From Blattamonas nauphoetae (taxonomy: Eukaryota; Preaxostyla; Oxymonadida): a stretch of DNA of 64,000 nucleotides. Positions 1 through 64,000 of the stretch are shown here, piece after piece. The DNA is taken from assembly GCA_033064195.1 (NCBI GenBank), contig JARBJD010000304.1:1-64000 (forward strand), written 5' to 3'. The translations under genes were made by a program, and so were the position numbers. Every line of letters begins with the position of its first letter. The stretch's first letter is position 1. The notes below the pieces were generated by a model. That model was not told the origin of the DNA, did not search any database, and saw nothing but the letters and a program-made list of their open reading frames with translations.

Positions 1-77
1 CTCTCTTGCTTCTGTGTGAAGGCCAATGCAGGAACTGAGTAGCATTGTCGGACATCAACAGACACTTATAAATGAAC

Positions 78-557
78 TCATTCAAAATATAATTCCCTGA
101 TCGAAACAATGACTAGTAAAATGACTCCGTCATCATAGAAATGCGAAGCATTAATACTCCAACATGAGATCAGCCAGAATTCATAGTACTCTTTGATTAT
201 TTTTCCATTGATTGTCTCCGTTGTTTCCATCTCAATTGAATCACCAGAACTGTCTTTGAACCAGATCTTCACCATTGATTGTCGAGTACTTAATTCCCTT
301 CTTTCGTTTCGCAATCTGTTCGTTACAGAAAGCAACAAACGAGTCATTGAATGCATCAGTCTGGATCCAATCACCGTGGTTGTGATGTGCTGAGGAATGT
401 CTTTTGAAATGATAGTTGAGTTACCATTAATCTCTTCCCTCACATGGATGAGTTTGCAGTCAAGAAAGTGAACATATTTTTGGTTTCGAGAATTGGTACA
501 ATCCAGGAGGTAGTTGAGCAGTGTGAGAATTCTGAATTGAGAATATCGCTTCACCAT
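78..557 (-). other. Polinton gene of unknown function, 159 codons
   Basis: Open reading frame at the left edge of the element, preceded at 570-579 by the AAAATAAAA box that marks other gene starts here. The product has no feature I recognise. It is rich in serine, threonine and isoleucine, with a hydrophobic end. It is counted as part of the fossil element because of the box and the shared orientation. Confidence 0.4.
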
Positions 558-610
558 TTTGTTTTCTTCAAAAATAAAATATCATATTTGTTCTGTTCAA
601 TATCCTCTCT

Positions 611-2270
611 TCACTTCTTCTTATGCTTCCTGGAGTCGACGATCAATGACATATCGCACTCGTGGTTGTCCATTCTCAATCCAGAACAACCAGTATGTAG
701 CCTGATGCAATGCAAAATGGGTGGAGGAGGACCTTCTGGAGTTGAGGTGAAATATGGATCGAGTTCTCCCTGATTGATTGGTGATCCTCTGTAGACAATA
801 TTCACTGATTCTGCTGTTGAGATACCTTCTTCACCACCAGCGATTTCACTTCGATCTGTTGGAACCATGAATGTGAATGAAGTTGCATCCGTAACTGGTT
901 TGTTCTCTTGATATCCTCCTCTATAGTCAAACACTCGAGTTGAACAAATGGAATTCTCAAACTCTTCTGTTGCGGAACAGCCAGTAGATCACCATTCACC
1001 ATCATCATTTGATAGAACTCTGGTGAGATGGTTGACATCGGAAAATTGGGAAAGTTGCTTCCAAGCATTTCGAACAGACCAACATAGTGAGGATTTCTGA
1101 AGACTGTGCACTCATTAGGTCTTTCAGGAATAAGCACATCAGATTCATGAGATTGTTGAGTTTGATACTGATGTTTGATCTCCCCATCGCTGTTGCTTTT
1201 GATTGAAATGATTGTGTGTCAATTCTTTCTGCTTTCAGAACATAAAGTCTTCGAATATGTGTTGAAGAGTGATTGTTTTGTTGCATCAGTGATTTGATAT
1301 CCGTAACAAATTGTTGAGACTTTATCAACTGATGAAGAAAGAACAGTGCAAGTGTATTCAACGGCGACAACCTCTGCGACTCTACTGGCATTTGGAGTAA
1401 AACTCCATTTGGTAGCTTTCGAGTACAGGATTTTCTATCTGTGTAAATTCTTGCGTTACGGGGAAAAGTCACCCTCAGACATCAAGAACATGTTGGATTG
1501 ATCCGAAAGAGTAGTTAAGTCTTTATCTGGATACAATTCACGACCACCTTCGGAAGATTTTCGAATGACAGTTGAAGTTCGAATGGGACAATACACAAGT
1601 GAATCAGTTGTCAAATGAAATCTCAAACGTAAATTACCAAAGATTGAATTCGGATACTGATCAGAATGTGCTCAATGGTAAGGATTACAAATGGAATAAC
1701 CAACGGGTGTCGCAGTGAATTCTTTTTTACTTCTGTTGACTGGGACATAATAGAATCCACACACACTCTGATCCATTCTCTGAACATTTTCCCACAGACT
1801 GTAACAATGCTTCATGTTGTTTTTCTCTTCATACGACTTCGAAGTGTGATACAGGAAATGATTCCGTGAACATGATTGTTCTGAGTGAATTGTCAATAAT
1901 GTTTCCATGACTGTCAACGAGTCTCATATCTCGAATTGCATCTGAGGGATGATTTGTATCCGACAGAACATTCCGGATAGTCCGACGTAATCTCCGTTTC
2001 ACCAATCTGAAATGAATACGGAAAGGTCATCGTGAGATCGATACGCAAATGACTCTTCGCAAACTCAGTCACATCATGACCATCATGGCTCAATGGAACT
2101 TCAATCTCGTCTCCAATTCTGCATGGCATGGGAGGATTTGTTGGATGCACTTCTTGGATGGAGTAGATGTGAGGTTCTGAATCCCACTGTTTTGGCAAGT
2201 ATGATTGCACTTCAATTTGCTCAATTAATGTCGATGTTGGTTTGGATTGATTTGATCTGATACTTCTCAT
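611..2270 (-). pseudogene. capsid-like gene remnant 1 (Polinton)
   Basis: A run of coding sequence from a start at 2270, with the AT-rich gene-start box at 2276-2287. It looks like a member of a pair with the gene downstream: both end in a segment with an I.QG.LD.Y pattern followed by a proline-rich stretch. The N-terminal part has beta-strand-rich text (IEVPLS, then LRIDLTM) of the kind that opens jelly-roll capsid proteins. The capsid assignment rests on position, length of about 550 codons and strand pattern, not on a database hit. The gene is broken. Confidence 0.4.
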
Positions 2271-2344
2271 TTATAGAAAAATAAAATACAATATCAATAT
2301 TTTCTTTTACTGTTTTGTCTCGCCAGAGCGAACAGTGAGAGTCT

Positions 2345-4201
2345 CTACATGATTCCCAAATCTTTGTGCAACGCTTTCAGTGTGTGATTTGGATAGTACT
2401 CGACTCTGGGTTCACCATTACTGTATCGTAAGACCCACCATGTGGTTGCAGTTGTCGCTAGAATCGGTGCTGGAGGATGAGTAAATGTTGTCATATCACC
2501 TCCACTTTGACTTGGGTTGTAAACATTGTAGTATGTGTCAAGATTACCCTGATAGATTGGATGTGATCTCAAAGTGACCGCAGTGTTTCCTTTTGAACTG
2601 ATGGAATCATTGCAGTTCGTTGGACATCCACTACGTTGAGTTGGGAAGCACAGAAGGAAGTCAGTATTGTCATGAACTGGGACGAACTCATTGTCATTGT
2701 TTCATTTGGATATGTTCCGTCACCAGTGAGTTTCTCTTCAACGAGAGAATCCGTCAGTGATCGCTCAAATCATCAGGAACAGCTAGGTACGAATCGAGAT
2801 TGAGAGTCGATAATGCGAACTGATAGAAGCGAGCTCAATAGTTGTCGTTGGTTGTTCTGGATAATACCTGTTTTGTAAAGTCCTTGGATGTTCTTCTGCA
2901 TTGGATTGTGGAAGCAAGTGACTTCATTGTCGTAATGACGGAAGAGAAGCATCCTATCCTTTGCATTCACCACAACCATTTGCTGAGTACAATCAATTCC
3001 TGTTGCCGTTGGCGTCTTCTGAAATGGATAGAATGAGATCTTCTCAGCTGGAATTGTTCCAGGACGATTCGTGTACATCTGCTTCAGATTCTCTTTCGCA
3101 CCATCTTTCATTTTGTATCCAGCACTCATGCAATACACATCATCAATCCGATAAGTTTGTGACCATTCAATGAGATGTACTGATCGACAAATTCAGGTTC
3201 TGTTGTCACGACATTGGCTGTTGAACAAACAATGTCTTTTGTAACTGATTGGTTGGAAAATGATTGACCAATTTGAACGAAGTTCTTTGTGCATGAGGTT
3301 ACGAGATTGTTAGGAAATATGGACGATGTTGAATACAATTGAGAATTTCTGCTTTAATAGTTGGTGCTGCTGCTGTTCCAGTTACGAGTGATGATAGTGT
3401 ATCTTTCAAAGTGAGTTCAGGATTTACAGAACAACAAACAAACGCATCTTCATTCATGTGCACACTCAATTTCAAATCGCCAAAGAGACATTTTGGATAG
3501 TCAGTCATCCCTGAGAAAATGAGAAGATCTTCAAGATTAATCGACACACGAATTGGCACATCAATTGTGTCTTGAAACACTCCTGTTCCAGACGTCGTTG
3601 TAAAATCCGAAGTGGAATATAAACACCAGCAACTGATTCATCATGATTCCAAGCATTCTGCCAAGGTGTGTGACAATGTTTTCGATTCTCAATTGACTCT
3701 TGGTTTGATCATGTTGTAGATGTGATTCCATTGAGACATCATTGTTTGTTGTGCTGATGATTCTCTGATTGTTGTGAAGAACAGTAAGGTCACGAAAGAT
3801 TGATGCAGAATGCTTGAGTCCAACGAAGATGAAGATTCTCTCATTCATGTACGATCCAACCTTACCAGCTGTAGTTTGCCAATTATTGAGTCTCTCAATG
3901 TCGCCGTCATAGTGAACGTAATGAAAGAATCATCGATTTGACAAATGTCTTGATTACCAGTCAATGGAATGATTATCTCTTGTCCTGTGTAGAAGCGTGC
4001 ATTCTCTGATGGTTTCAATTCTTGGATGGAAGTACTGTGTGCTCCATCATTCAAGAAGGGAATTGATGTGATGTTCGGACATTAGTTGTTGTTGTATGAC
4101 CAATGTCATCTCGAGTGTACTTGATCCTTCCAGTTGTATTTCCAGTCAATGATGATGCTCCAGTTCTTTTTGTTTGTCAGATGTGTTATATGCGAGTTCA
4201 T
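2345..4201 (-). pseudogene. capsid-like gene remnant 2 (Polinton)
   Basis: Second gene of the pair, about 600 codons of minus-strand coding text ending 75 bp from the start of remnant 1, with a gene-start box at 4208-4218. Near the N terminus it reads EIIIPLTG followed by a short polar loop and FITFTMTATL, which fits the first strands of a jelly-roll capsid subunit. It shares the C-terminal pattern with remnant 1, suggesting a duplication or a major/minor capsid pair. It is broken in several places. Confidence 0.45.
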
Positions 4202-4205
4202 TTTA

Positions 4206-4520
4206 TCAAAATAAAAAACTGTATTGCTTATTTCTTTTCAGTTTCTTCTTCTTTGGTTTCGGCTTCAGCTTTTCTTCTAGTCTCAGTATTTCTCCTCTGA
4301 GTTTGTTCGCAACTGATGTGTTTCCTTCATTCATTGCTTGCTCATATTGTGCCATCTTTTCTGCATGGATTTGCTGATCCGATTTCACATCTGGAATCAT
4401 TTCAACACCTGTCTGTGCACCTTCGAAATCAGTGGTCCAACGAAGGGAATTGAGGATTCGAAATGGAGCTCCAACTCTGAGTATGTTTTTGCCAACTGCT
4501 GCTAATTTTGGATGAACCAA
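4206..4520 (-). CDS. small basic Polinton protein, 104 aa
   Basis: Open frame with a gene-start box at 4538-4549. The C-terminal third is strongly basic with lysine/proline runs (KPKPKKKKLKR), preceded by a charged, probably helical segment. Small basic proteins of this kind are common near capsid genes and may bind DNA or the inside of the capsid; that role is inference. I recognise no family. Confidence 0.5.
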   Translation of the reverse strand: MVHPKLAAVGKNILRVGAPFRILNSLRWTTDFEGAQTGVEMIPDVKSDQQIHAEKMAQYEQAMNEGNTSVANKLRGEILRLEEKLKPKPKKKKLKRNKQYSFLF

Positions 4521-4569
4521 CCTGGTGCCATTTTAGGAAAATAAAAATATTCGAATACTAGTGAATTAT

Positions 4570-4874
4570 TATCCTTTGAATTGAATTTTGGAATTTGACG
4601 AGAGTGGCATATCATCATTTGAGAATCGACCATTTCGTGGAGGTTCGTACTCAATCATCTGCGTTTTTGTTGACGATTGATCGCCTTATTTTGTTGATAA
4701 ACGTCCATCATTCCTCCTAATCCATTGAGTATTCCACCTGGTTTGTCAGAATTTACTGTTCGTTTGAGAGAGCAATCCACCACCGACTTGAAGCAATGTT
4801 GGAGCTAGAGGTTTGATGAATTGAAAGAATTGCTTGCCGATATTTTTGAGTTTGTTGAAACTTCCTGGAGCCAT
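4570..4874 (-). pseudogene. small Polinton protein remnant with hydrophobic segment
   Basis: Minus-strand coding text beginning at 4874, with the gene-start box at 4921-4930. The N-terminal part carries basic residues followed by a hydrophobic and glycine-rich stretch (LAPTLLQVGGGLL), reminiscent of small membrane-active virion proteins. That comparison is only by general character. The remnant does not read through as one frame. Confidence 0.35.
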
Positions 4875-4936
4875 TTATGCAATTTTGAGAAATTGTGTTG
4901 AAGACGAAGTCTATTTAAGTAAAATAAAAATACAAT

Positions 4937-5571
4937 TCATTTATAATTTTGGGGAATCGCTTTCGTCAGAGAAATGCCATATTTGAGAATTGTGTTGTAT
5001 GCTTCATTATAGGCAATACTCATGTCTTTTCCACCAACAAGGATCTTGAAAATGGTTCTAAACACTGGGAGTTTATTCAGACATAAGCACTTATCAGACA
5101 GATCATCCAGTTCGATCACCACATCATTGATTCCAGTGAGTTAGCAATCAGAGCACATAAATCACTTTGGTTTGTGATCAGTTTCTTCGAAGGTTCAATG
5201 AGGTTATTCAGTAGTTTCTTTTCACAAGCAAATGCATTCTTGTAGACGAGCAGGGCTGATCTTTGAATGCTGATATTTGATGTATATTCTCTTAGTGGTA
5301 TATGAACGACTTTGAATTGGAGCTGATGGATAAGTCTCCAGTGGTGGATCGTAAGCCACGTTCATTAGTGACCACAGGCTCAGAGCATACTCTTTCTCTC
5401 CCAAAGGAGGGTTCGAAGCCTCTAGCGGACCATCTCCATTTTCGATCCTCTATTCTCTACACCAGCTTTGCTCCTATCCTCGATGATGACATTGTTGGTG
5501 ATTGATGTTGGTACTGAAGAAGAACTTGTGTGTTTTGTAAATTGACAACTTAGAATTGGTTGCATCACTTT
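4937..5571 (-). pseudogene. Polinton gene remnant, unknown function
   Basis: Minus-strand coding text between two small genes, with a clear gene-start box at 5577-5589. Only short open pieces remain (4937-5122 and 5222-5404). No motif is recognised. Its place in the block with the capsid-like genes suggests a structural or accessory role, which is inference. Confidence 0.35.
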
Positions 5572-5679
5572 CTATAAAAATAAAAATATATATTAATGTT
5601 TTAAATTCACATTTCTGCTCGATCTATAGCTCCCATTCCAGAACTGTCCAACTGTGCAAATCGATAATATCCAGGCATA

Positions 5680-6575
5680 TCAGATTGGGTATCCACTGAT
5701 ATCATCATCTGTGACTGTTTTGAATGCTTTGGCTTTCAGTTTATTAACTTCTGTTGATATGTGAGTTGAATAGCGAGTACAGTATTCCGATAAATACGTT
5801 GTATCTTGAGTGATCATTTGGAGAAACACTGGATAAATCTGATCTTTGAAGGCTTTCTTTTGTTTCATACTGGGATTGTAGTCCTGAACATGATCATGAA
5901 GCCATTGATCCCACATCAGTGATGCAATCTGTGATTGAATTGAATTGAACACCATATTGTCTAACACATTCTTGCTGGGATCGGCTGGATTGCTTCGATT
6001 TGCACGAGTTATTCCCAATGTGTCTGTCATGTGTTCACCAACAGCTCTTCATTATTGCATATGGTTGTTGAGATCGTTTGGTCTTCATCTCTTCATAGCT
6101 GATGTCTCGATAATTGGTTGGCAAATCGTATGTTCCACTCTTGGGAAATTCCTATGCACCGCTTTTATTTTTCCTTCCATTCTCTTGATTAAACGATGTA
6201 TAGGATTCTGTCTTCGCATATCTGGTGTTGGATTCATTGCATAGTATGTCTCTTTGACTGGTCTACTGTTGTATGGAGTTAGCATGGCACCATTGACTGC
6301 AATCAGATCTCAGTATCATTATCGTAGACCATCACATCAGGAACTTGTCCATATTGTTCTACTTTGCAGTCAATTTCGTCCAGTTCTCGCAATATACTCA
6401 CGAGCTGATGGAAGACTACACAGAGCATCATTGCGTCTGGTTTGAATATCATCGTCGGCAAGATTCGTTTCAATGCTGCTTGAGTCTCTGGTCGTATCTC
6501 ATTCTTGGTTTCTTCGCTTGTGCTTTTCTTTGTGGTTGAACGTACACTATCTTTTGTGACATTGTGTGTTTTCAT
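5680..6575 (-). pseudogene. Polinton gene remnant, unknown function
   Basis: Coding text starting next to the box at 6578-6587, which lies between this gene and the divergent ATPase gene. The text is charged and helical in character. One open part has a run of acidic and polar residues ending in DDDISGYP. I recognise no family. The gene is broken into a few pieces. Confidence 0.4.
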
Positions 6576-6617
6576 ACAAAATAAAAACCAAAAGTATATT
6601 TTAATTAGAGTTAAATC

Positions 6618-7455
6618 ACAAATGAACAAATCGAATATGGCTAAACCAGAGGTTTCGCGTAGAGGTGGAACCCTTGTCTCTAACAGCATATGTGAATGCA
6701 AAATTGAGTGAAGCATCAAATAGGAATGTTTCTCATGAAGTGCAATCACAAATACATCCAGACTTGAATTTCAATCGCAATAGTGTGAATGTCCTCGTTG
6801 GTAACGGGAAGTGGAAAAACATTCAATGCTCTTCGAGAGATTGCCAAAAACTCCAAGAATGTTCAAGTTATGAATGAACTCTTTCCTTGTTTGTCTTCGT
6901 CACTGATAAGAACATTGATCCAACCTTCGATAAATTCAAACCAATACTGAACGTTCCTTATGTGAAAGTCAAATACGATGATGCACTTCCATTTCTGTTG
7001 GAACTCTCTGAATCAAAAGCTGCATATGAAGAGATCATTGACAATCAGTGGCAGAACAAAATCACTGATGAATGCAGGAGGATCTCTTTGACTCACTTTA
7101 CATCGATGATTTCTCGGTGAAGAATCTCCAAACAATTAGCCTCGCTTGATGACTGTCGTCAGATCCTTGGTGAACGTAGGCATCAAAAATAGAATGACAA
7201 TGATGGACTTGTTGCTGGAGAATCCGACAGCCGAAATTCACATTCTTTCTGACGATGCATGAGCTCTTCAGTTTGTCAGCAGATATGAAGTCAAACATTG
7301 ATTCGATGTGGATCTTTGGAGGATTCAACAAAGAACGAATCAGCAGAGTCTATCCTCAGTTGAACTCACCAATTGATATTCAGCACTTCTGGAATGTCTA
7401 TCAACGAAAACAGAATGTGAAGCAATCATTCTTCGATACAACACTGATGGAGTAG
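6618..7455 (+). pseudogene. packaging ATPase remnant (FtsK/HerA type, Polinton)
   Basis: The only plus-strand gene of the element, divergent from its neighbour. Near 6,800 there is a P-loop-like region, and the later part reads SADMKSNIDSMWIFGGFN, which matches the end of the ATPase core in Polinton and other double jelly-roll virus packaging ATPases. In the family this enzyme pumps DNA into the capsid. The copy is broken in several places and is a fossil. Confidence 0.6.
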
Positions 7456-7479
7456 CACTGAATGAGATCAACAAGAGGA

Positions 7480-7839
7480 CTAATCAGAAGGGTCTGTTAA
7501 TTCTTGGATAAGGTTCCCAATCGTCTCGTCAAAACTGAAGCCTCTCTGCTGAGTGTCTGTCAGCGTTCGAATTGATTCTTCAATGTCTGATAATCTTTGA
7601 TCAATCGATAGTGAATTAGGAGAAGTGGAAGCATCGACATATCGTTTCCTCAGTGCTATCTCACCTCTTATTTTTGTTATTCGATATCCATCAATTTGAA
7701 TCATCCTATTCAGTTTCTGTGTTGTGTACTCATTCAGTTCTTTTCTATTCTTCTCCAAGTATCTCTGAAAGTCGTGGATGTTTGTGAACTCCTTTTTGTT
7801 TCTGGATCCAAACGGTTCTAATATTTTCAGTGATGTCAT
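7480..7839 (-). CDS. coiled-coil Polinton protein, 119 aa
   Basis: A whole-looking frame with a gene-start box at 7847-7855. The product is charged and strongly helical, with heptad-like leucine/isoleucine spacing (RLSDIEESIRTLTDTQQ). It begins with a short segment ending in FGSRNKKEF. No family is recognised. It lies between the ATPase and the integrase, a position often taken by element-specific proteins of unknown role. Confidence 0.5.
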   Translation of the reverse strand: MTSLKILEPFGSRNKKEFTNIHDFQRYLEKNRKELNEYTTQKLNRMIQIDGYRITKIRGEIALRKRYVDASTSPNSLSIDQRLSDIEESIRTLTDTQQRGFSFDETIGNLIQELTDPSD

Positions 7840-8346
7840 TTCAATGAAATAAAAATATCTGAAACATTATTGAAGTTACGCCAAATTAAAGTCAGCCATG
7901 AATTCTGGAGTTAAGTCGTCAATTGACTCAGCATGAAACTTCGTGTGTTGGATCGGAACGTAGACAACTTTTGAGAGACATGTGAGACCATTCAGTAGAG
8001 TAGCTACGACATTACCGTGTTTGTATTCAATGAATTTCCCACGAATTGAAACTGTCTACGCTTCTTCTGAAACTTAGCAACAGTCTTGTCAAATCAAGGT
8101 GGATCAACAGAATGTTTCCTGGTTTGTATTTCCATAGCATCTGTGCTGTCTGCTGTCTTTGGATGTTCTTCAATTGTTCTTCACAACTGGAGATATACAG
8201 TGCTTCGATTTCACGATTGTTTTGTGCCTGCTGTGGAGTGAACTTGTTCCAGTACGCTCGATGTGGAGTCATGTTGTAGTATTCCACCATCTGATTCATC
8301 AGTGAATGATTTGCCATCTGTGTTGCATTGTCAGACCTTTGATACA

Positions 8347-8356
8347 TGAGATCGAT
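8347..8356. repeat. left copy of 10-bp direct repeat flanking an insertion
   Basis: TGAGATCGAT, repeated at 11,554-11,563. The two copies bracket the foreign 3.2-kb segment in the integrase gene and look like a target-site duplication. Confidence 0.55.
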
Positions 8357-9024
8357 CAAGCAGAAACTGAGATCGATCGATCTCAGTTCAGTTTTGGGTC
8401 TGAGATCAATGACTTAATTAGGCGTATCTATATTTGTCTCATTGTTGTGTCAATTGGTCAAAATAAGAATCTTGAAAAAGCGAAATGGTTGTAGTGTGAT
8501 AGAATGAACACTGAACAGAGGGTAAAACGTCTTCTCTCCTATTCGCACTCTTCTCGAAGTTGCTTTCGATGCATAATCATTCAGTCCATCCGATCGCCAC
8601 GTGTTGCTCATTCCACCTCTCGCTGTCCATCCATCAGACGGAGAGCGTCGATTCAGGAAGAAGACGGGAACAGCGTACAGTCGATGCAACCACAGAATCA
8701 AGAGTGAGTGGGGGTGTATGTTTGGTTCTGAGACATCCTTCTCTCGACATCCTCTGCCCTTCTCTCCGCTTCCTGATGTGATTTTCGTGATGTCGTGAGT
8801 GAGGTCCAGCTCTGAGTGGAGGACAGCAGATGTCTGAACTTCAATTGTCGACAGGCGCGTACCAAGATGCTTGTCCGCCTCGTTCACGCTTCTGCACGGA
8901 AATCAGCCTCGCCACCACATCCATCCTTCTCTGTTCCACTCACAACCACAGTCTCTCTCGTCGAGATGCGTTCAGGTAGAAGGAGAGTGGACAGCTCCCA
9001 TCACGAAGATTCGAACGGCATCGG

Positions 9025-9492
9025 ATGCTCCGTTCTTCACGTTCGAAAAGTCAACTTTCTTCAGTCGGAAGAATCAGCTCCTTCGATCTGCACAACCCCA
9101 TCAACAGATCCATCCCATTCAGATTCGAATTCCACTCTTCCATTTCAATCTCATTTGGTCCGTCGCTGGAGTTGGAGGCAGATGGGGAGAGAGGAAGAAC
9201 AGACGAGAGGGACAGTGAGTTGAGATTGATCGGTGGCAGTGAACGAAGATGGCGAGATGACGAGTGTTCAGCTGAGCAAGAGAGAGTGGGCGAGACAAGG
9301 CCACGTTCCAGCACACGGGGAACGTTCGATAGCTCAACGTCCTTCCAGCGCGAGTCTGAGAAGAAGCGATCGTTCTTCCGACAGTTGGATCAAATGAGAA
9401 TGGAAGGCGTAACTGGATCGGGTGTCAGTGCTCCAAAGATTGTGAAGCAGACAAGCTTTGTTGAACGGGCTTGGCAGGGTGTCAGTTTTTGA
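9025..9492 (+). other. coding-like fragment in the 3.2-kb insertion
   Basis: 155-codon open frame, rich in serine, arginine and glutamate, with a stretch EKKRSFFRQLDQ. It reads like a fragment of a host regulatory or cytoskeletal protein but matches no family I can name. A competing minus-strand frame (9390-9674) overlaps it, so even the coding strand is uncertain. Confidence 0.25.
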
Positions 9493-9842
9493 GAGTGGGA
9501 TGGTGGGCTAGGTGTGAGCATCGACGTTGGAGTGGGAACGGGCGGCGATCCAAAGGCGAGGAAGACGCTTGGGCATCGTTTCTCCTTTCTCCTTCCCTCC
9601 TTCCGCAATGGAGTCGTCTCAGTGATGAATGCAGTCACCCCAATGTCGATCTCTTGGGAAATCAATCGACTCACAGATTTCTGTTCGAGTTAGAATCTGT
9701 GACTTGTCAGTTCTTCTCATCCTTCGCATCTGTTTCCTCGTACATGAATCACCATTCTCAATCACCGAGCGTCAAACGACATCACAAAGGACATCATTAT
9801 CTGTGCATCGTTCTTGGACAATGTGGATCACCAGTGATTTGA

Positions 9843-11099
9843 GAACGGAAGTGATTCCTTCGACCTGAAAAGTGTGTCTCCCAAGCACGCCACAAACTCC
9901 TGTCTGATCATCCTCTCCGCGTCACGACACTCCATCATGAACAGATAGGCAGGTGTCCCCACAATGGATTTGAGAGGCGTATCGTTGTCGATCGAGACGT
10001 CAAATCGTTTTCTTGTTCCTCCACGCGAGATGTCTCTCTTCTTTTATTTTGATCAGAATTCCGTGGTTTGAATATGATTGTGAGTGCGATTCAGACTTGT
10101 GTTGGGAAGGAGAAAGGAGTGTGAAGTGCGTGTGAGAGTGGACGAGGCGAGGTGGAGTGAGAATCGAAATGTGAAGAGTCGATGGTTTGCGGCAGAGGAG
10201 AGCGGAGGTCGGTGAGAGAGTGGTGGGAGGATGGTGGGAGGGTGAGTCTGGGACAGCCAAGTGTTGTAGTGAGGTGGTGGTGTCAAGAGTGGAGAATGAT
10301 GTTTCTGTGTGCTCCAAATCGCTTCGATTGGTTCGTTCCAACCATCGCTCGTTCTCCATTTCCAACTTCACTCCAATCTCACGCTGTTCGACAGTACGTC
10401 TGTTCTTTCCCATTCAGCGTCGTTTTCGGGCAGGAATGCACAAGACCGCCACTCAATCGCCCGAAATTCAGATCGCTCATCCGGCTGGTCCTGTAAAAAT
10501 GAGTGTGAATTCAAAATGAAAGAGACAAATTGATGGCAAAACGATGAAAAGTCGAGAGAGACCGAATAGGGTTAATAGAAGACAAGAAGGTTCGCAACAC
10601 AAACTTGGATCAGCTCCTCCTCAAAATGTTCTGCTTGTCACTAAAACGAGTGTGGTTTGCACTCTCTCCGTCTTCTGAGATGTTTTCTTCGTCAATTTGT
10701 CCGAAATCACCACTTTTGGGACCATCCGTTTTGACAGTTCTTCGCTCATCTTCGACACCCGTCTTCGGCTCGGCATGTCATGGAGCGTCACTTGCTGGAC
10801 ATGTGGAGACAGATCCACTGCATCCCAAATGCTGCCTGAGGGTATGGTAGAGCAGAATCAGCAACGAAAGAGAGCGAGGACTGTTGGAAACGATAAATGA
10901 AATGTGCGATTGTTCAGAAAAGAGAGAGCACACAGTCAGTCAGGAGGGTCTGTAGAGACTGGTTCTTCAGTGTGAACACTTTCCGGACCTTGAACAGAAG
11001 CGACTCGGAGACAGAGTGGAGCGACAGATACGAGTCGTGGAAGAAGAGCTGAACACCAGATTCGGAAGGTCGAACACCAAATTGAGCCACTGCACACAA
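9843..11099 (-). pseudogene. host-like gene fragment with probable introns
   Basis: Minus-strand pieces that read like exons: 11,099-10,914 (VQLFFHDSYLSLHSV), 10,818-10,621 (a basic segment ending TLVLVTSRTF), and 10,008-9,850 (GTPAYLFMMECRDAERM). They are separated by stretches with GT near the start and pyrimidine-rich CAG at the end, for instance around 10,840-10,930. TLVLVTSRTF resembles the strand that opens many PH-like or myosin tail-homology domains, but this is weak. It is best read as a captured and degenerating fragment of a host gene. Confidence 0.3.
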
Positions 11100-11553
11100 G
11101 AGTCAGAGAGTGACATCAGTTAGGCCAGAATTTCGTTTCCAGACTTGAACGAAGGGAGAATTTGAAAGATAAGGAAATAAAATCAGAAAATGAAAAGAAA
11201 AGCGAAAAGTATGTTGGAAGTATAGAAAGGATACAATGAAAGAAATCTCGAAGACTAATAAACAATTGAACAACGAATGCAAACCTGCTGGATAAATCAT
11301 TCTAAGAGAGAAATAATCGTCAAGAAATGGTATAGGATCTATCGCGGTGGAATTAATAAGTTTTTTGATAAACAAGCGTGATTCATCCAGTTCTTCAATC
11401 GGATCAGGAAGAAGAATTATTGTGGGATGATTCATCTCGAGATTTCAATGAAAGTGCTTATAAACAAAATTCAACACGGATAGTGGGTCTTTTACTTCGT
11501 TTTCGAGTTTTATGAGGAATTTGAAGACTAGTTATTTTCTGAGATCAAAAAGC
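11100..11553. other. AT-rich right part of the 3.2-kb insertion
   Basis: About 450 bp between the captured gene piece and the right border. It is AT-rich with no coding frame I trust. The last 30 bases hold TGAGATC words that also occur near the left border. Confidence 0.4.
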
Positions 11554-11563
11554 TGAGATCGAT
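11554..11563. repeat. right copy of 10-bp direct repeat flanking an insertion
   Basis: TGAGATCGAT, identical to 8,347-8,356. Confidence 0.55.
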
Positions 11564-12431
11564 GAGATCAGTCTCAAAGGTCTGTGCATTGTCTTGGAAT
11601 CCATCTCTGATTGTTCTGATCACTCGATCGACAATTCTATTGTGATTTTGTGAACGGTGAGCTTGTGAAATATGTATTGACATTCTGATCCTTGAAAAAC
11701 TCTGATGCTTCTCCACTGGTCCATCCAGCTTCTCCATCACCACGAATGATGTTGACATGAACTCCACGATGATTAATCAGGTCATTGATTGCAGTCTTGA
11801 CTTTGCTCCATGATTTATCAGAACTGGAATGACAACCAGGTATTTGGTGTTGATGTTAATTGCGAAGAGGTATATCTGCAACACTGTTTTCGACGTTGGT
11901 GATTGAATGAAAACGAGATCAATTTCCCAGGATCCAAACTAGGGAGAAAAGTAAGGTCTGTCACAATTCTGTGGAACCTTTCTGTCTGAAGTCTTCTGTG
12001 GATCACCAGTAGTGACTTTGACATGAACTGCATCTTTGATCGAAATGGATACACTATTTTTTCCGTTGTTTTGGCATCGTTGGTGGATCAATTCTCATTC
12101 TGTCACTTCTTTTTCTCTCTGAATTTTCCTCGGATGTGCTACACTCCATCTGTGATCAAATTCTTCATACCAATCCTGAAATGATCTTCCTCCGAATGGG
12201 ATTTGTTTTGTGTGAGTCAGAATGAAGTCAAGATCTTCGTTCGCAATCTTTCTGTTTATTGAGGCTCGAACAAATGTGTCTCTGTTCATTTTATTTGCAT
12301 CCAGAATGTGTGAGGTAATAAAGTGTTCCATTTGCTTTTGATTATTCATGATGGAGTTCTCAGCTTTGATCTGTTCATCTTCTGAATCGTTTCTCTGTTG
12401 ATGATCAAACAATCCTTTCATTTGTGCCAAC

Positions 12432-13052
12432 TTATTGAGCACTTGCTGTGTCGTCGGTTCGTAGTGTCTGATCTCTCACAGGGTGTTTGAATGGAGTTGT
12501 TCTGATTGACATTGGTGGATTGGGAATTATGTCATCATCGTCCTCCTCTTCAAATTTCCTCTCCTTCATTGGATATTCATATTCAAACCCCATTGATTTC
12601 AAGTTTCTCTTCTGTCCAATTTTGATTGGAGATTCAGGTGATTCTATTGCTATTGGTCTTTGCACTGGAATTGGTATTGGTCTTGCCTCTGCAGGCCTTC
12701 GAATCCGTGGTGAAAAATTCACTCTCTGAGTCACCTCGTGATGATAAAATTGATATGCTTCGAATGCAAGTTTAGCAGTGCTATCCCGAATACGAACTCC
12801 TAGGAAGTTGCCCACAAATTGTTGAACTACTCTTCTTCCATCAGGTAGTGATAATTCAGGAGATAAACCTCCATTGAACCAATCCTCGAAGTATGTTTCA
12901 TCATTTCCATCAAAAGGTCCATTAGAATCAGCGCCATGATAGACAGGTAAAACGTTAGTTAAAGTCCATTTCTTTTCGACTATTTCGTTTTTGGAATGCT
13001 GTGTGCACCGAAGTAACCTATTCACTAAAGTATTAATCTGTCGTGTATTCAT
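12432..13052 (-). CDS. Polinton protein of unknown function, 206 aa
   Basis: A whole-looking open frame with a gene-start box at 13,059-13,067, lying between integrase and polymerase. The first two thirds are globular in character (FDGNDETYFEDWFNGG is a recognisable stretch). The last third is low-complexity, with proline/isoleucine repeats and an acidic run EEEDDDD. I recognise no family, and I see no protease signature that would identify it as the maturation protease. Confidence 0.5.
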   Translation of the reverse strand: MNTRQINTLVNRLLRCTQHSKNEIVEKKWTLTNVLPVYHGADSNGPFDGNDETYFEDWFNGGLSPELSLPDGRRVVQQFVGNFLGVRIRDSTAKLAFEAYQFYHHEVTQRVNFSPRIRRPAEARPIPIPVQRPIAIESPESPIKIGQKRNLKSMGFEYEYPMKERKFEEEDDDDIIPNPPMSIRTTPFKHPVRDQTLRTDDTASAQ

Positions 13053-13075
13053 TTTAACAAAAATAAAGTTTGTGT

Positions 13076-16000
13076 TTATTCAATAATATAATCAGTTGCT
13101 TTCAGTCCATGAATGAATGGAGGACACGATTCATTGTCAAGTACGATTGCTTTCAGATGGATTCCACTGAGACTGAGTTTCTGTTGTTGTATTTTTGCTA
13201 TCTCAAATCCATTTGTATTCTCTTCGCTCACGATTCTTCTCGTCTGGAACGCATCATTCTGATGCTTGAACCGTTTTCCGGTGAAGTTCAGTGTTGTTGT
13301 CACAGTTTTCTCTCCACTGAGGCACTTCTTATAATCGTCACTTGTGATATTTGTTTTCTTTAGAGACACTCCTTTGATTTTGCATTTCTCATCGAGAGAG
13401 TAACACTTGGGTGCAAGACAGATCATCTGTTCACCTTCCTTCTCAATTGCTAATCCCAACAGTTTCTTCTCATCATCGACACCCTTTTCAGGATTGGGAA
13501 ACCATTCATATTTGTGTGCATCATAGAATTCCTTGTCAGCAATCACGTGTTCAAATTGTTGATGAATACCTGCATTTGGATCACCACTAATTGCCCAGTA
13601 CGCAGAGTCAGTATCTCCCTCACAGAAGTGAATCTTGTTCATGTCTAGGCACTTGTACATGAAGTTGTAGATGAAATTCAGATACCAGAACTTGGCATTG
13701 TCGAGTGTGAATACTGCTTCTTGCAGACATGTCTTGCATGATGCTTTCTCTGTCTTCGATCACGATGTAGTTGTCCTCATTGATCTCTCTTGTCGCTACG
13801 AATCCTTTCATCATCTGTTTCAAGTATGTTCTCTTCTCATTGCATATTGTGATTGAGTTGTATTTTCAGTGTTCATTCCATCGTATCCGTAACTTCCATT
13901 CAAGTTCGTCTTACAGAATTGTTCCTTTCCCTTGTTTCCAACCTTCATTGCTTCTATTCTGTCATTCATAAATGAGGTCACAAATGGTTTAAATCCTGCA
14001 TGTCTTGAGAATACCATCACACTCTTAATGTCATCAATAATGAAGTGGCAATAGTCGATGAGGAACCACAGATAGTATGTCGAAAAGAACATATACTGAT
14101 CGTGTGTACTCAAGAGTTGTGTCAGCTTCCGTTGTTTGTCATCAGTCTTTAATCCATGTTTCTTCATCAACGAATATGTCTTCTCTCAATGGTTTCTTCT
14201 GTTGTATTGACCACGATGTTCCTGAAGATTGGTGGGAAGTTAATGAAATCATGTATGTACTTCTCGTCGATATGTCCTTTTAATTCTGCAACAAATAGTG
14301 TCTTCTGATTTTGTCTTCGATAATCTTGCGACATTCTTTATCTCCTGTTGCGGTGTACAAACATCTTCCTGGCATGTACATTCGGTGATTAGTGTATGGA
14401 TTGTTCTTGTTCTTGATTGATGAAAAGCACTTGGATAGAGGGAATTAAAGTCAACACCACAAACATGTGTCATTATATGTTCAGTATCAGTTGATTTGAC
14501 AACACCATCTTCATAAGTGAAGTGATTGATTGAGTCACGTCTTTGATATTCTGTCGATGTTGAACATTCGATAGTCCACCAGTCACTGCGGCTCTCAGTT
14601 TGTGATATGTTTGCTCATGTGTCAGAGTCATTGGCAATGATTTCCATATGCAGTATTTCTTCAATTGAATTCTCAATCTGGTGAGATGTTCATCTTTGTC
14701 TGACTTGTAGGTGTTGCAGTAGTCACAGCAGATCTTCACATTCTCTTTGAATGTCCTTTCGAATTGTCGATTCTATCGAATGTTGGTCGCACTGCTTGTG
14801 AGAAGTGACTCTTGCAGATATAGCACACTCTCTTGCACTGTTGAACAAACCAATCGTAATCTGCTTCAGTGACGTTTTTGTTAGTATTGCGATGAGCTTT
14901 CTGGTCTTGATAAATGTATGATGCATCCTTGTACTTCCAGTATTGCTTGGTGATTTTATTTCACCAGATTGATCCACTCCATTGAAATCATCATCGATAT
15001 CAAAATCCTTATACGCGCACGCATACTTAATTGCAGAAGCATTTGCTGACAGTGAGAGATTGTGCAACATGTCCACTTTGTATTGGAAGTTCAGATCAAT
15101 GAGATTATCCAATGGTGCAATCATACATTCGACGTCTCTGATGTTGTAGAACTTGAGGTAATCCCATCTGTTTTGAATCCTTGTTTGTTCCAATCGTCAA
15201 GATATATTTGGTAATCAATGTCGGACATTTCACTGTTGTTCAGACTGGAGTAGAATTCATATTTGGAGAATGGTTCTTGTTTGCTCAGCACTGTGTCGTA
15301 GTCTGATGAGTCGAATGATTCGTAAGCAAAGAATGATTTCTGAAGAATGGTCTTGCCTTTGCAAGGCGTCGAGCTCTCGGCGAGAGTGTTTCCTCGGAAG
15401 GCTTTGACTGCATTGTCCAAAGTCATTGGTCCAGTGTATGACATCATGTCAATGAAGCGGAGTACCTGTTGTGTTTTCTCGTGTCTGATCAGAACTTGTT
15501 TGTACTTTGTTGTTGATCCAAGGAAGCTCACCACTTTCCAATCCTTGTCAACGAGATCACGGAAGATGAGGTTGATGTCGAATCTGGAGCTGTTGAATCC
15601 AATCACACTGACTTCATTCTGAGAGGGTATTTCCGGGTCTTCGTAGTAGTTGTCCTCTCGAACTGTCTCAGCATATTTGAAGAGTTCTCTGATCCATTGT
15701 TTCACAAAATCCTTTCCATCTCGAAGATCATAATAGATTGACTTCACCCCTGATTTTGTTTTGATTGCTGATGCAACGGAGAGAGGCTTCAGATGAGAAA
15801 TCAACTGAGTATTGTCATCAGAGAACAAGTTGTCAAGAATGAGATCTTCCATGGTTTCGAAATCGTATGTGATGTAGTACTGTGTTGGTTTGAATTCGTA
15901 TTGTCTTTTGTGTGCCATCAGAAATTCATCTGTTCTATTGTTGAGAATATGTGGAACGTACGGTCTTGGAGTTTTGTCCAGGGAGATCTTCTTCACGTGT

Positions 16001-17493
16001 TTTCCATCAAGCTCTTTGCACTCTCTGAGATGCTTCTCGTAGTATGTCTTGAAGTGAGAATCCTTGACTTGGAATCCTCTTGACTGACAATAAGGACAGA
16101 GTTTGCATCCAGTGATTTTCTCAGGATCAACAATGAACATCACATGAACGAGAGTTGCAGTGAGTGGAATCATCAGAAGTGGGAGAACACGAGCATCATC
16201 ATTTTCGTTGACATACGATTGACTTAGGAAATAGCGCTTCTTGTCTTCGTCAAATTCATAAATGTGAACTGTGATGTTAAATTCTTGCAGGACTGTCTCC
16301 ATATCACATGCAATATCAAATCCAGGATATTTTCGCAAGTGCTCAGTTAGTTGATGTGGTTTGAGATGTGTCAGCTTCTTATGCACAGCGAACAATCGTT
16401 TTGCTTCAACGTTTCTCATGTTGATTGATATCTTTTCCCAGGCACTTCAGGAAGGGGTGAGGAACGACAATGATTGAAAGAAGCAGATGTTGAACTCAGA
16501 ATCGATGTACCGAACGTTTCTCGTTTTGATGTGTTCAGTGAGAATCGCATTTGCTTTTCCTGCCACTGGGAATCGATAGACTGCAACCAGAATGGAGTGG
16601 AATGCTATGTACATTGTCTTCGTATCCATCAGTGTTCTCTCTTGAGATTCTTTGATAAGATTGATTGCATACTTCGAAGACTCATTGATGTCTCCTGAAC
16701 TTCTGATCACCGTTGGGAAACTCTTTGATGTGTTCTCCAATTCTGGTCTGAAGTCTTTGTAAGTTGTCTCATCTTTATCTTTCCTCTCAATAATCTTGCC
16801 AAAGTCAATACTAATCTTGAATGGATGATCTTTCTCCTTGTCGAACACTGCTTTGATGAAGGTAGTGATTTCTTCAACATTTTTCAGATGATTGTGGAAG
16901 TACAACTGATATGGTTTTCCATTGTCTTCAACCTTCTCAACCTCATTCTTTTTGAACTTCCTTCGTGCATTCATGAGACATTCATTGAATGCTGCTTTGT
17001 CACGTGGTTCAGCGAGTACTATGCATTCTTCAAATCCATCAAATGTCTGCACTTCTCTCTTTTCCATCTGTTCATTTTTCTTCTGAATGATCAACAGATT
17101 CTTCATCCAATGATCCATCAGCTTCTCTTCAATTGATTTCAGCTTCCACGTCATTCTGAACACTTGCTTTTTCAGTTCATCTTTGTGCACTCTTGGATTT
17201 GCTTTCATGTTTTCCACGATCATTCGGTGAGCAAGTCGATCTTCTGACGCCATCTGTTGTCGAAGTTTCACTTGTTCAATAAAATCTGGAATGAGATTGA
17301 GATCGAGATTCTTTGTTGGATGTGGAAACTCGAGATCTGTGTGTTGAAGCATATTCAGGAGCAATGATCTGTGATGTTGATAATTCTTACTGTCGGGATT
17401 GTACGTTCGACCATCGCTAAATTGAAATTGTGTATTCGGAAAGAGGTCTCGAATTTCTTGAATTCTATTTTTGATTGGTTTTAGCAGTGTCAT
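13076..17493 (-). pseudogene. protein-primed DNA polymerase B remnant (Polinton)
   Basis: Family B, protein-primed polymerase. Visible parts are an N-terminal region of unknown fold (16,447-17,493), the exonuclease motif DFET near 15,870 with its companion GFNSSRFDIN near 15,590, the polymerase motif A (DFNSLYPSA) near 14,440, a motif B-like segment (NLNGSYGY) near 13,890, and motif C (DTDS) near 13,615. The gene-start box is at 17,501-17,510. In the family it copies the element from protein-capped ends. The gene is broken, with about half a dozen breaks. Confidence 0.85.
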
Positions 17494-17536
17494 TTACTAC
17501 AAAATAAAAAATCCGAAAATAAAAAAAGTTGAGCGT

Positions 17537-17926
17537 TTATTTCTGTTTTCTCAGATGGGGCTTTTTCTTAGCAGTCAGCCATGCATCAAGTCTAATTCTG
17601 AACACTTCACTTCCGCCAATCTCTCGATATGTGAATGGAACTAGAACTTTAGTGTACTCACCGACGAGTTCACAATTGTATTTCTTCAGTTCATTTTCAA
17701 CGAATGATTGAGTATAGTGTCGACGTTTCGCAATGTGAGGTCTGTTTCCTTGATTCCACAACTTTGGTTTTATTCTCCATTCAACTCCCTCATGAACATA
17801 CGTCACCGGCACATGATTTCTGACAGTCTCAGAGACCAGCGTACAGTTCTCTTCTCTCATTGATTCAATTAATGCTTGTTCCGAACATACTCGACGTCTT
17901 TCCTTGTACATTTCAGTTGGATTCAT
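17537..17926 (-). CDS. modular-repeat Polinton protein, 129 aa
   Basis: A whole-looking small gene with a variant gene-start box (AAATTAAAAAA) at 17,935-17,944. The product has two copies of a module of about 55 residues. One has the pattern LIESMREENCTLVSE..., then PVTYVHEGVEW; the other has SFVENELKKYNCELVGEY, then VPFTYRE and PHLRK. The layout resembles short repeats that follow an N/GCxLxxEY...V.F.Y pattern in viral and endonuclease-associated proteins, which often recognise DNA; that is inference. A longer paralog lies at 19,637-20,239. Confidence 0.55.
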   Translation of the reverse strand: MNPTEMYKERRRVCSEQALIESMREENCTLVSETVRNHVPVTYVHEGVEWRIKPKLWNQGNRPHIAKRRHYTQSFVENELKKYNCELVGEYTKVLVPFTYREIGGSEVFRIRLDAWLTAKKKPHLRKQK

Positions 17927-17944
17927 TTAATACAAATTAAAAAA

Positions 17945-19636
17945 GTCAAAATTAGATTTTCTTTCGTTGATTTCTCAGTTTTGGATTTTTCACTGGAATC
18001 GAGGATCAATGGGTTCGATCACTCAATTCTCAAGAGTGCTTGTTTCGTTCTGATTTGTCGCGTTTCTGATTCTTCTGGTGCTCAGGATCATCGTGGTATG
18101 CTTCGTTTTTTGAAGATTTCGGACTTTTGCAGAGTTATTGAGCGATTCACAACCGGGTGCAGATCTTTGCACATTTATGTATTCTTCATCATTTCACTCT
18201 CATTTTCTTCTTGTTTTAGACTTGTTTTCTCTGTTTTTGATTGAATTGTTACTTGTTTCTCATTCGTTATTGTTTCATTTTCATGACCTGTTCGCACTTC
18301 ATTTTCTCGTTGTTTACTCTTTTTAACCACTTCATTCATACTCAGTTCGTTCAAACTTTTTCTCAAATTCAACACACTAATTTCCGTTAAGTGAAGATTC
18401 CGGACTTTTACCGAGATCTCACTTTCAACGGCTCACTTCAGTTCTCGGAATTTTTCCAGAATCTTCATCATTTCACATACTTTTTTGAATCATTTTCGTT
18501 GTTTTTAAGAGAGAAAAACCGGAACACAGACCTAATTTTCACTATTGACGCCACATTTCACACCCTTTTCACGATCGTCAATTTCCCTCTCAGTTTCATA
18601 CTTGCCCGTTTCATTGTTGGTTGTTTCGCTTTCTTTTACTCTGTTTTTGTGAAAAAGTTGATGAAAAGTTGACTAAAATGATGTGCTAGTGAAGTGAGAA
18701 CGGCCCACAAAATGGAAGTGAATTGAGCAAAATGAAGAGGAATGATGAACAGATCATATGTGAAATGGGGAGAGAAAGTGATGAAATGAAAGGGACTACA
18801 GTCGGTTTTGAAGTGACAAAAACGGTCAAAAGTTGAGAAGTGAAAACATGAAAAAGTGACTTTATGAGAGAACTATCCGACAAAATCTCCTCAAAATTCG
18901 AGCACACCTTACTCATACCGTGAGAAAGAAGGATTTGCAGTGAAAATCGGATCAAAAAATCCATAGTGTCAAAATGTTGGTGCAAGAGTGTCGTCAGAGG
19001 TGTGATCGAAGAACCGACAAAATGAAACTAAGGAAAAGCGCTATACGTCTCGCGTTGACTTATGTTCGTTAAAATGATGCAATAACGGAGTAAATGAAGT
19101 GAAAGTAGTGAAATGTGAAAATTCATAAAAAAGTGTCCGAATGTAGAGGTGTCAAAAGTTTTCAGAGATGAATGACACAAAAAGACGCCAACTAGCGTTT
19201 TCACACCCAAAAACACCGTAAGACGACGAAAAGTGATCAAAAGGACATAGTCCCGAACGTCCATACCTTTTCTGAAAAAATCTCAAAAAACGCGAAAAAA
19301 CCTCAATGGGTCGGATCAAACCAAAAATCTCAGAAGTGCTTTTTATCGAGAATCCTACCTTTCAAAATGATTTCCGTCACAATCAAACGTGTTTGAACAC
19401 AATTTGAGCCATAAAGCAGTTCATAGTAGCAAAATCGGACCATCGACTTTTTTGGTCACTTTTTCGACCTAAGTTCAGTACGTAACTCCACGAATTCCCA
19501 ACCGATTTTCATCGGGATTGTTTTGATCGATGACCGACAGTGTCCGCGAGATTTTAGAATTTTTTCCAGAATTTTTCGAAATGGTTATCATGTTGGATTT
19601 CAGTGATTTGTGGTCAAAAATAGATTTTCAGTGTTT
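17945..19636. other. 1.7-kb non-coding stretch with opposite strand bias in two halves
   Basis: No gene seen. Roughly 17,960-18,670 is rich in pyrimidines (many TTTTC/TCATTT words) and 18,680-19,260 is rich in purines (many GAAAAG/AAAATG words), with the switch near 18,675. The remainder to 19,636 is AT-rich. Short open frames here follow the composition and are not credible genes. Confidence 0.4.
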
Positions 19637-20239
19637 TCATGACCTATCATGGTACTTTCTCAAGTGAGGACGGTCTCCAAAATACAACCAATTGTCCAAG
19701 CGAACATAATACTCATTCTTTGTTCGTAAATCGCGATATTTGAATGGCTCAAGTACCTTTGTGTATGTTCCAATGAGTTCACAATTCTCTTTTTTCAATT
19801 CATTTTCAACAAACGATTGTGTGTATCGTTTTCGTTTGTTCTGATGAGTTCTGAATCCTTTCATCCATTTTGATGGGATTACTATCCATTCAATTCCTTC
19901 ATGTCGATATGTTACTGGAGTACTTGAATGAGTGTATTCAGAAATGAGTTCACAATTCTCATTTTTCATTGATTCAATAAGCTTCTCTTTTGTACAACGA
20001 TTTGCTGGTCGAAGATATTTCTGGCGATTCAGATGTGGTCTGTATCCTTTGACGAAACTATTGACGTACACTTGATAAGTTTCATCTGGTTTCTCTTCGA
20101 GATAGTATTCGAAAGTGCTTCCTGTGAGATATGTTGTTCCTTGTCGATTGAGAGTTGGAGGTGATTTCATTTTCAAATCTTCTTTGTCCAAAATTTCCAG
20201 TAGTTGTGTTGGTGTCAAGACGCTGCTCATTTTATACAA
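19637..20239 (-). CDS. modular-repeat Polinton protein, 200 aa
   Basis: A whole-looking paralog of 17,537-17,926, with a variant box (AAATTAAAAAA) at 20,238-20,247. It has three modules of 50-60 residues: an N-terminal one ending RPHLNRQKYL, a middle one (LIESMKNENCELISEY, PVTYRHEGIEW) and a C-terminal one (SFVENELKKENCELIGTY, PFKYRD, RPHLRK). The shared spelling of the modules in the two proteins shows duplication both within and between genes. Function is unknown; DNA or nucleoprotein binding is a guess. Confidence 0.55.
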   Translation of the reverse strand: MYKMSSVLTPTQLLEILDKEDLKMKSPPTLNRQGTTYLTGSTFEYYLEEKPDETYQVYVNSFVKGYRPHLNRQKYLRPANRCTKEKLIESMKNENCELISEYTHSSTPVTYRHEGIEWIVIPSKWMKGFRTHQNKRKRYTQSFVENELKKENCELIGTYTKVLEPFKYRDLRTKNEYYVRLDNWLYFGDRPHLRKYHDRS

Positions 20240-20249
20240 ATTAAAAAAT

Positions 20250-21028
20250 TGAATAAAAAAAGAAATCGACGTTGTTTTCTAAAAGTACTCAAAATTTGCT
20301 TCAAAAAAGACACTTTTCAAGAGGTCCGTTTTTCGCCTTTATTTTTGAATTTACGGCCAAATATTGACTACTCTGAAATGTCAATATTTTCAGTAGTAAG
20401 TGAGATGGAAATTAGAATGAGTCATATTAAAAAAAATCAATTGGCTCTGAGATTCAAAATGATTTCTCGTTCCAATTCTCCTAGGAGTATCACCTATGCC
20501 AGTTTGGTTCCCATTTCGCTTATACCACTACAAATCAAACCATCTCTCTTGTCTCTACAGTCTTGATCCGTCTGTCACCCGATCCAATTTCCAACCTCCT
20601 TTTTCGCATCATCTTTGAGATATATCTCAACAAACGGTCTTATTCTGTCTTTTTGTACATTGTATGTTCCAATACAGGAATTTTAAAATCACATTTCATC
20701 ATCATTACATTGTTGTTTTGAATTTTTCATCAAGCACTACCGCATCAGTCTCTACCGGAATGGCTTTCCACATCGAAGGAAAATGAGATTTCAACATGTT
20801 TCAAACTACCCAGAGCACAATCCGAGCTCTTGACAAGATCATGTTAAGATCATATCCCATAGACCAAAATTATTGACATTTTGACATCCTAAAAAACTCT
20901 GTCACACAGCTATATTTCATCATCATGGATGATTTTTGCATAACGTCGTTTTGGACGATAATTTCATCTCAGAATCATGGTTTTTCACTTCTGACCCATA
21001 ATAAAGGTTTCTCGCTGACTCAGACAAA
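20250..21028. other. junction region between Polinton and first host gene
   Basis: About 780 bp without a credible gene. The end of the Polinton should lie here, probably before 20.9 kb, but I cannot place it because its other end is outside the window. The last bases before 21,029 should hold the promoter of the first helical-family gene. The start context is ACAAAATG. Confidence 0.4.
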
Positions 21029-22111
21029 ATGAGCACGGCTATCAAGACAACAGACACCTCCTCAAGTTTATCACGCGCTGATTTGTCCTCCCCTCAATTC
21101 CCATTTTCAATGGATTGCTTACCGTTCTTGAATTGGGAAGAATCTGATGACAATGAAACTTACCCCGAAAAGGGAGTTGTCTTTCGGTCTCTCGTTGCCG
21201 CTTTGAATGTACAGCCTGTACTTGATGAATCTTTGGAAACGAAGGCTGTGCAATTTCTCAACAATGTGGATCTGGAAGTTGAAGAATCAGCGGATTCTTT
21301 TCTCAGCTGCATTGGACGAACTACTGATGAATCATTGACATGCTTCGTACAATTAATTGTAGTTCTCGTCTCTTCACCCCAACATGTCATTAAAACCGCC
21401 ACAATGGAGATGCTCGAATCTCTGATCCAAAACTGTTCGGCTCAAGTTCATCTCAGCCTCGTCCAAGCTGATCTGATCCCTCACATCTTTACCTCTCTCA
21501 GTTCTCAGTCTCTTTGCTTGATCGAAGCAGTCGATATCCACACCAACCTCATGGAAATCCTCCAAAACTCTCTCTGGCTGGCCACCCCGGGTGCACAAGC
21601 AGATCTCGAAATTGAAGGTGACAATGCACAACAAGCTGTTCACAAGACGGTATTGAAGCAAGTTCTCGTGCCTTTGGAGAAGTATATTTTGCATTTGTGC
21701 GTGAACCGTTTTTCGATCAACGATGGAGACCAATCCCTAATTTTTCTGTCACTCCTCGCCAATCTCCTCCGAATATCTCCCTATTCTCAACCGACAATGG
21801 ATTTCGTCCTGAATATGCCCGTCGTACTCACGATCCCAAGTTGTCTCACATTCTTCGAAAATGAGGACTCATTCTGTTGTTTTCTGACTCACATGAACAG
21901 TACCCAGCGAAATTGGAACGAAACAAGGGGAGCAGTACGACAGATGTCGAAGACAGCGCTTCAAATGTTGAGAATGGAGGGCATCGAAGATGTGATGGAG
22001 GAAAAGCTGCGGAACGACAAAAGCGAATTCTCCGGCAATTTTGTGGTTTCCTTTTCGATTCAATGGAACAACCGGCAGGGCATGAACCTTCCGGAAGAGG
22101 AAGAGGAATAG
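21029..22111 (+). CDS. helical (ARM/HEAT-like) family protein, copy 1, 360 aa
   Basis: Single open frame with no signal peptide or membrane segment, so probably cytosolic. It starts with a short serine-rich tail, then a conserved block FLNW (residues 33-36) and VVFRSLVA (50-57), then leucine-rich amphipathic helices throughout, ending in WNETRG and LRMEGIEDV. I take the fold to be ARM/HEAT-like, from helix pattern only. I believe this is a large paralogous family in Blattamonas, but that is recollection. A second copy follows at 23,114 and a degenerate third near 25,700. The stop is followed by a conserved tail (AACCAGCGAACGTTTCGGC) that the other copies share. Confidence 0.75.
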   Translation: MSTAIKTTDTSSSLSRADLSSPQFPFSMDCLPFLNWEESDDNETYPEKGVVFRSLVAALNVQPVLDESLETKAVQFLNNVDLEVEESADSFLSCIGRTTDESLTCFVQLIVVLVSSPQHVIKTATMEMLESLIQNCSAQVHLSLVQADLIPHIFTSLSSQSLCLIEAVDIHTNLMEILQNSLWLATPGAQADLEIEGDNAQQAVHKTVLKQVLVPLEKYILHLCVNRFSINDGDQSLIFLSLLANLLRISPYSQPTMDFVLNMPVVLTIPSCLTFFENEDSFCCFLTHMNSTQRNWNETRGAVRQMSKTALQMLRMEGIEDVMEEKLRNDKSEFSGNFVVSFSIQWNNRQGMNLPEEEEE

Positions 22112-23113
22112 AAACAGAAACGAACCAGCGAACGTTTCGGCATGTTTCTGGCTTCCTTTGGACAATCCTCTTTCTTCACTTTGCCATTTTCGCATCCTCC
22201 ATCTTCCCCGCGTCATTTCATCTCTCCAGTCTTCTTTTCACAACCCGCATTTCACACCTCTTCCTGTCTCTGATCCAACCCCTCCCGACATTGTTCCACG
22301 TTCATTCACGACATGCCCTGCCACTCTCTTCCCCTCCCTCGTGCTTACCCAACCTGGACGTGCAAACGTGGAGTTGGTTGTGGTTCGGATTTGGAGGCTG
22401 TGCGAAAGGACTCCGCGCAAATGGAGTTGACGAGATTGTTCTCGTTGATTTCGACGATGCTTACGACGGCTGCAGGACAGTGAAATACGAAATTGAAGAG
22501 AACATCCAATCGTGGAATGCCGAACACGCAACAAACCCGCTCTCCCTTGCGACTCTCCCAAGTTGCCTTTGTCGCCCTTGAATCGATACTCTGCTGCGAT
22601 TTCGCCTCTCACCACAGATCATCTTGGATCTCTTCGGCTGAGTGGACAGCGGGACAATTGCTGGCCACTTGATCAAGATCTCCCTCGATCCACACCCAAC
22701 CTCCACTCTCGTCTCCAACTCCATCAACCTTGTTCCTGCACCCCCACGTCCACCCCTGCAGTGTCTCTGCATTTTGCTGATTGTGGGTGTTCGTCGGAAG
22801 GAGCGACGACAACTGCTCTTGAACGACGTCGATTCCCTTGTCCCGACAAACGACTCGTGGAACAGGACACAGACACTGGTGTTGAAGCAACAAAAGGGAT
22901 CGAAGACACGTCACGCTGGGAACACGCTGAGAGTCTGTTCGTGTTTGATGGACACGCTGTTGCCTCGAATGGGGAGGAAGATAGATTGAATGACCTGTGG
23001 CTGTTCTCGAATCCTTGTCGTCCACTCTCTCCCCAGAGCCATCCCTGGCCACTCACGTGCAACCAGCACTTTGTCCGACAACAATTGAAATTGATGACGA
23101 AGAGCGCGAAAAA
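22112..23113. other. 1-kb spacer between helical-family paralogs, coding-like but unassigned
   Basis: The first 50 bp after copy 1 match the sequence found behind copy 2 (CATGTTTCTGGCTTC), so the duplication included 3' flank. The rest is richer in GC than true spacers, with overlapping frames on both strands (for example 22,512-23,117 plus and 22,609-23,052 minus). None has a recognisable motif. It may hold decayed coding sequence, but I cannot support a gene. Confidence 0.35.
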
Positions 23114-24148
23114 ATGACAACATTGGGCACAATACCATCCATATACACTGATTACGCTTACTCTGGTATCTCTTCACACTGCGTTTTATGTTCTGCAGAC
23201 TGTTTTCCTTTCGTTAATTGGAACGAAGAAACGAATGAAACTGACTTTGAAGATGCAGTTGTCTTTCGGTCTCTCGTTGCCACTGTGAAGTCCCAGCCTG
23301 CATTAGATGTCTCTCTGGAGGCGAAAGCAGTGAAATTTCTCGAATTAATGGGTCGAAACGAAGAAGACTCAGCTGATGTCTTTCTCTGCAGCCTTGCATC
23401 GCCTTCTGATGAATCTTTGACCACCTTTGTACAGTCCATTGTGGTGCTCATTTCTTCAGCCAGTCCGGCAATCACAACTGCAACAGTGAAGATGCTCGGA
23501 GACATGATTGTAGGTTGTTCAGCGAACGTCCGACTTGACCTCGTCCACGCTGATCTGATCCCTCAACTCATCAACATTCTCGATCCACAATCTCTGTCGA
23601 TTGCAGAAGCAGTTGATATCCACATCAACCTCATAAAATCAATCCGCCAGTCTCTCTGGCTCGCATCTGCATTTGGTCTTGCAGAACTCGATATTGGAGA
23701 TGACGATGACAAACAAGCTGTTCACGAGACGGTTTTGCAACAAGTTGTTGTCCCTTCGGAGAAGTATATCTGCCATTTGTGCGTGAACCGCTACACGATA
23801 ATCGATCATCGCCTATGCGAGAGTTTTCTGTTTCTCCTCGCTCGAATCCTCCGAATATCTCCTTATTATCAAACCACAATGAATATCCTTCTTCATTTGC
23901 CAGTCTTTCTCACGATCCCAAGTTGTCTCACGTTCTTCGAAGATGATTACGCCATCAGCCATACTCTGTATGAACTGGTCAATGCGCAGCGGGAATGGAA
24001 CGAAACAAGGGGAGGAGCACGACAGATGTGGAAGATAGTGCATCGAATGTTGCGAATGGAGGGCATCGAAGATGTGACTGAGGAAAGGCTGCGGAACGAC
24101 AGAAACACAAACTATGGAAGATGGCTTATCGACAACTCGATTGATTGA
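23114..24148 (+). CDS. helical (ARM/HEAT-like) family protein, copy 2, 344 aa
   Basis: Tandem paralog of 21,029-22,111, alignable over almost its whole length: FVNWNEE, VVFRSLVATV, VLISSA, then DLIPQL, TIPSCLTFFE, WNETRGGARQMW, LRMEGIEDV. The frame is open further upstream to 22,997, but the start at 23,114 (context AAAAATGAC) fits the context and length of copy 1, so I prefer it. No signal peptide or membrane segment is seen. The product is mostly helical, with an acidic loop DIGDDDD. An 889-bp transposon begins 72 bp behind the stop. Confidence 0.75.
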   Translation: MTTLGTIPSIYTDYAYSGISSHCVLCSADCFPFVNWNEETNETDFEDAVVFRSLVATVKSQPALDVSLEAKAVKFLELMGRNEEDSADVFLCSLASPSDESLTTFVQSIVVLISSASPAITTATVKMLGDMIVGCSANVRLDLVHADLIPQLINILDPQSLSIAEAVDIHINLIKSIRQSLWLASAFGLAELDIGDDDDKQAVHETVLQQVVVPSEKYICHLCVNRYTIIDHRLCESFLFLLARILRISPYYQTTMNILLHLPVFLTIPSCLTFFEDDYAISHTLYELVNAQREWNETRGGARQMWKIVHRMLRMEGIEDVTEERLRNDRNTNYGRWLIDNSID

Positions 24149-24220
24149 AACAACCTGCTGGGCATGAACGTACCACGATGATCGTAGAAACAGACAAGAA
24201 CCCGCGAACATTTCGGCATG

Positions 24221-24557
24221 CAGTCACGGACAAAAGTAAGTGGCCACCCCTTCCTGCATTTATGAACAGATGATTTTTCACACTTTTTTCGTAAACACTT
24301 CACATTCATGAAAGACGGTAATTTTTCAAATATAAAACAAGAATAGTGTGGTGAAGTGGAAATCAAGAGATTTGACTGATGTGCCCTGGGAGGCACTTTT
24401 GATTGCGGATGTCACAATATGTCTCCTCTTCCAAGAAGAGGAGATGTGACCTGTATAGTCTGTTCCTCCACTGAGAGCTCTCAACTTCCACTCCTCTCAG
24501 AGATACTGGAGGATCCGCGACGAAAAAGTGTGTTTTCTCTCTTCTTCATCCCTCTTC
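24221..24557 (+). repeat. left arm of fold-back element
   Basis: 337-bp terminal inverted repeat. It contains a smaller palindrome CTCTTCCAAGAAGAG near 24,430. Confidence 0.85.
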
Positions 24558-24772
24558 AGCCAGCTTTGTAAAGACATCAAACTCTCTCTCTGACGATGTT
24601 ATTAAGTATTCTCACTTTCTCTCAATTGTAATGACCTGCTGTAGAGAACATGAGATTCGCACATTTTCTCCCACATTTTTTCACACCAAAACTGTCAGCT
24701 TTCAATCGAACAAGGACAGAATAAGCATTCTGACGACAAGTTAAAGAGGTTGGAAGAGTTGCACGGATGTCA

Positions 24773-25109
24773 GAAGAGGGATGAAGAAGAGAGAAAACAC
24801 ACTTTTTCGTCGCGGATCCTCCAGTATCTCTGAGAGGAGTGGAAGTTGAGAGCTCTCAGTGGAGGAACAGACTATACAGGTCACATCTCCTCTTCTTGGA
24901 AGAGGAGACATATTGTGACATCCGCAATCAAAAGTGCCTCCCAGGGCACATCAGTCAAATCTCTTGATTTCCACTTCACCACACTATTCTTGTTTTATAT
25001 TTGAAAAATTACCGTCTTTCATGAATGTGAAGTGTTTACGAAAAAAGTGTGAAAAATCATCTGTTCATAAATGCAGGAAGGGGTGGCCACTTACTTTTGT
25101 CCGTGACTG
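24773..25109 (-). repeat. right arm of fold-back element
   Basis: Inverted copy of 24,221-24,557. Confidence 0.85.
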
Positions 25110-25125
25110 ATGTTTCTGGCTTCTT

Positions 25126-25875
25126 TTGGACAACAAACGCTGTTTTCGTGTGATATTTGTCGACGCTGGCATCACCTCATGGTTTAGTTTGCGGGAACGA
25201 TTGGGATTCTCGCCGATCCATCGGATCGTGGCAACACGCACCGTTCACTGTTTGTGTTTTGTCTTTGTTGGATGTGGCATCACCACATGGTTCCATTTGC
25301 AAGAACAGTTGCAATTCTCTCTCGCCAGTCTCGCTCGATGGTCGCCAACCTCTCCTTCTCCTTCGCCGCCACTCTCGCTCTGCTCCATCCTGGATGGCCA
25401 TGCGTCGATCAATCGATGGATGGCGACGATTGGAGGGAGATTGTGCTTGCGTAATAGTTTGGGACTCGTTCACTTGTCCTTCTCCTCACCAATCCATCCC
25501 TCGTCCTTCTCCCACTTGAAAAGGATGAAGGACATAGAAACTCTGACTTCTCCGAGATTTCTCTCCAAGCGATGCCTTTTGCGATGTGTATTTGCTGTGG
25601 GAGTGATGATCTGACGAATCGCTGTTCCGCTCACTCTCTTCAGTCACCGTGCCTTGTTCGTTAATAAATCTTCGACAGACACCGTTCCGTCGATTGGGGT
25701 GCTCATCTCGTCGGCTAATCAGACCGTCACCAGCACGACGATGCTCTCCCCCGAACACATCACCCAACACTGTCCTGAACATCTTCCTCCACATCTCGAA
25801 CTTCGTGAACTGAAGACAATGGATCGGTTCGGATTTTGTGACCAGCGAAGCATGACCCGTCCAGAACTCGAATAG
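25126..25875 (+). pseudogene. degenerate third copy of the helical-family gene
   Basis: The 3' part (25,654-25,875) reads SIGVLISSANQTVTSTTML, matching SIVVLISSASPAITTATV in copy 2. It ends in the same stop plus tail (AATAGAAACAGACAAGAACC) as the other copies, but the middle of the protein is missing. The 5' part (25,126-25,614) is an open frame with two degenerate direct repeats of about 70 bp (near 25,155 and 25,260, both with GGCATCACC.CATGG). It does not align to the family, so the copy is truncated and rearranged. Confidence 0.5.
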
Positions 25876-25885
25876 AAACAGACAA

Positions 25886-26846
25886 GAACCAGCGAAGACA
25901 CGAACAGAACAACACGCTTCGCTCTCCACTCTCAACCACCCTCCACCCCTCTTCCTCGTTCTCTCCCAATTTCAACACCACTCTCTCGCTCTCTTGATTT
26001 TGAAACGTGATTGACAAATCACGAACATTTTATGAGAATCTATCGTGCCCAAGCACTCTCCACCACGCTGGACACACACTCTGATCTTCTTTTTCTCAGG
26101 TGGATAAAACATTTTGATTTGTGTGGGCATCTTCTGGCGATTGAAAGGACGGATTCCTGACTGACTCAACAAAACCAACCCCATCAATATTCACACAGCA
26201 ATGTCACTCCTTTCCCACCCCAATTCCCATCTCACCCGAATATTGCTGATATGAATAAGAAGCGAATCTCTCCACCATTCTTATCAACACTTCAATCAAG
26301 TTTTTTTTTTCGTTCTGTGCCTCTAAAAAGATCATGAATGGAAACCACCAATTGCTTGAGCTGATCCGCGCTGATTCAATCAGAATGACCGAGATTGCAT
26401 TGAAAACAGTCACCTCCTCACGTACAGAACGCTCTGGGTCAATCTTAAAGTGGACAACCAGTAATTTAGTTTTTTCCCTATCTCGTTCTTTGAACGCTCG
26501 AACTGGTCCAAGATGAATTGCTCACCCGCTTTGTTTCATGAAGTACCTCAGTTTTTGATCCTCAATGAGTGCAACCTCTGTCAGAATTGGGCCCTGTTCA
26601 ACGTCTGAATTCTTTGATGAAAGTTTCTTTATAACCATCCTGAACTCACACTTCTGTGTTGTCTTTGCCACATGTTACAAAATAATGCAATTTTTTACGA
26701 CGACGGAGGGGAAACATGTTTGCTGTATCTCCGTTAGAGACATGACACTTATCATGTCACCGGCTCGTTGGTACAGCCAAAATATTCAGGTTTTTGCGAA
26801 TGTTCCAAGTGTTCGTACGTATTTTGGGCCACATTTCGTCGTCATC
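25886..26846. other. spacer upstream of the giant plus-strand surface gene
   Basis: No credible gene. A minus-strand frame at 26,204-26,413 (FLEAQNEKKNLIEVLIRMV) has helical-family character and may be another fragment. The frame of the downstream gene is open back to 26,565, but that part lacks a signal peptide and looks like chance. Confidence 0.35.
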
Positions 26847-29800
26847 ATGCACTTTATCGGCCTTCTGACTGTCCTCCTGACCTTCTCCAAGTCGCAACAT
26901 CAAATTCCCTCCACAAAAGTGCTCCCGCTACAAATATTCATCTCCTATCAAGGAAATACTCCAACCCTCACTGAACTCGGCACAAAGTCGGACATAGTAC
27001 TTCTGAATGGCCGATATCACGTGTCGAATTTTGAAATCACATCCACGACCCTAAATCTGAACGGAAAGCAATCGTCCATTTTTCCATCATCAGCAACGAA
27101 CGATGTAAATTTCTCAGCACATTCATTGTTGAATAGATTTGCAGATGAAAAGGAAGACAGGCAGAATCAACTTTTCCGAGTCTCGAACTCAACAATTTGG
27201 ATGTCGGAACTGACATTCGAATGTGGATCAGCTGGTTCATCAATCGCAGCGATTTGTGGATCTTGTGTTCGGATTGGGGGGAGTCGGGTGATCTCGAACT
27301 CGGAACGAACACCTTTTGTGATTGTTGGAGGAGATTCGGGGAAAAGCAGTTCAAGCACGGTTATTGACTGCTCGCACACTTCATCGTGTTATCCTTCGCT
27401 TCTGCCTCTGACGAGCCTCGAAACGTCTGATTGTTGGACGACACAGAATCAGGAATCATGTTGGATCGGATCGGAAGTGTCGGTGACGGGAAGTGGGATG
27501 TCAGTTTATGATGCTTGTCTGATTGGTGGAAGTGGAGCGCTGTTTGATTTTTGTGGATTGCCACCAACAAAGACAGATCGCTGTTCGGTCACGACAACAC
27601 TGTCGTCGTCATTGCTTTTGAACACGACAAGCGACAGTGGAAGTGAAAGTGTCGATGTGAAGAAAGGAGGAAATGATTTTGGAAATTGTTGGTCAGTTTA
27701 TCAAAAGATGATTGGAAGTTGTGTTTCTCGTTGCACGAACCATCTCTTTGGTACAGGGATTCGCGATCTGAACTTGGGAGGATCCGTTCTGTTCTCGAAC
27801 TCATCCTTCACACACTGCACAACCTCAGAACACACAAATGAACATCGCTCTTCTCGAATGATCCTCTCTACAGCCAACACTCTCCACCACTTCTCCCTCT
27901 GCACTTTCAAGAGATGCTCCACCTCCTTACCTGGTGGAGCCATCTATTTAAGTGAAGTCAAGTCAGATCTGAAGCTTGAATCGTGTTCGTTCGAATCGTG
28001 CTCAGCTGATAGCTCAGGCGGAGCTGTCTATTTGTTCCAGACAACCAAACAATCGTCCATCACTATTTCTTCGTCAGCATTCATATCCTCATCTAGTCAT
28101 ACTAGTGGGGGATCGCTCAATCTCAACAATGTGCAAGCACTCACCATTTCAGACTGTCTTTTTCTTGATTCTCGAACAAGCTATCGTGGAGGATTGGTCT
28201 GTTAAGTGGATTGGACACTATCCAGTGTTGGACTGGACAGCTGGCCTCGATTGGACACTCATTTTTGATCTTGTTCATTTCACCCTAAATTCATCTTTTC
28301 TCTGAATTTCACAAAGAATTGATGATAATTACACAAGAAAGGGCGAAATGGCTTGAATCGGAGTACATTCCGCGAACAGTGACGATCGGCTTGATCCACC
28401 CATGATTGGACACCATTGGACACAGTTGGACAATTCGATGGCAGCTTTTTTCTGAGGTCTCCTCAATTAGTGCAACCCGTTTTTTGAGGTTTTGAAGAGT
28501 CGGCCAAATTGGACTGTCCAATGGACTGTCCAGTCCTGGACTGTCCAATCGACATGTATAAAGGGACACAGTTGCTTCCTCTTCTCTATTACGGTTTGAT
28601 TTTACCTTCTTTTTTTCACATGTTCGACGTGTAGGATGACTCATCTCTGATTCGAAATACAATAACGTCTTCAACTCGGCATCCTGCCTGTCGTGGAGAT
28701 CTCATCTCTCACAATGGTTTGGTCAGCATTCACAGTGTGTTCTCTCTTTTTTCGCACATGATTTCAACTTTCATCTCAATTTCTCAACTTCTCTCATCCG
28801 AACAGAACACGTATTCCTCCGCCATTCGAGACGACCAAACAGTTGCTGAAGTGATGGCCATCTATGAAGACACATAATATCTCGAGTTAATTTACTCAAA
28901 TTTCCTCTGTATTGCTGACCCAGTGCTCTTCTCTGATAGTCCATATGACTAAACTTGCAGTTAAAGACGATCTTAGAATCAACAATCATCCTAGTTCTTC
29001 CTGTCTTGTGAGAGTCCAAAACACCCCATTTCCATGAACAAAATCACTAGAAAATCCAATTCGAAGACAGAACGTCCTCTTCTGGCCGAGGGAAACGAGA
29101 TAAAATCCACAGAACTGATCCTCTCAGAAGTCTTGGAAAGAGGAATTGTCATTGATCCAAGGTTTGTTGGAATTGTTTCCCTGAAAATTCATTTCATCTT
29201 CATTCTCCTTTCAAGATATCTCTCCACTCTTCCTCTCTACTTGCTTTTTCTTCGTTTATTCCATCTCCTCTTTTCCTCATTCGCCTCCAGGGTTCAACTT
29301 TTTCACTACTCAACAATAGTAGAATGAAGTGATGAGATACAGTTCGAGGACACGTGGAGTTCATTGGGTATCTGGTGAACCAGGGCATACTCCCACCGAA
29401 CGTTGCGATCATCTGAATTCCCCACCTCCTCGCGGGATCGACACCAAAACAGCTAATAAACTCTCATTTCCTGACATTGGCGCACTTTCCGAAGATGATC
29501 GGGCGATGATGCAGAGTCAGGCGTCAGTGAAATTCGAGTCGCTTTTGAAGAGCCAGAAGCCGAATATGATTGCTGAGAAGCTGGCCAGCAAGTGAAATAT
29601 GCACTGCAGGATGTTTTTTTTCGATGTTAGAGGCACCTTCGTTCAACATATTTGAAGGGAGAGAACAGCAACGGAACAAGACTCAGTCTCCTCATCAACA
29701 AACATCGCCCACCTCGCAGGCACGGCACGCACAGCAGGACGACAACAGAAGCGGTGGGAGGCGGTTCTAAGTGTGGTGACGGCAGGATGGAAGATACAGT

Positions 29801-32800
29801 CGAGGGGCATTCGCGGGATCAACGAACTTTTTGCCGACTCGTGTGACAGCCAGTGGTACACAAAAAATCAAAGATTGTGCGCTCATCGTGAAGGAGAAGG
29901 CGGAACAGAAGGAGCAGCAGATGGAACGGCCGCAAGCGATGAGCAAGGGCGAGACAGACGAGGACAACTGGAGGAACGCTGAGAATGTGGTTGATTTTGG
30001 GAGCGACGAGAAAGTGGTGAGAGAGACGCTTCCTCTGCCCGAGCCGAGCCTGTCGACCAGCGGGGAGGAGCAGATTGCTGTGGAGTTGGAGGGTGTGTCT
30101 CTAATCATTCCAGCCAGGTTATAGCATTCACCCTCGCCATTTCGTTTTGTACTTGTTCGATATCATTGTTGTGAGAATCTGTTCGTGGAGTTGAGAATGC
30201 AAGGAGAAATGAATGACCTAATTCTGATCAGCCCATGTAAACAATGCATATCAGCTTCACCGACGCTAATTGATCTCAATCCACCGAAATGACTCTCATA
30301 TACTTGCATCATGCCTTCCATTATCGTTACTTTAATCATTGTTGATGATCGTCTTAGATCTCCCCAATACTCGGTTTTACGACAGTCTCAACTCCCAAAT
30401 AGGAGACTGGACACTGGACTGGACAATCCCACCTCGACTGGACACAGCTTAACAGACCAAGTGGAGGAGCCGTGAATGTAATGTACAGTGCGGAAGATTA
30501 AACTGCAACGCCCACATGAGAAAGCTAGGGAGACCATACTGTGTTTATTTTCTTCCTTGGAGAGTTGGTAAGTGCTCCTTTGGACGCTCGCTGTCAAAAC
30601 AGCCTGGTTGGTCTGTGAGGACCCAAAATGACCACTTGGGGTGAGATCGGATCTCAGTCGGATAAACTCGTTTTTATTGCTCAATTCGACTTACGCAAAC
30701 AATTTCGGTAAGAATACAGATAAAAGTAAAATAAATGTCGAAATGGAGAGATAAACTGAGAAAAGGGGGAAAAGTTAAAAGTGAGAATCCACAATGGCAT
30801 TATCCTTTTGAATGGATTAAAAAGAAGAAACGGACAAATGTAAATTGGTATCTTTCTCACATATCTCGCTATTTTGTCCCTTCTTTCGAGTTTAAGAGTG
30901 TGAAACAGTCGCTGTATTTTTGAAGTTGCCTTTTCTGCTTTCAAAACGGAGTTTGACAATTGAATGACAGAATAATCTCAGACAAGGTATGCTTGAGTCA
31001 GGATTCGGAGCTGAAAGGTCAATTGACTCGAATATCGAAAGATCCTGTTTTTTCCTGTTCGCACAGAAAACTCTTCTGTGACGTCCGGGGTGATCCTCAA
31101 AATTATCTGATTCGACTGTGAGACATATTTCCGACAGAAATAGTTTCGAGATGTGTCAAAGCAGGAACAATTTCAGCTATAGTTGAGAGAGAGAAAGAAA
31201 GCAGGGCAAGAGAAAGGTGAGAGGAAAACATTCAGTACAAAAGTGGTGAGAAAAAGTGAGGACATACCATGAAAACGTGGAGTTTTGTTTGGTTCCATCG
31301 AAAAGCAACTTGATGGGAACTGTCGGCATGAGTCGCGTTCACTTCAGCTTGACTGCTATTCTTGTCTGGTGAGAGAGAAATTCTGAGAATAGCAGGATTG
31401 TTGTCAGATGTTCAAAACAAAGATGAACACAAAAACAATAAACACCTTGAATTGGCTGAACAGTTACAATTGTCGAATCTGGCTGAATAGCTTGTCTGAT
31501 TGTGGAAGAAATTTGAAAAACAGTTTGAAAGAGTGTATTAAGTCAAACTGTGAAAGGAAGAGCGACTGGACGCGATTGGAGGAGAATGATTGGAAGATCA
31601 AACCATGTTGTTTCTTTTTCTCGTCACGTCAACAAGATTGTTTCTCAGCGTTTATTTTCTGAAACGATCATATGGATAAAAATCGTGAAATGGAGGCAAA
31701 ATGGAAAAAGGACGCTTCTGTCAGCGTTGCAGTTTTGCCTTCCCCACTGTATTGGGATCCTCGAATTTCCAATACTGGATTGTTCAACTGTCTCTTCAGG
31801 ACTTGCGCGACTTGTTCGACGGCGTCGAATGGAGGAGGTGGCGCTCTGTACTTCCAATTGTGCTCCTCCGTCCGACTCGATTATCTCAGCTTTCGAGACT
31901 GTTATTCAAAAACAGGGAATGGGCAGGATTTATACATCAACACGACACCACATCCAACGGTCCTCACAACAGTTTCCAACTGCGATTCCACGTCAACCCC
32001 AAAAACAAGTCGAATTTTCCCAACAACCATTACAGTGGATGATGTTCTACCAGATCCATCTGAAACGATCACACTCCTTTCACTGACCCATCAAGAAAGA
32101 ACCTCGCTGACAGAGGACATTATTGTCACACTGGACAAGACAGTGACCGGAACCCTTCTTGTTTTGGTTTCGAACTCGGAAGGCACAACTCGGACAGAGA
32201 AAGGAAAGGCACCGAACATTGGTCGAGTGTTGCTGTTCCCAATTGAGTCATCGAAGATTGGGGAATGCACAGCGAGCATTGGTGACACTGGTCTGCTGCA
32301 ACTTCCTCTCGAAGAATACAAAATCGTCACTGCTTCTCTCTCCAAGCACACTGTCTCATTTTCTGGTGTATCACCAGGACTCGTCAACCAACCCACACTC
32401 ACATCTGCAGATTGTATTTTGGATGAAAGCCACACTCGTGCTTTGTTGATTCTGGAAGGGTCAGATTTGGATGATGCAACCTTCGAGCTGACACTTCAGG
32501 ATGGATGGACACTCGAAGCGACATTCTCAGAAAACAAATCAACGATTGACTTGGGAGTGATTGGAGTGAATTCGAGATGGCAAGAAAATCAAATGTTTGT
32601 GATCATGAGTGGAAAGAAGGTCGATGAATCGATTGTGGTCTCAATTCCATTGCCACTTTATTTCATCATTCCAAAGGCAGCTCGTCTCACCAACATTGAA
32701 GTGAGAGATCTGAACGAAGCAATGACCGAAGTGACACTGTCGTTCTCATCTCGACTTCTGAAAGCCAACCAAGAATACGAGATCACAATTGAACCAAAGA

Positions 32801-35800
32801 ATGGAAGTGAAGAAGTTGTCGTAAAGTTGACAACAGACAACAACGGACTGATTGCTGAACAGACAGTGAAACTGTATCCATCGGACGAGAATGTGGAAGG
32901 ATGGAAGAACTCGATTGGATTTGGGGAGGAATACGAAGTGGTTGGTGTGTCTGCGAAAGCAGAGGATGGAGATTATCCGATTCAGTTCTCTCCAATCATA
33001 CTGACAATGCCGATTGAGCCAGTTCGAGTGAAGAAAGCAGAGTGTTCAACAGATCAACCAACGACAACAATTGTTCGGATTGAAGGAAGTGGATTGATTG
33101 AATATGAGACGTACACACTCACTCTGAGAGGAACTCCGACCACAGATCCGCTTTCGTTGAATGTTCAGAACACGACGATCTCTGTTGTGGCCTTATTGCC
33201 AACGGAAGCAAAATCTACACCTCTCCCTCTCTCGTCCACTTCAGAATCATCTTTGCTGTTCGGTCACACGTACACAATCACGGCGATCACAAATGGGTCA
33301 GTGACTGGGATCGTGGAAAACAATCCATATTTCACGGGACAGACTATAGTTCATCAGCAGTTTCAACTATAGTTCATCACCATCCCATATTCTGATGACA
33401 GGGAGATGAATCATCTTCTTTTCGTCCAAGATGGAAAACTGACACCAAAAGAAGAACTCTGATATAGTTTTAATGTCAACCTCGATGAGTGGTGACGTCC
33501 GATCAGCTGTAGTGTCACTGTGGTTGATGTCTGGTGACCGAAGTGTGATGAATGAGCTGCTGCTGGTGAGGCTCGTTTGTCGCCCGTCATGGATGGGTGA
33601 GAGAATACCAGATGCTGAGTGCTTGAACTTTCATTCCGGAGCAATCGACTCAGAGAAGGCTGAAAAGTATATTGAAGGATCAAGTCTCGTTGTTTTCTCA
33701 TCTTCATCACTACCATCGATTGTCTGTGATTGGAGATCGCTCGAAGATCCTTTCCAACGATTCGAACATCACACGAAATGGTGGTGGTCGATCTTCGAAT
33801 GTCGACCGGATCTCTCGTCGCAATGATATGGGTCTCTGATGAACTATAGTTGGAAATGCTGATGAACTATAGACAGTCCCTATTTCACGACTCGCTCAGC
33901 ACCTTCTCAAGCATCACTGACCTCGATCTCATGCAATCTGAAAGATGGAGACCCGAAGACAGTGGAATTGTCGATTTCAGGGTCAGACATCCCTGATGGA
34001 GAATATCGACTGGTTTTGAAGGACGAAGTGAGCACGAAAGAAACAGTGTTGAAGATTAGCTTTGTGAACTCAGAAGGAAGAATGGACATTGAGATCTTCT
34101 CGACATCTGAGCTAGAGTATGGAGCTGAATACGAAGTGATGAGCCTGTCGAGCAGTTCGGTGACAGTTGCTCTGCCAACAGATGCGACAAAGCGATTGGT
34201 GGATGTGCCAGCACCATCTCGAGTTCGGTCAGCAACGTGCTTGGTTGGAGGGGAGATGAAGAGGCTTGTGGAAGTTGTGATTTGTGGAGAGAATCTGCCA
34301 GTCGGAGAGACGCTGTCAGTGAAAGTGAAAGAAGTGGGGTCAACGGGAAGCACGCTTGGGTCTGAGATTGCACTTCCTTCGACAACAATCGGCAGCAAAA
34401 CCAGGACAGAAGGAATTTCAATTGAAGTTTACGAAGCTGAGGAGTTGTTGGTTGAGTACGGGAAGACATTCGAACTGACTTCGCTGACGATCTCAGGGAC
34501 AACGTCATGGATTCTGGACGAGTGTGTGCGGTTTTCAGTTCCTTGCGAGCCAGTGCGAGTGACGTCAGCGTCGTGCACGAAAGTTGATGTAGACAAGACA
34601 GTTGTGTCGGTGGATGGATCTGGATTTGTGTTGGGAGAGTTCTACACAGTTTCGGTGTCTGGCCATCCGATTGGCTCTCCCTCGACTCCTTCGTCGTCAC
34701 TGCACAACACGTCGTTTGTGGTTGTTGCATCATCTGCAAAGAAAGCGGGATCGTCTGCTCTCCAACTGCATGCATCGGAAGGAAGCGAACTGAAATTTTC
34801 GTATTCATACTCGATTGTGGGAATGACGAATGGGACAGAAAGTGAGGATGGAGTGATTGAGGGAGGACAGTTCAAGACTCCTACTCAAGCATCACTGACC
34901 TCGATCTCGTGCGATCTGAAAGATGGAGACCCGAAGACAGTGGAATTGTCGATTTCAGGGTCAGACATCCCTGATGGAGAATATCGACTGGTTTTGAAGG
35001 ACGAAGTGAGCACGAAAGAAACAGTGTTGAAGATTAGCTTTGTGAACTCAGAAGGAAGAATGGACATTGAGATCTTCTCGACATCTGAGCTAGAGTATGG
35101 AGCTGAATACGAAGTGATGAGCCTGTCGAGCAGTTCGGTGACAGTTGTTCTGCAAACAGACGCGACAGCCCGATTGATGAAAGTGCCAGGAGTGCCAGCT
35201 CGAATTCAATCAGTCTCGTGTGTGCTTACTGAAGATTTGAAGACCCATGTGGAAGTTGAGATTTGTGGAGAGAATCTTCCAGTTGGAAAGGAACTGACAG
35301 TGAAAGTGAAAGAAGTGGATCCGTCGTCTGGAAGCTTGATAGGGTCTGAGATTGCACTTGCTTCAACACCGATCGCCAGCACAACCCAATCAGAGCCAAT
35401 TGAGATTGAAGTTTACGACGTGTCCAACCCGTGTCTTAAGTATGGAAAGACATACGAACTGACATCACTCGCCATTTCTGACACAACTTCATTCATTCTG
35501 GATGAATCCGTGCGCTTTTCTGTTCCTTCCGAGCCAGTTCGAATCGAATCGGCATCTTGTACGACTGGCGATCCAAACTGGACGGTTGTGTCTGTGGACG
35601 GGTCGGGATTTGTGTCGGGAGAGTTCTACACAGTTTCGGTGTCTGGCCATCCGATTAGCTCTCCCTCAACTCCTTCGTCGTCTCTGCACAACACGTCGTT
35701 TGTGGTGATTGCTGAATCATCTTCAAAAAAAGCGACATCCTCTCCTCTCCAACTGCATCCATCCGAAGAAAGCCAGCTGAAGTTTTCGTATTCGTACTCG

Positions 35801-38800
35801 ATTGTTGGGGTCACGAATGGATCAGTGGAAGGAGTGGTGCACTCTGTCATGTTCGAGACTCAACCAGACATCAATCGAGATGAAGCACTGGTCACCAAAA
35901 TTGAGGTTTTTCCTGCGAGTTCACTGAACACATCGATCATGATTGAAGTTTGGGGATCGAATCTGCCAAGTGAGACAGTTGGGACGATTTCACTGAATGC
36001 TTCGTTCTCTTTCGACGTGTCTTTCAGTTCGTCCACGTTTGGTCGAAGTGCTGTGATCGAACTGTGCGAATCCACGATGACTACACACTTTCGAATTTTT
36101 TGAAATAAATCAGACATCAAAACCAAATAAGAAGTGAGATCATACTACGCATCTAAATTTCTCTTCTAACGAGCTCTATAGTGATAAACGGTCACAACTT
36201 TCTTCTGTCGTCATTATCTACGAACATGTGAGGTTTCTGTTTTGTTGAACTGGAAATTATCAGACAGTGAATGTTTTGATGCTGAAACTGGAGCTTGAAG
36301 GACAAACAACCAAAACACGGTGATATCCGACATTGTGATCAGATCGCAGAAAATGACTTCCCAATGTCTCGTGTGTCATTCAAAAGAATCTTATTCGACT
36401 CTGTTCTTGTTTTTAGTGATATAACGTCCCGATTTTATTCTCGCAAAGGATATGGTCGACTTCAGAAGTTGGTTCGAAGCAAACACGGGAACTGAATGGC
36501 GACTGACTATTGTCATGTCTGAAAATGTTGATAAAAGGGATCAAACACGACCAAGTTGGATAAATATGTCTGGTTCCGTCTAAATGCGAATCGCAGTGAA
36601 CTGTCGATTGGAGTCTGTTTCTTTTGTGATTGACTCCAGAATGGCATAGGTTGGGAGACGATTCCTGAAAACAGATAAGATTTGTGCGATTGTTTGATTG
36701 ACCATGTCCTTTGGATGAGATTGAAGATAGAAATCGCCTGATTTTGACCGGATTGGTTTGAGGAGTGTATTGTCCGAAAAAATGTGTGAAATGAGTTGTC
36801 AACACCGATGATATGGTGTTTGGTTTGATCACTAGTTTACTTGTTGGAGATCAGGATAAAAGAATGGACTTCCTTTTCTTGCGAACCAATATTCGACGAG
36901 AGAGCTGAATTTGTGAGATATTTGATGAGAATGTGACATAATCTGATATTTATTAGTGGAAGACTGACTTTCTGCGATTGATAAGGTCTCAAAAGAAGAT
37001 GCAATCGAAACCAATTTTCTGAAATGGGCGAGCGAAATGAAACGAACAAGGAATGAAATGGCAAAAGAAAGGTATGAGACGTGATCTCCTCTTCCTTCTA
37101 TTGGTCACGACTCAATCTGGTGTGTTTTTGAGGATAGTGCGAAGTCATCGTGGATTCGCACAACTTGGAGTGAGTGGTTCTCTCGGATTTGGTTCAGAAT
37201 ACGAGATCTTAAGTCTCGAAGACTCGAACAAGAAAACAATCCAAATCCCAGAAATGACGATCACAACCCCACCAAAGCCGTCGAAATTGTCATTGTGTGT
37301 TTGTGGGAATGAAAAAAGAACAGGAATGGAGATGAGCGGAGCTGATCCAGAGACATGCAATTCAATCGCATCAACGTGGAACAGAGCGAGTTCTCTCGGG
37401 ATCTTGGACACCACGATGCGAATTGTGGACTCGGCTGACCTCTCTTCTCCTCTCATCGTCACAACTCGCGTTCCATTCAATCTGATTTCACTGCAAATGG
37501 AACCAGCAACTCTTCGGACCAGCCCATCCTCGTCCCAACCAAGCTCAGTGCTGGTGTCAGTGGAGGAGGGAGGACTGTGCAGACTGACACTGCTCACAAT
37601 CACAACCGACGTGTCAGTCTCGACATTGAGACTTGTGTCAGCCTTGAAAGGGACAGTTGTGATTCGAAGCTGCTCGATTGAAGGAAAACGTCAGAGCGAG
37701 TCCAACAACGAGGATATGTCGATTTGTGGATGGTCGAGAGGATTGATTGAGCTGTTCGAGACAGACACAGAGCTGAATGGTGTGACGATGAAAGAGATTG
37801 AAGTGGGAGGGATCTGGATGCGAGGAGGGAAGCTGAAAGTGACAGCTGGAGTGTTCACTCAAAACGGACCATCAGTCGCCGACTTCCCCTCCGCTCGCCA
37901 GAACATCCACTGCGAGGGTGAAGGCGTTGTCACAATCCAAAGTCTGTCGGAAGGTGATGGGACGAAGAATTCTCTGTCTGCATGGTTGGATGTGTCGGAA
38001 TGCAGGATGGAAGGAGATGAAGACATTATTAGTTCTCCGCTCTTTGTTCCGACTCTGAACTCCACAGAATCGACAGTTGAGATAGACAAGAGTGGAAAAC
38101 AGGCAGTGAAAGTGGTTGGGAAGACTCTGATGCCGTGTGGACTGTCGTTCGAAGTGTTTGAGTGGGATTCGTCCAAAAATGTGGAAGGGAAGAGCGAACT
38201 TGTTGATCTCTCAACATCAACAGCGACACATTGGAATGAAACCGAAATCATAATTCCTCTCTATGAATTGGATGTGTCGAAACTGAACACCAAAATGGAA
38301 TGGCGAGGACGTCTTGTGTTTGGAAATGAAGAACGAACTTGGAATTGGATAGTTGTGTCTGGATTGAATTCAGGAAACAAATCGCTTGGAGGAACAGAAT
38401 CGAAATGGTGGATTCCTATTCTGATTTGTGTGTCATGTGCGCTTCTTGTTTCGCTGATGATCATTGTGTGTGTCTGTTTACATCGAAAGCGACACTCGAA
38501 TCAGAAAGAACTTCTGTCGAACGAAGAAATGTCGCCCGCACAAGTTGAAGAAGAGGAGAAGATGGAAGAGAACGATTCCATCACAAATCCGCCAAACAGC
38601 GCGATCTCTTCTCTTCCGTCAGAACGATCCAAAAATCGCACATTAGTTGGAGAGACTCGATTTGCGAGTGATGTCGGGATTTCACCTTCACAATCGTGTG
38701 TGGAAGTGATTGTGTGCAACGAGAGCATGGAGCGTTCGGTGGCAGTGGAGACAGACACGCTGTTCAACGCTCTTCACAATCCTCACTCAACACGATTTGT

Positions 38801-39362
38801 GGAGAAGCGAAAAGTGAATCAGGCGATTGCTCGTGGACTTGTGAGTCTTGTGGAGATGAAAGTGATTGCTGATGTGTTGACTCACCTGTCACCGCACTGG
38901 GTTCTGTTCGACCAGAACGATCGAGTGAGTCTGAAGACGCGCGAGAGCCAGAGTGTTGTTTTGGGTGAGAGTGGAATTGTAAAAGAAGGGAAGAAGACAT
39001 CGGAAGATGGTCAGCGATGGATGGCGCCAGAAGTGTTGCAGGAGAGTTGGAAACCGACGAAAGAGAATGCTGACCACGGGGCAGTTTTTAGTCTTGGCCT
39101 CGTCTTGTGGGAAATTGAGACTGGTTCTGTGCCCTTTGGGGAAGTTGATGGAGCGACAGCTCAGCGTCGACTGGCCTCGTCCGAGAAGCCTCTGATGGAG
39201 AAAGTGAGTGAGTCGATGGAGGCGATCATCGTTCGCTGCCTCTCGCTGGACCCAACACAACGCCCAACACTGAAAACAGTTCTGTCCCAACTGAACGAAC
39301 TGAACAACGTTCCTCAACCATCGAACGAGAAGGAAATGAACATCATGTCAAAGATTGGATGA
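26847..39362 (+). CDS. giant surface receptor-like gene with pseudokinase tail, interrupted by four DNA transposons
   Basis: Host segments are 26,847-28,193, 30,469-30,485, 31,752-33,348, 33,872-36,063 and 37,166-39,362. Together they total 7,350 bp, a single open frame of 2,449 codons plus stop. The start is the ATG before a signal peptide (MHFIGLLTVLLTFSKS). Next come right-handed beta-helix repeats (GGAIYLS, GGAVYLF, GGGALYF with CSFESC-type rungs), then tandem beta-sandwich modules resembling IPT/TIG domains (VVSVDGSGFV, SISGSDIPDG), and another beta-helix stretch. A membrane helix lies near residues 2131-2157 (38,406-38,483), followed by a cytoplasmic kinase-like region (about 2249-2436). 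The kinase part keeps MAPE, SLGLVLWEIETG and CLSLDPTQRPTL but has no glycine loop or DFG, and SPHW stands where HRD is expected, so it is a pseudokinase or fragment. As the DNA stands, the gene cannot be read through. Confidence 0.75.
28186..28193. repeat. 8-bp target-site duplication, left copy
   Basis: GTGGAGGA, repeated at 30,461-30,468 on the other side of the hAT-like element. Confidence 0.85.
28205..28570. repeat. cluster of TGGACA-type subterminal repeats
   Basis: About ten copies of TTGGACA, TGGACTG or their complements, for example at 28,215-28,262, 28,407-28,435 and 28,508-28,550. They match words at the other end (30,407-30,448) and probably bind the transposase. Confidence 0.6.
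29034..30124 (+). pseudogene. captured host-gene pieces inside the hAT-like element (possibly MIF4G type)
   Basis: Coding-like text in several frames. 29,034-29,160 gives INSTRUCTIVE residues NKITRKSN and LILSEVLERG. A probable intron runs from GTTTGTTGG at about 29,162 to CCTCCAG at about 29,290. Beyond it, one frame reads RGHVEFIGYLVNQGILPP, which resembles the helix pair RG..FIGEL...G.L in MIF4G domains (eIF4G and relatives). The segment 29,831-30,121 is a charged open frame ending VAVELEGV-like text (AVELEGVSLIIPAR). The MIF4G reading is tentative; that this is an intron-bearing host gene fragment is more secure. Confidence 0.3.
30461..30468. repeat. 8-bp target-site duplication, right copy
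   Basis: GTGGAGGA, identical to 28,186-28,193. Confidence 0.85.
30486..31749. mobile_element. 1.26-kb Tc1/mariner-like transposon, TA duplication
   Basis: Left end CAGTGCGGAAGATTAAACTG and the right end read in reverse, CAGTGGGGAAGGCAAAACTG, form an inverted repeat of about 26 bp continuing into CAACGC, with 4 differences. TA flanks both sides (30,484-30,485 and 31,750-31,751). CAGT ends with a TA duplication fit Tc1/mariner. Internal open frames are short (for example 30,681-30,959 minus and 31,408-31,662 plus) and I recognise no transposase. Removing the element plus one TA joins NVM to YWDPRISNTG in frame. Only 17 bp of host sequence separate it from the hAT-like element and its duplication. 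Confidence 0.75.
33349..33867. mobile_element. 519-bp MITE with TATA duplication
   Basis: Ends GTTCATCAGCAGTTTC and, reversed from the right, GTTCATCAGCATTTCC form an inverted repeat of about 31 bp with two differences. The repeat contains a second copy of its own outer word (CTATAGTTCATCA). The flank is TATA on both sides, embedded in a palindromic CTATAG. Removing 523 bp restores the host frame as TGQTIDSPYFTTRS. The internal frame 33,473-33,826 has no known motif, so the element is non-autonomous. Confidence 0.75.
33906..35860 (+). repeat. two 978-bp tandem units in the ectodomain
   Basis: Two successive units with a period of 978 bp (326 residues), each made of three beta-sandwich modules opening with SLTSISC, then a VRSATC/IQSVSC-type start, then RVTSASC/RIESASC. 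The first 265 bp of the units (33,906-34,169 and 34,884-35,147) are almost identical, with three or so differences, while the rest has diverged clearly. That uneven pattern suggests gene conversion or a recent partial exchange. Confidence 0.8.
36064..37161. mobile_element. 1.1-kb transposon, AACT duplication, family unknown
   Basis: Ends GTGCGAATCCACGATGACT on the left and its inverted copy on the right; the match continues to about 26 bp with two differences. AACT flanks both sides (36,060-36,063 and 37,162-37,165). Removing the element plus one AACT joins SAVIEL to GVSGSLGFG in frame. Minus-strand text at 36,413-36,832 may be a decayed transposase, but I cannot assign it. A 4-bp AACT duplication does not match piggyBac (TTAA) or Tc1/mariner (TA), so the superfamily is open. 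Confidence 0.7.
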
Positions 39363-40858
39363 CAATTCCATCCACCCATTTCACTTTGAGGCAAGCCACA
39401 CCCTTCTTCATTTGACAACATCTTCCTTTCAACATCAATGTCTATTGATCTTCATTCAAATGTCACCACGTCTCTGACACATTTTTCGTCGCCTTCCATC
39501 AACATTCTGTTTCACGTCACCCTCTCTCGAATCAGTTCACTTGTCTCCTCTCTGACCGATCACAACGGATGATCTTCATCATTGCTCACGCTCGACTGGA
39601 GAGAGTTCACATCACGCGAAGATCAACTCAGCTGTGTGAACAAAGCTGCTTCGCCACAACTACCTTCGGTCACACGACACACTCGCACAGTCACACTACA
39701 ATTCCTCTCTTCTCGTCTAAGCCATTCTTTTGAACAATCGTTCACTCGTCAATACGACGATAATCATCATTCTTGTGGATTTGAATAGGGGATGGACATT
39801 CTTTGTTCGGAACTGTCTTGTTTTGTTTCTTCTTTTTCGCGATGAGCGAGCTTGTTCTTCTCTTTCGTGTTGCCGTGTTCTTCATCCTGGCTGCTGGCTT
39901 TGGATGGTTCGACTGTTGTGTTGTTCAGAGTCGTCTTTCCTCGACTCTGCCACGTCACTCATCTCTCCATCTCTCATGACAGTCACTTCGTATTGTCTTT
40001 CTTTCAGTGCCCTACCCTACATTTATGAAGGAATAAACCCTGAATGAAGGCGCTGGCGGTTGAAAGGCATTCGATGAACTCTGCCCCGCTGTAGTTTGCA
40101 TGAACTATTGGAGCACTGGGCGCTGGTTGAAGTTGCAGTTGAAGCATCATGACGATTGAAGACTGTCATGTGAAATGGAGAAACAATGACAGAAAAAAGA
40201 AAAATGTTGAAGGTGATCCAACAAGGAAGGAGAAACACTTGTCCAGCAGAAACTGATGGAGAAGTGGTGTTTGAGTGTATGGAAGTGGCGACAGAACAGG
40301 AAAAGACGCAATAGATGATAAGATATGAGATTCAGGGGAATCCACGGTATCGAAAAAGTGATTGAGCTCAGAGAACAGAGATGACGACGAAATATGGCAG
40401 AATTTGGAATGATGGACAATCCAACATGAAGAAACACACTCTCCAGTCTGTGGGACAAACAAAAGAGAACGAATTGCGCTGAACAACAATCAAGACTGAT
40501 CAGTCAGGGGATCAGTGAGATGATCGACAATGAGCTGTAGCACGAAACGCGAGTGGAAAGATGTGACGCAGATGGAGAGTGTGAGGTGACATGAAAGTCA
40601 GAAAACTGAAGATGATGGTCATCAAAAGACCGATAGATTGGCAGATCAGAATGAGAGAGAAACGCAATGAAGACTCAGTGAGATGAGGTGGTGGTTCTAA
40701 AGATGATCAGACGAGTGATGCGGACTTTCAGAATGAAATATCGGCAGTTAGTGATGGTGAGATGTGAACGGAAGAGAAAGAAGAAAGTTAGGTGATCAGT
40801 GTTTGGAATGAAGACAGGTTGACGTGCAGATGTGAAGTGAGGTTGTCATCGAGGCTGG
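39363..40858. other. 1.5-kb spacer between two convergent surface genes
   Basis: No credible gene. It contains short simple stretches and overlapping low-complexity frames only. It must hold both polyadenylation regions. The plus gene ends at 39,362 and the minus gene at 40,859. Confidence 0.5.
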
Positions 40859-43800
40859 TCAACCAATGACTGTGATGGATGCGATTGGTTGTTGTTGAAT
40901 GGGTGAAGGATCAGGATTGGTTGATGAGGATGAGAAGTGTTTTTGGAGATCGGAGAGCGTGGGGCGTTCGTTCGGGTCGAAAGAGAGGCACTCCTCAACA
41001 ATCGACGCCAGCGATGTGTCTTCCCAATTCGAGATAAGTGGGACTTGGCCTCCTTTCACTTGTCGACTCGCATTAACTGCATCCAGCTCTCCAAACGGCA
41101 CAAGACCAGTCTCCAATTCCCACAAGACGAGGCCAAGCCTAAAAACTGACGCTTTCAGAGGATCAAATGGAACTGCGTGTGGTTCTTTCTCATCTTTGTT
41201 GTGGCCTCTGTCCTCTTCATCAATCTGTTCAGGTGCACTCCATCGGCAGTCCTCTTCTCTCATCTTCTTCCGATTCGCAATCTGGTGCGCTGTCAGATCC
41301 GTCTCGTTGAAGTTCCGATCCAGTTTGAGACAGACTGAGCCAGAAGAGTCAACGAGGATCCAGTGCGACGAGAGTTGGGTGAGGACATCGCTGAAAGGAT
41401 TGTGTTGGACGAGTCGATTCAGTCCAACCACCAACTGTCTTCTGATCTCCGTTTTCGGCAGAGCAAGAGCTTTCTCAAAGTGGAGTGCTGAATAAAGCGT
41501 CTTCTTCGCATCAACACGAATCACTGCCGGCTCGCCCTCACATTTCAATGCATCAACATGTTCGATGAACTGCTGTCGAAATGATGAGACTTCTTGCTGG
41601 CCCTGATCGACACCGTTGCTGATCATGTTGAGTGAGCTCGGATGGAGTGTCACATCGGACGTGTTTAGGAGTGGTCGGATGGTCGAATTGACGTCCATTT
41701 CTTCGTCTTTCACTTCGATTTGACATTCGTCCAGCTCGCTCATCGCTTTTGGCTTCTCTTCCTCCTTCTTCTTTTGTTGACGTCGACAAACCAGAACGAG
41801 CACAACGATCAGAAAGATGAGGAGGAGAATGACTGAACAGACAATCGGAATCACAATCGACACAACTCGACCAGCCTGCGACATGTTCCCTTTCAATCCT
41901 GTCAACGAGAACGAGTCTGTCTTTCCATTCTCTCCGAACAGCACTCGACAGTGAAGATCGTGTTTTATGTTCAGCTCAGCGAGCGATGACTGATGGAGAG
42001 ACAGTTCGATTGTGTCTTCTTTCCACGATTTCACTTCGGAAGGATCCAACTCCACAAAAATATGGTCGCCTTCCGAGAATTCTGTTTCGGAGAGCGCAAG
42101 TCTTTCAAACACCTCGAGAGACAAGCCACATGGAATCAATGTCTCCCCTTTCAACACAATCTCATACATCTCCTGTGTTGTGTCGAACTTGGAGGTTGAT
42201 TTTGAGGACGAAAGGGTTGGGACGAAGAAGGGAGCAGGAAGGATCTTGTCTTCCTTCTCGACTGAGCAGTCGTTCGTCGAGATCCAATGATGAGGCGACG
42301 AAAGACCATCTCCCCCTCCAATCGTCTCAATCGACACTTTTCCATCCGAACACAACACATTCCGACAGAGCGAAGGGAAGTCAGCGTTTGATGGAGAGTT
42401 GTCGATGAACGTGCAAGATGTCAGTGTCAGCTCGCCTCCGACAATCGACACAGCTCCCTGTGGAAGATGTTTCATTTCGACCGAGTGGAATGCAGATGAA
42501 CAATTGTCGAGGGTGATGTGAGAGTCTTTCCACCAACAAATGTCTGACATTTCCTCGTTTGGTTCAGGTTTGATTTTGGTTGGTCTGGAAAAGCGGCTCG
42601 ATTCAATGTCGAGTGATTTCACGTCTGTCCCTTCAATCAGAGCTCCTGACGAGAAATCAGTGATCGACACATTCGAAAGGGAACATGATTCGAGAGAGGA
42701 AAAGAGGAAGGGAGCGGACGAGAAGGAGATGTGAGAGAGAGCGATGTCTTTCACACGAGCTGAGGTTCCTGATGCATGAATTAGGCAACCCGAGATTGAC
42801 GAAACTCCAACTATCGACATTTCAGACACACTCACTATTCCAGCCTTCATCCACACAATCGATGAGTTCAACGCAATCCCATTCTCCGCTCGAAGTGTGT
42901 CCACACTGACTTTCCCATCAATGATCTCCATCAGGTTGGTGTTTTCTTTCATCTCGGATTCCATCACCAAATCTGTGATGTCTGCCCTTCCTCCTGTCAC
43001 ACAAACAAGAGTTGCATCACTCCCTCCCGTCGATCTCACCACAATCGTGTTGAGAGTCGCTGAACCAGAAGGAGCGACGATGATCACTGCTTCAGCCGTT
43101 TGAGTTTGTGGAAGGCTGATCGACAGTTCTTCCATCAGCAGCGAGCGGTGTGGGGTAGTCATCAGAGATCCGTCTGATGAAGCATGCAGAATTGCTTGTT
43201 CTTCTCCTTTTGTGAGTGAAACATTGTTTGATAGTGAAACTGCCAATGACAAATCGGAATCTCCTAAAATAACAATTTCGGACAGAACACGGTCTGTGGT
43301 CCTTGAAATCGCTCGCTCAACTGAGCTGCACCACACATTTCGGTATCCACATCTGTCAATGTCAAACCCTCTTCGCTTAACTCGCACTGGGCCTTCCTGT
43401 GGGAGAAGATAGAACAGCAGCGAGACTGACAAGTTCAAGTCTTCGTCGACACTCCACAGATAGTCCACATTCGAGTCATTCGAATATGATCCCGAGAATC
43501 TGGTGTCTCCCTCACAAATGAAGTTCGAAATGTTCCGACCAACAATCTCAACATAATGATCTTTCGGCTCAAGTCGAAATCCTTCAAATCTCAGATTGGT
43601 CAGAGAGAACGAAGGGAATGGAGAGGGAAGTGTGATTGACGAGAAATTGAGCAGAACAGCGGGAGACTCAGACGAACAAGGCATCGAATACAACTGCACA
43701 CCATCCATCGTCAATATCATCTCACTCGTCATCGTTGTCGACAGAATCGATCCTTTTCCCGAAACTCGCTCGATCGATCTCAACTCGCATGAGATCAGCG

Positions 43801-46800
43801 AGAGCGACCCAGATGTGTGAGAGATCAGCGGACACGACGCGAGTGTGAACGACGACAGTGAGCAGGAGTTCAGCGAAAGAGATCCCGAATGCACAACGAA
43901 GAGTGAGCCAGTGTGAACGGTCTCACCATTCGAGAATGCTGACGAGCTGGCAGAGGTGAACTGGATGCTGTGAAACGTGAGCTCCCCTTCTTTGACTGAG
44001 ATCCCTGAATCGAGAGCGACAGCGACTTTTCGCTGTGTGGTGTCCGATGATCGAACCGTTCGTGTGCCTTCCACTGTCATCACTCGTTCCAACGAGGAAG
44101 GCGACGAGAGAGTGATCACTTCGAGAGAGTTGAGAGAGGCCGATTCCAATGCTGCGTCGAGTGTGGTGCATTTGAACTTCGCTGATCCACAATTCGGATG
44201 ATCGACTGCGGATGAATCAGTGGCATTCACAACAATGACATCCGAAGGGGAGAACAGCCAATACACAATTGATCCGTTCCTCCACTTGTGGTTCTCAGCG
44301 AGAGACGCATCCTCGCCGAGATGTGTGGCGTGTTGATCACTTTGGAAACTGCTGTCCCAATTCTCAGGAATGATTTGTCGTTTGAAGTTGTCGCCTTTGA
44401 GATACAGAAAGATCCCTCTCTCCGACTCTTTCTGAACTGCAGTGAAATTGAGATTCTGAAATATGACATCGCCTGATGTCTCGACGACGATGATTGACGA
44501 ATTGAGAAGAGTCAGATTTCTGAAGGAGCTGTTGGTGATGGAGAAAGGAGCTGATCCAAGTCCTCCGACTTGTGACGGTGTTGGGTGAAAAGAGATCAGT
44601 GGGACGGTGAATGTGACAAGTGGTGAGTTGTAGTCTTTGTTGAAGCGAAAAGAAGAAAGAGAGAGCCCACTCCCGACAGACGAGACGAGAGATTGAGAGT
44701 AAGTGCCTGATTGGATGGTCACCTCACAACTAACCATCTCCAACCAGCTCTCACTGGACATGACTGAGACGAATGTGTGATTGCCGTGATGGTGGAACTT
44801 GAAAGACTGCATTGTGAGACGAGAATCTCCCAGAATGATGAACATGCTCGACCCTTCCGGACCTGTTGTGTTGAGCTTGATGTTCTGACCTCCTCTGAGC
44901 TTCATGTTTTCGTCTTCGAAAGACATCGAGTTGAACGTCGCATTTTCTTTCACAACAACGGAACGGGGATAGACTGTGCCGTTTGGATAGAACAATTGGA
45001 GATATCGAAAGGCATATTCGAGAGTTTTGCAGTCAGAGAACGAAAATCGGCACTGGGAGTCATTGGATCCGAAGCGAGGGTTTATGTTAATTTCGGGATA
45101 AGCGATGAAAGTGGCGATTCGGGTCCATTCATCTTTGTTGTGTTCTTTGGTTATTCCTTCCACTTCGAGGTGAGGCCAGTCACTCCGCGATTCTCCTCCG
45201 CATCCCTTCAGACGATCAGGTCCTTCCTCGCCCAGAACAGATTCCTCAACAAAAACATCGTTTCCGAATGCTGCCGTGTTGTTCTCAAACGCGACACAGA
45301 CTAAATTCACAGGAGTCTTCGCAGTTGTGGTTCCTTTCACACAAATTGCTCCTCCTCTCCCCACATCCACTCCATTCTCATCAGTCGCTGTGGCCCTGCT
45401 GCTCTTGATGAGAGAGTAGAATGCTGAACTGTACTCCGACGAGAGCTGATTGTCTTCGTCCAGTTCCACAAAAAGCACACCACCATGCTGTGCTGAACAA
45501 GAAGAGAATTCAGATCGTCGGATTGTCACGTTGCATGAAGTGAAGAATGCGAAACCACCACGCTGGGCTGAACATGACGAGACTTTCAGAGTTGAGAGGG
45601 TGACATTGGATTGCTTTGCGAACAGAAAACTTCCATCGCATTTCGAGTTGATGTTCGTGATTTGATAATAAGAATCGTGTTCGATTTGAAAAGTACTCAT
45701 TCCTTCGAGATGAAGAAACGGCTGAGTTGTGAGAGAAACAGAGGACACAGGGGTTGTTTTCCAAGTGAAGTTTCCATCATTTGCTGATCGAATGTGTTGG
45801 ACAAAAGAGACACCATTCAGAGTCAGACCAGATGGGATGGTGACACGCCAGAAGAGTGTGGATCGTCCTGCAGAATCGACAAAAGAGTGAGTGAGTGTTT
45901 TATTTGTGAATGTGATTCCAACATAATTCAGCGATATGGACGAAGCTTGATCGATGGAGAAAGCAGTGTTCTTTAGCTCTGAGACGGAAAGGTCAAGACT
46001 ACTTAGTAAAAGTGAGGCGTTGAGAAGACAACAGAATATCTCGTTGCTTGGTTGTGTGATGGTGATTGTACAGCCAGAGTTGAGAGAAGCACTAACTGAT
46101 GCATTCTTGAGAGAGAATGGTGTCATCGTGTCGTTGTACGTTAAACTGGTGATGATGGCTGTGTGGACGTTGTTGTGGAGACGAGAGCCGAGGAGGAACT
46201 GGAGTGTGAGATCAGACAGACGAGATTCGTGAAGCATGTTTGGAGAGGACCAAGCGAGTGGCATGTCGAGTCCGTTGGGTGCAAAGTGGAGGGTGTGAGG
46301 CGGTGGAACGTGTGGATGTGAATCATTGACGAGGAAGGGGAGTTTAGAGAAGGATTCAATCGTTGTGAAATTGAGATTGAGTTGGTCGTCTGAGAACTTT
46401 TTCAGAACAACATCGTCTCCCCTCTCTGCCTCGTTCAGTCCCGTCCCTGCTGAGTTCTGATCAAATTGGCATCCTTCCATTGAAAGGCTGCTTGTTGTGT
46501 TTGTCGACACAATGTCAATCGCTCCTGCTCGACCATTCGATGAGCATCCTCCAAATTTGCAGAATTGGATGGAAATTGATCCACTCGTTCGACCTTCCAC
46601 ACAACTCCCACTTTGCAGCGATCCATCGATAGGTGGTGTGGGAGGGTGGGTGCGAGAGGTACTCAAGAAGACTGTGTCTTTCAGGAACATTGATCCATTT
46701 CCCGACACAATGATCAACGCTGACGAACCAGCGATGAAAGAGAAACGAGAATGGAAGAAGCGAATCGTTCCAGCTGAAAGACAAAACAACTCCTTCGTTC

Positions 46801-49522
46801 GATCCTGTTTGGCATAAACCACAATCGTCTTCAAGGAGAGGTTTCCTTCTTCGTTCATTGAGACAAGTGGACAGGAGGACGAGGAAGGAATGAGAGTAAT
46901 CGAGCGAAGTGTCAGACTGGCACCAGCCTCCACCTCGAGTTCGGCTGTCAACTGTGTTGTGTGAGGACGAGGCGATTCGTCAGACGTCACGTGCACAGTT
47001 TCTGTTCCGTTTCCGACAATCTCGACGTCGGTTTGGATGGAAAGAATTGCGTTTTCGGTGAAAGGTCCATCGGAAAGTGAGAGGATTGTTGAACTGTCTG
47101 GCACAAGTGACTGAATTGCTTGTCGAAGTTTGTCGTTTGTCTCCACTGGATTCCCATCTTCATCTGCATCCACCTTCAGTTTGATCTCATCCTTTGCTTT
47201 TGGAGTCCGAATGACTTCGAAGAGAGGGCATTCTGTGATTGTGTTTCTGTCAGTTGTCACTCCGATCGACCGAGTCGACGTGCAGTTGATCACCGAAGAC
47301 TCGTTGAGGAATGATCGACCGGCCTGGATGAATTCGAAATCAGCCTTTGTTGTCTGTTCGAGCTCAAATCGACAGTCTTCCAAAAGAACTGATCCATTCG
47401 TCGTGAAGACAAGGAAATTCGAGTATGGTCCGAAGACAGTGCAGAAAGTGGATGAAAACGCGTTGAAAGCTGACTCGAATAATTTGAACAGCGTTGAACC
47501 TGAACGTGACAGTTTGCAGTCGTTCATTGTGCACGTGTCCAGAGTGAGAGATGTCTTATAAGAACACTGCATCAACTCATCTTTATGAAAGTCACAACAA
47601 TCGAACAGGCAGCTCTGGAAGATCACGAAACAAGGTCCCCTCGTCTCGAGGAGACGATCTGAATTTGGAATGGGGAGTGTGTGGAAGACGGTTCCGAGAA
47701 AACATAAGTTGGGTGAGTCTTTCGTGGATTGGATTCCGAACTGGTCGAACGTGGAATCGACAAAGAGGAGAGGGTCGTGCGGAGTGACAACATTATACTC
47801 GACAACCAACGAACCGTCTTCAAGATTCGATCGAGTCACCACGAGTGGTTGGGCACCCGAAACTGAAGAGAGACTGAAGAGCGATGCTCTGTTGACGATT
47901 TCGGTGTCAGAGACGCTCAATCCGCCAGATCCGAAGTCACAGTAGCGGATGTTGAGAGAAGAGCCACTTGAATTTCCATCTCCCTGAAGACGGCAGTTGC
48001 TGATGGTGACATGTGAGGATGTGTCTCTCAGATTGTGAATGGCGACGAACCCTCCGTTTTCCTGACGGGATTTCCCTCCGGAAAGAGTGAAGTTGGAGTC
48101 AACAATGGAGTGAGATGCTGATGTGTACGAAATCCCAACCCCTCCACCAAATTGGTCTCTGTTCACTTCATTTCCGGGATACCAATCTTTGAAGGAACAC
48201 GACGAGACGAAAAGAGAGGATCGGATGAATGTGAAGTCTAATCCTTTCAAAAGAATGCATCCCCCAGAAACGGCCCAATAGGAGTCTGGGACAGTCACTG
48301 AGCAGTTGATGAAGGAACAATTATGAACAGTGAGAGATGTTGAATCTGTGGTGAGGATCAACGCTGATCCGCCATCGCGGTTCACGCTTGGGTTGTAGTT
48401 CATGTTCTGGAAGGTGCAGTTGTCGAATGTTGTGGTGGTTGTGATGTTCAGGCGAGAGTGGTTCAGCTTGACATCGAATGTTTTGTTTTTGACGAGATCA
48501 TCGTTGGAGGAGAGTGAGGAAGGGTGGAGATGAGAGGAGACAGGTCGCTCCTCGGATGATGTGCTGCACCATCTGAATGTCGTGTTCGAGCACAGCACGC
48601 TCCCTCCGCTGTTCATGTCCCGCACTGTCGATCCGCTCAGATGGTTGTTGCTCCCCCAAACCGAGCTCCCAATCATTTGTTGACGAAACGAAGGCGAGGC
48701 AGAAGTGACAGAACCAGGAAGCGACGAAACATTGCGAAACGAAATTCCGATGAATGCTGTTGTGACACCAGAAAACATCAAAAATTCCGTTCGGTCCGCT
48801 CCTTCCCCCACTCCAATCCCATCTTGTCCAATGACATGCTGGTTCTCCACATTGCTGTTCAACATTGACAGGAAGATCCGTTCATGTCCCTCCAATCCCC
48901 GAAAATCTGACAAAATTGCCCCCACTCTGCCTGATTTTGAGTGGATCGCACAGCTGGTGAGTGTGATTGTCGTGTCCAGGTCCGAGAACTCCTCCATCCT
49001 CTCGACTGTCATCAATGGTCCCTCACCACTTCGAATGAACTCAATGTGCGATGCACGAACAGTGGATGAACAGATCGAGGCGAATAACACTTCTGAGTTT
49101 GTCGTTTTGTGATCGAGTTCCATTCTCACTTGGGAGAGAGAAAATGTTGAATTTCTGGCAGTGAACAGGCGAAATTGATAAGATTGAAGATTTGACCGTT
49201 GTTGAGAAAGTGAGAATTGTTCATTAGAACTTGGCGATTCGAGAATGATGGACGTGTCGTTCTGCCCATTCAACGACAGAACCGACGATATCACTTCGAA
49301 ATTCAAACATTTTACTTCGGTGTTAGGCAGTTGGAGAATATAATCAGCAGCACAATATTCGTCCTTTCGAACAAACGACCGAAGAAAATCTGTGAGTCCA
49401 ACCGTTGCAGATGGTGGCAATACGCATGATATCGACATAAAAATGAGGAGGATGCACATGGAGGGAAGTAGAATTGTTGGGAAGGGGATTCTCGCCCACG
49501 CTAAGGAAATGGAGATGTTCAA
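40859..49522 (-). CDS. giant beta-helix surface protein with pseudokinase tail, 2,887 codons
   Basis: One uninterrupted frame. The first ATG (49,522) gives a long N terminus; a second in-frame ATG at 49,459 (MCILLIFMSISCVLPP) gives a more typical signal peptide. The ectodomain consists of right-handed beta-helix rungs in several blocks. Later blocks open with a cysteine header (CRFSFSDCKTLEYAF, CGSAKFKCTTLDAAL, CGYRNVWCSSVERAI). A membrane helix lies at about residues 2550-2577, followed by a basic stop-transfer stretch CRRQQKKK. The tail (about 2690-2865) is kinase-like: WSAPE, RLGLVLWELETG and CLSFDPNERPTL are present, but SSHW replaces HRD and there is no DFG or glycine loop. It probably sits at the cell surface as a receptor-like pseudokinase. 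It is the convergent relative of the plus-strand gene. Confidence 0.85.
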   Translation of the reverse strand: MNISISLAWARIPFPTILLPSMCILLIFMSISCVLPPSATVGLTDFLRSFVRKDEYCAADYILQLPNTEVKCLNFEVISSVLSLNGQNDTSIILESPSSNEQFSLSQQRSNLQSYQFRLFTARNSTFSLSQVRMELDHKTTNSEVLFASICSSTVRASHIEFIRSGEGPLMTVERMEEFSDLDTTITLTSCAIHSKSGRVGAILSDFRGLEGHERIFLSMLNSNVENQHVIGQDGIGVGEGADRTEFLMFSGVTTAFIGISFRNVSSLPGSVTSASPSFRQQMIGSSVWGSNNHLSGSTVRDMNSGGSVLCSNTTFRWCSTSSEERPVSSHLHPSSLSSNDDLVKNKTFDVKLNHSRLNITTTTTFDNCTFQNMNYNPSVNRDGGSALILTTDSTSLTVHNCSFINCSVTVPDSYWAVSGGCILLKGLDFTFIRSSLFVSSCSFKDWYPGNEVNRDQFGGGVGISYTSASHSIVDSNFTLSGGKSRQENGGFVAIHNLRDTSSHVTISNCRLQGDGNSSGSSLNIRYCDFGSGGLSVSDTEIVNRASLFSLSSVSGAQPLVVTRSNLEDGSLVVEYNVVTPHDPLLFVDSTFDQFGIQSTKDSPNLCFLGTVFHTLPIPNSDRLLETRGPCFVIFQSCLFDCCDFHKDELMQCSYKTSLTLDTCTMNDCKLSRSGSTLFKLFESAFNAFSSTFCTVFGPYSNFLVFTTNGSVLLEDCRFELEQTTKADFEFIQAGRSFLNESSVINCTSTRSIGVTTDRNTITECPLFEVIRTPKAKDEIKLKVDADEDGNPVETNDKLRQAIQSLVPDSSTILSLSDGPFTENAILSIQTDVEIVGNGTETVHVTSDESPRPHTTQLTAELEVEAGASLTLRSITLIPSSSSCPLVSMNEEGNLSLKTIVVYAKQDRTKELFCLSAGTIRFFHSRFSFIAGSSALIIVSGNGSMFLKDTVFLSTSRTHPPTPPIDGSLQSGSCVEGRTSGSISIQFCKFGGCSSNGRAGAIDIVSTNTTSSLSMEGCQFDQNSAGTGLNEAERGDDVVLKKFSDDQLNLNFTTIESFSKLPFLVNDSHPHVPPPHTLHFAPNGLDMPLAWSSPNMLHESRLSDLTLQFLLGSRLHNNVHTAIITSLTYNDTMTPFSLKNASVSASLNSGCTITITQPSNEIFCCLLNASLLLSSLDLSVSELKNTAFSIDQASSISLNYVGITFTNKTLTHSFVDSAGRSTLFWRVTIPSGLTLNGVSFVQHIRSANDGNFTWKTTPVSSVSLTTQPFLHLEGMSTFQIEHDSYYQITNINSKCDGSFLFAKQSNVTLSTLKVSSCSAQRGGFAFFTSCNVTIRRSEFSSCSAQHGGVLFVELDEDNQLSSEYSSAFYSLIKSSRATATDENGVDVGRGGAICVKGTTTAKTPVNLVCVAFENNTAAFGNDVFVEESVLGEEGPDRLKGCGGESRSDWPHLEVEGITKEHNKDEWTRIATFIAYPEININPRFGSNDSQCRFSFSDCKTLEYAFRYLQLFYPNGTVYPRSVVVKENATFNSMSFEDENMKLRGGQNIKLNTTGPEGSSMFIILGDSRLTMQSFKFHHHGNHTFVSVMSSESWLEMVSCEVTIQSGTYSQSLVSSVGSGLSLSSFRFNKDYNSPLVTFTVPLISFHPTPSQVGGLGSAPFSITNSSFRNLTLLNSSIIVVETSGDVIFQNLNFTAVQKESERGIFLYLKGDNFKRQIIPENWDSSFQSDQHATHLGEDASLAENHKWRNGSIVYWLFSPSDVIVVNATDSSAVDHPNCGSAKFKCTTLDAALESASLNSLEVITLSSPSSLERVMTVEGTRTVRSSDTTQRKVAVALDSGISVKEGELTFHSIQFTSASSSAFSNGETVHTGSLFVVHSGSLSLNSCSLSSFTLASCPLISHTSGSLSLISCELRSIERVSGKGSILSTTMTSEMILTMDGVQLYSMPCSSESPAVLLNFSSITLPSPFPSFSLTNLRFEGFRLEPKDHYVEIVGRNISNFICEGDTRFSGSYSNDSNVDYLWSVDEDLNLSVSLLFYLLPQEGPVRVKRRGFDIDRCGYRNVWCSSVERAISRTTDRVLSEIVILGDSDLSLAVSLSNNVSLTKGEEQAILHASSDGSLMTTPHRSLLMEELSISLPQTQTAEAVIIVAPSGSATLNTIVVRSTGGSDATLVCVTGGRADITDLVMESEMKENTNLMEIIDGKVSVDTLRAENGIALNSSIVWMKAGIVSVSEMSIVGVSSISGCLIHASGTSARVKDIALSHISFSSAPFLFSSLESCSLSNVSITDFSSGALIEGTDVKSLDIESSRFSRPTKIKPEPNEEMSDICWWKDSHITLDNCSSAFHSVEMKHLPQGAVSIVGGELTLTSCTFIDNSPSNADFPSLCRNVLCSDGKVSIETIGGGDGLSSPHHWISTNDCSVEKEDKILPAPFFVPTLSSSKSTSKFDTTQEMYEIVLKGETLIPCGLSLEVFERLALSETEFSEGDHIFVELDPSEVKSWKEDTIELSLHQSSLAELNIKHDLHCRVLFGENGKTDSFSLTGLKGNMSQAGRVVSIVIPIVCSVILLLIFLIVVLVLVCRRQQKKKEEEKPKAMSELDECQIEVKDEEMDVNSTIRPLLNTSDVTLHPSSLNMISNGVDQGQQEVSSFRQQFIEHVDALKCEGEPAVIRVDAKKTLYSALHFEKALALPKTEIRRQLVVGLNRLVQHNPFSDVLTQLSSHWILVDSSGSVCLKLDRNFNETDLTAHQIANRKKMREEDCRWSAPEQIDEEDRGHNKDEKEPHAVPFDPLKASVFRLGLVLWELETGLVPFGELDAVNASRQVKGGQVPLISNWEDTSLASIVEECLSFDPNERPTLSDLQKHFSSSSTNPDPSPIQQQPIASITVIG

Positions 49523-49579
49523 ACACAGAATGGTTTGATCGATCCCAAGTTCACTCTTTCATGGATCGTCTCGGTCTAA

Positions 49580-49587
49580 GTTTATTG
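49580..49587. repeat. 8-bp target-site duplication, left copy (13.5-kb element)
   Basis: GTTTATTG, repeated at 63,088-63,095. It lies 58 bp upstream of the first ATG of the giant minus-strand gene. Confidence 0.8.
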
Positions 49588-49751
49588 GGCATAATCCGAC
49601 CCCGTGCCCCCCTCCGGTATTTTGACAGCAGCTCTGTAACATTGCACTTCGCAGTGATTTTAGAAGCATACATCTATTTGAGACCGGGTTTTCGACTTAC
49701 AGACCAAATCTTAAAAATTACTGCTCGATCAAACTCACCACATGAAAACAC
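49588..49751 (+). repeat. left terminal inverted repeat of the 13.5-kb element
   Basis: About 164 bp, inverted copy at 62,924-63,087. The outer 130 bp match except one base (position 11); differences rise at the inner end. Confidence 0.85.
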
Positions 49752-49759
49752 ACCATTAC

Positions 49760-52600
49760 ACAAATTTCTAGTACCAACAATCACAAATATGAATCATGAG
49801 ATGATACAATGAAACAGAGCAAGAATAAAGTTGAGAATATCGACGTGACGAAAAATGAAGTAAGGCGGTATCGGGAACAACAGGCTGAGGATAGAAAAGC
49901 GATCACGAACAAGAGGAATGCACAAAATGACGTGAATTCCTGTTTTATCGCTTGAAACACGGAAGGCGTGTCCATACAGATGACGTCCGAGTTGTGCCTC
50001 CAAATCGGTGTTTCCTCCGGCTCGAACAATCATAGCTTGGATGCAGTGCGTTCCGAATGGATGGAGACAGATTTCGAAGGCTGTAGATGCTGTTAAGAGG
50101 TTGCCAAATTGGCGGAGAAGATCTTTGCTCGAAAGGTGGATTAAGATCTGCATGGTAAAGTGTCCAAAGCGATCCGAACATCAAAACACAAATTTCGGCC
50201 AAATTTCGGCGAAACTCAGTTGGAGAGTGAGCGAGAGGAGCGAAACGGATTCCGCTGACATTCCCACACGCGCTGCGAGAATGACCATGTCTGCCCGCGT
50301 CCCACGACCGTCTTTGTCCTGTCCTTCGATGCTTGTGAGTACTTCTTGATAAAATCGGCACCATTGCTGGGAAGAGAGGAGTGTTTCGGTTTGATCAACA
50401 ACTGCTGAAAAAGAACGGAATGGGTCTTGAATATCAACGTCAATTGGTGTCCGAAGAGCGTTGAAGTTGTGGGCGTTCACAGGGTGAAGAATGGAGATCG
50501 CTGGAGAGGTGTAGTTCGGAGTGACATGAAATGATGTTTGTTTCAGAATAACGAGCGGATGAAATTGGGGGATTTGTTGCGGAGGGTGCACAAAAGGGAC
50601 TTGAAGGGTATTTTTTGGATGCGGCCAAGATATTGTGTTTGGAGCTGACGAGAAAGAGGGTGTGAACTGTGGAGAGGAGATTTGCAGTTTAGAGTGAGAA
50701 GTGTCTTGCGGGCAATATGGTGTTGTGAATTTGGATCCTTGTTGGGGTGGGAAAACATATTTGGGAGTGGATAAATCATGCAAATGACTAGATTGAAAGT
50801 GGGGATGGGATGTCGAAGGGGACGCTATAGCAAGCTTTGGGTGATGCGATCCCGTCTTGATTCGAGGAACAAAACGTTTTACAACAGTTGGTGCAGTTCC
50901 TGTCGGTTCCGATGTCGATAGGCTTGGCAAAGGAACAATGGTTGGTTGAGGATTGGCGAGTGTTGTTGGCTGAATTTGATGGAGTGTTGGAGTCCTGTTT
51001 CGTTCACCATTGCCCATATCGTCGGTTGGATGTGGAAATATTTGTGTTGTTTCAGAGTCACTCTCCATTTTGCTTGAAGAAGACATCGGTGAAGTGTCCG
51101 TGAACGTCGCTCTCCTGTGGACTCATGATCATCAAACAGTGGTGTACCAGCATCTGAAAAACGATATTGGGAACCGCAAGTGTCATTGTCATTAATTTGA
51201 TTCGGGCTGGCTGAGAAAGATGGGTTGACCGATTTGCGAGGGATGACCTGTTGTTTGTGCGTGTGGTCGGTCTGGATCAACTGTGTCGCTTGAGAATATT
51301 CTCGGTGTCAGGCTGAGAGTTGATAATGTCTGCACATGGTCATAATCTTGTTGACATGGGGAGATTAATCCGTTAATTAAGGCATCGATATCATATGTTT
51401 TCGTGATGGAGTTGAAGAATGGGGGCTCGGAGGATTGGTCTGATAGAGAAGACTGGACATGTGAGCCTGAACACTGTTGAGGATAACCGGGAAAATGGTA
51501 TCCATGTGGGATGTCTTGCCTTGGTAGAGGACTGCTGGCTCAGAAGCTGCCAGGAATGATATTTTCTAGTCAAAGAACACACCTCAGGATCCCAGCCTGA
51601 ACAATGTGCACGGGAGCGATGATTCGATGTGCCTGTTGGTGGGGCTGATGCATTTGCAGATACACACCAAATTGGTACTGTTGGGCAAAGAAGCAGTACG
51701 CGTGCTGTATTAGCGCTTCGGACACTTCTACAGGAACCAGATGACAACTCCCAGGTTGGTGACACCGACTTTGATGAATACGTCCTGATTTGTGAGATGG
51801 ATCGCGACGAGATATAAGAGTATTGTTCGCCGATCATGTTGGGAGAGAAAGCGTGGGTGTCTTCACCTGGAAGGGTGTTTGGCGGTTGATAATCTCCGTT
51901 CTGTAAGTTGGCTTCCAGTTGGAACGATCTGCGTTGAACAGGAAGTAGAGTGTATGACTGCTGGTTGTCCAGTTGTGGGGCTTATTGTTTTAGGTGAGAT
52001 GGAGACTGTTTGATTTGATGTGACGGAAAATGGGATCGGTGGGAACCTGCTCGTTGTTTGGGCTGAAGTGATAGACTGAAAAGAAGAAAATGAGGGAATG
52101 ATGGATGCTGAATACGATTGGTTGTCCGTAGACGTCGAATCCTGGTGGATGGGTGCAGTTGGCAGCATGTTTCACGTTTTTGAACACCCAACCTTGATAC
52201 TCCTTCCACGCATCATGTATTTCTGAGAACAAAGAAGATGAAGCAATGACAGTGAGAGATGAGGCTGAAACAGACCTTGAATTGTGCGGTGCGAAATGAT
52301 AAGCAGAGTTGTTGTATTGAACGGTAGAATCTGGTGTTATTCCCACGTTCGTTCTGAACTGTTGATAAACGAGACAGAAAGCTAGACATACAAATGAGGT
52401 GATTTCGGTTGTCCAATTGTACGAATCCTGGAGTAACATTTGCGACAAGGATGAGCATAAGAGTTCAAAAATGGATGAGGAAGATGATTGACGAAGATGG
52501 TCAACGAAAGATTGTATTTCTTGTGACGTATGATTGATTGAATGGTGGTAGACAGTTCTGGAAGTTCATCCCGCAACCCCAGAATCGCTTGAGGCAGAGA
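49760..52600 (-). pseudogene. Pumilio-type (PUF) gene, truncated, with low-complexity N-terminal part
   Basis: Minus-strand exon-like pieces. 50,153-49,900 contains FEICLHPFGTHCIQAMI and SSDKTGIHVILCIPLV, the spelling of two PUF repeats, which bind single RNA bases in mRNA 3' UTRs. Upstream, 51,086-50,181 is a 301-codon frame rich in P, S, T and Q, as in the N-terminal region of many Pumilio proteins. The two could be joined by a short intron of about 50 bp ending CATGCAG near 50,150. Further minus-strand pieces lie at 51,391-51,837 and 51,863-52,576. Complete PUF domains have eight repeats; here only about two precede the end of the element, so the gene is cut short. Confidence 0.45.
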
Positions 52601-53178
52601 AAAAAATAGGTTGTTTCCTTTCTCATCAGCTGTGTTTTAGCATCGTCAAAGTGTGTTCGGTTTGAATCTTTTGATTTCTAGCTGACTCAGGAGCTTTTAC
52701 AGACAAATGATGCGGCATGAAGGAAATGCCAAGGAAGGCAACTACCAATTACTGTGCAGAGAGTGTTCTGAATGGTTTGGAGTGTGCGCAATACAGTTAC
52801 TTGTTGTACTTTTTTCTTCGATTTCGGTCTTGCCTAGTGCTGTTGTGACCACTTCATACGCTATCGTCAGTTTCGATTCTTTCGTCGAATGAGAATCTCC
52901 GATTTGCGGCTGTATCCATTGAACGAGGGAAACAGGAGGGTGAGTGTTGTGTGAGGCAGGTCCGAATTGTTGAAGGATGATAAGGTTCGTTAGGACACAT
53001 GAGGGAATTGCGTTGATTGGGATGATTGAGTTGAATGTGGTCAGCGCTTGTGAGAACGTTTATCGGACAAGGCTGAGGTATTGTGAAGGGGATGAAGAAA
53101 GGGGATCTTGAAAAAGCAGTGAAAGCGCTGGATATTTTGGTGGTGGAGTGCGTTGAGCATCAGGTGGGTCGATCTAAC

Positions 53179-53865
53179 TCAATGGATGAGGCGTGTCCAG
53201 ATCTCAGGTATTGAGATGAAGAGCAGAAACTTCTGACATGAGCGATGCTTTGACTGCTTCGCATCTCCAAACATGGTTCGGAGCGTGAACAGGACAGGTT
53301 TCACATCAATTTCGTTCACGTGTGGACCACAAGCTTCCACACTTTGATAAATCGAGGCAACTGGCTTGGTCCAGCAGCATGCGAAGAGTTCTTTTAAGAA
53401 GTCCGCAATCATGTTGAAGGGTATGCTGCGGACATTCAAAACGCGATCGCCAAGTTTGATCAATCTCAGATCCCATGTTTACGCTGATCTGGGGAGATAG
53501 TCGCTGAGGTCGGACAGAAGCAAGAGAATAGATCGCATACCAGGCTCAGCAGGATCCATTTTCTCTTGTTTTGACTGGGTCATCTGGAAGGAGTGGACGG
53601 AGTTCAGCTTCTCATATGCATTTCTTCTCGTGTCGATCGCATTCGAGTGTGTGGAGGGTGTGATGGAGAACACGTTGCACGAATTATCCACCAAAATTTT
53701 GAGATATGTCGACAGATGCGACCGAAAGTTTGTCGGCTGGTTCGTCAGGCAAGTGGACCCAAAGAAGTTTGTTTTGCTGTGATGGTACGTGCAGTCCTTC
53801 AGTACGGAAGGGATGAGAGTGAACATTTGATGAAAGTTGGAGAATATCAGCTGTCCGTTTCTCAC
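53179..53865 (-). other. coding-like fragments, unassigned
   Basis: Two adjacent minus-strand frames (53,179-53,463, with FNMIADFLKELFACCW; 53,479-53,865, with PGMRSILLLLSDLSDYL) look protein-coding. The second has a weak likeness to the end of an MIF4G domain. A plus-strand frame (53,593-53,925) overlaps. Between 52,600 and 53,170, and between 53,870 and 54,350, I see nothing I can support. Confidence 0.25.
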
Positions 53866-54352
53866 TGGACAGATCCGCTTCGATTCAGGTGTTCAGCACG
53901 CGCCCGGCCTTTCCCATATGTCTAGCCTGTAGAGACGAGAACGGTGAGAAGACGTTGTCGATTGTGATCTGAAAATAATTGAGGTTCGCCATTGGCAGTT
54001 GTTGGATGGTCGTCGATAAAAAAGAGTTCCGGGTGGTGGAAAAGCAAATTCAGGAGTTGGGGTTTGACGAAAACATCGACCGATCGAGAAGTCCTTGCAG
54101 TGGAATTTTTACTGACAGAGGAAGAGGACGTGTCGTCGATGATATGTTCAAAAGAAAGAAACGTTGCGAGTGTGAACGTTGTGATTGTGTTGTTAAAGAA
54201 AGAATGGCACAGAGAATGACTAGATGAGTGACTAAATCAGTGACGTGTGGTTTGGTGGTGTAAATGCTTCGACTCGTGGATGAGAATGTGGGATGAAGAG
54301 TTGTCTAAATCAATGTGAAGAATGTATGAAAACAAAGAGTGAAACGAGAGAT

Positions 54353-55369
54353 CTATGCGAAATCAGACGCAGACGCGCCATCACCAGCTCCATCTGATCC
54401 ATCCTCCATGATACTGTCCTGCTGGATTTCCCGGAGTTCGGGGATCTCGTCCGAGGAGATGTCATCCTCTTCCTCTCTATCTGATGCATCTGGTTTGTAA
54501 TGTAGTAACAGTCCGACCATCTCCTCGAATGTCAATAGCGAATGGCGTTGTACCAGCCATAGAGCTAAATAATCAACTAAAAATTGTTTTCTTACCCCAT
54601 AACGAGGTAAGAAACCTCTTAACTGCGACCACATACTTTCTACATGATTGGTGCATGCCCCGGTCTCGGGGTCGACGAAATGCCGTTTGTGGCAGACGGT
54701 TTGATGTGTATATCCTAGATCCTTTAAACAGTCGTACGCTTTCCATTCATCACTTAAGATGAGAGTTCCGGGTCGAATTTTTTGCTGAATAATAGGAATT
54801 AGAGTTGCTTTGTTCTGATTTCGGACTATCGTTACAAAACTCCTGCCCTTTCTTCCTCCTTCATTTCTCTCAATTCCACCAAATATCCATATCTGTTTCT
54901 TTGCTCTCCCCCTATGATATTTTTGTCTTCTCCAGATTGCCTCATCGATTTCTACCACTCGCCCTTCCCCACCCAACATTTCTTGCTTTTCGTTCCAGAC
55001 TTGAACACAGACGCACCGAATCAGACTCCGCCAATACCCAATGGTGTCTTCCCCAATATGCAAAAGAACCGAGGTGTGCCGAGCTGTCACACCAGTCCAG
55101 AGAAATAAGAGGATTGCGAGAATTTGACCGATTTCAAGGTTTGTATCTTGAAATGTTGTCCCAGTTAGGACGGAACGTGTTCTGGGGCATCCCGAGCATT
55201 TCCAAAACGGATTTCGGCCAGCCCTGTGTGTTAATCGTGTTGGAATTCTGCATTTACCACAAACGTGAGTGTTTGGGACGTATCGTGAAAGAAACCATTC
55301 ACAAGCCGCTTCAGAATTGAGAAAAATGGGAAGATAAGAAGATTGAGGAGCCTCCCGATCAATTTCCAT
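54353..55369 (-). CDS. IS1595/ISXO2-type (Merlin-like) DDE transposase, 338 aa
   Basis: Complete frame. An N-terminal zinc ribbon has cysteines at 37, 40, 58 and 61 (CGKC, CSGC). The catalytic core follows: VVEIDEAIWRR (Asp142), LILSDEWKAY (Asp207) and NHVESMWSQLRGFL (Glu244, in the NHVE form typical of this class). The acidic C terminus (DDISSDEIPE) is low-complexity. Such transposases cut and paste elements that make 8-9 bp duplications, matching the GTTTATTG repeat around the 13.5-kb element in whose centre it lies. I found no separate terminal repeats close to the gene. With an intact triad and a full-length frame it may be active. Confidence 0.85.
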   Translation of the reverse strand: MEIDREAPQSSYLPIFLNSEAACEWFLSRYVPNTHVCGKCRIPTRLTHRAGRNPFWKCSGCPRTRSVLTGTTFQDTNLEIGQILAILLFLWTGVTARHTSVLLHIGEDTIGYWRSLIRCVCVQVWNEKQEMLGGEGRVVEIDEAIWRRQKYHRGRAKKQIWIFGGIERNEGGRKGRSFVTIVRNQNKATLIPIIQQKIRPGTLILSDEWKAYDCLKDLGYTHQTVCHKRHFVDPETGACTNHVESMWSQLRGFLPRYGVRKQFLVDYLALWLVQRHSLLTFEEMVGLLLHYKPDASDREEEDDISSDEIPELREIQQDSIMEDGSDGAGDGASASDFA

Positions 55370-55487
55370 GAGGATCGACTTGAAGAGAAAAAAAGAGTAT
55401 GGTCGACCCCATGATAAAAAAACCTACGTCCAAACATGGCTCTATTCGATTCGAATTCAACATGAAAGTCTTGAGCAGACCTTAGAA

Positions 55488-55835
55488 ACAGTCTGATCAC
55501 TCGGCGAAAGGTGTGATCAGCTGAACAGACCAAACGAATTTTGGGTCTGATCAACCTCCTATTTTGGAGATTCAAGAACTGACTCATTTTTTTGTCAGAA
55601 CTCATTCAATCGATCATTTCATCACAAGGAATTCCACCGGAATTGCCTCTATTGTTTGTGAGATCGTGAAATTGGCGGGTAAAAAGAGAGAATTGACCAA
55701 AACAGCGCTAAATCGAACTCTTTGATTCCTGTTTCCGCTTCACTTGTTCTCATGGATTACGAACAATTGAGAACCAAGTGAACTGAAGTGTGCAGCGATC
55801 TCGACGTTGTGATCAAAAAAGCTGTGATCAATCAG
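55488..55835. other. TGATCA-rich segment resembling borders of the 3.2-kb insertion
   Basis: At 55,488-55,575 the words TGATCA and TTTTGGGTCTGATCA occur, recalling TTTTGGGTCTGAGATCA at 8,393-8,410. At 55,811-55,830 TGATCAAAAAAGCTGTGATC recalls TGAGATCAAAAAGCTGAGAT at 11,540-11,560. This may be a small relative of that insertion. No gene seen. Confidence 0.25.
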
Positions 55836-55886
55836 ATCTGTATCAGGAGTCTGACGATGGTGACAAGTGGGTGAGACTGTTTGAAA

Positions 55887-57445
55887 TCAGAGAATAGTTC
55901 TTCCAGCAATTTTCGAATCTCGTCTCATCACATAGTCGAGACGGACAATATCCATTCTCTTAGATTCGCTTGAGACATCATTCATCGTTGTTTTCGTGAA
56001 ATAAGACAAACCATTGACAAGCGGGATTCGTCTTGTTTTATAATTCTGATTCTCGAACATTTCTATGATCTCAACAATTCTCTTCAGACACCATTCAACG
56101 TCGTTCTCGAGACATGAGACTAAACTCTGACTCACTTTCCTCGACACAGATGGAATCGACCGTCCATTGTTTTGAGAAATGAGACAGAACACGACACTTT
56201 TTCAGAGTTCGAATTATTTCTGAGATGTTGGAAAACCCCCTTTTTTGTCAAAACCCTATCTCTAGACAAGGGGGGCATAATTTTCGACATCATTCAAAAA
56301 TGGACTGTCGTGGATAGTAAACCAACTTGATCACCCTTGACATTGCTCTAGAAATGATATCAGAAAAGGTGTTCAATCAGGTCATAGACCACTTTGAGAG
56401 GATACTAATTATGAATGGATGAACTCGAACATCTGAATAATGTTAAATAGCAAACCCAAATACAAATTATGGAAACTCCATCCCGTAGTTTTTAGCATTA
56501 TTTGCTAGTCTTAGTGGTGGGTGATTGAAAACCTTCGGATTTTTCCTTTACAATCACGTTTTTCTGATCGGTAAATTCCACTGTCGGCGTTTTCATTCTG
56601 ATTCACATTTCTAAGGATAAACAGGATTCGTCCTAATCCACAGAAAACCACAATCTCGCCTTCAAAAGTTCGGAGACCCGAAAATACCATTCTCCTATAA
56701 TGATTGAGAAACGAATCGTCTTTCGTCTCAGGTTGGTGAAAGATTTGTTTGAACAGCATGATGGTGATTGATGATCGAGCCGTGGAAATAGAGGTCTGTT
56801 TCGTTTCTTGACGGGTCTTCAATTGGGTGTGAACTTTTCATGTCAGAAAAAAGTTCGAAGACAGAACTTCGAATCTCGCCTCATCAAACAGCAGAGATAT
56901 TCATTGTCCATTCTCAAAGATGAGTTTGGAGACACCATTCAACGTCATTCTCTTGTAAACAGGCCAGAGACTGACACAAATCGACTGCCAAAAGTGAAAA
57001 CAAGAGATCACACTCCATCCAATTCTGGAAGTTTGTTGGGTTTTATTCCATTCTGGTTGTCACACGGAGTCACAGAGAGTTTCTTGTCTTGAGCTAGAGA
57101 AGTTGTATAGGACTGGTGAATGATATGCAGGAAGAAAGAACGCGGTTTCTACAAAAGAGAGAAGCAACAATGCACGGCGTGTCATTCATCGGTCATTTTC
57201 TCTGAGACCAGAGAGGACCTTGCTTGTGAGATTGTGGAAAATGTGATAGTGTCCAAAAATGCCTCCTTCAAGAGAACAACACGAGTAGGGACTTCAAAGT
57301 GGATGTGATTCTCATCGAACATCAAAACAAAGACAGATAAGAGAGTTTTTAGAACGCCAAATGGTTCTTTAGAATAGTTTAAACTGAATCTGAACTGAAC
57401 AGACGCAGTTAGCATCTCAAGGTCATTTCTGAATTTCAGTTTCAA
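55887..57445 (-). pseudogene. decayed fragments of a helical-family gene in repeated copies
   Basis: Minus-strand frame 55,887-56,192 reads VSQSLVSCLENDVEWCLKRI. A second, diverged copy of the same stretch lies at 56,870-57,010 (shared DNA words CCATTCAACGTC and TCGAATCTCG). Frames 56,511-56,822 and 57,182-57,445 have similar helical, leucine-rich character. They look like pieces of a host multigene family, perhaps related to the helical proteins at 21-24 kb. No piece is complete. Confidence 0.35.
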
Positions 57446-57838
57446 TTATGCATCCGATCAACACACAAAATAATAAAAGCTCATTCTCATCATTCTGATG
57501 ATTAAAGAGCAATATAGGCTGTCGAGAAGACATTTTTCATTGTCTCGCCTGACTCACTTGTTTGTTTGAGCACATCAATCTCGATTGGACGAGGTTGAAC
57601 CACACCAAAGCCCGAACCACCAAATTGCGTTCTATCATATGGACATGTTCACATTCGATATGCCTTTATTGATTCGTTCTAGCCAGCCATTGACACTCAA
57701 TCACAGATGTGAACAGCATCAAACCTGCCTCTCGAAAATGGAGGACACTGTGTTGATGGTGTAGGGAGGAAAGTCATGTTTTTGCATCTGTATCCTTAGA
57801 GCAACCAGAGTCGGTGTCTTTCCATCTTTCATCATGTT

Positions 57839-60800
57839 TTGTTTATCTCCATTTGTCCTCTTCTTTCGTTATCTCTCACAGCGGATGATAGACTCATCGC
57901 TGATCTTGTGAATCAAGTGGACCCACCTGCAATCAGAAGCACATTATTCACACATGTTTGCATCTGTGAAGGGAACAGAAAGGAATTGAGTGATGAGTCC
58001 CGTTCTTATACCTTCGGGCTCTCATCAATCATCCAGTCGCGAAGATCATCCCCAGTCCAACATGATAGACCTTCGGCAGAAAGAGAATGGAGGTGGAACA
58101 ACCAGAACTTGGAAGAAGTGAGAGAGGACAGAAGGAGGGGACAAGTCTGTGGATTACAGAAACCCCAAACAAGAAACTATGGGTGGCAGTTGCTTTGATC
58201 TCAAGCTGTTGAAGCCAATGAGGATGGGAAATGACTATCAATGAAGAAATGGTGCCCCCACTCATGACTGCCCCTCCTGTGCCTCTCGGCCTACGGATGG
58301 TGTCGCTGTTTGGAGACTAGCAATCAACAAAATAATCAGATCTAACCAAAGCAGACAATGTGATCGCCACCGCAGTGGGCGACGCACAAATTTAAGAACA
58401 AAGCAACACGAGTGGTTACATTGCACAGGCGTACGCTTGGATCCATTTTGTTGTGTCGAGGCACTACATCTTCCAAGATCCCAACTCCCCTGTCCTGTTT
58501 TCACGAACAAACAAGTCATTCAAGCTCATTCCAAGCAAATTAAGCACAATGTCGGCACAGGGTCACTTGGAGTCCCCTTTCCTGGCGTTCACATCTCACG
58601 AAATCAACTGACTGTATCAGCTACTGGGTTTGCTGGGGATCGAATGGGTCATCCGATTCATCAACATGAACATGATTCCTCGGTGTCTGGAACAGGTACA
58701 TCAGTATCTGGAGATGAACGCTCCGATCTTCACCACGATGCACGATCGGAAGATTCAGACAGAAAGGACTTCAATGATGTGAACAGACAGGTGATGGGAA
58801 GGGAATCCTCTGAACCTGCTCAGCCACTCACGATTCTGGGAGTTATGGTGACAGTTTGCGACATGTTCTCGTTGTTGCTGAGAGGAGTGCTTCAAGAACA
58901 ACACAGCCTCCTGACTCGCGCAATTGAAGCATTGTGTGGCCAAATCACTGAGAAGTCGTCGGACTCAGTAGATTCTGGTACTATTCTTGAATTCTCTCCT
59001 CTTTGGGTCGTTGCCCGAATCTCCAAAATCCCCACGAGCCCCGCGACTAGATTCTGTATCCATCGTTCATCTCGGTCTTCCCGTCGCTGGTGGGACGGTT
59101 CGACAACGAAACGTTGGCATATAACCTGCATCCTTCCTTCAACACACTTCTGTGGTCGGAAACTTGGAACACAGCTTGTCGCTGATCATGCGAGTGCACA
59201 ACGCAGCACAGAATGCACAGTGGGGCGGGAGTGTGCAGTTCATGAGAGAAGAATGGAGGAGAGCCAACGAACAAGCATGATTTGCAGAATTGGAGGACGA
59301 TTAGCGAGCTGTCGTTTCTTCTGTTTCTTACTGCACACCTTTCCTCCCATCACCGCTCCATAAACTCTCTTTCAGCGTCACTGATACGTCAGCTTCTCCA
59401 CTCAATCAGTGATTCTTACAGATGAGGGATCGTCGAGCGGAAGAGGACACCGTGATGGACAATAAGAAGAATCGCCAAGATCTGATATTGAGGACACTAT
59501 TCAAACAGTTTTTTCTCTTTTTGAGTTTCATGTCTGTCTTTCTATTCTCAGATCTTGTCGACAATCACATCGACGCAAACGGCGTTCTCACAATCGGGAC
59601 TCTCACTCGACCGGTATTATGACACACTTAGCGATGTTCAAGACACGCTTGGTGATGTTATTGAGGAACAAACAAAAGAATCAGAGGAGATGACCGTTCA
59701 AATTGAAAAGTTGGGAAAGATGCTGCTGAGTGTGGATAAGAAACTGGAAGAGAAACCAGATGACACGGAATTGCTGGGGTTGAAGGAGTAGATGCGTTTG
59801 TTGAACCAACTCCGCACATTGGAGAAGGCCAAAATCATCTAATTATTCTGTCATTTATCCGCTGTCTCAGCAAAACTATCTTCCTCTTTTGCAAAAATTG
59901 CATTCGAATGTGAATCGACAATGCTTGAATGCGCTCGAAATGTTGAATGTTTGTGCTTTTCCTGTGAATCGTTTTCAGGCAGAAAATGTGGAGATCCAAG
60001 ATCTTGTCAACCAAAAGGCGGAAGACGCTGAGACCAAACAAACAGCAGAGCCCCCGCAGGATGCATCGGATGCGAACGACAGTCAGACCCCGAAGCGTCT
60101 TGATAGTGAGCATTCTTCGAAGGACACTTCGGCTGAACCAGAATCGGGTCCTGCGGTCTTTGCTCAACATTCCGGCCCCTCTTCCCATTCGTCCAGCCAC
60201 AGCAGCTCTCCCGTCTTCACTCGGCGTCCTTCTCTTCCTGGATCTGGGACGCCCACGATCCTCCTGCCTGTGAATGCGGATTTGCATGGCTCATCTTCAA
60301 GCCAGTTCTCGCCGTCTGCATCGTCGGGGAGTCTGAGGTCGTTGTCGCAGACTTTGGATCCGAATGACGAACAAGCAGTGCAGTTGAAGGAGCTGAAGGA
60401 AAGAACGGTGTTTCTGGAGAAGTAGCTTCGGATCTATGCAGAGAGAGTGCGATGGATGGAAGAAAGCAAGAAGCAAGGAGAGCGTGAATTGATGACGCTG
60501 AAAGAAGAAATTAGCGAAGCAAACCGACGCGACCGAGAATCGACCAGAATCATCGGGAAGCTGATTGAGGTGGTGCGAACGGGGCAAGATCTGTGTAGAA
60601 AGAAAGTTGTCCACATGAAATCAACAATGATCCGTGAATAGAAGTTCCGAACGTTGTTGTTCAGACAGAGATTTGCGAATGAAGGTCCTGATCCAATCTC
60701 ACCATTTCACGTATCTCCTCGGATCAATCATGGCATTCTCACCCTTCCTGGAACAGATGACTCAATCCATCTTGTCTTCTCCAGCTGCGATTGCCTGCAT

Positions 60801-62520
60801 CGACAGCCTTCTCTTTTTCGAAACTGAACAAATGACGAACCAGCTCATCGGGACTCTCTTGGACGAACTGCCTGTCTCGCTGAAGAAAGGGACAGCTGTT
60901 CAACACCTATACAAGTTGGTGTTTGGACACCTGCGCACAGAAGGGCTCTCCGATGTACTTGATCTGCATGGCAGAGGATGCTCTCTCAGAACATGACATC
61001 CGGTTGAACAGACTCAACACAATTCTGAGATTGGTCGAGAAATGGATCAAAATGGCCAAAACACTTGCCAAACAGCCCCCACCACAGTCAACTCCACGTC
61101 CGAGCCCGTCGGAACGAAAAGCACTTCAAACGCCATTTTTGGCGATCGCGGGAACTGCACCCGTGACTATCCCTCCAACCCTCAAAGCTGAGCAAGAAAT
61201 GATCACACTGGAAGCAAATCAACCCCTCGAACCACCCATTAGATGGCCAAATTGACCGACTTCTCTCCCTTTTTTCTCTCGAAAATGGGATTTCAGTCGA
61301 ACCGACTAAAATACAAGAAGAAGTCAATGTTGAGCACGCTCACAGCAAAAAAGAAGAGAAAGAACGAAAAGAGCGAGAAAACATGCAAAATCATCTTATC
61401 CAAGTTCAGAAAGCAATGGAAACTGATTTCTCTGGCTCGACGTTATATTTTCTAGGTCGCCTCATCTTCAGCATCGGCCAGTCTGTCGGCCTCACCCCAC
61501 ACACCATGCTAACCTCGCTCTCTCACTCCGAAGTAAAGGGAGAGGATGGAGAAGCATCTCTGTCGCCCATCGCAGCGACGATCTTGTCTGACCTGACCTC
61601 CCCAACCCTTCTCGATCTCACTGGCGGCGTTGTATTCACTGCAGTGTGCTCCAAGCGGTTCGTATGCAGTGTGTGGAGCTGAAGGGGAGAGTGGCGGTGA
61701 GACTGCATCACTCCCTGCGGCAACGATGACGCCTTTAGTGAAGAAGACAGAGAAAGAGATGGAAGAGAAGAAGAAGGGGAAGGAGGGAAACAAGGAAGAG
61801 AAGGCCCTTGTTGTTCTGAGAAGGAAGAGGGTTCCCGACTGGTCGGATGGGCAGAACCCGAAAACCCATTGGAAGGCTGGCAGAAAGGACTCGTCGTTTG
61901 GGACTACCCGTTCGAAGTCTATTTGGAAGCATCGGCGCCTCAACCTCCATCCACTTCTGATCCAGACGAGTCTGATCTCTTCTCTTATCAACTCGATCCC
62001 ACTCCAACTCACGTCATCTCCAATCCCATCACCATCTCCCTTCACGTCATCTTCAGACCACCTCAATCTCTCGCCCCAACTCCAATACATTCTCCCATCT
62101 TTCCCTTCTTCATTTCCAACGTTGTCACTTCCTCTGTTCGAATTTACATTCATCTCGTCTCTGCTTCAATTCATCTCATCAACTTTCTTTGGCGAACCAG
62201 CACATTCGCAACCGATCCGCAACTCCCCTCGCTTCGACCATCCACCCAATCCTTCATGTTTGGGCCGTCTTCACTTCATCTCATCGTGGCATTCTTCCAT
62301 CGACTCGCCTCTGCCTTGTCTACTCTTCTTCTGACAATCACTTCGCCCACATTCGTTGGAGTTGAGATCGCAGCAGACGACGCAAACGACAGGTCTCTCT
62401 CCGAACAAGAAAACGAGAAGAAAGGGAAGATTCGAAAAAGAAGAAGGATGCAAAGAAGGAGCTGGAAGCAAACAAACTGGAAGCATCGAAAACTCTCAAC
62501 AAGGACAAGCGAGTGACACG
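57839..62520 (+). other. cargo block of spliced, host-like coding pieces
   Basis: Plus-strand exon-like pieces of unidentified gene(s): 58,437-59,363 (SGTGTSVSGDERSD, then LLLRGVLQEQHSLL), 59,555-59,791 (coiled coil, TVQIEKLGKMLLSV), 59,889-60,425 (S/P-rich), 60,447-60,641 (coiled coil, RELMTLKEEISEANRR), 60,634-61,255 (helical, LVFGHLRTEGL and LNRLNTILRLVEKW), and 61,383-62,516 (K/E/S-rich). A likely intron ends TATTCTCAG at about 59,550. The order could be one large coiled-coil protein gene with introns, or joined fragments. I recognise no family. Confidence 0.35.
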
Positions 62521-62923
62521 GAAGGACCGCAGTTTGGGATTGTCTGAAATAGCAAAAGATCTCCTCAATCATGTCTTAAAATTCCAAAAAAGAAACAAAA
62601 ATGCATTGAAATAAACACCTATAGACCGTTTTCTCCATAGTAGGAGTCTTGATCACTTGTTTTCGGCATCGTTGTCTCGAAGAAAAGATCGCGCCTTATT
62701 CTCTGTGAAATAGTGTCTCACCCTTGTATCACGCAACAGACGCTTCTCTCTGTTGAAATATTGAAGAGAAAATGAACAAAAGATCAGGAGACACTTCATT
62801 TCTTGATTGATGGAGGATTTAAGTCATCACACCGTTTGTGGAGCTTGTGACCAGTATGAGATCATTTTACTCTAAAAATACCATTCATGGATTCTTGTTT
62901 TCCTTGATTGAAAAGAGAAGGAT

Positions 62924-63087
62924 GAGTTTTCATGTGATAAGTTTGATCGAACAGTAATTTTTAAGATTTGGTCTGTAAGTCGAAAACCCGGTCTCAAATA
63001 GATGTATGCTTCTAAAATCACTGCGAAGTGCAATGTTACAGAGCTGCTGTCAAAATACCGGAGGGGGGCACGGGGTAGGATTATGCC
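62924..63087 (-). repeat. right terminal inverted repeat of the 13.5-kb element
   Basis: Inverted copy of 49,588-49,751, ending GGATTATGCC. Confidence 0.85.
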
Positions 63088-63095
63088 GTTTATTG
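63088..63095. repeat. 8-bp target-site duplication, right copy (13.5-kb element)
   Basis: GTTTATTG, identical to 49,580-49,587. Confidence 0.8.
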
Positions 63096-63792
63096 TGTTT
63101 TCTTCTTCCTTATGGACGAATATTTTCTCTAAATAGACCCAAACTGAATGAAGTATGGTATTTTAAAACAAGTGGGTATATTTGAATAGAACTATGGGAA
63201 ATTTGAAATAACTAAGTTATTTTGAAATACGCCACTTATTTCAGAAAGGCCAAACTTATTTTAAATAAGGCACCATAACATTTTTTGAACTCCCTTTCGT
63301 CATTATCTAATTCAAAGATATCTCAAAAGCGTACCAGAAGTGACAAAATGTGATGAGAACGATGGAAAATGTTGAAATGTTCGAAATTAATCACTTTGGT
63401 GGCATCACTTCAGATCCGCCCCACTTCACTTTTCATTCCTTCTGAGTCTTTTTCTAACAGGAATGGACACTGTTCTCTGTCATGTTTTGATCAGCTACAG
63501 ATTGCACATATGCAGGACACATGAAAAAAGAAAAACTGTACAGCGAAATGAGAAATCGTGAAAAATAGAACTGTTCTCCAACCACGACGCTCCTTCGGAA
63601 TGAATGAGGTCAATCTGGTGATCAGAATGGTCAACTTTCAGAGTTTGATGTCCACATGGACTGTCAGCAGATGACCAGCCTATTCACAATGAGCACTGAG
63701 CAGGTTTGGTGTGAGATGTGATGGCTTTGCATGGGCAGCAGAGTGTTTGATTTGACGACGTATTTGTTCTCCATCGGAGCCTTCACGCCCAA
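63096..63792. other. spacer without a gene
   Basis: About 700 bp that would originally have been the upstream region of the giant minus-strand gene before the 13.5-kb insertion. It contains AT-rich words (TTATTT repeats at 63,170-63,260) and nothing else I can support. Confidence 0.5.
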
Positions 63793-64000
63793 CTATTCTT
63801 TGAGGCCATCGTCCTCCGATGGTTGGAACAGTTGAGGAATTGTTCTAAAAGCGGTGTCCTGCAAACCAACCAACACTTTGTCGTCGTCGTCATCTCCTCC
63901 ACTCAGCCCTTCCTCGCTCGACACAAGATCGTTCGAATTGTGTCTTTTCTTCTTCTCCGATTTTTCCTGTTCGAGCAGTTCCTTCTGTTCTCGCTCGAAT
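63793..64000 (-). CDS. 3' end of a gene, partial (68 codons in window)
   Basis: Minus-strand frame open to the window edge and ending in TAG at 63,793. The visible C terminus starts with a charged helix (EQKELLEQEKSEKKKRH), then an acidic run GGDDDDD, and ends QLFQPSEDDGLKE. A lysine-rich then acidic tail is common in nuclear and RNA-processing proteins, but I cannot name the family. Confidence 0.45.
   Translation of the reverse strand, partial: FEREQKELLEQEKSEKKKRHNSNDLVSSEEGLSGGDDDDDKVLVGLQDTAFRTIPQLFQPSEDDGLKE

Follow-up and report, generated by a model that had tools for sequence, protein, structure and literature searches.

A cut-and-paste DNA transposon of the Merlin superfamily, about 12 to 14 kb long, very probably lies between positions 49580 and 63095 of the window, by which we mean the whole 64,000-nucleotide stretch of Blattamonas nauphoetae DNA that was analysed. 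The element is flanked by an 8-bp target-site duplication (TSD) and carries fragments, nearly all of them degenerate, from four or more host loci. The 12- to 14-kb unit occupies six insertion sites across nine contigs of the genome, at one of which it reaches 21 kb through nested insertions.

The terminal inverted repeats (TIRs) of the window copy were recovered by an inverted-repeat scan as two arms of 170 nt each that are 96% complementary, and both open with GGCATAATCC, that is, with a terminal 5'-GG. Between 48000 and 64000 the scan (seed 14) gave no second inverted pair of at least 25 nt. A perfect 8-bp TSD, GTTTATTG, stands on both flanks. An earlier note had described a large TIR transposon with an 8-bp duplication, and this holds: the element spans 49588 to 63087, or 13,500 bp. 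The same note gave 164-bp repeats with 13,500 bp between them; the repeats are there, at 170 nt, while the spacing is 13,160 nt, since 13,500 includes both arms. The features are as follows.

49580 to 49587, no strand: left target-site duplication, GTTTATTG.
49588 to 49757, forward strand: left terminal inverted repeat, 170 nt, beginning GGCATAATCC.
49916 to 51365, reverse strand: pieces of a Pumilio-like (PUF) gene; nearest host locus C200:64342-69864, 89 to 92%.
51366 to 52783, reverse strand: cargo with only short 74 to 80% matches outside the family, in queries covering all but 51401 to 51519.
52784 to 54022, reverse strand: Nckap1-like fragment 1; residues 4 to 420 of the C201 ORF, 56 to 62% amino acid identity, four in-frame stops.
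54353 to 55423, reverse strand: Merlin/IS1595 transposase ORF without stops, a 356-aa frame with DDE at D160, D225, and E262.
55424 to 58230, no strand: central non-coding backbone; BLAST blocks against other copies at 91 to 94%, one at 73%, the remainder unaligned.
58231 to 59208, forward strand: Nckap1-like fragment 2; residues 354 to 694 of the C201 ORF, 58 to 78% amino acid identity, five in-frame stops.
59501 to 60602, forward strand: C825/C103/C257-type gene pieces (two ORFs in C825); 95% identical to C825, with stops.
60592 to 60969, forward strand: pieces of multigene-family genes that are neighbours in C825; 86 to 94%, with internal deletions relative to C825.
60961 to 62561, forward strand: pieces of the C154 gene; 81 to 96%, with frameshifts and stops.
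62918 to 63087, reverse strand: right terminal inverted repeat.
63088 to 63095, no strand: right target-site duplication, GTTTATTG.

The transposase frame matches the DDE_Tnp_IS1595 domain in profile searches (PF12762, E 3.1e-21; NF033547, E 4.9e-30), and its catalytic triad, picked by eye, is of the DD36E type, with 64 and 36 residues between its members. Taken with the 5'-GG TIRs and the 8-bp TSDs, these matches bear out membership in Merlin/IS1595, as had been claimed. It had also been claimed that an intact central transposase mobilises the unit. The ORF is indeed stop-free in the window copy (contig C229) and in the C22 copy, but self-mobilisation is only partly supported because the frame is broken in five of the seven other contigs that reach it (C234, C717, C337, C2, and C38). 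Such breaks are in keeping with a cargo unit that is non-autonomous, its central transposase dead or a passenger, and that depends on a different Merlin for movement in trans, as a 412-bp family of miniature elements (MITEs) must; MITEs with matching 23- to 24-bp termini have moved. We consider this unlikely, though a serious alternative, as the two stop-free frames have a dN/dS of 0.23 relative to each other and the transposase is retained at the centre in all eight contigs that reach it. In two other Merlin families, C482 and C261, no clear TIR pair was found flanking the transposase (repeats in L046/L047).

The window copy is unevenly diverged from the five others: the difference is 0.6 to 2.6% in its cargo arms (0.9 to 1.0% over 51520 to 52785), 6 to 9% in most BLAST blocks of its non-coding backbone, 9 to 12% in its terminal repeats, and 13.5% in its transposase ORF. 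Divergence shifts abruptly near the repeat edges and at position 53135. The five others, which make up the main lineage, differ from one another by at most 0.4% in the transposase, at most 0.6% in the left repeat, and no more than 1.2% in the compared regions that lie outside the repeats, while differences in the 63087-end repeat run from 1.8 to 8.2%. We infer that the window copy is probably a recombinant, formed by exchange between two Merlin backbones. It is quite possible, if short of probable, that the ends and transposase on one side and the captured cargo on the other are separable modules, and that recombination joined the same cargo to two long-diverged Merlin backbones. If so, a eukaryotic cut-and-paste transposon would evolve by module exchange, as bacterial mobile elements do. 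A search for a cargo-free element with the backbone of the window copy, in which 40 of 130 candidates were scored, gave nothing beyond short fragments and the copies already described.

Alternatively, selection or uneven mutation might have produced the same mosaic with no recombination, for the parts of a transposon do evolve at unequal rates and the 63087-end repeat is variable even within the main lineage. This is improbable given which parts are slow and which are fast. Most of the slowly diverging sequence is broken pseudogene, whereas the fast parts include non-coding DNA, both TIRs, and synonymous sites (dS 0.45). The near-uniformity of the transposase and left repeat in the main lineage and the abruptness of the rate changes also stand against it.

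At least four host loci contribute to the cargo, namely a Pumilio-like gene, an Nckap1-like gene (two pieces), a C825-type cluster, and the C154 gene, and the relatives found at C200, C201, C825, and C154 uphold the claim that host gene pieces are aboard. The earlier note had the unit itself picking up these pieces. The pieces are real, but the window unit did not gather them alone: the sister copies share the same cargo as far as each extends, at about 97 to 99% identity between copies. The earlier description of the cargo as intron-bearing also lacks support. The pieces are mostly pseudogene fragments with in-frame stops and frameshifts, while the parent host stretches that were read are mostly open frames, such as the 933-aa frame of the C154 host gene.

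That the cargo consists of working, spliced genes carried for a function is very improbable. Its origin in coding regions and the close identity of the copies would suit such a role, as would the piece at 60694 to 60969 (C825 family), which is stop-free over 92 residues. In the window copy, however, in-frame stops or frameshifts interrupt all the other pieces that were set against a host ORF, the copies differ from one another by internal deletions, and Nckap1 is present twice, as incomplete pieces in opposite orientations that overlap at residues 354 to 420. The overlap, together with the different identities of the two pieces to C201, also led us to reject a single Nckap1 gene cut in two. 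An in-frame TGA within the PUF piece raised the possibility of an alternative genetic code, which was rejected; the C200 host ORF has Leu at this position, so the TGA is read as a nonsense change.

The end sequence of the window copy was found on eight further contigs, and the ends occur as large inverted pairs with 8-bp TSDs of their own. At all four sites that retain intact ends on both sides, the TSD is perfect (GTTTATTG, AGAATATC, AAGTATAG, and GAGCTTCC), the three beyond the window each differing from that in the window. The C2 copy is without a TSD and has one damaged terminus, and in C66 a single end is visible. Chance is excluded as the origin of the window ends because they recur on eight other contigs and have other perfect TSDs at three more sites. 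For the C22 copy, paralogous empty sites are present at C787:6059-6459 and C22:73343-73743; both are 100% identical to the joined flanks over 401 bp and hold one copy of the TSD. For neither the C234/C452 copy nor the window copy could an empty site be found; the right flank of the latter is a many-copy repeat. Matches to the 23-bp end numbered 98 and 91, against 0 and 0 with a reversed-pattern control, and the related 412-bp MITE family is abundant, with an 8-bp TSD at all five loci fetched. The earlier note had foreseen that independent short MITEs or an assembly artefact might imitate a large element, and the similar MITE termini give this some footing, but it is scarcely credible and already refuted for the family: the MITE end is only about 79% like the element ends over 112 bp, the long ends (at least 88% to the query) are found together with the same cargo at six separate sites, and assembly error is excluded at the family level because the unit recurs and an empty site exists.

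Together these observations suggest how the family may have formed. A DD36E transposase, encoded by the element's own central gene or provided by a sister copy, would cut at the repeats of about 165 bp that begin GGCATAATCC, and insertion would create the 8-bp duplication. Host fragments would have been captured between the repeats and the transposase in both orientations, perhaps by re-mobilisation of tandem insertions or by template-switching gap repair, and nearly all of them are now degenerate. The mosaic ancestor probably arose once and spread afterwards. Homologous exchange may then have coupled the main-lineage cargo arms with ends and a centre that come from a diverged lineage, giving the window copy. 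Judged from the sequences, the spread of the family is recent, since the C22 flanks are identical to the empty site and the main-lineage copies are so little diverged outside the repeats.

Merlin elements are usually 1 to 4 kb, and gene capture by TIR transposons is documented best in plants and in non-autonomous elements. Polintons (Mavericks) are likewise large and have long TIRs; the element described here differs in its 8-bp TSD and its Merlin transposase. No protein-primed PolB, integrase, or capsid family scored above the Pfam cut-off in the 21 ORFs scanned of 37 listed element ORFs of at least 100 aa, where a weak gag_pre-integrs match reached 13.9 bits (E 0.047) against a cut-off of 28.4. 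The oxymonad Monocercomonoides, as described in PMC8101967, has more than 100 Merlin copies in at least seven families; Merlin TIRs are given there as 24 to 462 bp with a terminal 5'-GG, and the TSD as 8 or 9 bp. The present element shares with these the DDE_Tnp_IS1595 domain and DDE triad, the 5'-GG TIRs, the 8-bp TSDs, and the oxymonad host group, and it differs in its size, in its host gene fragments, and in having 170-nt TIRs where most Monocercomonoides families have TIRs of 23 to 29 bp (PMC8101967). Pack-TYPE elements (Pack-MULE, Pack-CACTA, and others) are presented in PMC8903248, PMC13317346, and PMC6431247 as non-autonomous plant elements with no transposase of their own, and like the present element they hold several host gene fragments between TIRs and are mobilised with TSDs. 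The first Pack-MULEs had an upper size of 7 kb (PMC6431247), which the present element exceeds; it also belongs to the Merlin superfamily and has a stop-free transposase frame in two copies. It works like a Pack-TYPE element as these are portrayed there, yet it is classed apart from a group defined by non-autonomy. Enlarged CACTA families of 16 to 20 kb in the red alga Chondrus (cited in PMC6431247) are also oversized TIR transposons outside land plants, but hold four to five ORFs, whereas the extra DNA here is mostly pseudogene cargo. No gene-capturing Merlin was found among the matches listed for open-licence PMC papers. A transposase-bearing Merlin that carries fragments from four or more host loci in an oxymonad widens the known range of gene shuffling to a further superfamily and a further branch of the eukaryotes, and its cargo pieces, unequally diverged from their host relatives and set in two backbones, offer a natural test of capture and exchange.

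The copies are also separated by presence/absence blocks of about 116 to 134 bp. Introns or introner elements were considered as their source; the single block tested against C825, at 60592 to 60602, appears to reflect deletion between 11-bp repeats rather than a GT-AG excision. A 134-bp block, at about 59294 to 59427, is exclusive to C229, and a 240-bp block is seen in C200.

The element is bounded by two inverted arms, and the 8-bp duplication GTTTATTG lies immediately outside both of them.

Inverted arms of the window element
49588-49757, left inverted arm, 170 nt, 96% match to the other arm
62918-63087, right inverted arm, 170 nt, 96% match to the other arm

The earlier note's figure of 13,500 bp is right, but it includes the arms rather than spanning the distance between them. 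Next to the inner edge of the left repeat, 83 bp (49766-49848) match 24 other genome places at 89-90% and form a dispersed repeat; to the right of the element, 63132-63345 is also a repeat, found at many genome places with 88-100% identity. About 120-130 bp separate the element from the first ATG (49459) of a 2,899-aa open frame (40859-49558, minus strand) with a C-terminal kinase-like domain; the element is on the upstream side, and this position may affect the gene. Elsewhere in the window, two adjoining ORFs (15121-17493, minus strand) resemble parts of a Polinton-type DNA polymerase by eye, and Pfam gives no hit for them at E 1e-3.

The central ORF (54353-55423, minus strand) contains DDE_Tnp_IS1595 as its sole Pfam family at E 1e-3, is assigned to the IS1595 family by NCBIfam, and shows DD36E spacing from D160, D225, and E262, residues that were chosen by eye. 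The best named relatives are transposases of Monocercomonoides exilis, with 40-55% identity. The proposed Merlin membership is borne out by all sequence features tested. Of the eight contigs that reach the transposase, the frame is stop-free in the window's own contig (C229) and in C22, open with a different end in C452, and broken in C234, C717, C337, C2, and C38. Comparison of C229 with C22 gives a dS of 0.45 and a dN of 0.10, and this ratio of 0.23 supports an enzyme that would have been working in the past of both copies. On another contig (C261:14012-16989), two apparently identical IS1595-type transposase ORFs are inverted relative to each other and separated by about 1 kb.

The left repeat was searched against the window's genome (88,311,006 bases, 837 contigs), and among the best 40 of 100 candidates, 15 had 88-100% identity and the other 25 had 75-79%. 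The former fall on nine contigs (C229, C234, C452, C717, C337, C38, C22, C2, and C66), on all of which the long elements have cargo in common. By their flanks, these represent six insertion sites. The flank AGAATATC is common to C234 and C452, and AAGTATAG to C717, C337, and C38, with C337 and C38 showing one end each; C229, C22, C2, and C66 are each a separate site. A perfect 8-bp duplication is present at all four sites with both ends intact (GTTTATTG, AGAATATC, AAGTATAG, and GAGCTTCC). The C2 copy has one damaged terminus and no duplication, and C66 has a single end only.

Lengths of copies, by contig
C229, 13,500 bp
C717, 13,715 bp
C452, 12,005 bp
C234, 11,831 bp
C2, 13,604 bp
C22, 21,028 bp

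The C22 copy is longer because of two nested insertions (about 5 and 3.2 kb, C22:87273-95796), the second of which has TTACCCTGAGC as its termini and is flanked by an 8-bp duplication, GGCACAGG. When the flanks of this copy were joined with one duplication copy kept, they matched at 100% over 401 bp at C787:6059-6459 and C22:73343-73743, and at 97% on C570. The target is a repeated sequence, and these empty sites are its paralogous copies rather than alleles; they indicate that the C22 insertion was precise and recent. No empty site was found in the genome for the window copy or for the C234/C452 copy.

A 23-bp end pattern, allowing up to 3 mismatches, gave 98 forward and 91 reverse matches genome-wide and none with the reversed-pattern control. 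Among the first 100 places listed, many belong to a 412-bp MITE, a family recorded in at least 25 places (5 fetched and 20 further). The five fetched copies are 99-100% alike, each with an 8-bp duplication, and the MITE has apparently been active recently. It is a relative of the long elements and shows that ends of this type can be moved in trans. The earlier note had raised the case that the two ends are independent short MITEs; one MITE end resembles the long repeat at only 79% across 112 bp and the other matches over 24 bp, and MITE ends are ruled out as an account of the long elements by repeats 88-100% like the query and cargo shared on nine contigs.

The claim that the element has picked up host-gene pieces held up, as its cargo has counterparts in the host DNA of four other contigs (C200, C201, C825, and C154).

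Host-derived pieces of the window element
49916-51365, Pumilio-like piece; C200:64342-69864, 89-92%; gene with Pumilio repeat PF00806, E 4e-7
54022-52784, minus strand, Nckap1-like piece 1; C201 ORF residues 4-420, 56-62% identity
58231-59208, plus strand, Nckap1-like piece 2; C201 ORF residues 354-694, 58-78% identity
59501-60969, gene-cluster piece; C825, 86-95%; relatives at C103, C257, C320, and others
60961-62561, C154 piece; C154 stretch open over 933 aa, 81-96%; no Pfam match

The C201 ORF is Nckap1-like (PF09735, E 1e-10), and the two pieces overlap with opposite orientation and unequal identity, so that they represent two captures or derive from two paralogues. The C200 counterpart is split by a 3,816-bp insertion (C200:65099-68914) that is absent from the element. 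The inserted DNA is flanked by the 8-bp duplication CTGTGGAG, has the 12-bp inverted termini CAGGGCTTTCCA, and contains tandem repeats. An ORF within it resembles an ABC transporter piece by eye, with no Pfam match. This insertion, which we take to be hAT-like from its features, is possibly another transposon bearing gene pieces. Within the C154-type cargo, about 172 bp (62379-62550) recur in at least 10 other places at 84-86%, as a dispersed repeat or gene family. Outside the element family, 51366-52783 has short 74-80% matches only, from queries that did not include 51401-51519. Stops or frameshifts occur in all pieces of the window copy that were compared with a host ORF, except the short C825-family piece 60694-60969 (92 residues, none of either). 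The description of the cargo as intron-bearing did not stand: presence/absence blocks between copies had suggested introns, but the one tested, at 60592-60602, corresponds to DNA lost between 11-bp repeats in C825. Introns may be present in a 134-bp block at about 59294.

The window copy was compared with those on C22, C452, C717, C2, and C234, with gaps uncounted and with C38, C337, and C66 excluded for a missing end or part. Among these five, the compared regions differ by at most 1.2%, except for the 63087-end repeat (1.8-8.2%). Set against the five, the window copy is 0.6-2.6% divergent over its two cargo arms. Its repeats diverge by 9.1-12.4% and its transposase ORF by 13.5-13.6%, and patches of the ORF range from 3 to 27% between C229 and C22. 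In the central non-coding part, identity is 91-94% for most BLAST blocks and 73% for one; earlier three-copy figures of 16% (whole centre) and 38% (53200-54352) contain misaligned or non-homologous stretches. Divergence jumps abruptly near both inner repeat edges, near 58233-58257, and at 53135, past which 179 positions are identical. Degenerate cargo is not expected to evolve more slowly than non-coding backbone, and therefore the arms and backbone (terminal repeats and transposase centre) of the window copy differ in history. Polishing error is an unlikely source of such divergence. We read the mosaic as probable homologous exchange, although two points count against a clean reading: the 63087-end repeat also varies within the main lineage of other copies, and the best 40 of 130 candidates in the genome included no backbone of the window copy's type free of cargo. 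As to the direction of exchange, the cues are mixed: Nckap1-like piece 1 is uninterrupted in C229 and shortened in C452, and piece 2 extends further in C452 than in C229.

The cargo pieces extend past single coding frames, from which we infer that capture probably took place at the DNA level. One capture model is interrupted gap repair with template switching. Alternatively, neighbouring insertions may have been re-mobilised along with the intervening DNA, a model proposed for Pack-TYPE elements (PMC8903248). Both models fit the data. At C200, the captured stretch has a MITE-type end 2.0 kb away. This is compatible with re-mobilisation, as a single case and not a proof.

In the oxymonad Monocercomonoides, Merlin numbers over 100 copies, grouped into 7 or more families, with TIRs mostly of 23-29 bp and 8-bp TSDs (PMC8101967); words on capture or host genes occur in the available text of that paper in one reference title only. 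The word Merlin is absent from the available text of both a giant-transposon review (PMC6431247), which places all Pack-MULEs of Jiang et al. 2004 at 7 kb or less, and the plant Pack-TYPE survey (PMC8903248). No gene-capturing Merlin was found among the literature matches listed (open-licence PMC papers). The window element resembles Pack-TYPE elements in its way of working, but falls outside their criterion of non-autonomy.
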